NCBI RefSeq assembly: GCF_026210795.1
Contig: NC_089432.1
Span: 744,001-808,000 of the forward strand
Reading direction: 5' to 3'
Origin: Rhizophagus irregularis
Taxonomy: Eukaryota > Glomeromycota > Glomeromycetes > Glomerales > Glomeraceae
DNA length: 64,000 nt
Of this stretch, positions 1 through 64,000 are shown in pieces; position 1 is the first letter of the stretch, and each line of letters starts with the position of its first letter. A model generated the notes under the pieces. That model worked only from the letters and a program-made list of their open reading frames with translations. It made no database searches and was not told the DNA's origin. The translations under genes and the position numbers were made by a program.

Positions 1-2406
1 ATTCCAAATATAGGATGAGACTTCGTGAAAAGAATATTTTATTTTTAGATCAAATTATTTCAGGTGATAAATCTCGTTTATTGTTATGGAAAGAAATACT
101 TATTAAGGCTTATATTCCTGTTTTTTCACAACGGAAAGAAACTAAATGGTATTCAGATATTAGAAACTTAATTACTTCAGATGGTGTTCATTTGATTCTT
201 AATATAACACAATTATTTGGCGCTCGTGTTGACAATGTGGAAGAGGCTCGATCATATGATATTGCTAAAAAAAATAGATCTTTAATAGCCGTTTATAATT
301 CACAATTTAACTCCGTAGTTATTGGTAAAATTCAAGGAATAGATGATACACAACGACCTGTTATTAAACATTTTCATATTGATATGTCTAGATGTACCAA
401 TACACATACTTATATATATCAATGTATGGAATATGGATGTGCTGCTAATGCATCATTATCAATACGATCACCTTGTACGTTTTCTGCTGACTGGGAATGT
501 TTAGTACCATTATTAACAGATTCTCAATTTGCACCTAGTCAACTTACAAACTTAATAGAATTTAATATTTTTGACATTTTTGATTTTGCAAAAAAGAAGT
601 ATGATATTATACATCAAGCGTTAACGCAAAATCACGTGATTTCATCACAAGTGCAAGATAATATAATTTTGGATTTATTAGATTCTTCAACTTCAAGAAA
701 TGACTTGTTAACTATACAACGCACATTAGCTCCTTTTGACAACAACAATTATTATATTTTTGAGTTTTACACCGATGGATCATTAATAGAATTAGGTACT
801 GAACAATGTAGTATTAGTTGCGCTTTCGCTCAGATTAGTGATTTATTTGATATACCTCATGTAGAATTTTATTCTACTATTGATAAATGGCCTTCTGCAT
901 ATAGAGGAGAATTATTAGCAGTCCTTTTAGCATTAAGCGTTGTTCCAAAAAATAGCAAAGTTAGAATTAATACAGATTCGCTTAACGTAATTACACAATT
1001 TGAAAAATTAAAGAACTCAAGATTTTCTCAAACTTCACGAGAATACTTTAAGACTAATAATAATTTCTTATGAGCTATTTTATGTAGAATTATATTAACA
1101 TTGAACTTGCATGTGGAAATGTTTAAAGTTGTTGCTCATGGTGATGATATGGGTAATAATTATGTAGATAATTTGGCAAAAATTGCACATACTGATCAGG
1201 ATCGCTATATAGTTTTTCAACGGGATGCTTGTATGATGAAAGTTCTTCCTTGTTGGAATGGGATTATTATTGAAAATAAGCTGCGTTCATTTTTGAAAAA
1301 TATATGCAACTACAAAGGATTGGAAAAATTTATTAATTTAAACAGAAATTCTAAATATCGCACGTTAGAAGTTGACTGGACATCCACATTTAGTTGTTTA
1401 AATTGTGATATAAATAACAATGAAACTTCTGTTTCTTCTTCTAAAACGAAAGCTCAAAAAGTTCACTTGTTAATTGAAGAAATTCCTACAATTGAACAGA
1501 TGAAGAAATCATTGCTTGACTTATATGATGGTTGGATGTGCCCTATATGTGGACTACAAGACGAAACTTTTAATCATGTCTGGACGTGTAGTGGTCATTA
1601 TGATATTATTCACAACATTAGAGATAAGACTATTATTCATCTCTTGACCTGGATTTTGGAATATAATGATAATATACACGATTTTAATGCTCTTATGGCG
1701 CTTGATATATGGGATATATCTTATGATCCTAACGTATTTACTTTCATCGATCTTATTAAAGGACTTATACCTATGTCACTTTCAGATTTGTTGAGTTCTT
1801 GGACTACAAAGAATAACGTTGCTGATGTTTTAATTCAAATGAGGCAGTTTATTTTTAATGAGATATTTGAAGAGGTTTGGATTCCAAGGTGTTCGCATTT
1901 GAAGGAATTTGAACGTTCTTTAGGGTTGACTAAAAAGAAAAAATTAGAGTTTAAAAGCGTTCGTTTATTACCTAATAATAATAATAGTAATAATAATATT
2001 ATTCATTATGATTCTTTAGATAGTGTTAGAAATTACATTTATTTTGGCAAAAATATAATAGAATTTTATACTAATCTTACTTCGTAGCGCCATCGTAGAT
2101 TTTAGTAGTTGATTTATATAATTTTATAGGGTCAATTTTACTTTCTTCTGCAGGGCGGGCTTCAACTTACCAAGTTTTGGCTAGTGTATGGGAGGTAGTG
2201 GGTTAATTAAAGAAATGGTTTTTAGGTGTAGTTGGTTATATCTTTAATAGTTTCGTGTTTAATTGCCCCACCATCGAAGTAGATTCTTCTGATAGTTTAG
2301 TTCATTTTTTTATTTTACTTTTCATTTTTGATATGTTTATAAAATTTGTATCCGCTAACTATTACTGTTAAATAAAAATAAAAATAAAAATAAATTAATA
2401 ATACTG
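1..2406 (+). mobile_element. 3' portion of a LINE-type (non-LTR) retrotransposon
   Basis: The element enters from the left edge, so the reverse transcriptase is outside the window. What is seen is the end of ORF2 (RNase H domain and a CCHC-like zinc motif), then about 280 bp of 3' untranslated sequence containing the phrase GGGCTTCAACTTACCA. It ends in an AAATAAAAATAAAA-type simple repeat followed by TTAATAATACTGG (2369-2406). The same 3' end recurs at about 3160-3473, which fixes the terminus by comparison. No target duplication was found. The element looks inactive because its ORF has an internal stop. Confidence 0.8.
3..2087 (+). pseudogene. LINE ORF2 C-terminal part: RNase H plus zinc motif, one nonsense codon
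   Basis: The frame is open from base 3 and closes with TAG at 2087, except for a single in-frame TGA at 1071-1073. RNase H residues are visible in order: YTDGS at about 769-783, GELLAVLLAL at about 907-936, NTDS near 969-980, and after the stop VVAHGDDMGNNYVDNLAK at about 1128-1181, the usual last His/Asn/Asp motif. A C-x2-C-x8-H-x3-C cluster (CPICGLQDETFNHVWTC) lies at about 1539-1589 and resembles the zinc motif after RNase H in LINE ORF2 proteins. The stop falls inside the RNase H domain, so this copy should not make an active enzyme. Its role would have been removing RNA from the RNA/DNA hybrid during retrotransposition. Confidence 0.75.
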
Positions 2407-3119
2407 GAACTCTCTCTCCTTTCTCTCACTTTTCTTAATGGAAATAATATTTCACTCATTTTAAAATACTCGTATTTAAAGAAGTTGCCCTAAATACCTG
2501 GTTAAAACACCAACTTGGTTTCCGCTACTTGTCTCTATTGGGTCCAGCGGCACTTGTTCATATGTTTTGAACGACTTTGGTTATAAGGTTGAAGATTCCA
2601 AGCTGGAAGGAAGAAATTTCCATTTCGCTCAGTGATGAAAGTTCGCTTTCTTAATAATAAGGGGTTGTTCCTGGTGATAGTTTGGTGAAATTTCCCTCTT
2701 TACCTAGGTTTTTACTCCTTTGGGTTGGTTTTCCTAGTGTTATGAATTTTTCTTATTTTTTTGGTGAATTTTTCTCGTCTTTCTTTTTTGCCTTCTGCTT
2801 TTTGGAGTTTTTCTGGGGGGTAGAGGGGTATCCCAAAATTGATCGACATCAGGTGGTTTGTAGATCTTTTCTTTTGAGAGAGTTGGGTGTAATTTAAGGG
2901 GGGTGCAGATCTTGGTGATCAGTTTTTGGTCAGGTGAGGTCAAGGTGGCACATGTTTGGACTATCATGAGTTTTTACTGCAGTTTAGTTTAGATTGGAGG
3001 GATCGTTCGAAATGAGGTGGGTGTCCTTTCGGGGATTGCATGACACTAAAAAGTTCCCCTTTAGTTTACTCTTAGGTAGTTTGTTAACTCTGGTAATATA
3101 GTCACTTGGAGAATTTATT

Positions 3120-3473
3120 TTTATCGACCAGTGTGGGGGGATTTTTCCAACCAGGGGCTGGCGGTTCAGTTTGATAATCTGCGGGGTACGGGCTTCAACT
3201 TACCAAAACTTAGGTTTACCTAGGCGAGAGTATGGGAGGCAGTGGCGTTATCTGGGTTTTTGTGTCGTGGGGTCTAATTTTAGTATCTCACATTATACCT
3301 TCTTCCTGTTAATTGCCCACCGGTTTGAGTAGATTATTTTCGCGTGTAGTTTAGTTAGTATTTTTGTCAATTTTGACTTATATGTAATTTTCTACTTATA
3401 ATCACGTCCATGTTAGGTTTCTAACTGGAACCCATTAATAAAAATAAAAATAAAAATAAATTAATAATACTGG
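3120..3473 (+). mobile_element. Second LINE 3' terminus, same family as the left-edge element
   Basis: Between about 3160 and 3473 the sequence repeats landmarks of the first LINE's 3' region in the same order: a GGGCTTCAACTTACCAA phrase, GTATGGGAGGCAGTGG, a GCCCACCGGTTTGAGTAGATT phrase related to CCCACCATCGAAGTAGATTC, and the terminal AAATAAAAATAAAA repeat ending TTAATAATACTGG (3436-3473). The 5' limit is uncertain. The stretch from 2407 to about 3120 has somewhat higher G+C than its surroundings and probably belongs to the same insertion, but no protein domain could be recognised there. Two copies in one orientation suggest nested or repeated insertion. Confidence 0.65.
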
Positions 3474-4129
3474 TTATCATCATTACTTAAAAAATCTTAA
3501 ATGGAATAGTAATCAAAGAAACTTGTATTAAGAATACAAATGAAAGGACCAATCTACCAAAAAATTTAATTCATTTTATAATAAAAAATAATAAAATTTT
3601 TTATAATAAGGCAAGAAATTTACAATTATTTTCCTAATGTTATACGGTAGTTGAATTATCATCATTATTATCATTATCATTATTTTATATAATTTTAATA
3701 ATTTAAGATACAATAAAATCTGAAAGATGTGATTGGATTATTTAATGATAAATATAAATATATTTATATTCATAGAATTTCATATAATGTCATTACAAAT
3801 GCTTAATATAAAAGTGATAGAAATACTTGAAAAGATAGAATCGTGTAACTTTTACAAATATAAACTAAAAATATCTATTATTCTCTTGAAAATTCAATGA
3901 ATATAGAAAAGTAAGTGAAAACAATATACTATATATTTTTTATATAAAGTTATTCTATTATAACAATGTATCTTTATTTTTATACAATATCGATAAAACC
4001 ATATTCCTTATAACATGATACCTTAGCACTGATAAGAAAAATCAATCTGCTCATATTACATGGAAATTTGATTACAGACCTGGCTACTCTCCTGCTTTTA
4101 CATAAATTAAATAAATAATAAATATTACA
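3474..4129. other. AT-rich intergenic stretch
   Basis: No gene is recognised. It holds ATC/ATT microsatellite-like sequence near 3656-3685 and otherwise simple AT-rich DNA with frequent stops in all frames. Confidence 0.5.
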
Positions 4130-4715
4130 GACCCGGAAATTTTCATATTAATTCTTTAAAACTTAAATTGAAATTTCATTATTCTTCTAATAGATCAAAA
4201 ATTCAATGGTTAATTAAATTATTACCTACAAGAAAAATTGTTAAAGATGAATATGGATTCATCTTAAAAGTAAAGATGATTGGCGGAAAAAACAAGATGT
4301 AAATAAAAATAAAAAATCATTATTACATTTAAATGATGATGGATATTGAAGTAAAATTAACTATAATATGTGATGAATTTAAAAAAAATTTACTATAAAT
4401 GAAAAAAATTGATTAAATGATAAAAATACGAGATTTCATTATTAGATTAGAATTAACAACAAATAATTATAAAATATTTTAGAAAAAAATTTTTTACCTG
4501 ATTATAAAATTCTTATGTCAAAATCAGATTATTTAAAGTGTTACTTATTAATGATTGGATTGATTTATTATATGTTTCCTCTAGATTTCTAATACCTAAA
4601 TTGGTTGAAATTTCTGTGAATATTGATGATGTAGAAGAAATTAAATTAATCGCAAGGGAATGTAATGTCATTTAATTAGTTAGATATTGTGAAATGTATG
4701 AAATTAAAAAATAGA
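4130..4715 (+). pseudogene. Decayed coding relic, BTB-domain-like
   Basis: Protein-like segments lie in shifting plus-strand frames. Near 4486-4535 one reads FLPDYKILMSKSDYLK, like the core of BTB/POZ domains (pattern YKILMSKSEYF). After a frameshift, from about 4560, one reads DLLYVSSRFLIPKLVEISVN and then DDVEEIKLIARECNVI, stop, LVRYCEMYEIK. The order resembles BTB proteins in which the domain is followed by a helical region. At least two frameshifts and several stops break it, so no product is expected. The family call is from pattern memory and is tentative; only decayed coding sequence is reasonably sure. Confidence 0.4.
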
Positions 4716-5225
4716 ACAAATAAAACAGTTGTATAGAAAAGGACTATAGAAATATGAATAAATTGATATATCAAAATCTAACGCATTATAAAGTTATAAT
4801 TAAAATATGAATGATCATTATTTTGCACTAGTCACAAAATTTTTATTTAAGTCTACAAATTTATTAGTGAACAGTCAAAAATGTGTACAAAAAACTTTCT
4901 TGTAACCAAATCTTGCGTCTAACCAATTTTTCCAGTATTATCATTTTTAGGGAAATAGCTTAATCATGTTTCTGTAAGTCAATTTTAATTCACAAGAGCA
5001 CTGCAAAATTTCGTAAATTCATAATATTACTTAACGGTATGAACTGAAAAAAAAATAAACAAATAAAAAAAAAATTTTATTTTTTAATATTGAAAAAAAT
5101 GAAAAGAAATACTGTAGATTTGAACTTTCTATTTAATTATTTCTGAAAAAAAACATTTTAATGGATCCGAAGAAATTTTGTATTGTTACACTATACCTCA
5201 TGTCTCTTACGTCATAATAGCACGT
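4716..5225. other. AT-rich intergenic stretch
   Basis: No gene or structured element is recognised. There are A-rich runs near 5040-5105. The short minus-strand reading frame over 5133-5339 has no recognisable domain and crosses the boundary of the inverted-repeat element, so it was not called. Confidence 0.45.
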
Positions 5226-6393
5226 CCGAAATGTGTGACAGGTTACGCCGAAATCGGTGACAAATAACTGGTGACAAATAAGTTTGGGACCACTAAAAAA
5301 AAAACTAAGTCCCTCAGATAAATAGTGTTTTTGAACCACGGGCTTGCACGTGATTATGTGACGCTAAAAAAACTTACCTAGCGTCACCTAGAAAAAATGG
5401 TAGACGGATAGGTTTGCTGGCTACACGTGATTCGGAAACTGATTTCCGGTTACATTAATTGATTATAAATCAATTTTTACCTTTTTACCTTTTCATCAAT
5501 ATCTTTCTGTAATAATACTTACTTCGGAAGGTGATGGCTATTCATGGGTTTATCGCAATAAAAATCAAAGAAAAGACTCTCTTCATATATTATATTATTG
5601 CAATTGTCGAATTGAACTTGGAAAACGGCAAGTAAAGCATCCTATATTAGATAAACAAAGAGACACATCTACCTATTTATAACGGTACCATTGTGAAGGA
5701 ACAATAAATATAGAAATCTTATCAAAACTGGACTTAATCAAAGTTTAAAAATATTCTCATAAAATGTTACATCCACGACCAAGGCATGTTAATACTATGT
5801 ATAAATTTCATATACAGATGCATTTTTAATCTTTACTAATGTCAAAATAATTTTTTTAGGCTAAAGAATTGTTAAAAGAATCATATAACAAACCAAAACG
5901 ACATCTATGGTTAAAAAATGTTTGCAAAATTTCAGATTGTTGGAAAAGGTGAATAATTAAAAAACGTGGCAAAATCGTTAATAAAACGACAATTTTATGG
6001 CAAAAATACCCTTGTCTACGCCTCCTTTACTTCGCATTTCATTGGTAATATTGGTAATAATATGAAACAATGTAATCATGAAATAATTTGAAATACGTGT
6101 TACTATAGAAAAAGTTTCTTATTATAAACACTTGAGGAAGAGGAGAGAAATTTCTGATCAAACAAAATAACAAACAACAAATTAAATAGATATTAAAGCA
6201 CTAGAAAACTGTTGAACAATGCCAAAAACATCGAAAAACTTTAACAAAATTACAATAAATAAAATAAATAATATCATAGCAATAAATAAAATTTCAGCCA
6301 TTTTCTTAAAATACTTAACACGTGTAACTCGGAAAACCTATCCGGAAAAACTCTAAAGCTAATATATTCGGCGTTACCTGTCACACATTCCGG
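5226..6393. mobile_element. Relic DNA transposon (Mutator-like) with 27-bp inverted ends
   Basis: Positions 5226-5252 and 6367-6393 are inverted copies matching at 25 of 27 positions (core ATGTGTGACAGGT). A second, weaker inverted pair containing GGATAGGTTT and ACACGTG lies inside at about 5407-5431 and 6318-6346. The interior carries a decayed FLYWCH/MULE-type zinc motif on the plus strand. A 9-bp-arm hairpin (GTGACGCTA/TAGCGTCAC) sits at 5358-5387. No target duplication was seen. The left and right interiors are not symmetric, so the copy is probably internally deleted. Confidence 0.5.
5524..5945 (+). pseudogene. Relic of a FLYWCH-like zinc finger / MULE transposase N-terminus
   Basis: From about 5526 one frame reads EGDGYSWVYRNKNQRKDSLH, then YYCNCRIELGKRQVKHP, and after a TAA near 5680 continues RYHCEGTINIE. 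The spacing of YYCxC and RYHCxG matches the zinc-binding fold at the N-terminus of many Mutator-like transposases (FLYWCH/WRKY-GCM1 class). Downstream, LHPRPRHVNT at about 5763-5794 is a typical continuation, then sequence near 5860-5945 reads AKELLKESYNKPKRHLWLKN. Stops and frameshifts make it non-functional. The DDE catalytic core is not seen, so the assignment rests on the zinc motif alone. Confidence 0.5.
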
Positions 6394-6769
6394 ACCGGCA
6401 ACAAAATATCAAGTTGTTTGGCACGTGTTTCTCCAAAAATTTGATATGTTATAGTATGTTTTTTTATTAAATAGAATTAATAATAATAATTTACATGTTA
6501 AAAAAAATAATCATTATGAGATTATGAGATCAGATACTGTAATATCATTGACTTATATGAGTAATAATACAAACTAACATATTTTATTAATACGCAGTAT
6601 ATTATAATCATTAATATAAATTAATTAAATAAGTTTTATAACTTAATAAAGAAATGCATTACAAATTTTTTTTTAAAAAAAAACTAAATAAGTTCTATAA
6701 CTGGTATTTATAAGTATATAAATTTGTTATACCTACCTCTGCAAATTTTTCCATATAACTTATGATTGT
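6394..6769. other. AT-rich spacer at the 3' end of the giant Sel1-kinase gene
   Basis: No gene is recognised. This is the likely 3' untranslated and termination region of the minus-strand gene ending at 6770; several AATAAA-like words occur but none can be singled out as the poly(A) signal. Confidence 0.4.
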
Positions 6770-9700
6770 TCAAATCTTGTTCCAGTCAACTAAATATAAT
6801 AAAGTATAAAATATCTTTAATTCAATATCATATTTTAGTAAGTAAAGAATTATAAACTTACCAATCAAATTTGAAGAGAATTTATGATATTCCGAAGGTT
6901 CGGTACTAGTATGCGATTCAGAAATTAAATTACCATCCATTCTTTCAAATTCATCCAATATTTCATTAATAGTTGGTCTTAATCTAGGTTCTTGACTCCA
7001 ACATTTTGTATAAAGTTTCTCATATTTTTCAGGAGTATTGGGAACTAACTTTTCACGAGTATTATTATTAACAATAGAAGCAGCAAGTGCCATTTTATCA
7101 TCAATATGTTTAAATGGAGGATGACCACTAGAAATTTCCCACATTAATACACCAAAGCTATAGATGTCTGAAGATTTAGTATATGGGGATTCTGGATTTT
7201 TAAGATGTTCTGGTCCCATATAAGAAATAATACCAAAATTACCAATATAAGCTGAAGTTTGATTATTTTGATTTTTTGAAATACCAAAATCTGTGATTTT
7301 AGCATTATTTTCATGAATAACTATATTCTTAGAATGCTAAAAAAAAAAATAAATTACATAAATAAATTATTGCTGCTAGTACTAATATGATATTAAATAA
7401 TAAATACTAATACTTACAAGATCTCTATGTAAAATATTTACATGATGCAAATAATTTAATCCATCTGCAATTTGAAATGCTAATTTTTTCTTATCATTCC
7501 ATGTCAAATTATTAAAATTATTTTTGAGATAATTTTGAAGATCCCCATCATTAGCATACTGCATAATAAGAAGATATTCATTTGTTTTTGGATCTAAAAA
7601 TAATTTATAAGAAATTAAAAAAATAACAAAAAATGTAATGTAAAAAAAAAAAAGTTTCAAATTACCTAAACTAATACCAAAGCAACGTATAATTCTTTCA
7701 CTATAATCAAGTTGCATATGCATTTTTAGTTCATGAGTAAATGCATCTAACAAATCATTCTTAATATAAGTTGTGTTAGTTAATTTTTTACAAACAACAT
7801 AATTATTAGTTTTAGTCCAAATTGCTTTAGATATTATTCCAAACCTTCCTGCATCAAGTGGTTCCACATTTTTTAATTCTTTATAAGATATAAGTTTAAC
7901 TTTTTCATATTTTAAAGCATTTTCAATCCATTTATTTGCGCCTAAACTTCCTTTTTCTACTCTTTTAAACGGGCTTTTTAAAACTTCTTTCACCCCTTTA
8001 CCAATCTTATAAAAGAATCCAGGTCTATATTGTGCATTGCTAAATCTTTGTTGAACCGCTTTTTGATACCAATAAGAGGCTTTAACTTCATCTTTTTTAA
8101 CACCAATTCCTTCTTTATAACAAACCCATAAATTAAATTGTGCTTCTTTATCTCCATTTTCTGCTGCTTTTTTATACCAATAGAAAGCTTTTTCTAAATT
8201 CTTTTCTATTCCTATTCCATTTGTATAACATATAGCTAAATTAAACATTGCATAAGTATTACCATTTTCTGCTGCTTTTTGATACCAATGAAATGCTTTT
8301 TCTAAATTCTTTTCTGTTCCTTCTCCATTATAATAACATATGGCTAAACTATTCATAGCAACTTCATTACTATTTTCTGCTGCTTTTTGATACCAATAGA
8401 AGGCTTTTTCTAAATTCTTTTCTGTTCCTTCTCCATAGTAATAATATATGGCTAAACTATTCATTGCAGCTTCATTACCATTTTCTGCTGCTTTTTGATA
8501 CCAATAGAAGGCTTTTTTTAAATTCTTTTCTGTTCCTTCTCCATTGTAATAACATATAGCTAAATTATTCATTTCATTTTTATTGCCATTTACTGCTGTT
8601 TTTTGATACCAATAGAAGGCTTTATCTAAATTCTTTTCTGTTCCTTTTCCATTTTTATAGAATATAGCTAAACTATTCATTGCATAAGTATTACCATTTT
8701 CTGCTGCTTTTTGATACCAATAGAAAGCTTTTTCTAAATTCTTTTCTGTTCCTTCTCCATTTTCATGACATATGGCTAAACTATTCATTGCTTTTTTATC
8801 TCCATTTTCTGCTGCTTTTTGATACCAATAGAAAGCTTTTTCTAAATTCTTTTCTATTCCTTCTCCATTTTTATAACATATGGCTAAACTATTCATTGCT
8901 TTTTTATCTCCATTTTCTGCTGCTTTTAGATACCAATAGAAAGCTTTTTCTAAATTCTTTTCTATTCCTTCTCCATTTTTATAACATATGGCTAAATTAT
9001 TCATTGCAGTTTCATTGTCATCTTCTGCTGCTTTTTGAAACCAATGAAATGCTTTTTCTAAATTCTTTTCTGTTCCTTCTCCATTTTCATGACATATGGC
9101 TAAATTATTCATTGCCTTTTTATTGCCGTTTTCTGCTGATTTTTGAAACCAATAGAAGGCTTTTTCTAGATTCTTTTCTGTTCCTTCTCCATTTTCATGA
9201 CATATAGCTAAATTATTCATTGCATTTTTATCTCCATTTTCTGCTGCTTTTTGATACCAATGAAATGCTTTTTCTAAATTCTTTTCTGTTCCTTCTCCAT
9301 TTTTAAAACATATCATGGCTAAATTAGTCATTGCATTTTTATTGCCATTTTCTGCTGCTTTTTGAAACCAATAGAAGGCTTTTTCTAAATTCTTTTCTGT
9401 TCCTTCTCCATTGTAATAACATATGGCTAAACTATTCATTGCAACTTCATTACTATTTTCTGCTGCTTTTTGATACCAATAGAAGGCTTTTTCTAAATTC
9501 TTTTCTGTCCCTTCTCCATTATAATAATATATGGCTAAACTATTCATTGCAGCTTCATTACCATTTTCTGCTGCTTTTTGATACCAATAGAAGGCTTTTT
9601 CTAAATTCTTTTCTGTCCCTTCTCCATTTTCATGACATATGGCTAAACTATTCATTGCTTTTTTATCTCCATATTCTGCTGCTTTTTGATACCAATAGAA

Positions 9701-12700
9701 GGCTTTTTCTAAATTTTTTTCTGTTCCTTCTCCATTTTTATAACATATGGCTAAATTATTCATTGCAACTTCATTACTATTTTCTGCTCCTTTTTGAAAC
9801 CAATGAAATGCTTTTTCTAAATTCTTTTCTGTTCCTTCTCCATTTTCATGACATATGGCTAAATTATTCATTGCTTTTTTATTGCCATTTTCTGCTGATT
9901 TTTGAAACCAATAGAAGGCTTTTTCTAGATTCTTTTCTGTTCCTTCTCCATTTTCATGACATATGGCTAAATTATTCATTGCATTTTTATCTCCATTTTC
10001 TGCTGCTTTTTGATACCAATGGAATGCTTTTTCTAAATTCTTTTCTGTTCCCATTCCATTTTTATAACATATCATGGCTAAACTAGTCATTGCATTTTTA
10101 TTGCCATTTTCTGCTGCTTTTTGAAACCAATAGAAGGCTTTTTCTAAATTCTTTTCTGCTCCTTCTCCATTGTAATAACATATGGCTAAACTATTCATTG
10201 CAACTTCATTACTATTTTCTGCTGCTTTTTGATACCAATAGAAGGCTTTTTCTAAATTCTTTTCTGTCCCTTCTCCATAGTAATAATATATGGCTAAACT
10301 ATTCATTGCAGCTTCATTACCAATTTCTGCTGCTTTTTGATACCAATAGAAGGCTTTTTTTAAATTCTTTTCTGTTCCTTCTCCATTGTAATAACATATA
10401 GCTAAATTATTCATTTCATTTTTATTGCCATTTACTGCTGTTTTTTGGTACCAATAGAAGGCTTTTTCTAAATTCTTTTCTGTTCCTTTTCCATTTTTAT
10501 AACATATAGCTAAACTATTCATTGCATAAGTATTACCATTTTCTGCTGCTTTTTGATACCAATAGAAGGCTTTTTCTAAATTCTTTTCTGTCCCTTCTCC
10601 ATTTTCATGACATATGGCTAAACTAGTCATTGCTTTTTTATCCCCATTTTCTGCTGCTTTTTGATACCAATAGTAGGCTTTTTCTAAATTTTTTTCTGTT
10701 CCTTCTCCATTTTTATAACATATGGCTAAACTATTCATTGCAGTTTCATTGTCATTTTCTGCTGCTTTTTGAAACCAATGAAATGCTTTTTCTAAATTCT
10801 TTTCTGTTCCTTCTCCATTGTAATAATATATGGCTAAACTATTCATTGCAACTTCATTACTATTTTCTGCTGCTTTTTGGTACCAATAGAAGGCTTTTTC
10901 TAAATTCTTTTCCGTTCCTTCTCCATTTTCATGACATATGGCTAAATTATTCATTGCTTTTTTATTGCCATTTTCTGCTGATTTTTGAAACCAATAGAAG
11001 GCTTTTTCTAAATTCTTTTCTGTTCCTTCTCCATTTTCATGACATATGCCTAAATTATTCATTGCATTTTTATCTCCATTTTCTGCTGCTTTTTGATACC
11101 AATAAAATGCTTTTTCTAAATTCTTTTCTGTTCCTTCTCCATTTTTATAACATATCATGGCTAAACTAGTCATTGCATTTTTATTGCCATTTTCTGCTGC
11201 TTTTTGAAACCAATAGAAGGCTTTTTCTAAATTCTTTTCTGCTCCTTCTCCATTTTTATAACATATGGCTAAATTAAACATTGCATAAGTATTACCATTC
11301 TCTGCTGCTTTTTGATACCAATGAAATGCTTTTTCTAAATTCTTTTCTGTTCCTTCTCCATTGTAATAATATATGGCTAAACTATTCATTGCAACTCCAT
11401 TACTATTTTCTGCTGCTTTTTGACACCAATGAAATGCTTTTTCTAAATTCTTTTCTGTTCCTTCTCCATTTTTATAACATATGGCTAAACTATTCATTGC
11501 AACTTCATTACTATTTTCTGCTGCTTTTTTTTGATACCAATAAAAGGCTTTTTCTAAATTCTTTTCTGTTCCTTCTCCATTGTAATAACAAATGGCTAAA
11601 TTATTCATTGCATCTTTATTGTCATTTTCTGCTGCTTTTTGATACCAATAGAAGGCTTTTTCTAAATTCTTTTCTATTCCTTCTCCATTGTAATAACATA
11701 TGGCTAAATTATTCATTGCAATTTCATTACCATTTTCTGCTGATTTTTGATACCAATGAAATGCTTTTTCTAAATTCTTTTCTGTTCCTTCTCCATTTTT
11801 ATAACATACGGCTAAACCAGTCATTGCATCAATCTGATCCTTTTCTGCTGACTTTTGATACCAATAGAAGGCTTTTTCTGAATTCTTTTCTGTTCCTTCT
11901 CCATTTTTATTACAAATGGCTAAATTATTCATTGCATCTTTATTGTTATTTTCTGCTGCTTTTTGATACCAATAAAAGGCTTTTTCTAAATTCTTTTCTG
12001 TTCCTTTTCCATTTTCATAACATATGGCTAAATTATTCATTGCAATTTCATTACCATTTTCTGCTGATTTTTGATACCAATGAAATGCTTTTTCTAAATT
12101 CTTTTCTGTTCCTTCTCCATTGTAATAACATATGGCTAAACCAGTCATTGCATCAATCTGATTTTTTTCTGCTGCTTTTTGATACCAATAGAAGGCTTTT
12201 TCTAAGTTCATTTCTGTTCCTTCTCCATTGTAATAACATATGGCTAAATTATTCATTGCATTTTTATTGTCATTTTCTGCTGCTTTTTGATACCAATAGA
12301 AGGCTTTTTCTAAATTCTTTTCTGTTCCTTCTCCATTGTAATAACATATAGCTAAATTATATATTCCATTTTTATTGCCATTTTCTGCTGCTTTTTTATA
12401 CCAATAAAAGGCTTTTTCTAAATTCTTTTCTGTTCCTTCTACATTTTTATAACATCTGGCTAAACTATTCATTGCATTAATATGACCATTTTCTGCTGCT
12501 TTTTGATACCAATAAAAGGCTTTTTCTAAATTCTTTTCTCCATTTTCATAACATATGGCTAAATTATTCATTGCAATTACATTACCATTTTCTGCTGATT
12601 TTTGATACCAATAAAAGGCTTTTTCTAAATTCTTTTCTGTTCCTTCTCCATTGTAATAACATATGGCTAAATTATTCATTGCTTTTTTATTGCCATTTTC

Positions 12701-12997
12701 TGCTGCTTTTTGATACCAATGAAATGCTTTTTCTAAGTTTTTTTCTGTTCCTTCTCCATTGTAATAACATATGGCTAAGCTATTCATTGCAACTTCATTG
12801 CCATTTTCTGCTGCTTTTTGATACCAATGAAATGCTTTTTCTAAATTCTTTTCTGTTCCTTCTCCATTGTAATAACATATGGCTAAATTATACATTGCAA
12901 CTTCTTCACCATTTTCTGCTGCTTTTTTATTTTGATGAAATAATTCAGTTTCATTTTTTACACTATTAATTACATTTTTGAATTTTTCTTCAGACAT
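6770..12997 (-). CDS. Giant Sel1-repeat protein with C-terminal TKL-type protein kinase domain
   Basis: Proposed exons on the minus strand: 12997-7666, 7593-7418, 7336-6862 and 6789-6770, joined in frame to give about 2000 aa. Introns begin GTAATT, GTAAGT and GTAAGT and all end in AG. The ATG at 12997 is the first Met and leads straight into the repeats. After a short N-terminus come about 44 Sel1-like units of 36 residues (consensus GEGTEKNLEKAFYWYQKAAE), residues about 45-1660. The kinase domain follows: AGRFGIIS near residue 1712, VVCKKL with the ATP-binding Lys, HRDLHSKN near 1833 (joined across intron 2), DFG near 1853, GPE near 1878 and DIYSFGVLMWEISSG. All catalytic residues are present, so it is probably an active Ser/Thr or dual-specificity kinase. 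Sel1 repeats form a TPR-like superhelix for protein binding, so a scaffold-kinase is inferred. The last exon (VDWNKI) is the least certain. Confidence 0.8.
8005..12930 (-). repeat. Coding tandem repeat of about 108 bp (Sel1 array) with higher-order duplications
   Basis: About 45 units of 108 bp encode the Sel1 superhelix. Units 16, 26 and 33 share an extra Met codon (LAMICY; CATATCATGG on the plus strand at 11151, 10068 and 9309). The marker spacings are exactly 1083 and 759 bp, i.e. ten and seven units. Units 16-25 and 33-42 match in order, and units 26-32 are a shortened version, so a ten-unit cassette appears three times. Unit 13 has an extra Lys codon within an A-run, and unit 4 is two to three codons short. 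Confidence 0.85.
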
Positions 12998-13990
12998 TTT
13001 TAGTTAAAATTTTTTTTTTTTTTTTTGCTTACAAAAAATTACGGTGAAAATCTGGCATCTCTAATTATAAACAAAAAAAAAACTAAGAAAGACGAAATAC
13101 TGAAAGTTGAAAACATTTATGTTTGTTGGCGTTATTAATTACACTAGATCAACAGTTTGTGTAATTTAGTTCTTATTATGTTTTCTAAAATGGATGTCGC
13201 ACAAAAAAACGAACAGACAAATGATCAGCGATCACATGATATTAGACCAATCAAATGGTTTATTGTGCACAATAAATTACCTGCCGATCAAGAACTCACG
13301 TGACATTACTTCTGGAAGGACGAAGAGATTTAAAAAGCATAGGATACGTGAAACAATTAAAAGTCAAATATTGCTATAGATATAAAAAAAATTCGGTTTA
13401 CTAAAGCCTACGAACAAGTATTTACGCGAGAAGGCTCCGACAATGTCGTTAGTAAAAATGGTCAGAATATTTTTTAGAATATTTGACTCTAGTTAGTAAT
13501 TAATATTTTTCCTGATACACGATTTTTTGCCTGATACACAATTTATTATAACCATTTTTTAATTATAAAATCACATGATACCGGATAAAATGATGATATT
13601 TGTACGAAAATATTTAATCGGCAAATCAGGCTTAATAATTTCATAACATTTTCTTTAAAGATATATTTTAATTCTATTTTCATTAAGATTATTTGTATAA
13701 ATTTATATTCTAATGTAAAAAAAAATTTCAAGTTCAGTGATTCTTTTAAAACTATTAAAACAATTAATAAAACTCTGCGTATAAAACCAAATTTATTCTA
13801 ACATTAAAAGAAGTTATATTATTTTAATGATGCATTAAAAATTCGTTATTTGCAGAATTTTAATTTGTATATTCAATAAGCAAAATTCTATATCAGTTTC
13901 CAAATGAAATTAGTTAGTAACTAGGTGTAACCCGTCGCGTTGCGGCGGGAATGATACTTGCCCATCAAGTAAGAGAGTAATAAAGAGAGT
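12998..13990. other. Upstream region of the giant gene and intergenic DNA
   Basis: No further gene is seen. A 16-T run lies just upstream of the start codon (about 13011-13026) and would be a poly-A tract in the minus-strand leader. At 13928-13955 is a G+C-rich phrase containing CCCGTCGCGTTGCGGCGGG, out of keeping with the AT-rich surroundings; it looks like the end of a dispersed repeat and directly precedes the CT-rich minisatellite. Short frames at 13194-13379 and 13546-13731 have no domain and were not called. Confidence 0.4.
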
Positions 13991-13997
13991 AATAATA

Positions 13998-14280
13998 ACA
14001 CACGTCTCCCACTACTCCTCTTCATCTTCTCATCACTTCTTTACGCCTCCCATCGCTCCTCTTCGTCTCCCATCACCCTCCCATCACTCCTCTTCGTCTC
14101 CCATCACTTCTTTTTGTCTCTCATCACTTCTTTTCGTCTCCCATCACTCCTCTTCGTTTCCCATCACTACTTTTCATCTCTCATCATGTCCTATTTCTCC
14201 TTTTTGTTTCCTATCACTTCTCATTACTCTTTTTTTCTCTTTCATCTTCTATTACTTTCCATTACTCCATTGTTATTTCA
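13998..14280. repeat. CT-rich minisatellite, unit about 20 bp
   Basis: Imperfect tandem copies of CTCCCATCACTCCTCTTCGT run across the interval and become more divergent after about 14180. The pyrimidine strand is strongly asymmetric (almost no G except in CG), so the tract is a homopyrimidine-like block and could form unusual DNA structure. There is no sign that it is translated. Confidence 0.8.
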
Positions 14281-16602
14281 TTTTTTTTATTAGCATCTTT
14301 CTCCTTGGTCATTGTAATTTATTTACCTTTTTATTTATTGTTATTGTTTAAATACGGTGATTTTTTTCTTTAAAATCGTAAATGTGTGGCTTAAATTTTA
14401 ATATTTGCAAATATAATTTCATTAAATAAGATTATTTTGAATAAATATGCAAAGAAATTTTTTTTAAAAATATCTTCGCAATAAAATTTTAAGTTTAACC
14501 GATCAAAATAGCTAAGTTAAAAAATAAGACTAATAAATTTGTACATCATGTGACATATTTGAAAAAAACCCAGGCGGTGATCGGTTAGCAATCCTCCCAA
14601 AAAAATATCTCCCCAAAAATCAATTATAACAATCTTATGTTTAGAAATTTCGTTACTTATATAATACTAATTTTTTTGTAATTAGAAATTTGAAGAATTG
14701 AAAGTAAATAAATAATTCAAAATAAAATAAATAATAAAATTAAAATAAAATAAAAATTTAAAAAGGTAAAAAAAAAACCTAAGAAAGGGGTCTAAAAGGT
14801 GGTCAGAACCCTTAGAAAAAATTTTTTTTATATAGAAATATTCTTTTACATATTAGAAAAATTTTTTGGATGTTAATAAAAAACTGAAGTAGTTATGTAG
14901 ATTTATTTAATATTTGACTAAGAATTTAATTTTTGTATAATACTGAACATACAGTAATTTATATTTACAATATTTACAATACAATAATGTGAGGCATATT
15001 TACAATACGATTAAATTAAAATGATATATTAAAATAAATGTTGCAGTATTATAGAATTTATGGTTTATTTATATGTTTGCAGACTCATCACAAAATCAAT
15101 TCTGAATAATTAATTGTTACAAAAAAAAAAATAAATTCTCATCACCAAGAATACCATCATACGAATGTATTATTATAGAAGATTACATCATAATAATCTA
15201 TTTAAAAAAAATTTATATAAAAAAAATTTCCATTATCAAATCTATTATTACAAAAAAAAAATTCTTATCACCAAAGCCTATTGTAAAAAAATTGATAGAA
15301 CTATTACTTAATAGTATTAGAATGATGCCAGTTACCAGGAAGCAAAAAAAAAGTAAATTTTTTTTAACCGGGAACTTACCGAACATAAAGAAAGGGCAAA
15401 GTCCGATCTATTGTTGGAAAAAAAATTTAATGAAAAAAAAATCTGATCTGTTGTTAAAAAATTTCTAAATTAAAAAAAAATCCTAAAAAAAAAAATTAAA
15501 AAAAATTAAAAAAAAATTACTAAATGAGAAAAATTCTGATTGTAAAAAAAAAAAACTAAACAAAAGAAAGGCCAAAAGTTCGATCTATTGTTACAAAAAA
15601 AAAAAATTCTGAAGTTAATGTATTACGGTTAATAAAAAATAAAAATAAATACTAATCGTAAAAAGAAGAGTAATATTGTTTTTAAAAATTTTATAATTTA
15701 TTAACTTTAATTACTTGTTAATATTAGCAAAACTTCAATTACTGGAAACTAAAAAAGTAATCAAACATGGATTTGCTGATCAACTACTATATGAATACGG
15801 AATAGTTCAGGCGCAGACAAATCATGTGTTAGACAATTCAAAATTATTTATACAGGCTCTAACATAATATGGAATAGATTAGGCGTGTTTCATATTACAC
15901 AATTCAAATTATTTATATACGGTAATCTAAACATGACCAAATTTTTTTAGTTATATAGATATTTAATATTATATTTCTTTTTAAGAGTTAAGTTTGTTAA
16001 GGAAATAAGGAAATTGCTAGTAAATAAACTGATGCTATCCTATCCTTATATAGTAAATAATAAAAAGATTCTTATATAGAAAAAAATTCTAATAGGAAAG
16101 TAAATGATGAACCTATAGAGACAAAAGAATTAATAAAGGAAAATTTTTTAAGTTCCATCTAGGAGAATTTTAAATACCTATGGAAAAGATTTATAAAGAT
16201 CTATGACAATTATGAGATTATTTGATATAGATGCATAAACAAATTGAACAATTCATGACTAACTTATTTATTATTATATAATTTCATGCAATTAATTAAT
16301 AAAAATTAAAAAAACCCAATAATTAAATATTTTAAAAAAAAATTAAAATACATGCATTAATCCACCTGCTATTATTTATGCTTCCAATTATGTTTCAGAT
16401 TAATCATACATTAAATATTTAATTTTTATGCTTCTAATAATTAAATCATATCCACTTGCTTTTTCCAATTTTCCCATAATCCTTTCTGGTTTAAGGTTAT
16501 AACTTGATTTCTTGATACCACATAATTTCATTTAAAATTTTTTTTGCATATATTGCAATCTAGTGAGAAAAACCAAATTTTGTTTTCACTATACATATTT
16601 TG
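14281..16602. other. Long AT-rich intergenic region
   Basis: No gene is recognised. It contains many poly-A runs (14760-15650) and several short decayed direct repeats, for example TTACAAAAAAAAAA with ATTC and TCTTATCACCAA near 15115-15270, and a degenerate repeated phrase around AACTAAAAAAGTAATC/ACAATTCAAATTATTTATA near 15745-15920. It is probably decayed transposon DNA; the family is not recognisable. Confidence 0.4.
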
Positions 16603-17286
16603 TCATTGGTATGTTTTACAGGTCACTGGATTATTAAAATTTTCAAATCTCCTTTGATATTTCATGCAACAACTATCACAAATTTTATCATTTACCATAC
16701 CATTCATCTCTTTAATTCTTTTTTTACATTCAGGACATTCTTTTTTGCTACTATAAAATCTATTGCTCCTTTTTTGATAACATTCATGACATTCTCCTAG
16801 TCTAACAGACTTTTTCTTATAACAATGGATACATCCTCCTTCTTTCTTTTTTACTAGTTCTGAAAATGCTGGTGAATTCTTTTTCGTTAGTTTGTCTAAG
16901 GATGCTGATGGTATCTCCTTCTTTTTTTGATAACATTCATAGCATTCCCCAAGTTTAACAGGTTTTTTCTGATGACAATGAACGCATTCTCCAGTAGATA
17001 TATTTTTAATACTTTCATTCTTTTCCATTTGTTCAGAAGATGCTAGTGAATTCTTCTTTTTTTGATAACATTCATAACATTCTCCTAGTTTAACAGGTCT
17101 TTTCTGATGACAATGGATGCATTCTTCAGTAGGTATATTTTCAATCCTTTCATTCTTTTTGTTTAATTCTAAAGATGTTGATGGTATCTCCTTCTTTTTT
17201 TGATAACATTCATAACATTCTCCAAGTCTAACAGGTTTTTTCTGATGACAATGGATGCATTCTTCAGTAGATATATTCTTTTCCAT
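16603..17286 (-). CDS. Protein of repeated double-CxxC zinc-ribbon-like modules (227 aa)
   Basis: The ATG at 17286 (MEKNISTEEC) is chosen as the start; the frame is open further upstream but has no ATG there. Four modules of about 45 residues each read CxHCxxKxxVxLGECxECYQK, i.e. C-x2-C-x9-C-x2-C rich in Lys, joined by linkers of Ser, Asn and Lys. A fifth, divergent pair follows: CPECKKRIKEMNG and KICDSCCMKY. Four cysteines per module fit one zinc ion each. The same C-x2-C...C-x2-C layout stands at the N-terminus of the kinase genes at 39127-45597 and 55284-56904, so this looks like the kinase-associated ribbon copied as a free-standing array. No enzyme domain, signal peptide or membrane segment is seen. 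A protein- or RNA-binding role is possible but cannot be decided. Confidence 0.65.
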   Translation of the reverse strand: MEKNISTEECIHCHQKKPVRLGECYECYQKKKEIPSTSLELNKKNERIENIPTEECIHCHQKRPVKLGECYECYQKKKNSLASSEQMEKNESIKNISTGECVHCHQKKPVKLGECYECYQKKKEIPSASLDKLTKKNSPAFSELVKKKEGGCIHCYKKKSVRLGECHECYQKRSNRFYSSKKECPECKKRIKEMNGMVNDKICDSCCMKYQRRFENFNNPVTCKTYQ

Positions 17287-18379
17287 TTGTTTAAAAGATG
17301 CAAAATTCTGAAGATGTCGCTTGCCTAGGATATGAGGATTTAGGAAATGAGAATATAACAATCCTTATGAATTTAAAAAATTCTTTTTTTTTTTTTTAGA
17401 ATTTAAAAAATTAAGAATTTTTTTTTTTTAGAATTTTTTAACCAATGACAAATGATTCCTATTTATACTTTTATTCTTTACAGATTTGCAAAAATTTCAA
17501 ATTATTTTCCAACATTATATATTTGAAAAAAATTATTTGAAACATTTTGCATTATAAAGAATTTCTTTTAACTGTTACATATTTAATGTTTTTAATTTTA
17601 TATAAATCTGCCATAGAATTAAAATAATAATTTGTTTGACACACTTTTTGGAAATTTTCATTGTAAAAATTATACTTACATATCATTGAAACCATTAATA
17701 AAATCTTCCTAACACTATAGGATCATAATTAAATTTTAAATTTTTAGACTATTTCACTTGAAAATTTTTGAAATACATTATTTAATTGATGTTTAAGATT
17801 GTAAATATATTATTATTATGGTAATGTATAAGAATGATTAGAAAAACCATTTAAAGAATATATTTGTTATAATTAAATTAATTGTTATTGTTAGTGGTTC
17901 ACACCCATTAAATCATTTCCTAGTTAATTAGTTATATACAAAGTTTTAAAATTTTTATTAAGTCATGTGATGTATTTAATTATTAGTCATCTTTTATAAT
18001 ATCTTAGAAACTTGTATTATACCAATAGTCGATTAATCGATACTTTTATGGATGATAGTTTATAATCGTGTACGTGACGTTAGTCTCCATGGTTATTTCA
18101 CGGATCAACCCTGATCTAATCATTCGTGATGATCAATGATTCGGAAGATTTACTTTGCACGTTGGAATATCAGAATATCATGATCTTTACAGCTGCGCCA
18201 TGAAAATCAATCATCGATATCCACATGTAAATTTTTATGTTTTGAATAAATAGTTATTGTCTAACTTACTTTTTTAGCTACTTGAAATACTTCGTAATCT
18301 TTTATTACAATAGTTTCTGAAATACCTATATTAGGAAACCAATTTCCATTATTATAATTATAATTCAAATTATTGGAAT
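17287..18379. other. AT-rich intergenic region
   Basis: No gene is recognised. Poly-T runs lie just upstream of the zinc-module gene (17380-17430). A short segment of higher complexity at 18030-18240 has palindromic words such as CGATTAATCG but no readable protein. Confidence 0.4.
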
Positions 18380-19015
18380 TAGGAATGATGGTTCAACAAT
18401 TATTGAAAATGCAGAAACGAACATTATTGACAATTCACAAAATTTCCTTGAAATTATGAATATTATGATATAAAAATTGAAGATGGTGATGTAAAATCAT
18501 TGAATACTTACATATTGGTCATTTTATTAATTACCGTTCTCCTCATCTGAGAAAAAAGTTATCGACTAATATAAAAAATAATGATGGAACTTTTGGCACG
18601 CACTGAACTATCTAATATTTTATCAAAAATAATTTTAAGGTAAAAACTAATTGAATCAATGTATTATTAATTTATTTTCATCATTACATTTCCAATCTTA
18701 AAATATTGTATTTTTTATTTTTTAGATACATTTATGGCGGAAAACTTTCTTAAATAGATATTGATAATTAAATATAATTAAATTATTGGTTGCCGTTAAT
18801 GAATTAAGAATTTTCTATATTCAATCCTTTTTAATTGAAATCAAAAAAAACTGGATGGAATAAATTTTTGATTTAATATATTTTTGAAAAGTTTTAAAAA
18901 ACTAGAAGTATTTATTCGATAATATGCTACTATTTAGTACACGATTATTAATTATTCATTTCACCAAAAATTGTGATTGAGCGCTCTCTTGAAATTATGA
19001 ATTTTCTAACATAAA
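18380..19015 (+). pseudogene. Decayed BTB/POZ-domain gene (with a recognisable old intron)
   Basis: One frame reads YYDIKIEDGDVKSLNTYILV (about 18462-18521). After a frameshift it reads NYRSPHLRKKLSTNIKNNDG (about 18528-18587), then an ISNIL-like stretch ending in IILR next to GTAAAAAC at 18640, a possible donor. After an acceptor at about 18724 comes YIYGGKLS, then WLPLMNEL-like and a LIEIKKNWMEQIFDLIY-like stretch in mixed frames. This order (DVKIEVG, then YRSPYFRKEL, then LRYIYGG, then the helical BACK-like part) is that of the BTB proteins abundant in Rhizophagus. Several frameshifts and stops mean no product is expected. Confidence 0.65.
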
Positions 19016-20109
19016 TAAGAATATATTAAAAATAGAAAATAGAAAATAAAAAATGAAAGATGGAAAATAGAAAATAGTCAAAAGAACATAATTTCTGGTG
19101 TCCATTTATAAGAATAATATATTATATAGAGTACATTTTTTTTATAATTGCTTTACAACTATCTGTTATTGTTAAAAAATCCAAATTCATTAAAATTTAA
19201 TTTGGTATTATTTATTCCATGGACTGAAAAATAAATTATTGGTTACAAAATAAATATATAACCTTGTTATTTCAAAAAAATTTTAAATTATGTTAGTGTT
19301 AGTGTCGGCATTACGGTATATCAAAATGGCATAACTTTATGGCATTACGACACGTGATATAACCTGCAGCCGTGACGCAATCGTATTATAATTTTAACAG
19401 CGCCCTCGTTAAATAAAGATTATAAGCTTTATGACTTTATCCCCTTTGTTCAAATGTATCATGTGATAGAACAAAACAAATACGTATAAAAACTTAACAG
19501 GTTTCTTATTGTTTGTTATGTAAGCAGATTTGTAAGTAAAGGCTAAAGGCTTTTAAAACTAAGCCTTAAAACAATTTGTTCGGCATAACTAAGCCATAGG
19601 AATAAGCCTGCATATTTTTATAAAAAATATCAACTTATTATTGATTTTTATTCTAAATTTATTATAATTTATTTTAATTTATCATCAATAATATGTATCT
19701 TATTCCTGATTTTCAACAAGAATTTAAATGAATTAATATAGTAAAATAAGAGGCTTTTAAGGAAGTTTACTTATGTGGCTTTAATGTCAGTAATATTTAT
19801 TTCAATTCTGGTTTGCAATATTATAAAGATAATTTCAGCCAAACTCTAATAATTGAAAATATAATTAGTAAAGGTACAAATTATTATTTAATTTTTTCAT
19901 CGTAAAACTTTATTGTTATTGGAATATATTTTAATAATGACTATGTAACTTTGAGTGTAACCGATAATTAGTTTCATCCTAATTAATGTATAGTACAAAT
20001 CATTTATTATAAAAAAAAAATAATATATGTATATATTTACTTTCATTCTTTAATATATCTCTACATTACTATATAATTTTAACAAACTTGTAGTTTTTTT
20101 GATTTTCAA
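19016..20109. other. AT-rich intergenic region
   Basis: No gene is recognised. A segment of higher complexity at 19300-19620 contains direct and inverted words such as GGCATTACG, GGCATAACTT and AGGCTAAAGGCTTTTAAAACTAAGCC, which suggests transposon or repeat debris. The GAAAATAGAAAATAAAAAATG run at about 19030-19080 is simple repeat. Confidence 0.4.
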
Positions 20110-20129
20110 ATGGGTTGAAAATTGTGTGG

Positions 20130-20345
20130 TTGTGACTAAAGCTTTGATATTATTTATACCCGGGTTGAAATTGTGTGGCTGTGACTTAGGCTTTGACATT
20201 ATACTCGGATTGTAATTGTGTGGCTGTGACTTAGGCTTTGACATTATACTCGGATTGAAATTTTGTGGCTGTGACTTAGGCTTTGATATTATACCCAGGT
20301 TGAAATTTTGCGGCTGTGATTTAGGCTTTGATATTATCATGTTGC
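20130..20345 (-). repeat. Minisatellite, 45-bp unit, possibly translated
   Basis: About five imperfect 45-bp units are seen. On the minus strand four are in one frame and encode IISKPKSQPQNFNPS-type repeats (residues about 22-81 of a 116-residue open frame, 20400-20050); the fifth is frameshifted. The flanking parts of the frame look like AT-rich random sequence and no domain is recognised. The open frame may simply follow from a 45-bp unit lacking stops, so this is listed as a repeat rather than as a gene. A short Lys/Pro/Gln/Asn-rich protein cannot be excluded. Confidence 0.6.
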
Positions 20346-20400
20346 AAAATTCTGATTTAAAAAATAAATAAATAGGTTCAAAATATATTAATTTGATCAT

Positions 20401-22211
20401 CTTTATTTCCTTTTTTCTACTTAATAAATGGAGAATATTTTTTACAATTATACTACATATGAATATTAAATAAATTACCTATGTTTAAATTATTCAAGTT
20501 TAGAATAGCTAGTTTCAACAATACGAAGAGAAAAACCATAAACTGATATTTACCAAAAAATCCATATCTTGTCAATAAACAATAAAACAATTATGGACAT
20601 ACAAATGATAATAACAAGGAGTATGCATAAAAGGACAATTCAGGATCATTCCTACCGTCCAAACCATATGCTTATTTCACCTTTGTCAATGATTGACACC
20701 AAGGCTTCAGCTGTGGAATTTTCTTGCTCCTTTCCGCAACATTTGTCCTTACCTGGCACGAAGGCAAAGATAAATTTAAATTTTACATTATATATAGTTT
20801 AAACATTAATTGCATAAAAATAATTCTTTAATAGAAATATTACAACAATATAATAATGAAAGTATCAGTAGCAATTGGATTTATTATTAATAAGCAAATT
20901 TATAAAATAGCATATCTATTAAAGCACATTTCTTAATTTTATAATACTCATTCAGGGTAAATCTAGTATTACTTAATATCCATATTCAATCATTTAAATA
21001 GTATTAATGATGAATACATAATACAATTCTGATCAGAAATAGTCTAATCAATCTGATACTCAAACATCCAATTATTAAAAAATTTTTACAAAAACAATTA
21101 TACGAGTAAAAACTAGAAAAATGATCATTCATTGGAGTTTTTTCCAGATTTTTTTTTATAGGGTAATACTATTGTATACTGTATATCCAATGCAGTTCTT
21201 AAATATTATCAAATATAATTATTATAAAGATATTAGAATAATAAAGTTCGATTGTTGAAATCATGTAAAATTAGACTTGTTTGTAATTTGTAATTTTTGT
21301 GCAAATCTTTTATTAATAAAGAATTTTTTAACGAATACCAAGTAAAATGCTTCTGTTAGTTATTACTCTGTTTAAGTAAAATTTGTTGAAAATTTTTACA
21401 CAATATTTTACTCAAATAGTAACTCCTTTATTGTTACAATTTCTATGAAAAGTCTCACCATCAAATCCATCTCTGCTTGAACGACAAATTCATAGGTGCG
21501 TGCTATACATTTAATTGTGAATTAAATCTCGTGGCAAGATGTATGTCCTTATAAACGAGCAATCTGAGTACGGTATAGTAAAATTAAGCATATTTGTAAT
21601 GACGTCATGGTCATTTAATAAAGAACATACATTAATAAATGGTGTACGAATTAAAATTCGATATAAAAAGGTTTTCTTATCAATCCGATCACTGTTCCTA
21701 ACCTAAAGAACAAAAGAACAAAAAAACAAAAGGAAAAAGAAAAAGTAAAAAAATTTTAAAATTGATAAAATTGATTAAAAATCCGGTTTAAAAAACTGTG
21801 AAAGGAGAAAAGTATTATTGAACCGGAAGGAAGAGAAAAAAAATAATAAATCCGGTTTAACCGTTAAAAAATTTCGTTTTATAGGTTTAACCATTTTAAA
21901 AAGGAAAAACCGAAGGGAAAAAATTCAAAAAATTTATTTTTTACTGTATCGTTTCGAAATGATAATGATAGAACGGCCGAAAAAGAATATGATTAATAAT
22001 TTTATCATTCCCTATAAAAATTCTATCTGTTATTTCTGTAAAAACTCGACTTTTTTTGTTTTGAAATGATAAATATAATATATAAATTTTATACGGTTCT
22101 AAAGATCCTATATAATATTATAATGGTTCCAATTATTTAGTTATTATCTAACACTGGCAGTAATACTTGTAAATTTCTCAATTTGCAATTTTAAATTAAT
22201 TCGTTATTTGA
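20401..22211. other. AT-rich intergenic region
   Basis: No convincing gene. A short plus-strand frame at 20569-20802 and a Lys-rich frame at 21818-22069 have no domain and look like chance openings in A-rich DNA. The block at 21640-21800 shows repeated AAAGAACAAAAGAAC-type purine runs. Confidence 0.4.
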
Positions 22212-22346
22212 AAATTGCTAAGCTCACCGGCGGTGATGATCACCATACCAGCATTATGATGTACTTTCGACCAGAATTAAAAATCTAATAAAATACTGGC
22301 CGGCATTACATCATAATTTCACCACCGGTGATGTTTAGTAATACTC
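22212..22346. mobile_element. MITE, family 1 copy 1 (about 135 bp, imperfect inverted ends)
   Basis: The left end reads ATTGCTAAGCTCACCGGCGG. The right end, read in reverse complement, begins AGTATTACTAAACATCACCG. The interior has a second inverted pair around CCAGCATTATGATGTA and GCCGGCATTACATCATAAT. Related copies lie at 40070-40202 and 50420-50466. There is no coding capacity, so it is non-autonomous. Confidence 0.7.
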
Positions 22347-22929
22347 CTTATTTTATTTATTAAAATACATGTAACATTGTAACATACATAAATAATTTTA
22401 CTTTATAATTTATTTAATTAATCAATAAATACATTTATAACATAATTTACATATATCCGCCAATTCGTCCTTATTTTTTTGCGCTAAGATCGTCTTTCCG
22501 TTATCAACAGGTCAAACAAATCCAAAATTATTTTATAAAAGGAACGTATTATTAAAGAAAAAAGTATTATCATTAAATTATCCACGAATTACTAATAATA
22601 TTGACTTACGTGTTTAATCAAACAATTATCACAATTATCACAATTGTTATACAAATTTAGGAATATCAGCCACAATTTCTCATCAATCAGTGATCAGTAA
22701 CTGGTCATTTTTTATTTTTTACATGTCACGACTCATTACAAAAAGTTTGTATAACCAAAAATATGAACTTTTTTTTCCCACTTAAATTACTTATTTAGAT
22801 AAACTTTTTTTTCCCACTTAAAATATTTAAATAAACTTTTTTTTTCCCACTTTTTTTCCCACTTTCTATAATCTAAAAACTTTTTTCTCTCCTATAGAAA
22901 TATTATTATTTTAGTAAAAGCTTTTTCCA
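22347..22929. other. AT-rich spacer with TTTTTTCCCAC tandem words
   Basis: No gene. Near 22768-22865 the phrase CTTTTTTTTCCCACTTAAA recurs four or five times at intervals of about 25-45 bp, and another copy occurs near 23080. It is either a short decayed tandem repeat or a pyrimidine-rich leader of the relic that follows. Confidence 0.4.
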
Positions 22930-23874
22930 ATGGAAGAACCGTTTATAGAAGAATCAGTAAGAGGTGAAATTTTTATACGAGATCCTGATGCTATATTCCA
23001 AGAACTTGCGCGTAAACAATCTTACATCAATTATATGATATTAATGATTTTCCCATGAGAGAAATTATCTATAAAATCGCTTTTTTTTTCCCATTAGAAT
23101 TTTTAGTTTTCGAAAGTTTTTTTTTCCTTTTAATATTCACTCTTGTCCTCAAATATTATTTCTTCAATACAATATTTGCTATTTCTTTTTCTTCAATATT
23201 TCTTTTTCAGTTCAACTGATATGAAATTCAAGGCAATTATGTATGGTGAGTATGAAGGGATGGTGCGCACTGCAGGGTTCACGATCGGGCTAGTTTCTTC
23301 CCAATTGTATCCAAGGTTACAGCCTGAACGGAGTCTTACTTAGTTATTTTTGTAACTAATCTTTAATTCTTTAAAATTTGTAGGTTATCATTCTCAAGGA
23401 GAAATAGGAAAGACTGGAGAAAAATCCGGATGATTATACCTTTGACGTGGTACATACTAAATATTTAAGTTACTATAATGTCAACATTTGAAATGGTTAG
23501 TGTTAGTTAGGGTTAAGGTTAGAGTTAGGGTTAGCACTTCGTTATTGCACCTACAATGTCTATGACAGAAGAAACTTTTTATTTGGTAACAAAGAGACAA
23601 AATATGACATGGACCGTCTTCTTGCATACGCAATTCATACATGGATCGCATTGGACAAGCCAACCTTTAAAGATCTTCTTCAGAATGAGTCCTGTATATA
23701 GCATTTTCTGCCTCGTTCGTTTGATTTCATCAAACAAGATTGATATATTTGGATGACATTTTGGAAGAATTAGATGCTTTCGGATGGAATCCACACGCGG
23801 ACCAGCATACGGTAGGAATAGGAGATGATGAATTAAAAAAGAATAAAAAAGTTGATTTAGAAAGTGTTATCTAA
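22930..23874 (+). pseudogene. Unrecognised decayed or spliced coding sequence
   Basis: Several plus-strand segments look like protein. From the ATG at 22930: MEEPFIEESVRGEIFIRDPD, then AIFQELARKQSYINY, then after a frame change YDINDFPMREIIYKIAF. At about 23219-23342: DMKFKAIMYGEYEGMVRTAG. At about 23550-23690: YNVYDRRNFLFGNKETKYDM and DRLLAYAIHTWIALDKPTFK. At about 23752-23874: DDILEELDAFGWNPHADQHT, then VGIGDDELKKNKKVDLESVI, stop. G+C content is higher than in the flanks. The frame changes between pieces do not sit at clear splice sites, so decay is more likely than introns. No domain is recognised. Confidence 0.4.
23495..23536. repeat. Short degenerate telomere-like (TTAGGG) tract
   Basis: The tract reads as units of GGTTAGTGTTAGTTAGGG, TTAAGGTTAGAGTTAGGG and TTAG. 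TTAGGG is the usual fungal telomere repeat. Two perfect and several degenerate units inside a chromosome arm could be a repaired break or an old fusion point. It lies inside the coding relic 22930-23874 and could contribute to that gene's disruption. Confidence 0.6.
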
Positions 23875-26093
23875 CCAATATTTCTGATATTGAGGATACG
23901 TTCATTATGTTTTAACAATATTATCTGATTATTGTGATTGAATTCCGAGGGTCCAGTGATGTTTTTTTGCTAAATTTGTAGTAATGCATAAGAAAAATAA
24001 TTAAAGAACGTTGATTTTTAAGTATTTCTTTTTCTTTTTTAACCCAATTTTATTAATTAATTATAATCGGGTTGGTTTTTTTTTAAACCGAAAAAACTTT
24101 CAAAATTTTTTTTTCGGTTTTTTTTAACCTAATTCCTGTTGATGAAATTTTAATGCTATTTTTTTTTTTTTTGCTAATTACTTAAAAGTTTAATTTGTCT
24201 TATTAATCATATTTTATTTTTTTCCAAACAAAAAAAAATGTTTTTCAAACCAAAATATTTTTTTTTTAGATAGTTCTATTTACTTATTAATTATTAAATA
24301 TTAACATTAATATATGCATCTTTAAGTGCAAAAGCTACTGAACATTTATATAATCAATTTTTTTTAGTTTAGCAAGTGTAATAAGAGATAAGAAATAAAA
24401 ACGTTAGGGAACTTCTTATATATTTAAAGTGTCATAGGTAGTACAAAAGGATACGAAAGGGTCAAATTTTACTGTCTACTAAATTAGTAAAATTTCATAC
24501 ATAAATAAAAAACTTCTATTTGGCTTTTAGACGTAATCTCATTATAATTGTAAATAAAAAAAAACTTATAAAATGAAATAAATTGATAATGTAGTATTTG
24601 CGTAAATTTTCTTAAATACGGATTATTTTATTTTATAATATTTTAAAACATTCAATTTTTTATTTTGGATTTTAATTTAATTACTTTCCATTACTTTGTA
24701 TAGTTGTATAAGGATTTTAAATTAATAGGTATATAGCAATCATGTATGGTATGGTAAGGAACTCTTTCAACTACTTATAACTTTTGAGAAAATAACATAT
24801 CTACGAGAGTGAATAAACAGTTGATGATGTCAGAAATGCGTAAACTTCTCTGTCTATTTTTTTCGTTCTGAAAATTTTTTGGACTGATGATTGATGTATA
24901 GAGTTTTACTAAAAAGTTGTTTTTGACCGGTTTTGTAAAAAAAAAAAGAAAAGAAAATACCCAAAAAGCTGGCAGCCTGGCATGGGCCAAGGTTTTTAAA
25001 AAGGCAAGTCTAGAAAGAAGCAACACAGGATAACAAATAATTAAACCAATTTTAACTTTTTTTATAGTCTTTGGATACTTGGACTTGAACTTTTCGGTCT
25101 TTTGGTGATTAATTAGTGATGGAACATGAGGTGATTGTTGTGGTACTGCAACGAATATTCACACCGTAGTATTACCTACAAGGATAATCATCCTTTGACA
25201 CCAGACCTATTGCATTTGCCAAAATAATAACTTCATTTCCGAGTTCATTAGTAAATACAAAAATAACAAAAATAAAACAAATTGGAAAATCCGCTCAAAT
25301 TTTTTTTTTTATTAAGATCAAATTTCTAAAATTAGTTGTTCATAATTATCACCAATCAAATAATTTAACCCAAATTTTTAATATCAACTTCATATCATCT
25401 ATATAATTAAAATCTATATAATTAAACAAGTGGCATTTTCGTTTCTTATGATGTAATATGTTCATAAACAAGTAGTAATAAATGACAGGAAAGTTGAAGT
25501 ATTAGTAGTTTATTGCGGAACATAGTTACTTTTGGGTTAACTTTATTGTTGTAAACAGGGACAGAAAAGTATAACAATTGTCAACAATGGAATTTGAAGG
25601 TATAAAAAACATGTAAAAGACATCAATATTAAGATATATTTTGTATAGAAAGGGTATATGGTGAAATGAGAAGGTTGGCCAAATAATAAATTAATTTTTT
25701 TTTTGTTTCGAAGTGCTATAATTATTTAAAAACAATATAAAAAAATAGTATAATAAAAATAATAAAAATAAGCAAACTAACTTTACTAATTAATATTATA
25801 TATAAAATAATTTCATTGGTGCCTAATAATTATCTAAGATGAAATGAATAATCAGTTACTGCAAATCTGCAATTTTGTAATAATTGAAATACATTCCGGT
25901 TATGCAACATTTGTTTGTCATATATGCAATGATGCAATGCTTGTACTTGTGAACAACGCTTTTGCACATAATGCATTTTGCATAAATATTATTACCATAT
26001 TTATTCATACAAATAGGGGCTTTTAATAATAATAATAAAAAAAAAAGATATTTACTTTATCCTTTTCAATTAGGGAGAATTTTTGATATAGCA
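23875..26093. other. AT-rich intergenic region upstream of the microexon kinase gene
   Basis: No stand-alone gene is recognised. Possible extra 5' exons of the next gene lie here: an ATG at 25587 reading MEFE next to a GTATAA donor at 25600, and an acceptor at 26072-26073 opening a frame (GRIFDIA) that runs into the ATG at 26094. Both keep the same codon phase. Frames at 24775-25026 and 25844-26026 have no domain. Confidence 0.35.
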
Positions 26094-29000
26094 ATGGACC
26101 AATGTATTGGTAAAGGTAAAGTATATAACATGAATAATAATATAAATTAGAATTATTCAAAATTATTAAACCAAATTTGCAATATAACAAAACTAGTTTC
26201 TAGTAATATTGAAGAATTTGAGGAAAGTGGTACTGAAGAATTTGAAGGAAGTGGCACTGAAGAATTTGAAAGTAGTAGTATTGATGAATTTGAAGGAAGT
26301 TACACCAAGGAATCTGAAGGTATATCAAACAAACTGAAATTTAAGTTTTTATTTATAAACAATTCAAATACTACAAATATAATTTAGACTAACTATATTA
26401 TATAAAAATTATATTAAATATTTAGCTCGTAAGTTAATATAATTGAATAATAATGAATTACTCATTATTTTATTGTATTCCACATAACTAAATAATTTAT
26501 TCGATGATTAATGATGATGTAGTTAGTAAGTTATCAGTTATTTAAATCTTTAGTCCTTTACTTTATTTATTCTACATATATAACATTCAAATAACTAAAT
26601 TCTTTGCTTAAATAACTATTTAATAATTAATTATATTATTACAGTTGGTAAGTTACAACATATATATTATATTTATTTGTTTAATATTTTACATAATTCA
26701 ACTAATTATATTCTTAATTTAAATAACTAGATTGTAAGTAATATATATAATTTACAGCAAATAATGTTATATTATCTTTATATCCAACTAATTAATAATA
26801 ATTAACAATACTACAGGGTGTAAGTTATATGATATTTATATTTGTATTATTTATAAAATTTAACTAATTCTTTATTTAAAAAATTATTAAATAATATAGG
26901 GGGTAAGTTATTTATTTACTTATAATATTTACATATAATTTAAACTAACTAATTTCTTTATTTAAAAATTATTAGATAATATAGCTCGTAAGTTATTTAT
27001 TTAATTCTATTATTACTTATTGTTATAATATTTTCATATAATTTAAAATAACTAATTTCTTTATTTAATAATATAGCTCGTAAGTTATTTATTTAATTCT
27101 ATTATTACTTATTGTTATAATATTTACATATAGTCTAAACTAACTAATTTCTTTATTTAAAAAATTATTTAATAATATAGTTCGTAAGTTATTTATTTAA
27201 TTCTATTATTACTTATTGTTACAATAATTTAAACTAACTAATTTCTTATTTAAAAAATTATTTAATAATATAGCTCGTAAGTTATTTATTTAATTCTATT
27301 ATTACTTATTGTTATAATATTTACATATAATTTAAACTAACTAATTTCTTTATTTAAATATTATAGGGTGTAAGTTATTCATTTAATTCTATTATTAAAT
27401 AATTTAAACTAACTAATTTCTTTATTTAAAAATATTATTAAATAATATAGTTTGTAAGTTATTTATCTAATTCTATTATTACTTATTGTTATAATATTTA
27501 CATATAATTTAAACTAACTAATTTCTTTATTTAAAAAATTATTTTATAGATGGTAGGTTATTTATTTAATTCTATTACAGTATTACTTATTGTTATAATA
27601 TTTACATATAATTTAAACTAACTAATTTCTTTATTTAAAAAAATTATTAAATAATATAGGGTGTAAGTTATTTATTTAATTCTATTATTACTTATTGTTA
27701 TAATATTTACATATAATTTAAACTAATTATTTAAAATATTATTAAATAATTAAGTGGGGTGTAAGTTATTTATTTAATTCTATTATTACTTATTGTTATA
27801 ATAATTACATATAATTTAAACTAACTAATTTCTTTATTTAAAAAATTATTAAATAATATAGCTTGTAAGTTATTTATTTAATTCTATTATTGCTTATTGT
27901 TATAATAATTACATATAATTTAAACTAACTAATTTCTTTATTTAAAAAATTATTAAATAATATAGCTTGTAAGTTATTTATTTAATTCTATTATTACTTA
28001 TTGTTATAATATTTACATATAATTTAAACTAACTAATTTCTTTATTAAAAAATTATTAAATATTATAGACGGTAAGTTACTTATTTAATTCTATTATTAC
28101 TTAGTTATTGTTATAATATTTACATATAATTTAAACTAACTAATTTAAAAAATTATTTATGATCTAGTTTGTAAGTATCTCTACTGTTACATATTTTATG
28201 TAATATTTATTTGCTAACTGAATTCTTTCATTTAAAAAATATCTGTTACTTTACTAGTTGGTAAGTTGTAAATTGTAGGTTACCATATGTATTTATCTGA
28301 AAAATTAAGACTTATATTAATTAAATTTCTATTTAAATTTTAGAGTAAGTAATGATATATTTTGTGTGAATTATAATACAATCTATAATACAATTTTAAT
28401 TATTTATAGATTTGGAAAAAGTGGAAATGCAATTATAGATGATTTTATTCTTGAAAAAAAATTAAGATGGATTCCTTATAACAAATTTAAAAATGTTGAA
28501 TATCTTACTGAAGGAGGATTTGGTACTATATATAAAGCTATTTGGTTAAAGAATAATAGAGATGGAGATGAAGTAATTCTTAAATGTCACAAGAATTTAA
28601 ATGAAAATTTAAATGAATTTTTAAAAGAAGTATGATAGTATATTATTTTCTATTTTTAATTTGAATTAAAATTTATCTATATTAATAAATTATTATTATT
28701 ATTTATAGTGGGAATATCATACAAGTGTTTTAACTTCAAGAGAAATTATAAATGTTTATGGATTCACAAAAGATCCAAATACTTCAAAATATATGGTTGT
28801 AATGGAGTATGCAAATAAAGGTAATTTAAGAGAAAATTTAGCAAGAATAGTCAAAAATAATTGGAATCAAAAATTATATATGTTGTACGAAATTATTTCT
28901 GGACTTAGTGAGATACATGAAAAAAAACTTATTCATTGTGATTTTCATGATGGTAATATTTTAAATCATAATGATGAGAATGAGGATAAAATTTATATTA

Positions 29001-29741
29001 GTGATTTAGGATTATGTCAACCTGTAAAATCATTTTTGAAAGAGCATAATATTTATGGTGTTGTACCATTTATGGCTCCTGAAGTTTTAAGAGGCAAATC
29101 TTATACCCCAGCTAGTGATATATATAGTTTTTCCATGATTATGTGGGAGTTTACATCTGGAATATCACCATTTAATAATAGAGCACATGATATTCAACTT
29201 AGTTTAAGTATTTGTAAAGGTGAACGTCCTGAAATTATTGAAAATACTCCACAATGTTATGTAGATTTAATGAAAAAATGTTGGAATGGAGATCCATTAA
29301 AAAGGCCATCTACTTCAGAAGTGAAAAAAGTTATTTGTAATTGGATTTTCAGTCCTGATTATGATCAAATTGATCAAATTAATGAAGAATTAAAAAACAA
29401 CATTATGGAATTTATAAATGCACCAATTGGGCATAACAATCTTGCTACTAAATCTCATCCTAAAGCATGTTTTACAAGTCGCTTACTTGATTTTACTAGT
29501 AAAAAATTGAATGAAATTCTTGAAAGTGAAGATTCACAAGCATATCATACAAGTCATTCAGATTTGAATGATTGTGTGATTAAAGATTTGAGGTCATTAG
29601 GTATGTACTATGATATATAAAAAAATTAATCTTGCAAATTATTTATATGAAAATTAATTGATCTATTTAATTATTAAAACAGATGAGAATACTAATAAAA
29701 AGTTGAATGAAATTTTTGAAAGTGAAGATTCAAGTTATTAG
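26094..29741 (+). CDS. TKL-type protein kinase with a 5' array of one-codon exons
   Basis: Proposed model: exon 26094-26109 (MDQCI); exon 26197-26319, encoding an acidic repeat of the type SGTEEFEG; about 20 tiny exons of 3 nt (one of 6) between 26426 and 28260; a 1-nt exon at 28344; then kinase exons 28410-28629, 28709-29600 and 29683-29741. Every junction is AG/GT and the total is 1374 nt, 457 codons plus stop, without an internal stop. The kinase exons alone are certain: SGNAIIDDFI, GGFGTIYKAIW (nucleotide loop), VILKC (Lys), HCDFHDGNIL (catalytic Asp kept, Arg of HRD replaced by Cys), DLG in place of DFG, MAPEVL and DIYSFSMIMWEFTSG. In the related kinase at 55284 the same SGN...DEFI segment is preceded by a zinc ribbon; here the acidic exon and tiny exons take that place. 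The 3' exon ends SEDSSY. The 5' model is inference. Confidence 0.75.
26320..28409 (+). repeat. Tandem array of about 22 introns separated by 1-6 nt exons
   Basis: Units of about 84-122 bp repeat. In the best-conserved part (26880-28140) each reads GTAAGTTATTTATTTAATTC, a middle part, then ACTAACTAATTTCTTTATTT and finally AATAATATAG. That is a donor, a branch-like ACTAAC and an acceptor. Between acceptor and next donor stand, at the positions given: CTC 26426, TTA 26523, TTG 26645, ATT 26731, GGT 26817, GGG 26900, CTC 26985, CTC 27077, TTC 27181, CTC 27274, GGT 27367, TTT 27451, ATG 27550, GGT 27660, TGGGGT 27755, CTT 27862, CTT 27966, ACG 28069, TTT 28168, TTG 28258, A 28344. The first few and last units are more divergent than the middle ones. 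The donor after 27552 is GTAGGT. Confidence 0.85.
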
Positions 29742-29988
29742 TGTAAAAGTTAGTAAGTGAATAATTATATAATTAAGGATCTGGGTCATTAGGTATGTAC
29801 TATGATGTATAAAAGAATTAATCTTGCAAATTATTTATGTGAAATTAATTTTATTTAATATTTAATTATTTAGATATTAAAGCGGATGAAAATTAACTAA
29901 TGATTGTTTGTTTTTAAAAAATTTAAAGTGACATTTGATATTGCACATTCAAAAAAAATTGTTTTTATTTTATTCTTTTAAATTTCAG
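29742..29988 (+). repeat. Duplicated copy of the kinase gene's last intron and exon
   Basis: From about 29757 to 29895 the sequence repeats the end of the gene just upstream: GAATAATTATATAATTAAGG, then TCATTAGGTATGTACTATGA, then GTATAAAAGAATTAATCTTG, like the segment at about 29568-29630 that holds the last donor, and an acceptor plus ATGAAAA like the last exon. It lies beyond the stop codon and would be untranslated. It shows tandem duplication of the gene's 3' end. Confidence 0.6.
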
Positions 29989-30185
29989 TTATTTAAACAC
30001 TAAGGCTAGAGTAGTAAAATATTTTACAGGTTTCTTAGTTTGTAATTTAAATAATTCTTTTTTTTTGCTTATGTATTTATTTATATTCACCATTTTTTAT
30101 TATACTTAGAATTATTTAAACACTAGAGTTAGAGTACTAGTAAAATATTTTACAAGATTCTTAGTTTGTAATTTAAATAAATCTT
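29989..30185 (+). repeat. Two copies of a 3'-flank repeat shared with the right-edge kinase gene
   Basis: Copies at 29989-30062 and 30111-30185 contain ATTTAAACACTA, GTAAAATATTTTACA and TTCTTAGTTTGTAATTTAAAT. Two inverted copies stand at 63404-63591, downstream of the minus-strand kinase gene at the right edge. The position after the stop codon in both loci suggests the 3' untranslated or flanking region was copied together with the kinase genes. The inner palindrome AAAATATTTT could form a small hairpin. Confidence 0.75.
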
Positions 30186-30883
30186 TTTTTTTATAACTTT
30201 TCCAATTACTACTATGGGATATAAATTGAATAAAATAATATAAAACCATTTTCACTGATAATGTAAAACTTTTTATACTTATTCTTGACTTTTATTTTAA
30301 TATTATTTTAAATATTTTGATAAGAAACTACACCAAGGATATCTGCTGGATTATATAATGCATCAGTTACTTATTAAATGAATATATATAATTTATTGCT
30401 TAATAAAAAAAATTCAAATGTACAATAAATTATAATGTTACAAATCACAGTGAACAATTCAAAAAAAATTTTTTTTTTTCATATTTTTTTTAATTAAAAA
30501 TATATAAAAATGTTGTCATGACTTAAAAATAGTTAATCAATTGATAAAAAAGCAAATTAATCATCCGGGATAGCAAATTAATAGGCAGTAAGTAGGGTTG
30601 GATCGGTCCTAGCAAAGACCGGTCCTGTATCAGTCTTGGGACTGGTCTTCCTGGTCTTCCTGGTCTTCATTCAGAGGACGATCCATATGATTATTTGTTT
30701 CAATAAAGATGAGCCAAATTTTTATGCTCACCTATTTCTACTTTAGATTTTGTTTCAGTTTTTTTTTTTTTAACTCGAAATGATTGTATTTATAGCAAAG
30801 TTATATAACCAGACTTTGGAGAACCACAAATTGTACTATACAATGTTTTTTATTACTATAATTGTAAATTTAATTACAATCCT
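30186..30883. other. AT-rich spacer with a short G+C-richer repeat fragment
   Basis: No gene. At 30594-30680 a fragment of higher G+C holds GGATCGGTCCTAGCAAAGAC, then CGGTCCTG and the triplicated word CTGGTCTTC. It looks like the end of a dispersed repeat, with no inverted partner seen nearby. Confidence 0.4.
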
Positions 30884-31445
30884 ATGGAAAGCCATCCTTG
30901 ACAAAAGGTTGATATCCAGACATCATGTTGGATAATGTCTAGAGCATCATGTCAAATATATGTAGAATAATGTTTGTACATCATGTTACCAAATATAGTA
31001 AATTTTATTTTGTGTAATTCATAAATATACTATATTTGGTAATTTGATCAGCATGATGTCTAGACATCATGTTTGATATATGTAGGATGATGTTTGTACA
31101 TTATTTAACATGATGTGAAAGACATCAACTGACATGATGTCTAGACATCATGCTGATCAAATTACCAAATATAGTATATTTATGAGTTACACAAAATAAA
31201 ATTTACTATATTTGGTAACATGATGTCTAAGACATCATGTCGGTTGATGCTTGAGCATCATGTTGAATGATATACAAACATTATTCTACATATATCAAAC
31301 ATGATGTCTAGACATTATCCAACATGATGTCTGGATATCAACCTTTTGTCAAGGACGGCTTTCCATATAGACATACCATCATGATGTCTAAACATTATAT
31401 TTCATGATGTTTGGACACAACCTTTTGTCAAGGACGGCTTCCCAT
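30884..31445. mobile_element. Foldback-type DNA element with 8-bp target duplication
   Basis: The element starts ATGGAAAGCC and ends GGCTTCCCAT, and is flanked on both sides by ACAATCCT (30876-30883 and 31446-31453). An 8-bp duplication is usual for hAT-type insertion. The interior is a long inverted repeat: the left arm from 30884 (CCTTGACAAAAGGTTGATAT) is matched in reverse complement by sequence ending near 31366, and the AAATATAGTAAATTTTATTT block at about 30993 has its inverted partner near 31191-31215. The 20-bp palindrome CATGATGTCTAGACATCATG occurs twice (about 31051 and 31131). No protein is encoded. An extra partial end lies between about 31367 and 31445. Confidence 0.85.
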
Positions 31446-31453
31446 ACAATCCT

Positions 31454-33468
31454 GATTCAAATTTCTAATTTAAGTATTTCGCCAACGCACCGTAACCTAA
31501 AATTTATACCCATGGCCTTTTTTCTTTTTCTGCTACATGCTTATCTATCTTTACATAATCTTTTTTACGTTGTTCAGGCACCTCAACTTCAAATATTTCC
31601 TAAAAAAAAGCCATTTTGATAAAGCATTAACATTATATTTATTGAAAAATTGATGCATAGTATATGAAAGAAGTATGGCGAAATATACTGTATCTTATAA
31701 TTACATGTTATCGTTTAGCTTTTTTTAGTTCATATTGAGAGTTATAAAAGTTTTAGTTTTAAAAAAAAATTATATGTAAAAGTTTAAAAAAAGTTTATTA
31801 TATAAAAGTTTAAAGTTTATATAAATGTATAAATAAGTTTATTTTAAGTGATTGTTTTATTTTTTTATTCTACTTACTTAAATTATCGTATGATCATATA
31901 TGGATTATTGTATGTCTGCATAATATGAACCTATGTGGCTAAATGATAATCAATATAATTAAATATTCTATTTTATATTATTAAATTTACTACAACTTAT
32001 GTTAGAGGAAGGAGACAACAAAAAAAATTGCGTCAATTAATTGTTATTTAATTAATAAACAACAAAAAAAAAACTAATTAAAAAAGATTTATTTTTCGGG
32101 TTGAACCAAAAAACAATAAATAAAAAGACAAAAAAATTTTTACTCCAAAATTAAAAAAAAATATGAAAAAACTGATATTTTTTTTTTTGGTATTGAACTA
32201 AAAACTGAAGGATAGCTTCAAATTATGCGATCTGCTGCTGAAATATGATTAAAAGTCAAATTAAACTTTTTATTTCGTTAGCATTATCTACCAGCAAAAA
32301 AAAAAGTATCCGATTAAAATTTCATTAGAAAATCTCTCAGATTGGTTATCAGAACGGATTTACCGACAACATATCACCGACATTCTACAATCCTGACACC
32401 AAGATCCCGATAAACCCAAATCCCTGACAGAAAAATCTTGACAGCCAAAATCCTAATAATTACATTAAAAAAATTCATTTGATTGAGTCTTAGGATTGAT
32501 TCAATCATTTATGATGTCAGAACAAACTGTACATGTGACCAATCAAATTATAATTTATCAGTTTATCAGAATAATTTTTTTTTAGTTATATATTTTAAAT
32601 AGTGAAGAAAGAATAATAACAATTTTAATGGTTTACAGAGATTTTTCATTAAATAGTAATTCTTATTTCTAAATTAATTTTTAATTTGGAAATTACAATA
32701 TGAATCAGTTTTATATATGAAGATTGAACTTTAGGTTATAGTATGGTCTCAAAATAATTTATGTCATCTCTAAATTGAAATACAAAATATAATCCTCTTT
32801 CGGTAAATTTATTTTTTTGGATGAAAATTCAGGATATGAATCAAACTTTCAAACTTTCATCTTAAAAATTCCTTCATTAATCTACATAGAGTACATAGAG
32901 TATCAACATCTTTACTACAATTTGATGAACACATTATTTAATATTTTCTTAATATATTGAAAAGATTTTTAAAAGCCTCAAATCATCAGAATTAACAAAT
33001 CTTTATAATTTCAACCTTTTATGTTAAAAAAGAATATTCTATAGATCCTGTGTTACATCATATACATTACATATGTTCTTTTAACTTATTAAAATGTAGC
33101 AATGTTGTAATTTTGGAATTTTTTTTATTATCTAAAAATATTTTGTAAATAGGTCGATTCAGATATTCACGTAATCGTCGCCAGGAATTATAAACATAAC
33201 CCCCTGTCGCACTAAGTGTCACTCATGATCACCTTCATACTAATTTTTAAAAATTACGAGTGATTAGCAATTTATAAATGACCGAAAATCTTCGTTTAGA
33301 AAAGCGATAAATAATTGTAAAAATAATGTTTTTATTAAAATTATCACGAATCTAATAAGTGAAAATATTATTGGGTTACAATTGTTAATATAATTCACTA
33401 TTTTCCCCTTTTAGGCACAGGATAAATAAAATACTATTAATAAAAAATAATTATCATGTACTTTTTAG
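31454..33468. other. AT-rich intergenic region
   Basis: No gene is recognised. A degenerate short repeat built on AATCC(C)TGACA and AAATCC words runs across about 32385-32450. At 33160-33250 there is a more complex stretch without a readable frame. The 71-residue frame at 31404-31619 crosses the end of the foldback element and was not called. Confidence 0.4.
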
Positions 33469-35824
33469 TTACATTTCGAATAAAAAAATCAATTTTCTTA
33501 ATTTTTTTAATTTAATTTGAGCGTATGTAAATTTTTGTTTAGCAGATTTCTCATACCAATAAATCGCTTGATTTATATCCTTTTCATTTCCCCTTCCGTA
33601 TTCGTACATAAGAGCAAGATTATGTTGAGCATACTTATCTCCCGCATTTGCTGCCTTGTAATATAATTCAAAAGCTTTGTCATAATTTTTTTCAACACTT
33701 GCTCCAATATAATACATATTGCCAAGATTATTTTGAGCATTACTATTTCCTAAATTTGCTGCCTTGTGATATAATTCAAAGGCTTTGTTATAATCTTTAT
33801 AAACTCCTTTTCCTTTATAATACATATTGCCAAGATTATTTTGAGCATCACCATTTCCTAAATTCGCTGCTTGTTGATAAAATTCAACTGCTTTTTGCTT
33901 ATCAACTATAGTTCCAAAACCCTTTCGATAGAAATAACCAATCTTTGATAATCCTGAAGCATAACCCATATTAGCAATTTTTTCGTAACTTATAAAAGCT
34001 AATTTTTCATCTTTTACAGTTCCACGACCAGTTTCATAACACAATCCAGCATAAAATTGTGCTAATATATGACCTTTCCCTGATGCATTAATAAATAAAT
34101 CAAATGCTTTCTTATCATCTTCAATTGTTTCAATCCCTAAATAATTAAAATATCCAAGTAAGAATATAAAATCTAAATTATTTTGATTAGTTAATAATAA
34201 ATAGTAAATTTCTTGTGAATTTATATTATTATCAAAATAATCAAGAATATCTTTATTATTTTTGTCAATCGTTGATTTTTTTCCTTCATTAATTATTTTG
34301 AAAATGTAATTTATTGTATTGTTAACTATTTTATTTAAATTTTTTTCATTTTCATTTGTTAATGATGTAGGTACTATTTCTCTTGTGTTCATTTTATCAA
34401 AATTTTGTATAATTTGAGATATTTCCCCATGTAATGAATTATCAATATTTGATAAAGTATCAATATTAGTTGGATTAAAATTTAGTTCCACTGTTGATGT
34501 TAACATTGTTTGATGATTTTCCATCAATGTGTTTGTTTTTGTCATAGTTGTCTTTAGTCTTTCTACTACTTGATTTATGGTTGGGCGTTTATCTGGCTCA
34601 CCATTCCAACATTCTAAAAAAAGTACATTGTAATAATGAGAGTTTGTTGAAAATTTTATTTTCTAAATAAATATATTACATACCAGTATAAATTTCAACA
34701 TAATCTTTAGGTGTATCGGGAGCGGGTTCTTCTCTAAGACCCTGTGAAATTTCTAAAGCCAAATCAATATCATACTGTTCACTTTTATAATAAAAAGGAG
34801 GTCGGCCACTAGATATCTCCCAGAATAATACACCAACACTATAGATATCACTTTTTTCATTTAACGAAAATACTTGTGTTGAGGCTTGATTTTCTCTTTG
34901 TCCATTAAATCTTTTTGGATCAACGTAAGGAATTATTCCAAAAAGTTTTGATTGTGTGTTGGATGATGATTCAATTCTCTTTGACAACCCAAAGTCGGAT
35001 AATTTGATAATATTTCGATGAACCAATACATTACCCGAGTGCTATAAATGCGTTATGATATTAAAAAATATGGAAAAAAAAATTTTACAATAATACTAAC
35101 AATACTTTTATAGTTAATAAAATAAATTACCAAATCACGATGCACTATTCCTTCATTATGTAAACATGACACGGCACAGGCTAATTGGTATGCAAAGTTA
35201 TATTTATCGTTCCATGTAAGATTATTGAAGTTTTCCTTTAAATAATCTTTAAGAGGACCAGAATCAGCATACTCCATCACTAGTAGCAAATAATTATTTG
35301 ATTGAGAATTTTGGTTTTCTAATTATAAATAATAAAATAAAAAGAAATAATCATTTTTTTTTATTAAAATATATTTTAAAAATCACATATTAAACATACA
35401 AAAATATTAATAAATTTACTATACCTGGATCAAATTTTGCAATTCCATAGAATTTAATAATGTTATTATGTAATTGTATATCACGTTGAAGTTTAAGCTA
35501 GAATATCAATATTATAAATACTATAAACTTTAAATGAACAAAATTTCATATTATGAATATTAAAATGTTTATTATGATGATTATCTCATAATTTCATACC
35601 TCATGAACGATTTCTTTTGCAATGACGTCATCGACGTCATCAAGATTAAAAAAAGATTTCAACGCAAAATATTGAGAATTTTTCCAACTCGCACGATAAA
35701 CTTTTCCGAATCCTCCAGTTCCAACTTTTTGGATATTACTAAAATGTTTTTGTTCATAAAGTCTATAATATTCTCTAGAAATAGCTTCTTCAATCGTATT
35801 CACCCATTTGTTTGTGTTATTCAT
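33469..35824 (-). CDS. TKL-type protein kinase with C-terminal Sel1 repeats (662 aa)
   Basis: Exons on the minus strand: 35824-35600, 35497-35425, 35318-35131, 35041-34684 and 34613-33469. Every junction is GT-AG and the joined frame is exactly 663 codons. The kinase domain comes first: VGTGGFGKVY near residue 35, FALKSF with the ATP-binding Lys, VMEYADSG, HRDLHSGN near residue 160 (joined across an intron exactly as in the gene at 6770-12997), DFGLS near 180, DIYSVGVLFWEISSG, and ECWNGEPDKRPT at the end. After a linker with Asn-rich helices come about six Sel1 units (residues about 430-650), for example GNGDAQNNLGNMYYKGKGV. All catalytic motifs are intact, so it is probably active. The domain order is the reverse of the two giant genes. 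The C-terminal exon is closely related to the stand-alone proteins at 59152 and 61379. Confidence 0.88.
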
Positions 35825-38800
35825 TTTGATATTACTAGTAATCGTTAGTAAAAAAAAAATTCAATGAAAATTCTATTTGTGGACTTAAATAGTTTGGTAA
35901 TGTTATACAAACACAATAGTAGCACAATCAAAGCCACCGTGTGTAACATTATTCGTAATCTTCTATATATTTAAATTTTAAAATCGTTGCAGTCACGTGG
36001 TGTCATGTTTAGACCACCCGGTAAATTATTATGAGGAGCTAACGTAACACTGATTATCAAGCTGGAACTTGTGATACAATATAGTGATAACTACAGTATA
36101 TGATGATCAACGAGTTAAAAGTTTAATAGACAAATAATGCTTAGTTTCAATATTGGATTTATAATAAAAATACTTGTCGTTAAAATCCCGAATATTATCT
36201 GCATAATTATATAGCGTACGTACGATCTTTTTTTGTATAAGATATTTATAATTTTTTAGGATATAAACAAGAAAAGAAATAATCCTGTTGTATAAACCTA
36301 TTATATGATCCACCAGTGTATCTTGGCAAATAGAGATAAATTCTTTTAGGATAATTCATCTGGGAACTTGTGATTCAGAGCTGAATTTTTAACATGTAAA
36401 GAATGTTAAATCAAGCTGTACCAAAGATAAATATTGGATTTAACTATTTTACGCTGGTCAGTTCAATCCATATAAAGTAATTTGACGTATTCAAAACTTA
36501 ATAAATAAATAAGTCTATGCATGAATAATCGAAATAATTAAAATATAACATCATTAATATAATGTACTGACTGTATTAATGAAGAGTTGTGTAACAGCAG
36601 AAAATTATCAAAAGCCTTCACCTAAAGATATCTTCATTTATTGTTTTAATAATGAATAAAATCGAGGTCTAAAAAATTATTTGATATAAGAAATTACAAA
36701 AGTAATTGTTGATATTTTTGGTGTTGTATATTTTAAAATTTCGTAATAAAAAAAAAAATTTAATCGATCACTAACTATAATAATAGGCGGACATGTTTAT
36801 AAGATATTTATAAGTTAATGAATAAATTTTTATTTTTTTATATATAGAGCAACTTTAGGTATTAAAAACACATTCATATAATTTTAAAATATTACTAGAT
36901 AATTCACCGATCTTTTATTCTAAAATAGAAAGGAATATTAGTCCTTAATTCTGTTCTATCTAAAAAAATTATTTGTAACCTTTATATTATTTTATTTTTA
37001 AAGCTCATCGAAAGTGTTCCTCTTAATGTTTTTCTCGATAAGAAATTAAAAAGATGCGAAAAACATCACCCTAGTGATATACGGTGAAATTTAATAAATA
37101 AATTTTCTATAAAAAAAAGATCTCTAACAAAATTCTTTATTAAAAAAAATAAACTTCAAGCTTAATACTCACATTACTGCATTAAAAAAAATTATTTTCT
37201 AGACTTCTAAATGAAATTCTCCATTAAAAAAAGACCCACCTATAAAAAACATTTCAACCAACAAATTTATAAAAAACTCCTAAAAAAATTTTTACTAAAA
37301 AAAATTAACTACTCATATAAATAATTTTGAATTGCGTGAAACGTGATTCATTCGTTTAGAAATTTGGATCGGCAGATACTATTTTTTTTAGACAATTAAC
37401 TTTATTAGTATTAGTGTTACTGGAAACTAAAAAAAAATCTTACTAGAAAACAATTATTAACTTAATAAGTAATAAATTACTCCAAACAAATTATATACAT
37501 ATTCATATTTGATGATGAAATGATTATTGATTATTCGATGTTTGTAAAATGATAAAGAAATGATTTTAAACCTTTTGTTAGAAAAAAATTAGCTTTAAGT
37601 GTGTATGAATTTTACGAAAAATAAAATAAATAAATATACTAAAGAGTTTTCATACATTTTAATATTTGTAAAACTACTTTTTTGCTAAATATATATTATA
37701 TACACAACATGTTTATATCATCAACTATACTATCTAAACATTCACTTCCCAGAATTTCATATGTTGTTACATTCATTTTGTGCATTTATAAATTTCATAT
37801 TATATATGTGAAATTGTGAAAATTTTTTGGTTGATTATTAGTAATTCTCCTAAAGGATTTAATAAAAAATTATCGGGCTGTTCTTTCCTTTTGTAGGTAA
37901 TCCCGGCGAGAATTTTTACCATTTTAGAAACTGGCCGAGATTATTATAATTCCAGCAAATAGTAATAATTTACCCCTGTATATATATTTTGAGTCATAAC
38001 TTAATGTCAAAATACAAAATCATTCATCACAAGTATTCGCACAATACATTTATACTTTGTATACATCTATTCTATAGACTTCCAATTCTGGCTGTATGAT
38101 ATTTATACCTTGACGAAAATGTTAAAGTGACAAGTTATATTTAAATAATCTTATAAAAAATAGTTAGGTAAATAATATTAATTAAACAAAATTTTATATG
38201 AATCAAATTCTGTCAGACCTCCAAAATATTAAATTCAAATTTTACAGTTTAAGACCATTGAATAAAAAATCTAGTTTTGTTCTTTGTCAATTTCTTATTA
38301 ATTATTTATTAAAGTTTAACAAAGATTTTAATTGGTTCATAAACAAATCAATAAATGTCTTAAGTTTGTGATTGACAATCAAGAATAGTTTGATGGCTAA
38401 GTCAAATAACATCATTTTAGTTAACAAAATCTCATCAAAAAAGTAGTATTATCAAGATAATTGAACTGAAATTCCTTGTGGCAATAGTAATAAGCACTTG
38501 AAATTATTTTTTTTAATTCTAAAGTCCAATAAGTCTATACTTCACATTAAAAAATTATTCATCTCATTGAACTCACACTAGTCACGTTTCAAAATTTCAA
38601 TACTTCCTAAATTCCTCCTCATACCACAGCTTTCATTTAGTAAAATAGCTTCCTGCAAATGCTGTTGAATCACAATCAACTATGTTCATTCCAAAATTGT
38701 GAAATTTGGAATATATATGAAATATGAATCAATATTTGCTATAAAAATGTATATTTCCTTCCTTTTTCTTTGATATTCAACTAAGCCTACTAGCCAACTA

Positions 38801-39126
38801 AATTTATTAGATCATAGAAGTAATAATCTAAGTTGTTCAGAAAGACCAGTATTAATGATACTTACGATAATGATTCAGTAATTTAGTTGCACTACAATTT
38901 ATAAGAAATAATGATTTTAATATTAATAATACCAGTAAAATTTTAAATTATGGATTTGGGTATTAAACTTAAATTTTCAAAAAAAATTGCAAATGAAAAT
39001 AAACATTGTTTCAATAATTTACACAATAATGCTTTTTTACTTTATTGTAAATGCTGTAATAGAGTACATGGTAAAAATGTTTCTATATAATAACTGATAA
39101 ATGAAGAATGAATAAAAAAATTTATA
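35825..39126. other. Long AT-rich intergenic region between two minus-strand kinase genes
   Basis: Nothing convincing over 3.3 kb. It holds poly-A/T runs, decayed repeated words such as TTTATTAAAAAAAATAAACTTC near 37130-37260, and short chance frames. The first 200 bp upstream of 35824 would hold the promoter of the kinase-Sel1 gene, but no element can be named. Confidence 0.4.
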
Positions 39127-42100
39127 TTAATCTTCAATCATACAATCAAGACTTTGAGACCCTTCTTCTAAAATTTCGTTAAGTCCGCGACTTGTATAAT
39201 GTGCTTGTGAATGATATTGCATAATAGAAGTACCTGCTTGTTCTTGCACTAAAGCTTTGTCTGCTTCTACAAATTCCAACATATCATTTTTTAATCGATT
39301 ATCAATATCAGATACTTCATACTCATAATTACCATCCTTGTTTATCTCATAATATTTATTAATACATCTAATCCATTCAGATATAATTATTTCAAGCACT
39401 ATTATGGTTGGTCTATTGGATGGATCTGAATCCCAACATTTTTTCATTAAATCTATATAACACTTGGGTGTAGTTTTTATAATTTCAGGTCGTTCCCCTC
39501 TACTACAAATATCCAAGGTAAGGTGATGATCATGTGCTTTATAATTAAATGGAGGAATACCTGATGTAAATTCCCACATTATCATTGAAAAGCTATAAAT
39601 ATCACTTGCTGTAGTATAGGCTTTTTTTCTTAATAATTCGGGCGCCATATAAGGTAAAACTCCATAAATTTTATTCACTTTATTATCAGAATATTGTAAA
39701 TCACTTATAGGTTTACATAATCCTAAATCAATAATAAATAACTCATAATTATCTGATATTAAAATATTACCATCATGGAAATCACCATGAGTTAAATTTG
39801 ATTCATGGATTACTTTAAGTCCTAATATAATTTTTTTCAACAATTGTAACTTTTCTTGCCACTTAAGTTTAATTATATCAGATAAACATTTTCTCAAACT
39901 TCCTTTTTTTGCATAACTCATTATTATTATATAATTTAAATTTTTCGGATCTTGGGTAATTCCAAAAAATTGAGTAAATTTTGAAAATGATTTCTTCTGA
40001 CAATTATAATGATATTTCCACTATATATATATAATAAAAAAGATTATTAAATTTTTGAAAAAGAAATAGAGTATTGCTAATATCACCGTTGGCGATTGTT
40101 ACCTTACCAAAATTAGGGTGGCAGAATTAAAAATTTCATGAAACTCCACCCACTAATTCTGGTACAGTGATGATCATCCATCGGTGATATTTAGGCAATT
40201 TTCAACTATTAAATATAAATACTATACCTCATCCAGAAATTTGCTATTTAAACCTGATGAATTATTAAGTGATTTGAGAATAACTTCATAATCTGTTTGT
40301 CTGTTCCATTGTTGTTTGTCAAAATTCCAACTATAAATAGGTCCATCTGACCAGATAGCTTTATGAATTTCACTGAATCCTCCTTTATCATAATAATTAA
40401 TATTTGACAACTTATTATAAGGTATCCACTCTAAAATTTCATAACTATTTTTAGCATTTAGTTGTGCTTCTTGAATAAATTTATCAATAAATTCATTTTT
40501 ACTAGTCCACTTTGAAAAATCTTGTTGGAATTGTTTAGTATTACATTGTTGGCACCACTGGTAATCAGTATATGGTTGTTTGCACTCATTACATAATTCA
40601 GCTTCATTTTTAGGGTTCATTTTGTTATTTTCTGCAGCTTTTTGATGCCAATAAAAAGCCTTTTCAAAATTCTTTTCTATTCCTTCTCCATTATTGTAAC
40701 TATTGGCCAAATTAATCATTGCTTCAGTATAACCATATTCTGCTGCTTGTTGATACCAATAAAATGCTTCTTTTAAATTCTTTTCTGTTCCTTCTCCATT
40801 TTTATAACATATACCTAAACTATTCATTGCTTCTTTACCACCATTTTCTGCTGCTTTTTGGTACCAATAAAATGCTTCTTCTAAATTCCTTTCTGTTCCT
40901 TCTCCATTTTTATAACATATGGCTAAACTATTCATTGCTTCTTTGTCATCGTTTTTCGCTGCTTTTTGATACCAATAAAATGCTTTTTCTAAATTCTTTT
41001 CTGTTCCTTCTCTATTTTTATAACATACAGCCAAACTATTCATTGCTTCTTTATCATTATTTTCTGCTGCTTTTTGATACCAACAAAATGCTTTTTCTAA
41101 ATTCTTTTCTGTTCCCTCTCCATTTTTATAACATACAGCTAAATTAAACATTGCTCCAATGTGATCTTCTTCTGCTGCTTTTTGATACCAATAAAAGACT
41201 TTTTCTAAATTTCTTTCAGTACCTTCTCCAAGTTCATAACATATAGCTAAAGTATACATTGCTTCAATATAATTTTTTTCTGCTGCTTTTTGATACCAAT
41301 AAAGGGCTTTTTCTAAATTCTTTTCTGTTCCTTCTCCATTTCCATAACATATGGCTAGATTAAACATTGCTTCTTTAACACCATTTTCTGCTGCTTTTTG
41401 ATACCAATAAAAAGCTTTTTCTAAAATTTTTTCTGTTCCTTCTCCAATTTCATAACATATAGCTAAACTATTCATTGCTTTAATATGACCATTTTCTGCT
41501 GCTTTTTGGTACCAATTAAAGGTTTTTTCTAAATTTTTTTCTGTTCCTTTTCCATTTTCATAACATATAGCTAGATTAAACATTGCTTCAATATAATCTT
41601 CTTCTGCTGCTTTTTGATACCAGCAAAATGCTTTTTCTAAATTCTTTTCTGTTCCTTTTCCATTTTCATAACGTATGGAAAGATTAAACATTGCTTCTTT
41701 AATGCCATTTTCTGCTGCTTTTTGATACCAATAAAGGGCTTTTTCTAAATTCTTTTCTGTTCCTTTTCCATTTTCATAACATATGGCTAGATTAAACATT
41801 GCTTCTTTAATACCATTTTCTGCCCCTTCTTGATACCAAGAAATGGCTTTTCCTAAATTCTTTTCTGTTCCTTCCCCAATTTCATAACATATGGCTAGAT
41901 TAAACATTGCCTTAATGTGACCATTTTCTGCTGCTTTTTGATACCAATAAAAAGCTTTTTCTAAAATTTTTTCTGTCCCTTCTCCATTTTTATAGCATCT
42001 ACCTAAACTATTCATTGCTTCTTTATCACCATTTTCTGCTACTTTTTGATACCAATAAAAGGCTTTTTCTAAATTCTTTTCTGTTCCTTTTCCATTTCCA

Positions 42101-45100
42101 TAACATATGGCTAGATTAAACATTGCTTCTTTAACACCATTTTCTGCTGCTTTTTGATACCAATGAAGGGCTTTTTCTAGGTACTTTTCTGTTCCTTCTC
42201 CAATTTCATAGCATATGGCTAGATTAAACATTGCTTTAATATGATCATTTTCTGCTGCTTTTTGATACCAATAAAAAGCTTTTTCTAAAATTTTTTCTGT
42301 CCCTTCTCCATTTTTATAGCATATGCCTAAACTATTCATTGCTTCTTTAACACCATTTTCTGCTGCTTTTTGGTACCAATAAAAGGCTTTTTCTAAATTC
42401 TTTTCTGTTCCTTTTCCATTTCCATAACATATAGCTAAACTATTCATTGCTTTAAGATGAACATTTTCTGCTGCATTTTTATACCAATAAAGGGCTTTTT
42501 CTAAATTCTTTTCTGTTCCTTTTCCATTTTAATAACATATAGCTAGATTAAACATTGCTTCTTTTACACCATTTTCTGCTGCTTTTTGATACCAGCAAAA
42601 TGCTTCTCCTAAATTCTTTTCTACTCCTTTTCCATTTCCATAACATATAGCTAGATTAAACATTGCTTCTTTAACACCATTTTCTGCTGCTTTTTGATAC
42701 CAGTAAAATGCTTTTTCTAAATTCTTTTCTGTCTCTTCTCTATTTTTATAACATATGCCTAAACTATTCATTGCTTCTTTATCACCATTTTCTGCTGCTT
42801 TTTGGTACCAATAAAGGGCTTTTCCTAGATTCTTTTCTGTTCCTTCTCCAATTTCATAACATATGGCTAGATTAAACATTGCTTCTTCAATACCATTTTC
42901 TGCTGCTTTTTTATACCAACGAATGGCTTTTTTTAAATTCTTTTCTGTTCCTTCTCCATTTTCATAATATATAGCTAAACTATTCATTGCTTTAATATGA
43001 CCATTTTCTGCTGCCTTTTTATACCAATGAAAGGCTTTTTTAAAATTCTTTTCTATTCCTTCCCCAATTTCATAATATATAGCTAAACTATTCATTGCTT
43101 CTTTAACACCATCTTCTGCTGCCTTTTTATACCAATGAAAAGCTTTTTCTAAATTCTTTTCTGTTCCTTCCCCAATTTCATAACATATAGCTAAACTATT
43201 CATTGCTTCTTTAACACCATCTTCTGCTGCTTTTTGGTACCAGTAAAATGCTTTTTCTAAATTCTTTTCTGTTCCTTTTCCATTTTCATAACATATGGCT
43301 AGATTAAATATTGCTTCTTTAACACCATTTTCTGCTGATTTTTTATACCAGCAAAATGCTTTTTCTAGATTCTTTTCTGTTCCTTTTCCATTTTCATAAC
43401 ATATGGATAAATTAAACATTGCTTCTTTATCATCATTTTCTGCTGCTTTTTGGTACCAATAAACTGCTTTTTCTAAATTCTTTTCTGTTCCTTTTCCATT
43501 TTTATAACACACAGCTAGATTAAACATTGCTTTAATGTGACCATTTTCTGCTGCTTTTTGATACCAATGAAGAGATTTTTTAAAACTCTTTTCTGTTCCT
43601 TCCCCAATTTTATAACATATGGCTAAAATATTCATTGCTTCTTTATCATCATTTTCTGCTGCTTGTTGATACCAATAAACTGCTTTTTTTAAATTCTTTT
43701 CTGTTCCTTTTCCATTTTTATAACATACAGCTAGATTAAACATTGCTTCATTAACACCATTTTCTGCTGCTTTTTGGTACCAGCAAAATGCTTTTTCTAA
43801 ATTCTTTTCTGTTCCTTTTCCATTTTCATAATATATGGATAGATTAAACATTGCTTCTTTAACACCATTTTCTGCTGCTTTTTGGTACCAGCAAAATGCT
43901 TTGTCTAAATTCTTTTCTGTTCCTTTTCCATTTTCATAACATAAGCCTAAAATATTCATTGCTGCTTTGTTATCATTTACTGCTGCTTTTTGATACCAGC
44001 AAAATGCTTCTTCTAAATTCTTTTCTGTTCCTTTTCCATTTTCATAACATATGCCTAAACTATTCATTGCTTCTTTATCATCATTTTCTGCTGCATTTTT
44101 ATACCAATAAAATGCTTTTTCTAAATTTTTTTCTGTTCCTTCTCCATTTTCATAACATATGGCAAGGTTAAACATTGCTTCCTTAATACCATTTTCTGCT
44201 GCATTTTGATACCAGCAAAATGCTTTTCCTAAATTCTTTTCTGTTCCTTTTCCATTTTCATAATATATGGATAGATTAAACATTGCTTCTTTAACACCAT
44301 TTTCTGCTGCTTTTTTATACCAACGAAAGGCTTTTTTTAAATTCTTTTCTGTTCCCTTTCCAATTTCATAATATATAGCTAAACTATTCATTGCTTTAAT
44401 ATGACCATTTTCTGCTGCCTTTTTATACCAATGAAAGGATTTTTTTAAATTCTTTGCTGTTCCTTCCCCAATTTCATAATATATAGCTAAACTATTCATT
44501 GCTTTAATATGACCATTTTCTGCTGCCTTTTTATACCAATGAAAGGCTTTTTTTAAATCCTTTTCTATTCCTTCCCCAATTTCATAACATATAGCTAAAC
44601 TATTCATTGCTTCTTCAACACCATTTTCTGCTGCTTTTTGGTACCAATAAAAGGCTTTTTCTAAATTCTTTTCTGTTCCTTTTCCATTTTCATAACATAT
44701 GGATAGATTAAACATTGCTTCTTTGGCACCATTTTCTGCTGCTTTTTGATACCAGCAAAATGCTTTTTCTAAATTCTTTTCTGTCCCTTTTCCATTTTCA
44801 TAACATATTGCTAAACTACACATTGCTTCTTTATCAATGTTTTTTGCTGCTTTTTGATACCAATAAAATGCTTTTTCTAAATTCTGTTCTGTTCCTTTTC
44901 CATTTTCATAACATATGGCTAGGTTAAACATTGCTTCTTTAATACCATTTTCTGCTGCTTTTTGGTACCAGCAAAATGCTTTTTCTAAATTCTTTTCTGT
45001 TCCTTTTCCATTTTCATAACATATGCCTAAACTATTCATTGCTTCAATATCATTTTCTGCTGCTTTTTGATACCAGCAAAATGCTTTTCCTAAATTATTT

Positions 45101-45597
45101 TCCGTTCCTTCCCCAATTTCATAACATATGGCTAGATTAAACATTGCTTTAATGTGACTATTTTCTGCTGCTTTTTGATACCAATAAAAGGCTTTTTCTA
45201 AATTCTTTTCTGTTCCTTCTCCATTTTCATAACATATGGCTAGATTAAACATTGCTTCTTTAACACCATTTTCTGCTGCTTTTTGATACCAATAAAGTGC
45301 TTTTTCTAAATTCTTTTCTGTTCCCTTTCCATTATAATAGCAAATTGCTAAATTAAACATTGCTTCAATATGACCATTTTCCACTGCTTTTTGATACCAA
45401 TAAAAGGCATTTTTTAAGTTTTTTTCTGTTTCTTCTCCAGTTATATAATTATTGGCTGAATTAAACATTATTGCTTTATCACATTTCTTACACCATAGTT
45501 CTTTGGTAAAATGTTTATTGCAATATGAACAATTTTTGGAATTTACGTTATTGGTATTTTTATTCAAGATACTTGATTTACTAAATCTGGTTTCCAT
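39127..45597 (-). CDS. Giant zinc-ribbon/Sel1/zinc-ribbon/TKL-kinase gene, interrupted by one stop codon
   Basis: Exons on the minus strand: 45597-40228 and 40020-39127, 2088 codons in one frame apart from a TAA at 42531-42529. There the repeat context (TAT, stop, AAT against TAT GAA AAT in sister units) shows that a Glu codon is mutated. Domains in order: a CSYC...WCKKC ribbon near residue 23, about 44 Sel1 units of 36 residues, a second ribbon CNECKQPYTDYQWCQQC near 1653 followed by the FIDKFIQEAQL segment, then the kinase. Kinase motifs are GGFSEIHKAIW (third Gly of the loop replaced), VILKS (Lys), HGDFHDGN (catalytic Asp kept), DLG, MAPELL and DIYSFSMIMWEF; it ends SLDCMIED. Upstream of the stop a 1022-residue Sel1 protein without kinase could be made. 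Whether the stop is a real mutation or a read error cannot be told here. Confidence 0.78.
40070..40202. mobile_element. MITE, family 1 copy 2, inside the kinase intron
   Basis: The left end reads GTATTGCTAATATCACCG and the right end in reverse complement AAATTGCCTAAATATCACCG. The imperfect inverted arms are about 50 bp and include TTACCTTACCAAAATTAGGG against its partner near CCACTAATTCTGGTAC. The element sits in the intron 40227-40021 of the giant kinase gene. Without it the intron would be about 74 nt, the normal size in this window, so insertion into a pre-existing intron is the simplest reading. Confidence 0.8.
40660..45460 (-). repeat. Coding tandem repeat of about 108 bp (second Sel1 array)
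   Basis: Forty-four full units and one partial unit of 36 codons, consensus GKGTEKNLEKAFYWYQKAAE then NGxKEAMFNLAICYEN. Blocks recur, for example the three-unit run ending KEAMNSLG, IKAMFNLAICYEI and KEAMFNLAICYGN around 41870-42400. The units differ from those of the 6770-12997 gene at the variable positions (KEAM/IKAM here, NEVAM/NKNAM there), so the two arrays expanded separately. Confidence 0.85.
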
Positions 45598-45763
45598 TCA
45601 GTTATGTAATGGATTTATTTTATTAAAAAAAAAATTTAATAGACAATTATTCTGTTGAGCATGAGTTATTAAAAAGAAATAATTTAGCCAAAAATATTTT
45701 TTATACAATATTATTTATGGCAAGTCGACGAGTCGTGCTTGACAAAAGTGTGCTGCACTTTAC

Positions 45764-45884
45764 GGCAGGTACAGCAGGTACAACAGGTATCACGGCAGAT
45801 GTTGCAGCAGGTACAGCAGCAGGTACGGCGGTGTTGCAGCAAGTACAGCAGCAGGTACAGCAGGTGTTGCAGCAGGTACAGCAC
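45764..45884. repeat. G+C-rich island of GCAGGTACA/GCAGCAGGTACA repeats
   Basis: Tandem GCAGGTACA, GCAGCAGGTACA and GTGTTGCAGCA words give about half G+C in a window of roughly one quarter. Depending on frame it would read as Ala/Gly/Thr (plus, from the ATG at 45717), Gln/Val (plus) or Cys-rich (minus) low complexity. No frame has flanking coding sequence, so it is treated as a repeat tract. It lies about 170 bp upstream of the start of the minus-strand giant gene. Confidence 0.7.
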
Positions 45885-46329
45885 TGGATTAATTATTAGA
45901 ATCCATATACATAACGCATAGAGCTGACCCAAAAGTTTATAGTAAGAAAGTGGTTTGGCATTTTTTTTTAAATTTTAAATATAAAAATGCTGAAACTTTT
46001 TATATTCAAATTATTAAGAAAAAAAAGTTCAAAAAAAAAACGTTTTTTATTTTTTTCTTAATGAAAAAAAAGTTGGGTTCAACGTTTTTAGAAAAATTTA
46101 AAACTTCTTTTATTTCTTTTATCGCGTTTGATGTTTATTATTTTTTTTTTAATGAAAAAAATATTTTTAGATAATTTTACAAAAATCCCGCATAACACGA
46201 GATCACGTGATTGTTTATTGATTTGTTATGATTTTTATATAAACCCTTACTTGATCTTCCGATCTTCCTTTCTGTCTTTCTCTTTTCTCTTGTCTTATTT
46301 TTGTTATTTTTTCTAAAATTTTCTTCTTT
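45885..46329. other. AT-rich spacer
   Basis: T-rich and A-rich runs with no recognisable gene. The overlapping Lys/Phe-rich frames on both strands are chance products of the poly-A/T composition. Confidence 0.4.
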
Positions 46330-46640
46330 CTTCGTCACCCCCTTTTTAAAAAAAAAATTTTTTTTTTCGTACCTCACTTTAAAAAAGTTTTTTTTTCGTC
46401 ACTCTCCTTTAAAAAAAAATTTTTTTTCGTCACCCTTAAAAAAAAAAATTTTTTTGATTTTATTCTTTTATTCCCACTCTTCTTTTTTTTTAAAAAATTT
46501 TTTTTCTTTCTATTTCTATTTCCTCTCTAAAAAAATTTTATTTTTCTAACTTTGACGTCCTCCCTTTAAAAAAAATTTTTTTTTAACTTTTCTAACTTCG
46601 TTACCCCTCTTTTAAAAAAATATTTTTTTTTGATTTATTC
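46330..46640. repeat. Array of A-tract/T-tract palindromes
   Basis: About eight units in which a run of 6-11 A is followed at once by a run of 7-10 T, each preceded by CTTT or CCCTT and followed by CGTCAC, GATTTATTC or CTAAC-like words. Unit spacing is about 30-60 bp. Each A-run/T-run is self-complementary. The first units share CTTTAAAAAA and TTTTTTCGTCAC and are tandem copies. Confidence 0.65.
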
Positions 46641-47994
46641 TTTTTCCCCTTTCTTTTTATTTATATTTATCCCTTTTTTTATTTCATAGGCCAGCAGATT
46701 TTTTTTTGTGAGAAGATTCAGTTTTCTTTTTTCTTTTTGTAGATCAGTTTGGGAGTCCTTTCCTTTTTGGGAAACTTTTTGCTCAATATACTCCAGTCTA
46801 TTATAAAAAACACCAAGGATAAAGCCTGAGGCGATCGTGGTATACTTTTGTTTATAACAACCTTTTGTACTCGGTCGACCGGTTGGGTTATCGTTAAACT
46901 CCCGAAATTCCTACATTGTCTTTAAGTTATATATGTCCGTCAAAAACCTTTCTTCAAAATTCTCAAAACTTGCAAGAAACGCCTCCATAAAGTCATTTGT
47001 GACCTCTTCCCGAGTTAAAACTATATTTTTCGACATTTTGTATTATAGTTTTATGGTATTTTTTAAAAAAATATTGCTTTATTTTTTGTTGGACCAAAAA
47101 TTACGGGAGAGAGTTTTTCTCTCATTTTCATGCCGACCTTAATTTATATATTTTTCAACCACAATTTTCATTTTATTTATATTATTAAAATTATAAAGTT
47201 TTCAGAGCAACTCTATTAAATGTATTCAATAACATATCAATAAATAAGGTAGGATGTTATAGATATATAATCCTTCTAATTATTTACATTATTTGGCTAA
47301 AAGTAATTCAAGGTTATCAAGATATTGATTATTTAAACAATTCTAACATATTTAAGATTGTGACAAAATTGAGAAATAAATGTTCAGAATTATATAATAA
47401 TATATTATAGCAACGAAACAAGATATATAAGAACCTGAAACTCAGAAAGAACAATAATTATTGTATATTAATTAATTATGAGAAAAAGATTTCAAAAAAA
47501 TCCTTAATCACTCCAATGATTTCTTGTCCAACATTAACTCAATCGAAAAAAGATATAGCTCGAAAAATAATCAGCCCAATATTATAATGCTTCGATCATC
47601 TGACGAACCCAAACATTTGATTGGCTATCAGGTCATGTGGACGTTCCGACACCCATTTTCATTATTAATCAACATTTCTTTTTTTTTTTGCTAATGCGAT
47701 CGACGACTTTTTTCCTTTCAGTTTCTTTAATGGTTAAACCAACTAAATTTTTTAATTGTTTTTTTTCGTTAGACTAAATTTTTTTTTGGTTTTTTTTCGG
47801 TTAAACCGAAGTTAAATTTAATAAATAAACTAGAATATGCATTTTGTAGGGAACTTCGTCCCCCATTGTTTAATTTTTTGTATTAAAATATTGAAATCAA
47901 ATCCATAAGTTGCATTTTGCTACATACCCTTTAAGAGAATAGTTTAAAAATTTTTTTCAATCAAAATTTTATTTTTTATAAACCAAAAATATAT
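46641..47994. other. Intergenic region without recognisable gene
   Basis: A more complex stretch at 46680-46920 (for example GGGAGTCCTTTCC and CGGTCGACCGG) has no readable frame. The plus-strand frame 46933-47142 has no domain. Near 47690-47815 TTTTTTTCGGTTAAACC-type words recur. Confidence 0.4.
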
Positions 47995-48526
47995 TTTTTT
48001 TAAAAAAAAGATAATTGAGATGCAAGTACATTTGACGAATTTTCTTTTCCCCAATCCTTTGCCTATTCTCATTACTAACTTTTTTCTCATCCAAGAAGCG
48101 TCTGTCTCCCTATCCTCTGATGTCTTGGGGTTGGTATCAACAGTTTCACAATCAGGCTTACACTGCTCGATCCAAAACGAAGTCGGGTAAATTGGTAGGT
48201 TTTTCGAAAAGGAAATCATTCTGTGGTTGTCTAGAATCCTGTTCCGACTTCGCAACTCTAGCAACATTCTCAGCGTCAAGCCTAGCATTCTCAGCAATAA
48301 TATCTGTCCTTCTCTTCTTCAACTCCTCGATTCTGGCCTTATGCTTGGCTCTTAGTTTTACAATCTCATCCATAGCCTCGTAGTACTTGGCCTCAAGCTC
48401 GAAATTCTAGGCCTCAAGTTCAGCTTTTTCATTCTAAATCTCATTATTCTCGGATTCAAGATCATCTTTCTCAGCCTTAACCTTAATGATCTCAGCCTCA
48501 ACAATAATTTTTAACCTGGATGACAT
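47995..48526 (-). pseudogene. Broken coiled-coil protein gene
   Basis: From the ATG at 48526 the minus strand reads MSSRLKIIVEAEIIKVKAEK, then DDLESENNEI, stop, NEKAELEA, stop, NFELEAKYYEAMDEIVKLRA, then KHKARIEELKKRRTDIIAEN with ARLDAENVARV. This is a clear heptad-type coiled coil of the form (K/E)AELEAEN, typical of a large Rhizophagus family. Two TAG codons interrupt the early part. After VLDRAV, stop, a shifted frame continues CKPDCETVDTNPKTSEDRET and GKGLGKRKF. At least one frameshift and two nonsense codons make it a pseudogene. The G+C content is higher than in the surroundings, as expected for former coding DNA. Confidence 0.65.
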
Positions 48527-48563
48527 GATCGATTATAATTTTATATACAAGGATTACAGTATT

Positions 48564-48639
48564 CAATGTTACGTGGCAAATGTAAAGACGCTTTATTAAT
48601 ACAATGTTACGTGGTAAATATAAGGACGCTTTATTAATA
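48564..48639. repeat. Perfectly adjacent 38-bp tandem duplication
   Basis: Two copies, 48564-48601 and 48602-48639, both starting CAATGTTACGTGG and ending ACGCTTTATTAATA, differ at about three positions. The copy lies upstream of the coiled-coil relic. The rest of 48527-48975 shows no gene and includes the putative promoter of the NYN gene that starts at 48976. Confidence 0.75.
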
Positions 48640-48975
48640 TGAAATAAAAAATAAATACATATTTGGTCTTAACCCGTAATAACGTAATATTTATATGTAC
48701 ATATAATGGGAAAATAAAATTTTATCGTTCTTAATAGTATATCCAAGCTATCAATGTAATTTAATAAGCCTGTGTAACAAGAAAGAATTTTGATCACGTT
48801 TCATCATTTGTTACTGATGATTACACATTCAGACTTTATAAACTGATAAAATGAGTAATATCAAAATTAGTTCATAAAAAGGTTGAGTATTATAAAAAGT
48901 AAGTTTTGAGTGTATAAAAAGATTGATTATTTAATTTAAAACCAATTGCTTCTATCAAATAATAAACAATTCAAA

Positions 48976-50071
48976 ATGAATTATTTAGTTTTCGCTAGAG
49001 AATACAAAAATATATTTCCAGATGCTTCACCTGATGATGTCAAGCAAGCTTACGAAGTTAGTCAAAGAAATGACAATTTAGGTAAGTTTGCATCCAAATA
49101 TCTAGCCAACACGAATATGACATTTACTCAGCTGTGTAGTATTTGTTGTTAATATGAAGCTAGTACTGTGACTTATACAGAGAAATCTTTTCCTTTTAGT
49201 AAACGTGGGGTCCGCCAACGATATATATATATTTGTAAATAATTCAAATCTTTTTTTTGAAGGAACTCGTTCAATCCGTCGATGTGAGGGTTTAGCTAAT
49301 AACGCCAAACTTACTATTGATTATGGAAGACTGCTTGAAGTCATTCAAGGTGATCGTGAATTAGGTCAGCATCCAATTCTCGTTGGTTATAAACCACCAT
49401 CCAGAGATACATTATGGGAACGTGTTCGAAATGCTGGGTATGATATAATCATTTTTGATCGTTGGGATTATCATGAGAAAGATGTTGGTAATGTAATTGG
49501 GTACTTGATTGATGAAGTAATTTTCACAAAGACTCCTGCTACGATTGCACTTGTCTCGGGTGATGGTGATTTTTATTGGAATGTCAAAGTAGCCCTAGAA
49601 CGAGGCTGGAATGTAGAAATTTGGGCTTGGAACTCAGGTGTTAAATGATTGTTGTTTTGTTCTTTCTCAACTCTATTTCTAAACCCGTTTATGTTATTAT
49701 TAGGTTTATCATTTTATGCCAAAAATATTTTGCCACCATTTCTTAATACAACTTTTATGCCACTTGAGGAATTTTATAGATATTTTTCATGGTGTTATGA
49801 TAATGTTAGTAAAGTTGGAGAAATGAGAGTTCTAAAGCTTGCTGACGGAAATGCGAATCGGAACTGGGGGAGTAATGATGTGATGGATTGTTTTGTAGAG
49901 CTGAATTTATTTGGGTGGTGGCACCGAGATCGACCAGGAATTCTGCTTTTATATTTTAGAAATCAGAATGAGATGCAGAATGCACAAGCATGGTTGAGTA
50001 GGAATCACCCTGAAATATGGGCTGGGGAATTAGTAACAAGACGGCGACATTCAAGACATAATAATAACTAA
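48976..50071 (+). CDS. NYN (PIN-like) domain protein, putative ribonuclease fold (303 aa)
   Basis: Exons 48976-49081, 49200-49637 and 49704-50071, introns GTAAGT...TTTTAG and GTGTTA...ATTAG, joined in frame to 304 codons. The ATG at 48976 (MNYLVFAREYKNIFPDASPD) fits the splice phase better than an upstream in-frame start. The N-terminal helix-rich part (DDVKQAYEVSQRNDN) is followed by IYIFVNNSNLFFEGTRSIRR, the first NYN motif, then PPSRDTLWERVRNAGYDI, and ALVSGDGDFYWNVKVALERG with WNVEIWAW, the second and third motifs. NYN proteins are PIN-like, metal-dependent RNases or RNA-binding relatives (LabA/MARF1 type). The usual first Asp (D-x-S-N) is Asn here, so cutting activity may be weak or lost. 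The C-terminal third has FYRYFSWCYDNVSKVGEMRV and an RNA-binding-looking basic tail RRRHSRHNNN. Confidence 0.82.
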
Positions 50072-51286
50072 ATAATGTATGCCTATATGTGATGTTGTGT
50101 GTAACTGAATAAAAATAAATGTAAATTTTTTATATTAGCTATTTTTCAACTAACTGTCTAATATAAATGCAACTGATTTGTGATTATATAAATTAATATA
50201 TATTTAATACTAACCCATTTAATCTAGTTGAAATTTTGGTACTGATCCTAAATTTTTTATTGAACGACAAGGCTTTTATTTACCCTGATTTTAACCAACT
50301 TTAGTATTACACTGCAGGATAAATATTATGCAATTAAAATATCCATAGCAAGAAAGGTTTTTATAGTTTACCTATTTCACAATTGATTTTAATAATTTCT
50401 AAATATTGACAACTATCTAAATTCTGGTAAGGTGATAATCACCAGCGGTGATATTTAACAATACTCTAAAAAAAAATGAAAAAAAAATTAAATTTTGGTG
50501 GTTTAAAATAAAAACCAAAATAAAAAAATAAAATTATTTTTAATGTTCCCAATTCACTATTTTTAAATTACAATAAAAAGTTTTCTAAGAACTAAACAAA
50601 ACTTAGTAATAGCTAAATTTATTGAATTATTGTTATTATAACCAGTATATTCACATAAATAAAATTCCTTTTTAAAGTTTTTTTTCCATTATTCTCTAAA
50701 AATTTTATTAATAATTCACTTTTTAGACATATTTAAATTTGTAATTTTAAAAGTAGTATATTGTGAAGCTTCAAAATCTTAAACTGTATGAATTCTAATA
50801 TTTAAGTTCTTGGTAAGTCTGTAAATTTAGCGGTAAAGGATGCTTTTCAAAAAGTGATCTAAATTGATTAAGGTATTAGGAAGTTTTGTCATTAACGAAT
50901 TAATTTTATCATCATCAATATCATTCACTAAAGTAAAGTATTTTAAACCTTTCTGATCAAGAAATTAAATCTATCAAATTAACTGAAATATAACGTTATT
51001 ATACTATGACATATTTGAGATAATTGAAATTGAAGTCTTTTTTTTTTTACAATAACTTTCACTTAAAAGATCTTTTAAAAGTATGTCAAACTCCCCCATG
51101 AAAATGACCTCTTGTTGTAAAATAATTTATATGTAACACCGCGTGATAAGATAAAAGCCACATTGATTAGTGAAATTAGTCAATCGTACGGCCACTCGTA
51201 CGACCTGAAAATTACGTAACATTAATTCACTGATTTTTGATAAATTACTTTTTTTACTATTTTTATTTAACTTATTTATATTATAT
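50072..51286. other. AT-rich intergenic region
   Basis: Shared 3' flank of the NYN gene (plus) and the Kelch gene (minus), which converge here. No gene is recognised apart from the MITE end at 50420-50466. AATAAAAATAAATG just after 50107 may serve as poly(A) signal for the NYN gene. Confidence 0.4.
50420..50466. mobile_element. MITE family 1, solitary right end
   Basis: Read in reverse complement it starts GAGTATTGTTAAATATCACC and continues GCTGGTGATTATCACCTTAC to CAGAATT, closely matching the ends of the copies at 22212-22346 and 40070-40202. No left end is found nearby, so this is a truncated copy. Confidence 0.65.
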
Positions 51287-53359
51287 TTAATTATTACTTG
51301 TAGAACTAGTAGATTGTTTATTATTTTGTAAAATTATTTGCTTCAAATCTTGAATTTCTCGTTTAAGTATTTGTATTTCATCATTAGCAATTGGAACAGA
51401 TTCTCGTCCGTGATTGTAACTCGTATTAATTATTGTAGCTGGAGCGAGAGGTTGTACTATTTCTTGTCCAGGGTAATAATTACTTTCATTTCTATTTCTA
51501 TTTATATCATTATTTATCACTTCAGGTTGTTGTACAATTTCCTGTCCGGGATAATAATTATTTCTTTCAGTTTGATAATTATTATTACTATTTTCATTTC
51601 TATTTCTATCTATATCATTATTAATTAATGAAGCTGGAACGGGTAGTTGTACTGTATCTTGTACGGGATAATAACTATAATTTTCTGCTTCATATTGATT
51701 ATAATTACTTTCATTTACAATTCTATTTCTACATCGTCTAAATAAATAGGCTCCTACAATTAATAATACAACACCACTAATCAAAAATACTACAATTACG
51801 CCAATTTTACTTGAAATATTATTAGAATCTTTGCTATAATATCCAGAATAAACTGATGGTGATGAAGATGGCGAAGTTGGCAACGGTATGGGAGCTGTTT
51901 TTGACGCTCCTGCTATTTTTGATGGTACTGCTGATGTTAATGCTACTACTTCGCCTAATGATAAAGATTTAAATTCATTCGTCCATATATATTCGTTTAT
52001 ATTACTGATGTCAAGTAACAGAATATCATTTTCATTATTTTTCTTATAATCTAATCCTATTAAAATTTATTATAACTTGGTTAATAATTTTATTAAACTA
52101 ATTTAAATAATAGTTTTAAAAGTATATTTACCAAATGATAATACCATATAATTTCCAATTACATTTGCTTTATGATACCTTCGGGACTCCGGAATTGACC
52201 CAGAAAATTTCGGGATACGCCATTCAAAATTTATTAAATTTAATTCATGAAGTTGATCTGGCGACGCAGTGAGAAAACCTCCAAAGGTGATTACTCTTTT
52301 ACCATCTAATCCTATTAAAATACAATTACATCTTATTTTAAAACACAGAAAATAGTTTGATAATATTATTGTTTATATACATACCAAGTACAGCGGATCC
52401 TCCATCTTTTCTAGGTGGTATCGTACCTGTAGTTGTCTATAATTTAATAATGAAAATGCTTAGTAGTAGTAAGTCTTTTACAATTAATTGATAATTTATA
52501 ATTACTTACTTTCGTACTCCAATTATTGTTTACTGTATCATATATATAAACCTATATAAATAATTAGTTAAACTAACCCAGAACAAAATTTTATCGGATA
52601 AAACAATAACCTCAAATCGGAATTTATTTATTGATTTCTATACCTCTGCTAAACTACCGGTACTACTATCTAAATAAAAATAAAAAAATGACATATATAA
52701 AGATAGTAAATACAAAGAATTATAGAATTACTTTGCTTACCTAGATAAATTATCTTGTTATCAGGCAATAAAATGGAAGTAATCTCCAATCCCATATTTT
52801 GTGTACCAATAGGACTTGCTTTTTTCCAAACTAAGTTTATTGTATCTAAAATATTAATATTAAATCCACTCCAGATATAGAAATCTATCATTCCATTATG
52901 GTTTATAGCTGTCATCTCATAATTTAAAAGAAACGACGGGTTTTCTCCTGCTATTTTTGGAATACTCCATGAATTACTTCGTGGATTAAATGTGTTAATT
53001 GATTCCATTTTAGGATATTTGGCATTACTGATGCCTACTAATATAAACAACGTATCATTATTTGCGCCACCTATCGCGGATCCAGAATTATAATGAGGAG
53101 AAAGGGTATTAATATTTGATAAATCATTCACTTTTAAATTTTGAGTATTAAATGAGACAGAAAAATCGATATAAAAAAATTCATTTCCAATTTCTTCAAG
53201 TGGGAAACCACCCAAAATATACAATTTTTTATCAAAAAGCGTTGCAGTATGACCACGCCGTTCTTTTAGTATATAGGGTGATATTTGGCAATTTATTTCA
53301 ATAAATAATTGAAATAAAAACCAAAATGTAATAATATAAACTCGATGTATTTGCAACAT
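51287..53359 (-). CDS. Kelch-repeat single-pass membrane protein (562 aa)
   Basis: Six exons on the minus strand: 53359-52741, 52669-52644, 52551-52510, 52436-52385, 52311-52132 and 52056-51287, total 1689 nt in frame. An N-terminal hydrophobic segment (VYIITFWFLFQLFIEINC) is a likely signal peptide. Kelch motifs follow: RRGHTATLFDKKLYILGG, then GSAIGGANNDTLFILVG, YEMTAINHNGMIDFYIWSG, KDGGSAVLGLDGKRVITFGG and RRYHKANVIGNYMVLSFG, enough for a beta-propeller outside the cell or in the lumen. Near residue 370-390 a Ser/Pro/Thr-rich stretch leads to one transmembrane helix (IGVIVVFLISGVVLLIVGAY), then RRCR and a cytoplasmic tail with repeated YYPGQEIVQ motifs, Asn/Arg runs and a short helix (EIQILKREIQDLKQIIL). 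Small exons of 26, 42 and 52 nt are notable. Ligand unknown; the layout suggests a surface receptor or adhesion protein. Confidence 0.85.
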
Positions 53360-55283
53360 AACAGCACTTCTTTTATTTTTTTTTTTAAAAAAAAAAGAAG
53401 AAATTAATTTTTCAACAAAAAAAAAAAACGAATTGAAGTTTTATATTTATTGCAATTTGTGTTACATTCCAATTTGATTTTTTTTTTTTTTTGCATTTTC
53501 TAAAAAAGTCAAAAAAAGAACCGAAATTTTATATATATTTTTATAAGTTACAATGGGAAAATTATCTTATATAAGCCTTATTATTATATATGTATTTAAA
53601 ATAAAATAAAGTCTATCATAAATATATTCGTCAACTCATCCATTATGTAGTTCTGCTTTGTAGAAAATTTTTTTATTTTACTTAAAAGGACCTACAATAA
53701 CACGTGTTGATTGTACTACTATCTATAAAAAGTGAATTAATCTAATATTGTACGATCAACAATCGAACTAAAAAAAATGAAAATAATGCAACGTTGCACA
53801 ATCACTACTGGTTTGTGATATCAATCTCGCATAATAGTATTAGCATCAAATTATTGTCTGATCAGAATAGGATTATAAGGTAATAAAATAAATCTTTTCA
53901 CCCTTGTTTCGCAATTGTTTTGTGGTAATCATTTGTACATTAAATAAACTAAATTTATTTTATATTGTCAAGTCACTCAAGTGATATCAAGCGGGACGAC
54001 ACTTTTCCTTATAAAGAGATAAATAACGAAATAAATGTTTCTAAATTTAATAGAGATTCAAATAAGACTGATGAAACAGTTATTCGACGTCTTAACTTCA
54101 GTATTATTGTATCTTATGCAAGTTATGTAAAAGTGGATATAATAAATTAAATCTCTAGGCAAAAACTAATTAATTTAAATTAAATTTTCATGCATTTATT
54201 ATTTTCCTGTCATTTTATGAATCAAAAAACTTTCTTATTTCAAATATGATTTTATTGGCGCAGTTGCTAAGTACGTTAAGTACGAGGTATTTAAAAATTT
54301 AAAATTTTAGACACAGCAATCTAACATTTATATGGCCATCCTTATCCCAAGAAAAAGTTAAATTATTTTATTTTTATTTTCAGATTCCACGTGAACGAAG
54401 TCACGATACAAATTACAAGGACAAACTATTCGTAAATCGTGAACCAAACCGCCATTACGACAGCGCCACCCTGGTGTCGAAAAATAAACCTGTGGAGGGG
54501 CGTACCTAGGCAAATTTAATATGAAATTTCTAGAATTTGGAACAATTTATGTATAGATAGAAATACCACGTGTTGTTTTATTCATAATTAGAGGTTTCGT
54601 AAAATTAAATTTTGGAGTCATAATTTTCTGTTAGAATAATTCTGGCTTGCATGCATGATTGATAAATTGATTATGAACTTTCAAACATTTTCGACTTGAA
54701 CAAATTTTAAGTAGTTTTTTGGTCTTGCAACATATGCTTTATTCTTTACTACTAACTTAAAAAAAATGTTTATATACAATGAAATCCACCAATTTTAATT
54801 TTCCTTGCGCACACCTTAAAGTCAGCGTAAACAATAATTATTTATGAGTTTAGTAAATATAAATATTTGAATTTTAAAATTTATCATATATGATGACGAT
54901 CACTAACCATGCTATATAAAACACATACTCATATAATCGGTTTATAATAATAATATTTTAATTCTTAACAAATTTTTGTTTCTAAGTTAAATTTTGATGA
55001 TCAAAATATTATATCGCGTGCCTAGTTTAATTTTAATTTCGCCACAATTTTAATACTTACTATACTTAGTTAAACATTTTATTTATTTTTATTTTATTTA
55101 TTTATCTAATCTTACCTATTATGGAAAATTTAAATAATTTGCCAAAATTGAAATTAATCTTTTTTTATATAATTTTGTTGCCGATCTTGAAATCATTCAA
55201 AACATAAAAATAACAGTTTCCCCACTATTTTTTTTTATTTTACAAATTAACATATTTTTTTATTTAATGAATTATTAGTTAAA
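53360..55283. other. Intergenic region with a short coding-like stretch
   Basis: Poly-A/T runs upstream of the Kelch gene (53370-53510). A plus-strand frame at 53965-54150 and another stretch near 54385-54510 (IPRERSHDTNYKDKLFVNRE, then PNRHYDSATLVSKNKPVEGR) look more protein-like than the flanks and may be exons or relics of one unknown gene, but no domain, start or splice pair ties them together. Confidence 0.35.
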
Positions 55284-56904
55284 ATGGATGAAATTAAACT
55301 AAGTGATGATGTATTTGAACAAATAAAAAATTTTACTCATTATCTCCTGACTGAAGAACAAAAATCGTTAATTGATAAACTAATAACAGACAAAGAATTA
55401 AATGAACGGTATAAAAAAAATGGGGTATGTAAAAATTGTAAGAAGATTAATGCTAGATCTTTCTGGTGCCAGCCATGTGTTTCTAAACGTTTTCAACAAA
55501 ATTTCAAAAATTGGACAAGTGGAAATCATGACGTTGATGAATTTATTCAAAAAGCACAATTAAAAGCTAAAGATGAAGAACATATTGTAGAATGGATTGA
55601 ATATGATAAATTTGAAGATGTTGTATATTTAGCAAAAGGGGGATTTGGAACTACTTTTAAAGCAGTTTGGAAAGATGGTCCTTATAATAGACGATTGGAA
55701 AGAAAAGGTGAAACAAAAGTTGCTTTAAAGTGTTTACATAACTCACAAGGTATTACGACAGAATTCTTAAAAGAAGTAAGTTATTTTCATTAAATTTAAA
55801 TTAGCTTTTATAAATGTTGAACTAACTATAATTTTCTTTTAAGGTTGAATCAAACATTTTAGTATATAATTCTCGTTGGATAGTTCGTTGTTTTGGTATT
55901 ACCAAAGATCCAAAAACAAATAATTTTATGATGGTAATGGAATTAAAAAATGGTGGTTTAAGACAACATTTGAATAACAACTTCATTTCACTGAATTGGA
56001 AACAAAAGTTGTGTAGTTTAACTGCTATTTTACGTGGTCTTAGTGATATTCATATAAAAGGATTAATTCATCATGATTTTCATTGTGGAAATATATTAAG
56101 CGATTTCGTTGAACTTGCTTTTATTACTGATTTAGGATTAAGTCAACCGGCAAATATCAAATCCTCTCAAAATAATAATAAAAAAATATATGGAGTATTA
56201 CCTTATGTAGCTCCGGAAGTTTTAAGAGGAAAAGAATATACTCAAAAAAGCGATATTTATGGGTTTGGAATCATTGCATATGAAATTTGTACAGGTTTCC
56301 CTCCTTATTATGATATAGCTCATGATGATTTCTTAGCAATGAAAATTTGTAATGGGTTGAGACCAAAGTCTAATTATAGAATTCCTCAATTAATTTTTGA
56401 CATGATTAATCAATGTTGGGATGCAGACCCTTTAAAACGACCTAATGCAGTTGAATTAAATAATTTATTTCTTGATTTATGGAAAGATATCGCTTACAAG
56501 AAAATGGATTCTGTAATTTATGGGCAAGTTAAAGAAGCAGATGATATTAATAAAAAGTTATCTTTTTCATCACCTTTGATATCCACTGGTACTATATCAT
56601 ATAAAACACATCCTCAAGCGGTTTATACAAGTAGACTTTTAGATTTTAATAATCTTCCAGAACAAAAAAATGCCGATAATAATAATGATTTACTTGGAAT
56701 AGAATATTCAGGTAAACATATATAGTTTTCCATAATAATTTAAATTATTTTTACAATTCTAACAAATAATATTTATAGATTCCTTAAAAATGGATTTTAC
56801 TGAACTTGATATTAATTCTAAAGGTAAATTACTCTCGTATGTGATTTTTTTGATTTATTAAATTTTAATTAAAACTATCTTTTATTATAGATGAAAGTAA
56901 TTAA
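55284..56904 (+). CDS. Zinc-ribbon TKL-type protein kinase (472 aa)
   Basis: Exons 55284-55775, 55844-56711, 56779-56823 and 56891-56904, all GT-AG, joined to 473 codons. The N-terminal helix (residues 1-45) is followed by the ribbon CKNCKKINARSFWCQPC at about residue 50-66, then FQQNFKNWTSGNHDVDEFIQ, the segment that in this family links ribbon and kinase. Kinase motifs: GGFGTTFKAVW near 118, VALKC (ATP-binding Lys), HHDFHCGN (catalytic Asp kept, Arg of HRD replaced by His), ITDLGLSQ (DLG for DFG), VAPEVL, DIYGFGIIAYEICTG and CWDADPLKRP. The tail has TSRLLDFNNLPEQ, as in the kinase at 26094. The intron after residue 164 holds ACTAAC and TTTTAAG, the same signals as in the intron array. Probably an active Ser/Thr-type kinase; target unknown. 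This is the cleanest complete kinase of the window. Confidence 0.9.
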
Positions 56905-57836
56905 ACTTGGATTACTTAAAATTAAAGTATAAAAGATTATCGTATTTATTTTATTTGTATTTGTAATTTTGAAATTTGGAGATTAAAAGAATTATTTATG
57001 ATATAAATTTAACAAATCTATATAAATTTCCTAATTTAAACGGTCTTCAGATTGGAGTCCTGCGCAAAAGTTCATATTTTTAAATCCGATCCGGTTCCAA
57101 TATCTTCGTGTTTATTTATTAAAAAATTTTGTATTTACTATTAAGATATATTTTTGTACTGTATTTATTTGTTAATAAAGTTATTTATATTATTTATTAC
57201 TATTTATTAAAATATTATCAATGAATTTATTATTAAAATTTATTTACTAAAAAACCATCAACAACGTGATTTTACTATTATCTATAATTTTATACTCTAC
57301 AAAACAAATAAAATTTATATTAAATTCTCCATATTTTATAACTAGATAATACATATGTTAAATGTTTGATACTTTTTTTGTTCAATTAAATTTTTATAGC
57401 AAAGGATCTGCAGAAAATGGAAATTTGGCGTGGCATCAAATAAAAGTAAATTATTTGAAACTTTGGGACAAATATTATTTATTAAACTATAATATTGTTT
57501 ACCGCCTGCATTACTTTTTATTTTTACGTAAATTTAAATCCTTACAAAGAATTATCAAAATTAATAACGAAACACATTTCCTAATCCGGAATCACTTACC
57601 ATGAATAACAATGCATCCCATCTAAAAAAAGGTTAGCAATATTAACATTTATCAATAAAGTATTAAACGAACATTAAAGTGTTTGAATTCAAATAACAGA
57701 TAATTTCGTTTTATTAATAATGATATTTATTCAAATCTATGGATATTATATAAAATATATGGAAAAAAAATCTAAAAAAAAATAACACATCAAATAATAA
57801 CAAATAAATAATAATATAAAACCCTATAAAAAATTA
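56905..57836. other. AT-rich intergenic region
   Basis: No gene is recognised. The frame at 57362-57604 has no domain. AATAAAG/ATTAAA words near 57170-57200 may be poly(A) signals of the upstream kinase. Confidence 0.4.
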
Positions 57837-58190
57837 TCAACATTTATCCAGTTCATCAGATGGGAAAATGTTAATACTTTGATCCTTTAATGAATTAATA
57901 ATTTCTAATTCATCATTCGTCCAATTAAATTCACACATATAACCTTTATTAATTCCCAATATCTTTAAAGAATTATGAACTTTTTGATAATTATTTACAT
58001 ATTTTAAATAATCTTTCCTTAAATCTTCTTCCCCCTCAATATAAATAATCCACTTTTTCAAATTTGCTCTACAATTTTTCGTAAAATATTCAAAAGATAA
58101 TAGATCGATATGAAAATCTAAAAATAAATATTCAACAAAATTTAAATAATTACCCAAAGTTTTTAACCAATTGACTAGCATAATATTCAT
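57837..58190 (-). CDS. Short fragment resembling the C-terminus of the F-box/LRR-like family
   Basis: The ATG at 58190 opens a 117-residue frame: MNIMLVNWLKTLGNYLNFVE, then YLFLDFHIDLLSFEYFTKNC, RANLKKWIIYI, YLKYVNNYQKVHNSLKILGI, and FNWTNDELEIINSLKDQSIN. The pattern (LGNYL...VEYL, SFEYFTKNCRANLKKWIIY, YQKVHNSLKILGI, DELEIINSLKDQGI) is what I recall for the last part of the large F-box-containing family of Rhizophagus, whose full members are about 400-600 residues. The F-box and leucine-rich part are missing here, so this is probably a truncated copy. The start codon may be arbitrary. No neighbour suggests a function. Confidence 0.55.
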   Translation of the reverse strand: MNIMLVNWLKTLGNYLNFVEYLFLDFHIDLLSFEYFTKNCRANLKKWIIYIEGEEDLRKDYLKYVNNYQKVHNSLKILGINKGYMCEFNWTNDELEIINSLKDQSINIFPSDELDKC

Positions 58191-58836
58191 GATCTATCTC
58201 AATTTTTAAGAGTTTTAATGATGATATTTCACAAATAAGTGTATCTAAATCTTGTTAATATAGATATTAACGTCACGAAGCATTAACCAATATAAATACA
58301 ACACCATACAATATCCATAAAGTATCTGGTCATTAAAAATTTATTATAACGAGGCTTCCATATGACTTTGTCTTCCAAAAAAATTATTTCTTATGTATAT
58401 AATTTTTACTAGTTGTAACGAGCTCAAAATGTGTAAAGATGAAGTGCTAGGCTCCGGCCATCACGTCCGCAATTTTTTATTATAAAAATCTCACATAAAA
58501 ATATGACTAGAAGAAGTATCATAAAGTAAATTTAGAATTTCTTAATATGATTCAACCTAAATTAATTACTTTCACTTCTTTGACCTTCACTTGCAAATAA
58601 AACTATCGTAAACGTAATACTTAATATTCATTTTATAATAGGTATCCTTTATTATTTTATTTAATATATATATTTCTACCAGATTTCTATTATATCGTAA
58701 ATATTTCACATGAAAATTATTTATGGGAGAGTAATTAATAATTAATAATACTAAATAAGTATGTGAAATATATAGATAAAGATCTTGACATAAATAGTAA
58801 TATAATTTGAAATGGAGTAACCGCTTTTTTACAAGT
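58191..58836. other. AT-rich intergenic region
   Basis: Nothing recognised. It ends at the MITE that follows. Confidence 0.4.
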
Positions 58837-59003
58837 TAGGGCAGTGACATATATTAGCTAATATTATTTTAATAGTAACGTTTACTCCCCCAAGATTTTA
58901 TGACCAATCCAATCATTTCACATAGTTTATATTATGTGTAACCTAAGATATTCTTTTACTCCCCCACCCCCTAAAATATTAGCTAATATATGTCATTGCC
59001 CTT
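58837..59003. mobile_element. MITE, family 2 (about 166 bp, 28-bp inverted ends)
   Basis: The left end is AGGGCAGTGACATATATTAG, the right end in reverse complement AAGGGCAATGACATATATTA, and both continue GCTAATATT, one internal mismatch in about 28 bp. The interior has the phrase TTTACTCCCCC or TTTTACTCCCCC twice in direct order. TA stands at both junctions, possibly a TA target duplication as for Tc1/mariner-type elements. Non-coding. Confidence 0.75.
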
Positions 59004-59151
59004 ATGATACACAATGATATAATGATCGACATGTTATTCATGAATGAAATTTTACTGTACTACTGTACTACTACACTTGTAAAACCAGGTTTACTTTTTT
59101 TTTTCATTATTATTATTATTCATAATTTCTACAATTGCTGATAACATCGAA

Positions 59152-59949
59152 ATGCATGCTACTAACGATTCAGATAACGCAGTAAATATATCTGATATAT
59201 ATAATTTATCACATGAAGAATTATCTCAATTTATTCAAAATTTTAAAAAAATGGATATAAAAGAAGTAGAACCTACGACTCAAAATATTAACAAAAATAT
59301 ATGTGAAGAGGATTTAAGTATTGTGATTGATGAATTGGTTAATTTTTATTTCAAGATGGTAAATGAAGGAAAAGAAGACAGTATAAGTAAGCAATATGTT
59401 CTTGATTATATTAATAATCATAAGTTAAATTTACGAGAAATTCATCATTGGCTTTTAAATAATCCAAATGATTCAAATTCTATTTATTTACTTGGATATT
59501 TTAGTTATCATGGAATTGGAACTGATATTAGCAAACACAAAGCACTTGTACTTTATCAAAAAGCAGCAGGATTAGAAAATAATGTAGCTCAGTATAATCT
59601 TGCTAAAATGTATTTGAATGGAGATGGTGTCGAAATAAATCATGTAAAGGTTTTTGATTTATGTAAAAAATTAGCAGAAAAAGAATATTTGGCAGGAATG
59701 AATAGATTAGGATATTGTTACGAGTGTGGAATTGGAACTGATATTGATACGCAGAAAGCATTTGAATTATATCAAAAGGGTGCGAATTTAGGGAATTGTA
59801 AATCTCAATATAATGTTGCTTTGATGTATGAATTTGGAAAAGGGATTGGAAAAGATTTATATTTGGCAAAATATTGGTATAAAAAATCTGCTGATCAAGG
59901 AGATAATTATTCTAAAAAGAGATTAATACTTTTGATTGGAATGTATTAA
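59152..59949 (+). CDS. Sel1-repeat protein, paralogue of a kinase C-terminal exon (265 aa)
   Basis: One exon from the ATG at 59152. Residues 1-110 are a helical N-terminus (LSQFIQNFKKMDIKEVEPTT, LDYINNHKLNLREIHHWLL), then four to five Sel1 units from LLGYFSYHGIGTDISKHKAL to EFGKGIGKDLYLAKYWYKKS. The same N-terminal plan (FDKMNTREIVPTS, then a YYLLLTNQNNLDFIFLLGYF stretch) follows the kinase domain in the gene at 33469-35824. This gene therefore corresponds to that C-terminal exon without its kinase. No kinase remnant lies in the 1 kb upstream. It may be a functional adaptor of the Sel1 type or a truncated copy; the open frame is intact. Confidence 0.75.
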   Translation: MHATNDSDNAVNISDIYNLSHEELSQFIQNFKKMDIKEVEPTTQNINKNICEEDLSIVIDELVNFYFKMVNEGKEDSISKQYVLDYINNHKLNLREIHHWLLNNPNDSNSIYLLGYFSYHGIGTDISKHKALVLYQKAAGLENNVAQYNLAKMYLNGDGVEINHVKVFDLCKKLAEKEYLAGMNRLGYCYECGIGTDIDTQKAFELYQKGANLGNCKSQYNVALMYEFGKGIGKDLYLAKYWYKKSADQGDNYSKKRLILLIGMY

Positions 59950-61378
59950 TTATATCTTTAAATATTCGATTAATTGCAAATTTATAAATTATTATTCTCA
60001 CATACATGTTTTTTAGACAAAGTACTTTTTTTAATTTAAATTATATTAATTATTTTTAAATTTCATTTTGTGAAATAAATATTTAATTGTTATTCAAAGA
60101 ATACATGTATATTCAATTATGCATACGGTCTTTATATCTATATCACGTGTAATAAATGCTCGATGTTAAAAATTTGGCCATGTACTGTACGTTACTCAGT
60201 AATTGCTTCGTACGATATTCATGAGAGTATTCTTATTCACTTACGTAACTAGATAACTTAGGTCAAACCCAAATTTAATATTTATTTATTTTTTTTCGTT
60301 CAATTTTTTATGCGGAATAGTAAAATTTTGCATGTGCGCTAACACAAATCATACGTTGACGAAAGCGGGTTAGATCGTGTGGATCAGTGGATCACAATCA
60401 ATTTAAATTCGAGTCGGGGCCCAGGTCGACAAAGTACTAACGTTTCTCACTCTATAAACCTTTTTTGTAGATATTTGAATAGGTTGATATTTATTATAAT
60501 CATCAAAGTAAAAATTTCTTTAATTCTCTAGATTTCAAAATATAATGTACTCATACTAATATTTTTAAAAAATATTACAAAATTATATTCACCTAATTCA
60601 CGTTTATTTATTTACGTAGATTTTATATCAGGATAAATAAATAATTAATTAATCAATACAATCACTTTATTCATAAAATCTTTTTTATATTTCAATGATT
60701 TAAACTCCTTCCTTTTATCCTTTCATTCCTTTGGATGATTTATTTATGGAATATATAATTTTTTTTTTTAAACAAAAAAAAGTTTTAGAATTGAATTAAA
60801 CAATATCAGATAATTAATTTATCAAATTAAATAATGTTTAAATATTATGTCAAGAATGGCCATAAATAAATCACGGGTTTGTAATAGAGGATATTAATAA
60901 ATCAAATTAATTCATTATTTGTTAATACTATAAACAAAACTCGTCATGATTTCGAAGCAAAAAAGAGATGACTAAAATTTGCGATTTTATTGGATGACGA
61001 TCACGTGCGAATTTGAATTATCTTTAATTTCTTTTCTGTACACGCTGTTTTTGATTGATTTGCTTGAAGATGCCGAATTTTCCTGTTAATTCAGTTACTA
61101 TTAACTTTTCACATATTTTATATGTCCTTCGCTTCATTCCGTATCGACTAATAATGAACTAAGTTTAATTATTCGGATAATTTCGGATCATCACTTGCTT
61201 ACGGAAATTGCAGGATCCAAAAATTGATTAGCGCTTTATGGTTGTACTACCAGTATTACAAATAAATACGTATTTATTTAAACAATCAATATTAATAAAC
61301 GATTCAATACTCCTTTTTTTTATAGGAAAATTATTTAAAAATTTTCAAATTCCAAATATTTTTTTTTAAAAAATTGAA
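59950..61378. other. Intergenic region
   Basis: No gene is recognised. A stretch of higher complexity at 60340-60450 (GACGAAAGCGGGTTAGATCG, GGATCAGTGGATCAC, GAGTCGGGGCCCAGGTCGAC) could be a repeat end; it was checked for a tRNA shape and none is present. The region ends in T-rich leader sequence before the next Sel1 gene. Confidence 0.4.
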
Positions 61379-62164
61379 ATGCAAACTATAAATAATAATT
61401 TAAATAATATTAATAAATCAAATATTAATAATTCATTCCATGATAAATTTATTAAAAATTTTAATAAATTGAATATAAAGGAAATAGAACCTACGACTCA
61501 AAATATTAATGAAAATATATATGAAGAAGATTTAGGTATTGTAATTGATGGGTTGATTAATATTTATTCTAAAATGGAAGGAAAAGAAGAAAGTATTAAA
61601 AGAAAACATATTTTTGATTATATTAATAATCATAAATTAAGTTTACAAGAAATTTATAATTGGCTTTTAGAAAATTCAAATGATTCAAATTCTATTTATT
61701 TACTTGGATATTTTAATTATTATGGTATTGAAACTAATATTAATAAACGTAAAGCATTTATTTTTTATAAAAAATCTGCAGAATTAGGAAGTAATATAGC
61801 TCAATATAAACTTTCTAAAATGTATATGGATGGTAAAGGAGTTGAAAAAAATAATAAGAAAGTTTATGAATTATCTAAAAAATTAGCAGAGAAAGGTTAT
61901 TTACCTGGTTTAAATAGGTTGGGATATTGTTATGATTGTGGAATTGGAACTAATGTTAATAAGAAAAAAGCATTTGAATCATATCAAAAAGCTGCGAAAT
62001 CTGGAAATATTGTAGCACAATATAATATTGCTTTGATGTATGAATTTGGAAAAGGAATCGAAAAAGATATGAGTCAAGCAATTTATTGGTACAAAAAATC
62101 TGCTGAACAAGGAGATAAATATTCAAAAATTAAACTAAAATCTCTTTCAAATGTATTAAATTAA
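61379..62164 (+). CDS. Sel1-repeat protein, tandem paralogue of the gene at 59152 (261 aa)
   Basis: Single exon from the ATG at 61379. The residue pattern matches the gene at 59152 throughout: FIKNFNKLNIKEIEPTTQNI, YEEDLGIVIDGLINIYSKM, IFDYINNHKLSLQEIYNWLL, SNDSNSIYLLGYFNYYGIET, then Sel1 units ending MYEFGKGIEKDMSQAIYWYK and KSAEQGDKYSKIK. The two genes lie in the same orientation about 1.4 kb apart, consistent with local duplication. Lys and Asn codons are strongly AT-biased. No kinase domain, signal peptide or membrane segment. Role inferred only from the Sel1 fold: protein-protein binding. Confidence 0.78.
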   Translation: MQTINNNLNNINKSNINNSFHDKFIKNFNKLNIKEIEPTTQNINENIYEEDLGIVIDGLINIYSKMEGKEESIKRKHIFDYINNHKLSLQEIYNWLLENSNDSNSIYLLGYFNYYGIETNINKRKAFIFYKKSAELGSNIAQYKLSKMYMDGKGVEKNNKKVYELSKKLAEKGYLPGLNRLGYCYDCGIGTNVNKKKAFESYQKAAKSGNIVAQYNIALMYEFGKGIEKDMSQAIYWYKKSAEQGDKYSKIKLKSLSNVLN

Positions 62165-62604
62165 TTTAGTATTTAAAGTAGTTATATATGTAATTACAAA
62201 TTTATAAAATTATACATAATAGGAAAATCTAAATATTCTATATGTGTGATTAAAATTATTATTTGGTACATTAAATTAAAGTGAACTTAGGAAAAGAAAT
62301 GCCTTATTTCTAAAGGATAAAAATTAAGATAATTAATTATAAATGGTTTTTGTTGATTTAATAAACATTATGATGTAGTTTTCCATAAATGACTTCTAAT
62401 CAACCAATCATTTGTCATTATTTTGATTTTGATTGGTTGGCATAATATCACGTGATATAATTAGGCCAAGTATAATGTAGGCCGGAATTATATAGTGTTG
62501 ACCAGCCTTAATCTCAAATCGGTTTTGGCTACGAAAATGATCGATCACGTGAATTTCGCTGCCTCACGTGACTTAAAGCTAACGATCATTTCCACATTAT
62601 TTGC
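62165..62604. other. Intergenic region
   Basis: No gene. At 62440-62580 there are several CACGTGA words (ATCACGTGATATAA, GATCACGTGAAT, CTCACGTGAC), a palindromic E-box-like core, in DNA of higher complexity. They could be regulatory sites but no gene starts close by. Confidence 0.4.
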
Positions 62605-62926
62605 TAGTGCTTCGATCCGTGTACGGATTGATCCGGATTGATCCGGATTAAATCAAAAATCCGGATGTAATCCGCGGTTTGAACCGGATTTCGTCAGATC
62701 CATCCGGATTGCCAGTTTTCGGATAACTTAAAATATTTCCGAAACCAATGATCAGAATTTAACAATTTAAGACATATTTGATAGTGCTTGACGGTGCGCA
62801 TTTAATGGTAGGACTGGATTTTTTGAAATAATTTTTTTTATCCGGATTTTCGTTTAATAACAGTTTTCATCCGGATTAAATTGTTATTCAATCCGGATGA
62901 CGGATTTCATCCGGATCGAAGCACTA
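62605..62926. mobile_element. hAT-type MITE with 8-bp target duplication
   Basis: It starts TAGTGCTTCGATCCG and ends CGGATCGAAGCACTA, a perfect 15-bp inverted pair, and is flanked by TTATTTGC on both sides (62597-62604 and 62927-62934). The interior is filled with ATCCGGAT words in both orientations, so subterminal repeats are dense, as is usual for transposase binding sites of hAT elements. No protein is encoded. Confidence 0.9.
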
Positions 62927-62934
62927 TTATTTGC

Positions 62935-63403
62935 TTTTATCGCTTTATAATTATGCACCATTATTCATATAATTTGCTGCGCCAATATCAAAGGTAAATG
63001 TGATAACACTGAAACGAGAAATATTATAAAAATTAATATTTTTATTACACGAATTTTCTCAATTTTAATAAATTGGATATAAAAGAAATAGACGAATAAC
63101 TAAAACTTAATGCAATATATACAAAAAATAGTTTATGATTGGTTAATCTTCATTTAGTATATTTTTTTTTAGATTATCTTATATATATGGTAAGATTTTT
63201 ACAAAAGATCGATCAGTTTCACGATTTTAGTGCTTACCAATATCGAACAGGCATAAAGTAATTTTTAAATATGAAAGAAAATATTTAATGGTTGGATGCA
63301 TACTGTTATATCTCTCTATCTTTAAAATACTATACAGCAGTTATTGATTATAATGTAATAAAATCAGATTTATTTAATATTAGATAAGTCATAAAAAAAA
63401 AAG
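62935..63403. other. Intergenic region with a small Sel1-exon relic
   Basis: Near 63055-63095 the plus strand reads SQFxxFNKLDIKEIDE-like sequence (TCTCAATTTTAATAAATTGG, then ATATAAAAGAAATAGACGAA), resembling the start of the Sel1 genes at 59152 and 61379, after which the similarity stops. This looks like a very short fragment of a third copy. Nothing else is recognised. Confidence 0.4.
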
Positions 63404-63591
63404 AATTATTTAAATTACAAACTAAGAAACCTGTAAACTTTTACTACTCTAGTCTTAGTGTTTAAATAATCCTAAAAAAAAGAAAGAATACATATTGGAT
63501 AAATCATAAAAAAAAAAGAATTATTTAAATTACAAACTAAGAAAATTGTAAAATATTTTACTACTCTAGTCTTAGTGTTTAAATAATTCTT
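63404..63591 (-). repeat. Two inverted copies of the kinase 3'-flank repeat
   Basis: Copies at 63404-63469 and 63519-63591 contain ATTTAAATTACAAACTAAGA and TCTTAGTGTTTAAATAAT, the reverse complement of the repeat at 29989-30185. They lie downstream of the minus-strand kinase gene that begins at the right edge, the same relative place as at the 26094-29741 gene. Confidence 0.75.
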
Positions 63592-63804
63592 GAAAAAAAA
63601 AAAAATCAAAAATAACTTCTGTTAAATGTATAGTATCACATATAACATAGTAGAATAGTGTTGTAAAGTTTTAAAATTCGTAAATTTAATAAAATAATTT
63701 TTATCTATTTCCGATATCTAAATAATTAAACAAATTACTTTATATAAAAAAATTAACTTTTTTGTACATACAGTATTATATACTTACTCAATGACTACAT
63801 GTCT

Positions 63805-64000
63805 TTAAATCATACAATCTTCAAAACTTTCACTAGCAAAACTAAGTAAGCCACTACAATCCAAGCAATCAGAGTTTTGATCTAAAATTTTGGTAGTTAA
63901 ACGGTTTGTATAATATGCTTGTGGACGAAATTGTATAATAGAAGTTTCAGTTTGTTCTTGCAATAAAGCTTTATTGGCTTTTACAAATTCTTCTATAACA
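63805..64000 (-). CDS. 3' end of a further TKL-type kinase gene (partial, runs off the window)
   Basis: The minus strand from the right edge reads VIEEFVKANKALLQEQTETS, then IIQFRPQAYYTNRLTTKILD, QNSDCLDCSGLLSFASESFE, DCMI and stop (TAA at 63807-63805). The tail of the giant kinase at 39127 has the same pattern (FVEADKALVQEQAGTSIMQY, then HSQAHYTSR and SLDCMIED), and the kinase at 26094 has SHPKACFTSRLLD. The catalytic domain lies outside the window. The shared 3'-flank repeat just downstream supports the same family. Confidence 0.7.
   Translation of the reverse strand, partial: VIEEFVKANKALLQEQTETSIIQFRPQAYYTNRLTTKILDQNSDCLDCSGLLSFASESFEDCMI

Follow-up and report, generated by a model that had tools for sequence, protein, structure and literature searches.

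Tandem arrays of predicted one-codon microexons leading into kinase genes of Rhizophagus irregularis carry a sequence signature of diversifying selection

Introduction

Splicing can include exons of only 1 or 3 nt, as described for APC11 of Arabidopsis (PMC4674806), CYP621A of Fusarium (PMC12940212) and hth of Drosophila (PMC7392893), and for the 1-nt exon of APC11, intron definition combined with recursive splicing was proposed (PMC4674806). Ratchet points, in the parts of PMC8605326 and PMC6224609 consulted, lie within long introns and work by 0-nt splicing or through RS-exons. Runs of short exons characterize the MEG genes of Schistosoma mansoni; according to sections of PMC10526429, they have exons of 6-81 bp, mostly 15 bp (3-81 bp in the abstract), introns of 0.1-5 kb and 10-20 exons, and their products are secreted. 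For the Podospora genes hnwd, het-d and het-e, excerpts of PMC1805685 and PMC2873952 describe repeat exchange within and between family members with concerted evolution, and a few codons per WD-repeat unit are under diversifying selection.

The arrays described here were found in a 64-kb window (the whole stretch of DNA analysed) of Rhizophagus irregularis and at further loci of its genome. As far as the excerpts allow comparison, they resemble the MEG genes in having runs of very short, mostly multiple-of-three predicted exons, in forming a multi-chromosome gene family and in their diversification. However, the predicted exons of R. irregularis are nearly all 3 nt, the near-identical introns between them measure about 100 nt, as many as about 50 units stand in tandem, and the arrays lead into a kinase; the exon and intron sizes are not of the Schistosoma type. 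As in recursive splicing, an acceptor adjoins a donor, and stepwise removal would be possible, whereas each array step, unlike a ratchet point, would leave a kept, selected codon. The APC11, CYP621A and hth microexons, as described, are single, whereas the predicted ones of R. irregularis stand in tandem hypervariable arrays. As in hnwd, units are common to several genes and codon positions appear to be under diversifying selection. The hnwd unit, however, is a WD40 repeat within one protein domain, whereas in R. irregularis each unit combines an intron with one codon, with the result that the homogenised DNA would be spliced out and only the selected codon would enter the protein. Introners are mobile introns scattered through genes. 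The arrays share with them the presence of many near-identical introns per genome, but the sampled R. irregularis units are in tandem, spaced by 3 nt and belong to one gene family. Among the published open-access papers listed for microexons, recursive splicing and Rhizophagus kinases or splicing, no such arrays appeared in titles or abstract openings, and the passages of PMC10234402 that were searched do not mention them.

Results

The region 26320-28409 of the window (forward strand) consists of 22 intron-like units with 21 inserts between them, extending from 26426 to 28344. Nineteen inserts are 3 nt long, one is 6 nt and one is 1 nt, and 29 of their 64 nt in total are G or C; our recount of units, insert lengths, G+C and codon phases reproduced exactly the figures that the sequence-only reading had given. 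Donors are GTAAGT in 20 of 21 cases and GTAGGT in the remaining one. When the whole 64 kb was searched for AG-NNN-GTA[AG]GT, 19 copies on the forward strand fell within 26320-28409, only 2 lay outside it on that strand, and 1 was present on the reverse strand. This is the anatomy of the array as observed, and we infer that the inserts are exons. Rfam gave zero matches over 25500-30000.

In the gene model, all on the forward strand, predicted exon 1 (26094-26115) carries the start codon (MDQCIGK...) and ends in codon phase 1; the public relatives P0008 and P0002 start with MDQCIGK or MGQCICK. Predicted exon 2 (26197-26319) encodes acidic 24-nt repeats (EEFEGSGT...) and also ends in phase 1, at the donor GTATATCAAAC; its counterpart was read in other arrays too. 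The predicted microexons begin with CTC (26426-26428), TTA (26523-26525) and TTG (26645-26647), followed by ATT (26731-26733) and GGT (26817-26819), which give the D and the W of a common DW. Hypervariable microexons 6-19 with their introns occupy 26900-28170, starting at 26900 (GGG), 26985 (CTC), 27077 (CTC), 27181 (TTC), 27274 (CTC), 27367 (GGT), 27451 (TTT), 27550 (ATG), 27660 (GGT), 27755 (the 6-nt TGGGGT, to 27760, microexon 15), 27862 (CTT), 27966 (CTT), 28069 (ACG) and 28168 (TTT). The conserved array end is TTG (28258-28260), followed by the 1-nt microexon A at 28344 with the donor GTAAGTAAT. Kinase exon 1 (28410-28629) starts FGKSGNAIIDDF... and encodes the glycine loop, kinase exon 2 (28709-29600) encodes HCD and DLG motifs as judged by eye, and the last predicted coding exon runs from 29683 to the stop at 29741, its end counted by eye. 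When 26094-26115, 26197-26319, the 21 inserts, 28410-28629, 28709-29600 and the sequence from 29683 onward are joined as predicted, acidic exon, inserts and kinase exon form one open frame of 459 aa. The array peptide in the predicted frame is ALIDWWAPLPRFYGLGSSYVFE, the same as previously read, and its frame continues open into the kinase. Note that two donors spaced by 4 nt follow the last microexon, at 28344-28353 (GTAAGTAAT); use of the second would give AGTAA instead of A. This second donor, with another frame upstream, is apparently used in several public models of relatives.

The predicted window protein contains a kinase domain (Pfam PK_Tyr_Ser-Thr, E 8.1e-44); Pfam matched four families, all kinase-type and none of them STAND NTPase or WD40. 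VILK, HCD and DLG motifs are present as judged by eye. Among solved relatives, an EGFR chain was best (6.6e-34, in two stretches), followed by RIPK1, CTR1, ROCO4 and MAP3K chains, and on the basis of this list we read the kinase as TKL-like. Elsewhere in the window, Sel1-repeat stretches lie at 7382-13003 and 40222-45597, both on the reverse strand and each of about 45 units of 108 nt (Pfam on parts). The ORF at 7382-13003 also contains part of a kinase domain, and an in-frame stop near 42528 divides the stretch at 40222-45597 into two ORFs. Further kinase fragments were found at 39127-40020 (reverse strand) and 55832-56725 (forward strand), and more Sel1 repeats at 33469-34662, 59083-59949 and 61370-62164, so that kinase and Sel1 genes are densely packed in the window.

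We searched the R. irregularis genome (146.7 Mb, 32 contigs) for similar arrays. A 726-base array piece had 287 matches, which formed at least 36 clusters among the matches listed. The junction pattern ATAG-NNN-GTAAGTTATTTATTTAA (21 fixed bases) occurred in 1332 exact copies, and a reversed control in 0; further clusters of this pattern were present on contigs C1, C2 and C3 among the matches listed. For detailed analysis, 21 arrays were used, namely the window and 20 regions chosen by their similarity to it. They hold 710 units, 335 of which contain the exact junction pattern, and the genome total scaled from this fraction may be about 2800 units. Kinase genes with such arrays thus appear to number dozens. 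The array directly reaches a kinase exon starting TTTG in 19 of the 21 cases. In L032, a 528-bp insertion with inverted ends lies inside one array intron (about 6182-6709 of the oriented locus), after which the array resumes and then reaches the kinase exon, and in L036 the array is cut off. A shorter gene form without the acidic exon was found at L031, L034, L039, L041, L043, L048, L049 and L050, where, as read by eye, the array directly follows a tiny ATG exon (MDQHIK-like) that ends in phase 1. Lone junction-pattern matches among those listed (G000:C1:7918335, C2:1190480, C2:1846778, C2:3340634 and C2:6113023) may be solo introns of the array family in other genes, or worn-out arrays. In Rhizophagus diaphanus, the models of proteins P0004, P0081 and P0121 contain array-like peptides, which suggests that related arrays exist in that species.

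Across the 21 arrays, the units have intron-like and exon-like properties. With a parser that tries a 3-nt insert first, 662 of 691 inserts were 3 nt long. Many inter-unit gaps contained junctions with GTACGT, GCAAGT, GTAAAT or similar donors, and the addition of 19 such hidden junctions, by a rule that admits 3 nt only, gave 681 of 710. The other 29 comprise 19 final 1-nt units and 10 non-terminal off-length inserts, which are spread over L034, L038, L039, L045, L048, L050 and the window; given that the assembly quality is stated as Q36 in a passage of PMC10234402, some of these may be sequencing errors. Nearest-AG parsing had also produced many 1-nt A inserts inside arrays, but these lie within ATATAGAGAGTAAGT and are now parsed as AGA preceded by ATATAG. 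Unparsed gaps longer than 150 nt number 13, in 9 arrays, and units may hide there. The 675 introns kept for statistics (within 50-140 nt) were 53-119 nt long with a median of 100, and their lengths modulo 3 were distributed 227/185/263. Insert length therefore keeps to a multiple of three under freely varying intron length. CTAAY was present in 586 of the 675 introns, with no AG between it and the acceptor in 579 of the 586. Donors over the 710 units were GTAAGT in 669 and others in 41, mostly near variants (GTACGT in 11, GCAAGT in 8).

The frame set by the upstream exon and required by the kinase exon is phase 1, in which the last base of one insert and the first two bases of the next would form a codon. 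In this phase, none of 638 codons across adjacent insert pairs was a stop. None of the 62 inserts starting with AG or AA followed a neighbour ending in T, compared with 180 of 576 other inserts. At distances of 2 to 8 inserts, on the other hand, the same combination occurred in 7/59, 18/55, 11/53, 11/50, 12/47, 12/45 and 8/43 cases (12-33%), and neighbours joined in reverse order gave 19 stops. When insert order was shuffled 2000 times, the mean was 14.5 stops and the minimum 4, as against the 0 observed. Order shuffles ignore tandem duplication, by which insert pairs become non-independent, and the reversed-order, skip-distance and distinct-pair controls were therefore added. Counting each distinct neighbour pair once per array left 474 pairs (Fisher p 1.8e-7), and counting globally distinct neighbour pairs left 230 (p 8.5e-5); an earlier version including gap-spanning pairs (p 6e-7 and 2.7e-4) was replaced by this neighbours-only test. 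A small sample of 20 adjacent pairs from arrays outside the 21 also contained 0 stops. The absence of stops between neighbours, as compared with their occurrence at distances of 2-8, indicates that selection sees codons joined successively and in order.

These distances bear on the proposal of the sequence-only reading that skipping of microexons might make many protein versions from one gene. Since nearly all microexons are 3 nt, combinatorial skipping would keep the frame, and joins at the single-skip distance, at 7/59, are intermediate, below the 27% base (p 0.008). This low count may stem from the repeat structure, or single skips may be tolerated to some extent, and it fits the absence of skipping imperfectly. 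However, skipped joins would often create stops, 72 of 293 when pooled over distances 3-8 versus 0 of 62 between neighbours, and the proposal is not supported; we consider combinatorial skipping unlikely.

As parsed, 15 of the 21 arrays read through into the kinase. L034, L039, L045 and L050 leave the frame; for L039, an insert of 6 nt, counted from the ATATAG before it, would restore read-through. The script was unable to trace L032 and L036, and L038 has an odd last junction. Note that for L035, L039, L040, L041, L048 and L049, in which the script detected no donor, the leading base was assumed to be G; inspection by eye confirmed G in L039, L040, L041, L048 and L049, and L035 has no visible leading exon.

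The array peptides have fixed ends and a variable middle. DW occurs within the first five residues in 16 of 19 translated arrays, and the last residues are FE in 15 and FK in 2 of the 18 arrays whose final unit is the 1-nt A. Among the inner residues (496 codons), R, Y, D, N, G and W are frequent. The inserts had been called hypervariable before, and this could now be measured. In 1125 pairs of units taken from different arrays and identical over 100 flanking bases, the inserts differed in 80%. Rates of change were estimated from a minimum spanning tree of 377 distinct units, in which single-step changes numbered 80 over 100 flank sites and 12, 2 and 14 at insert positions 1, 2 and 3. The per-site rates relative to the flank were 15, 2.5 and 17.5 for one-step edges and 9, 2.5 and 11.9 for edges of up to three steps. 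Without the splice-signal sites in the flank, they were 14.2, 2.4 and 16.5, and 8.6, 2.4 and 11.3, respectively. In phase 1, insert position 1 corresponds to codon position 2, insert position 3 to codon position 1 and insert position 2 to the wobble base. Changes at positions 1 and 3 together outnumbered those at position 2 by 26 to 2 (p 0.002) and by 58 to 7 (p 5e-5), although these p-values are only a guide, given that unit pairs share history and unit exchange can mimic insert change. Codon positions 1 and 2 thus change 9-17 times as fast as the flank and the wobble base about 2.5 times, a sequence signature that points to diversifying selection on the array codons. A targeted mutagenesis of the three bases between acceptor and donor, acting without selection, would equally let inserts differ between identical 100-base flanks in different arrays, as they do in 80% of the 1125 pairs. 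The middle base of the insert, however, changes at only about 2.5 times the flank rate as against 9-17 times for its neighbours; codon selection explains this slow wobble base and a blind mutator does not, so we regard such a process as quite unlikely.

Insert position 2 is T or G in 642 of 662 inserts over the 21 arrays, and phase-1 codons are therefore nearly all of the NNK kind, which covers all 20 residues and one stop. More A at this position (GAA) was seen in other arrays among the junction-pattern matches listed. We had considered the T/G preference as the mark of a special mutator and dropped this idea in favour of a wobble base left behind while codon positions 1 and 2 were selected; the rarity of A and C is explained partly, but not fully, in this way. 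Seven inserts have C at position 2, of which six sit at the fixed second or next-to-last unit. That all seven are silent in phase 1 was set aside as evidence, since it is built into the code, where T and C are alike in third position.

The second donor of the last microexon would allow translation in phase 0, in which each microexon is a whole codon and the last exon is AGTAA, formed via the donor 4 nt downstream. Fitting such whole-codon reading, the public proteins P0004, P0014, P0091, P0102 and P0110 hold strings like MIGGGGSILIGMGGIGMGG...LSK. Phase 0 contains just 2 stops in 662 codons, compared with 82 in 632 for phase 2, and variability is lowest at insert position 2, as expected of a second codon position. 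However, stop avoidance between neighbours is confined to phase 1, and the predicted start codon fixes phase 1 in the eight arrays of the shorter gene form. Furthermore, insert position 3, mostly silent in phase 0, changes 9-17 times faster than the intron, and the C at position 2 of the six fixed units would cause a Ser/Leu exchange in phase 0 but leave Phe or Leu unchanged in phase 1. Translation in phase 0 is accordingly judged very improbable, and phase 1 is the frame used below.

Public protein models were compared for 120 of 1397 relatives. Five sampled genes match R. irregularis DAOM proteins at 98.5-100% over long stretches, and in the models for L031, L033, L038, L043 and the window, two of which are partial records, the protein begins near the kinase exon or downstream of it. 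P0063, P0081 and P0121 contain short phase-1-like array strings. P0110, which is 89% identical to L049 over 311 residues and is probably the L049 gene, starts with an array-like peptide that disagrees with the L049 inserts in phase 1. The L033 array peptide was absent from the public proteins found (2 candidates checked). Given that the public models differ from one another in frame, and that several lack the array, they were not taken as evidence of transcripts. That the five models begin about or after the kinase exon, and that array units are tandem repeats, would also fit a non-coding satellite of tandem introns that is never spliced into the message, with the kinase transcribed from inside or below the array. 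Such a satellite is at odds with the insert length, the neighbour-only stop avoidance and the codon-position pattern, as well as with the common DW start, the FE end and the near-variant donors, and we consider it extremely unlikely.

Discussion

Our interpretation, which we hold to be highly probable from the pattern of sequence evolution, is that the arrays are serial one-codon microexons, spliced stepwise, which encode a hypervariable segment, possibly for recognition, at the N terminus of a kinase. Serial microexon splicing was the principal proposal of the sequence-only reading, and it is strongly supported by sequence evolution over the 21 arrays, given the neighbour-only stop avoidance, the insert length, the frame fixed by the start codon and the rates at the three codon positions.

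The array would then be a coding sequence divided into one codon per exon, and intron definition would act on each of the 20-50 near-identical introns, about 100 nt long, in the pre-mRNA. Acceptor and donor are juxtaposed as AG-NNN-GTAAGT in hundreds of units. Exon definition is very unlikely for 3-nt exons, and intron definition with stepwise joining is likely. In each splicing step, the upstream exon would gain 3 nt (1 nt in the last step), and the next GTAAGTTA donor would then abut it, so that the chain could work in order, as a recursive splicing that leaves one codon per step. A chain of recursive splice points, the other possibility raised for this array, is thus plausible as the splicing route. 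Codons would be split in phase 1, the last base of one microexon being joined to the first two of the next. The product would be a kinase with an N-terminal segment of 20-50 residues, fixed at its ends (DW ... FE-FGKSGN) and hypervariable in between.

Tandem duplication and exchange of whole units would shuffle single codons and leave frame and splice sites intact, and new codons would be kept by diversifying selection. By analogy, such duplication and exchange follow the logic described for Podospora het-d and het-e in passages of PMC1805685, with a far smaller unit. As splicing would remove the homogenised intron spacers, recombination could shuffle individual residues of a recognition surface. 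The suggestion that the array segment is a variable recognition surface, e.g., for self/non-self or for a partner, is drawn solely from diversifying selection, and we would put it at somewhat below an even chance. With the same reserve, and tentatively, the arrays may represent a diversity-generating architecture in which duplication, exchange and selection all act on the single codon; it would provide dozens of intracellular kinases with a recognition surface and might be the self/non-self system of arbuscular mycorrhizal fungi.

On this interpretation, current annotation would miss the variable part of the array kinases. If transcripts confirm the predicted joins, the spliceosome of R. irregularis would join 20-50 consecutive one-codon exons, beyond the microexon runs in the literature surveyed, which would bear on minimal exon size and on splicing fidelity. 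If the interpretation is true, a protein segment would be evolvable residue by residue through recombination between introns, and the array kinases would be a candidate for variable recognition in arbuscular mycorrhizal fungi.
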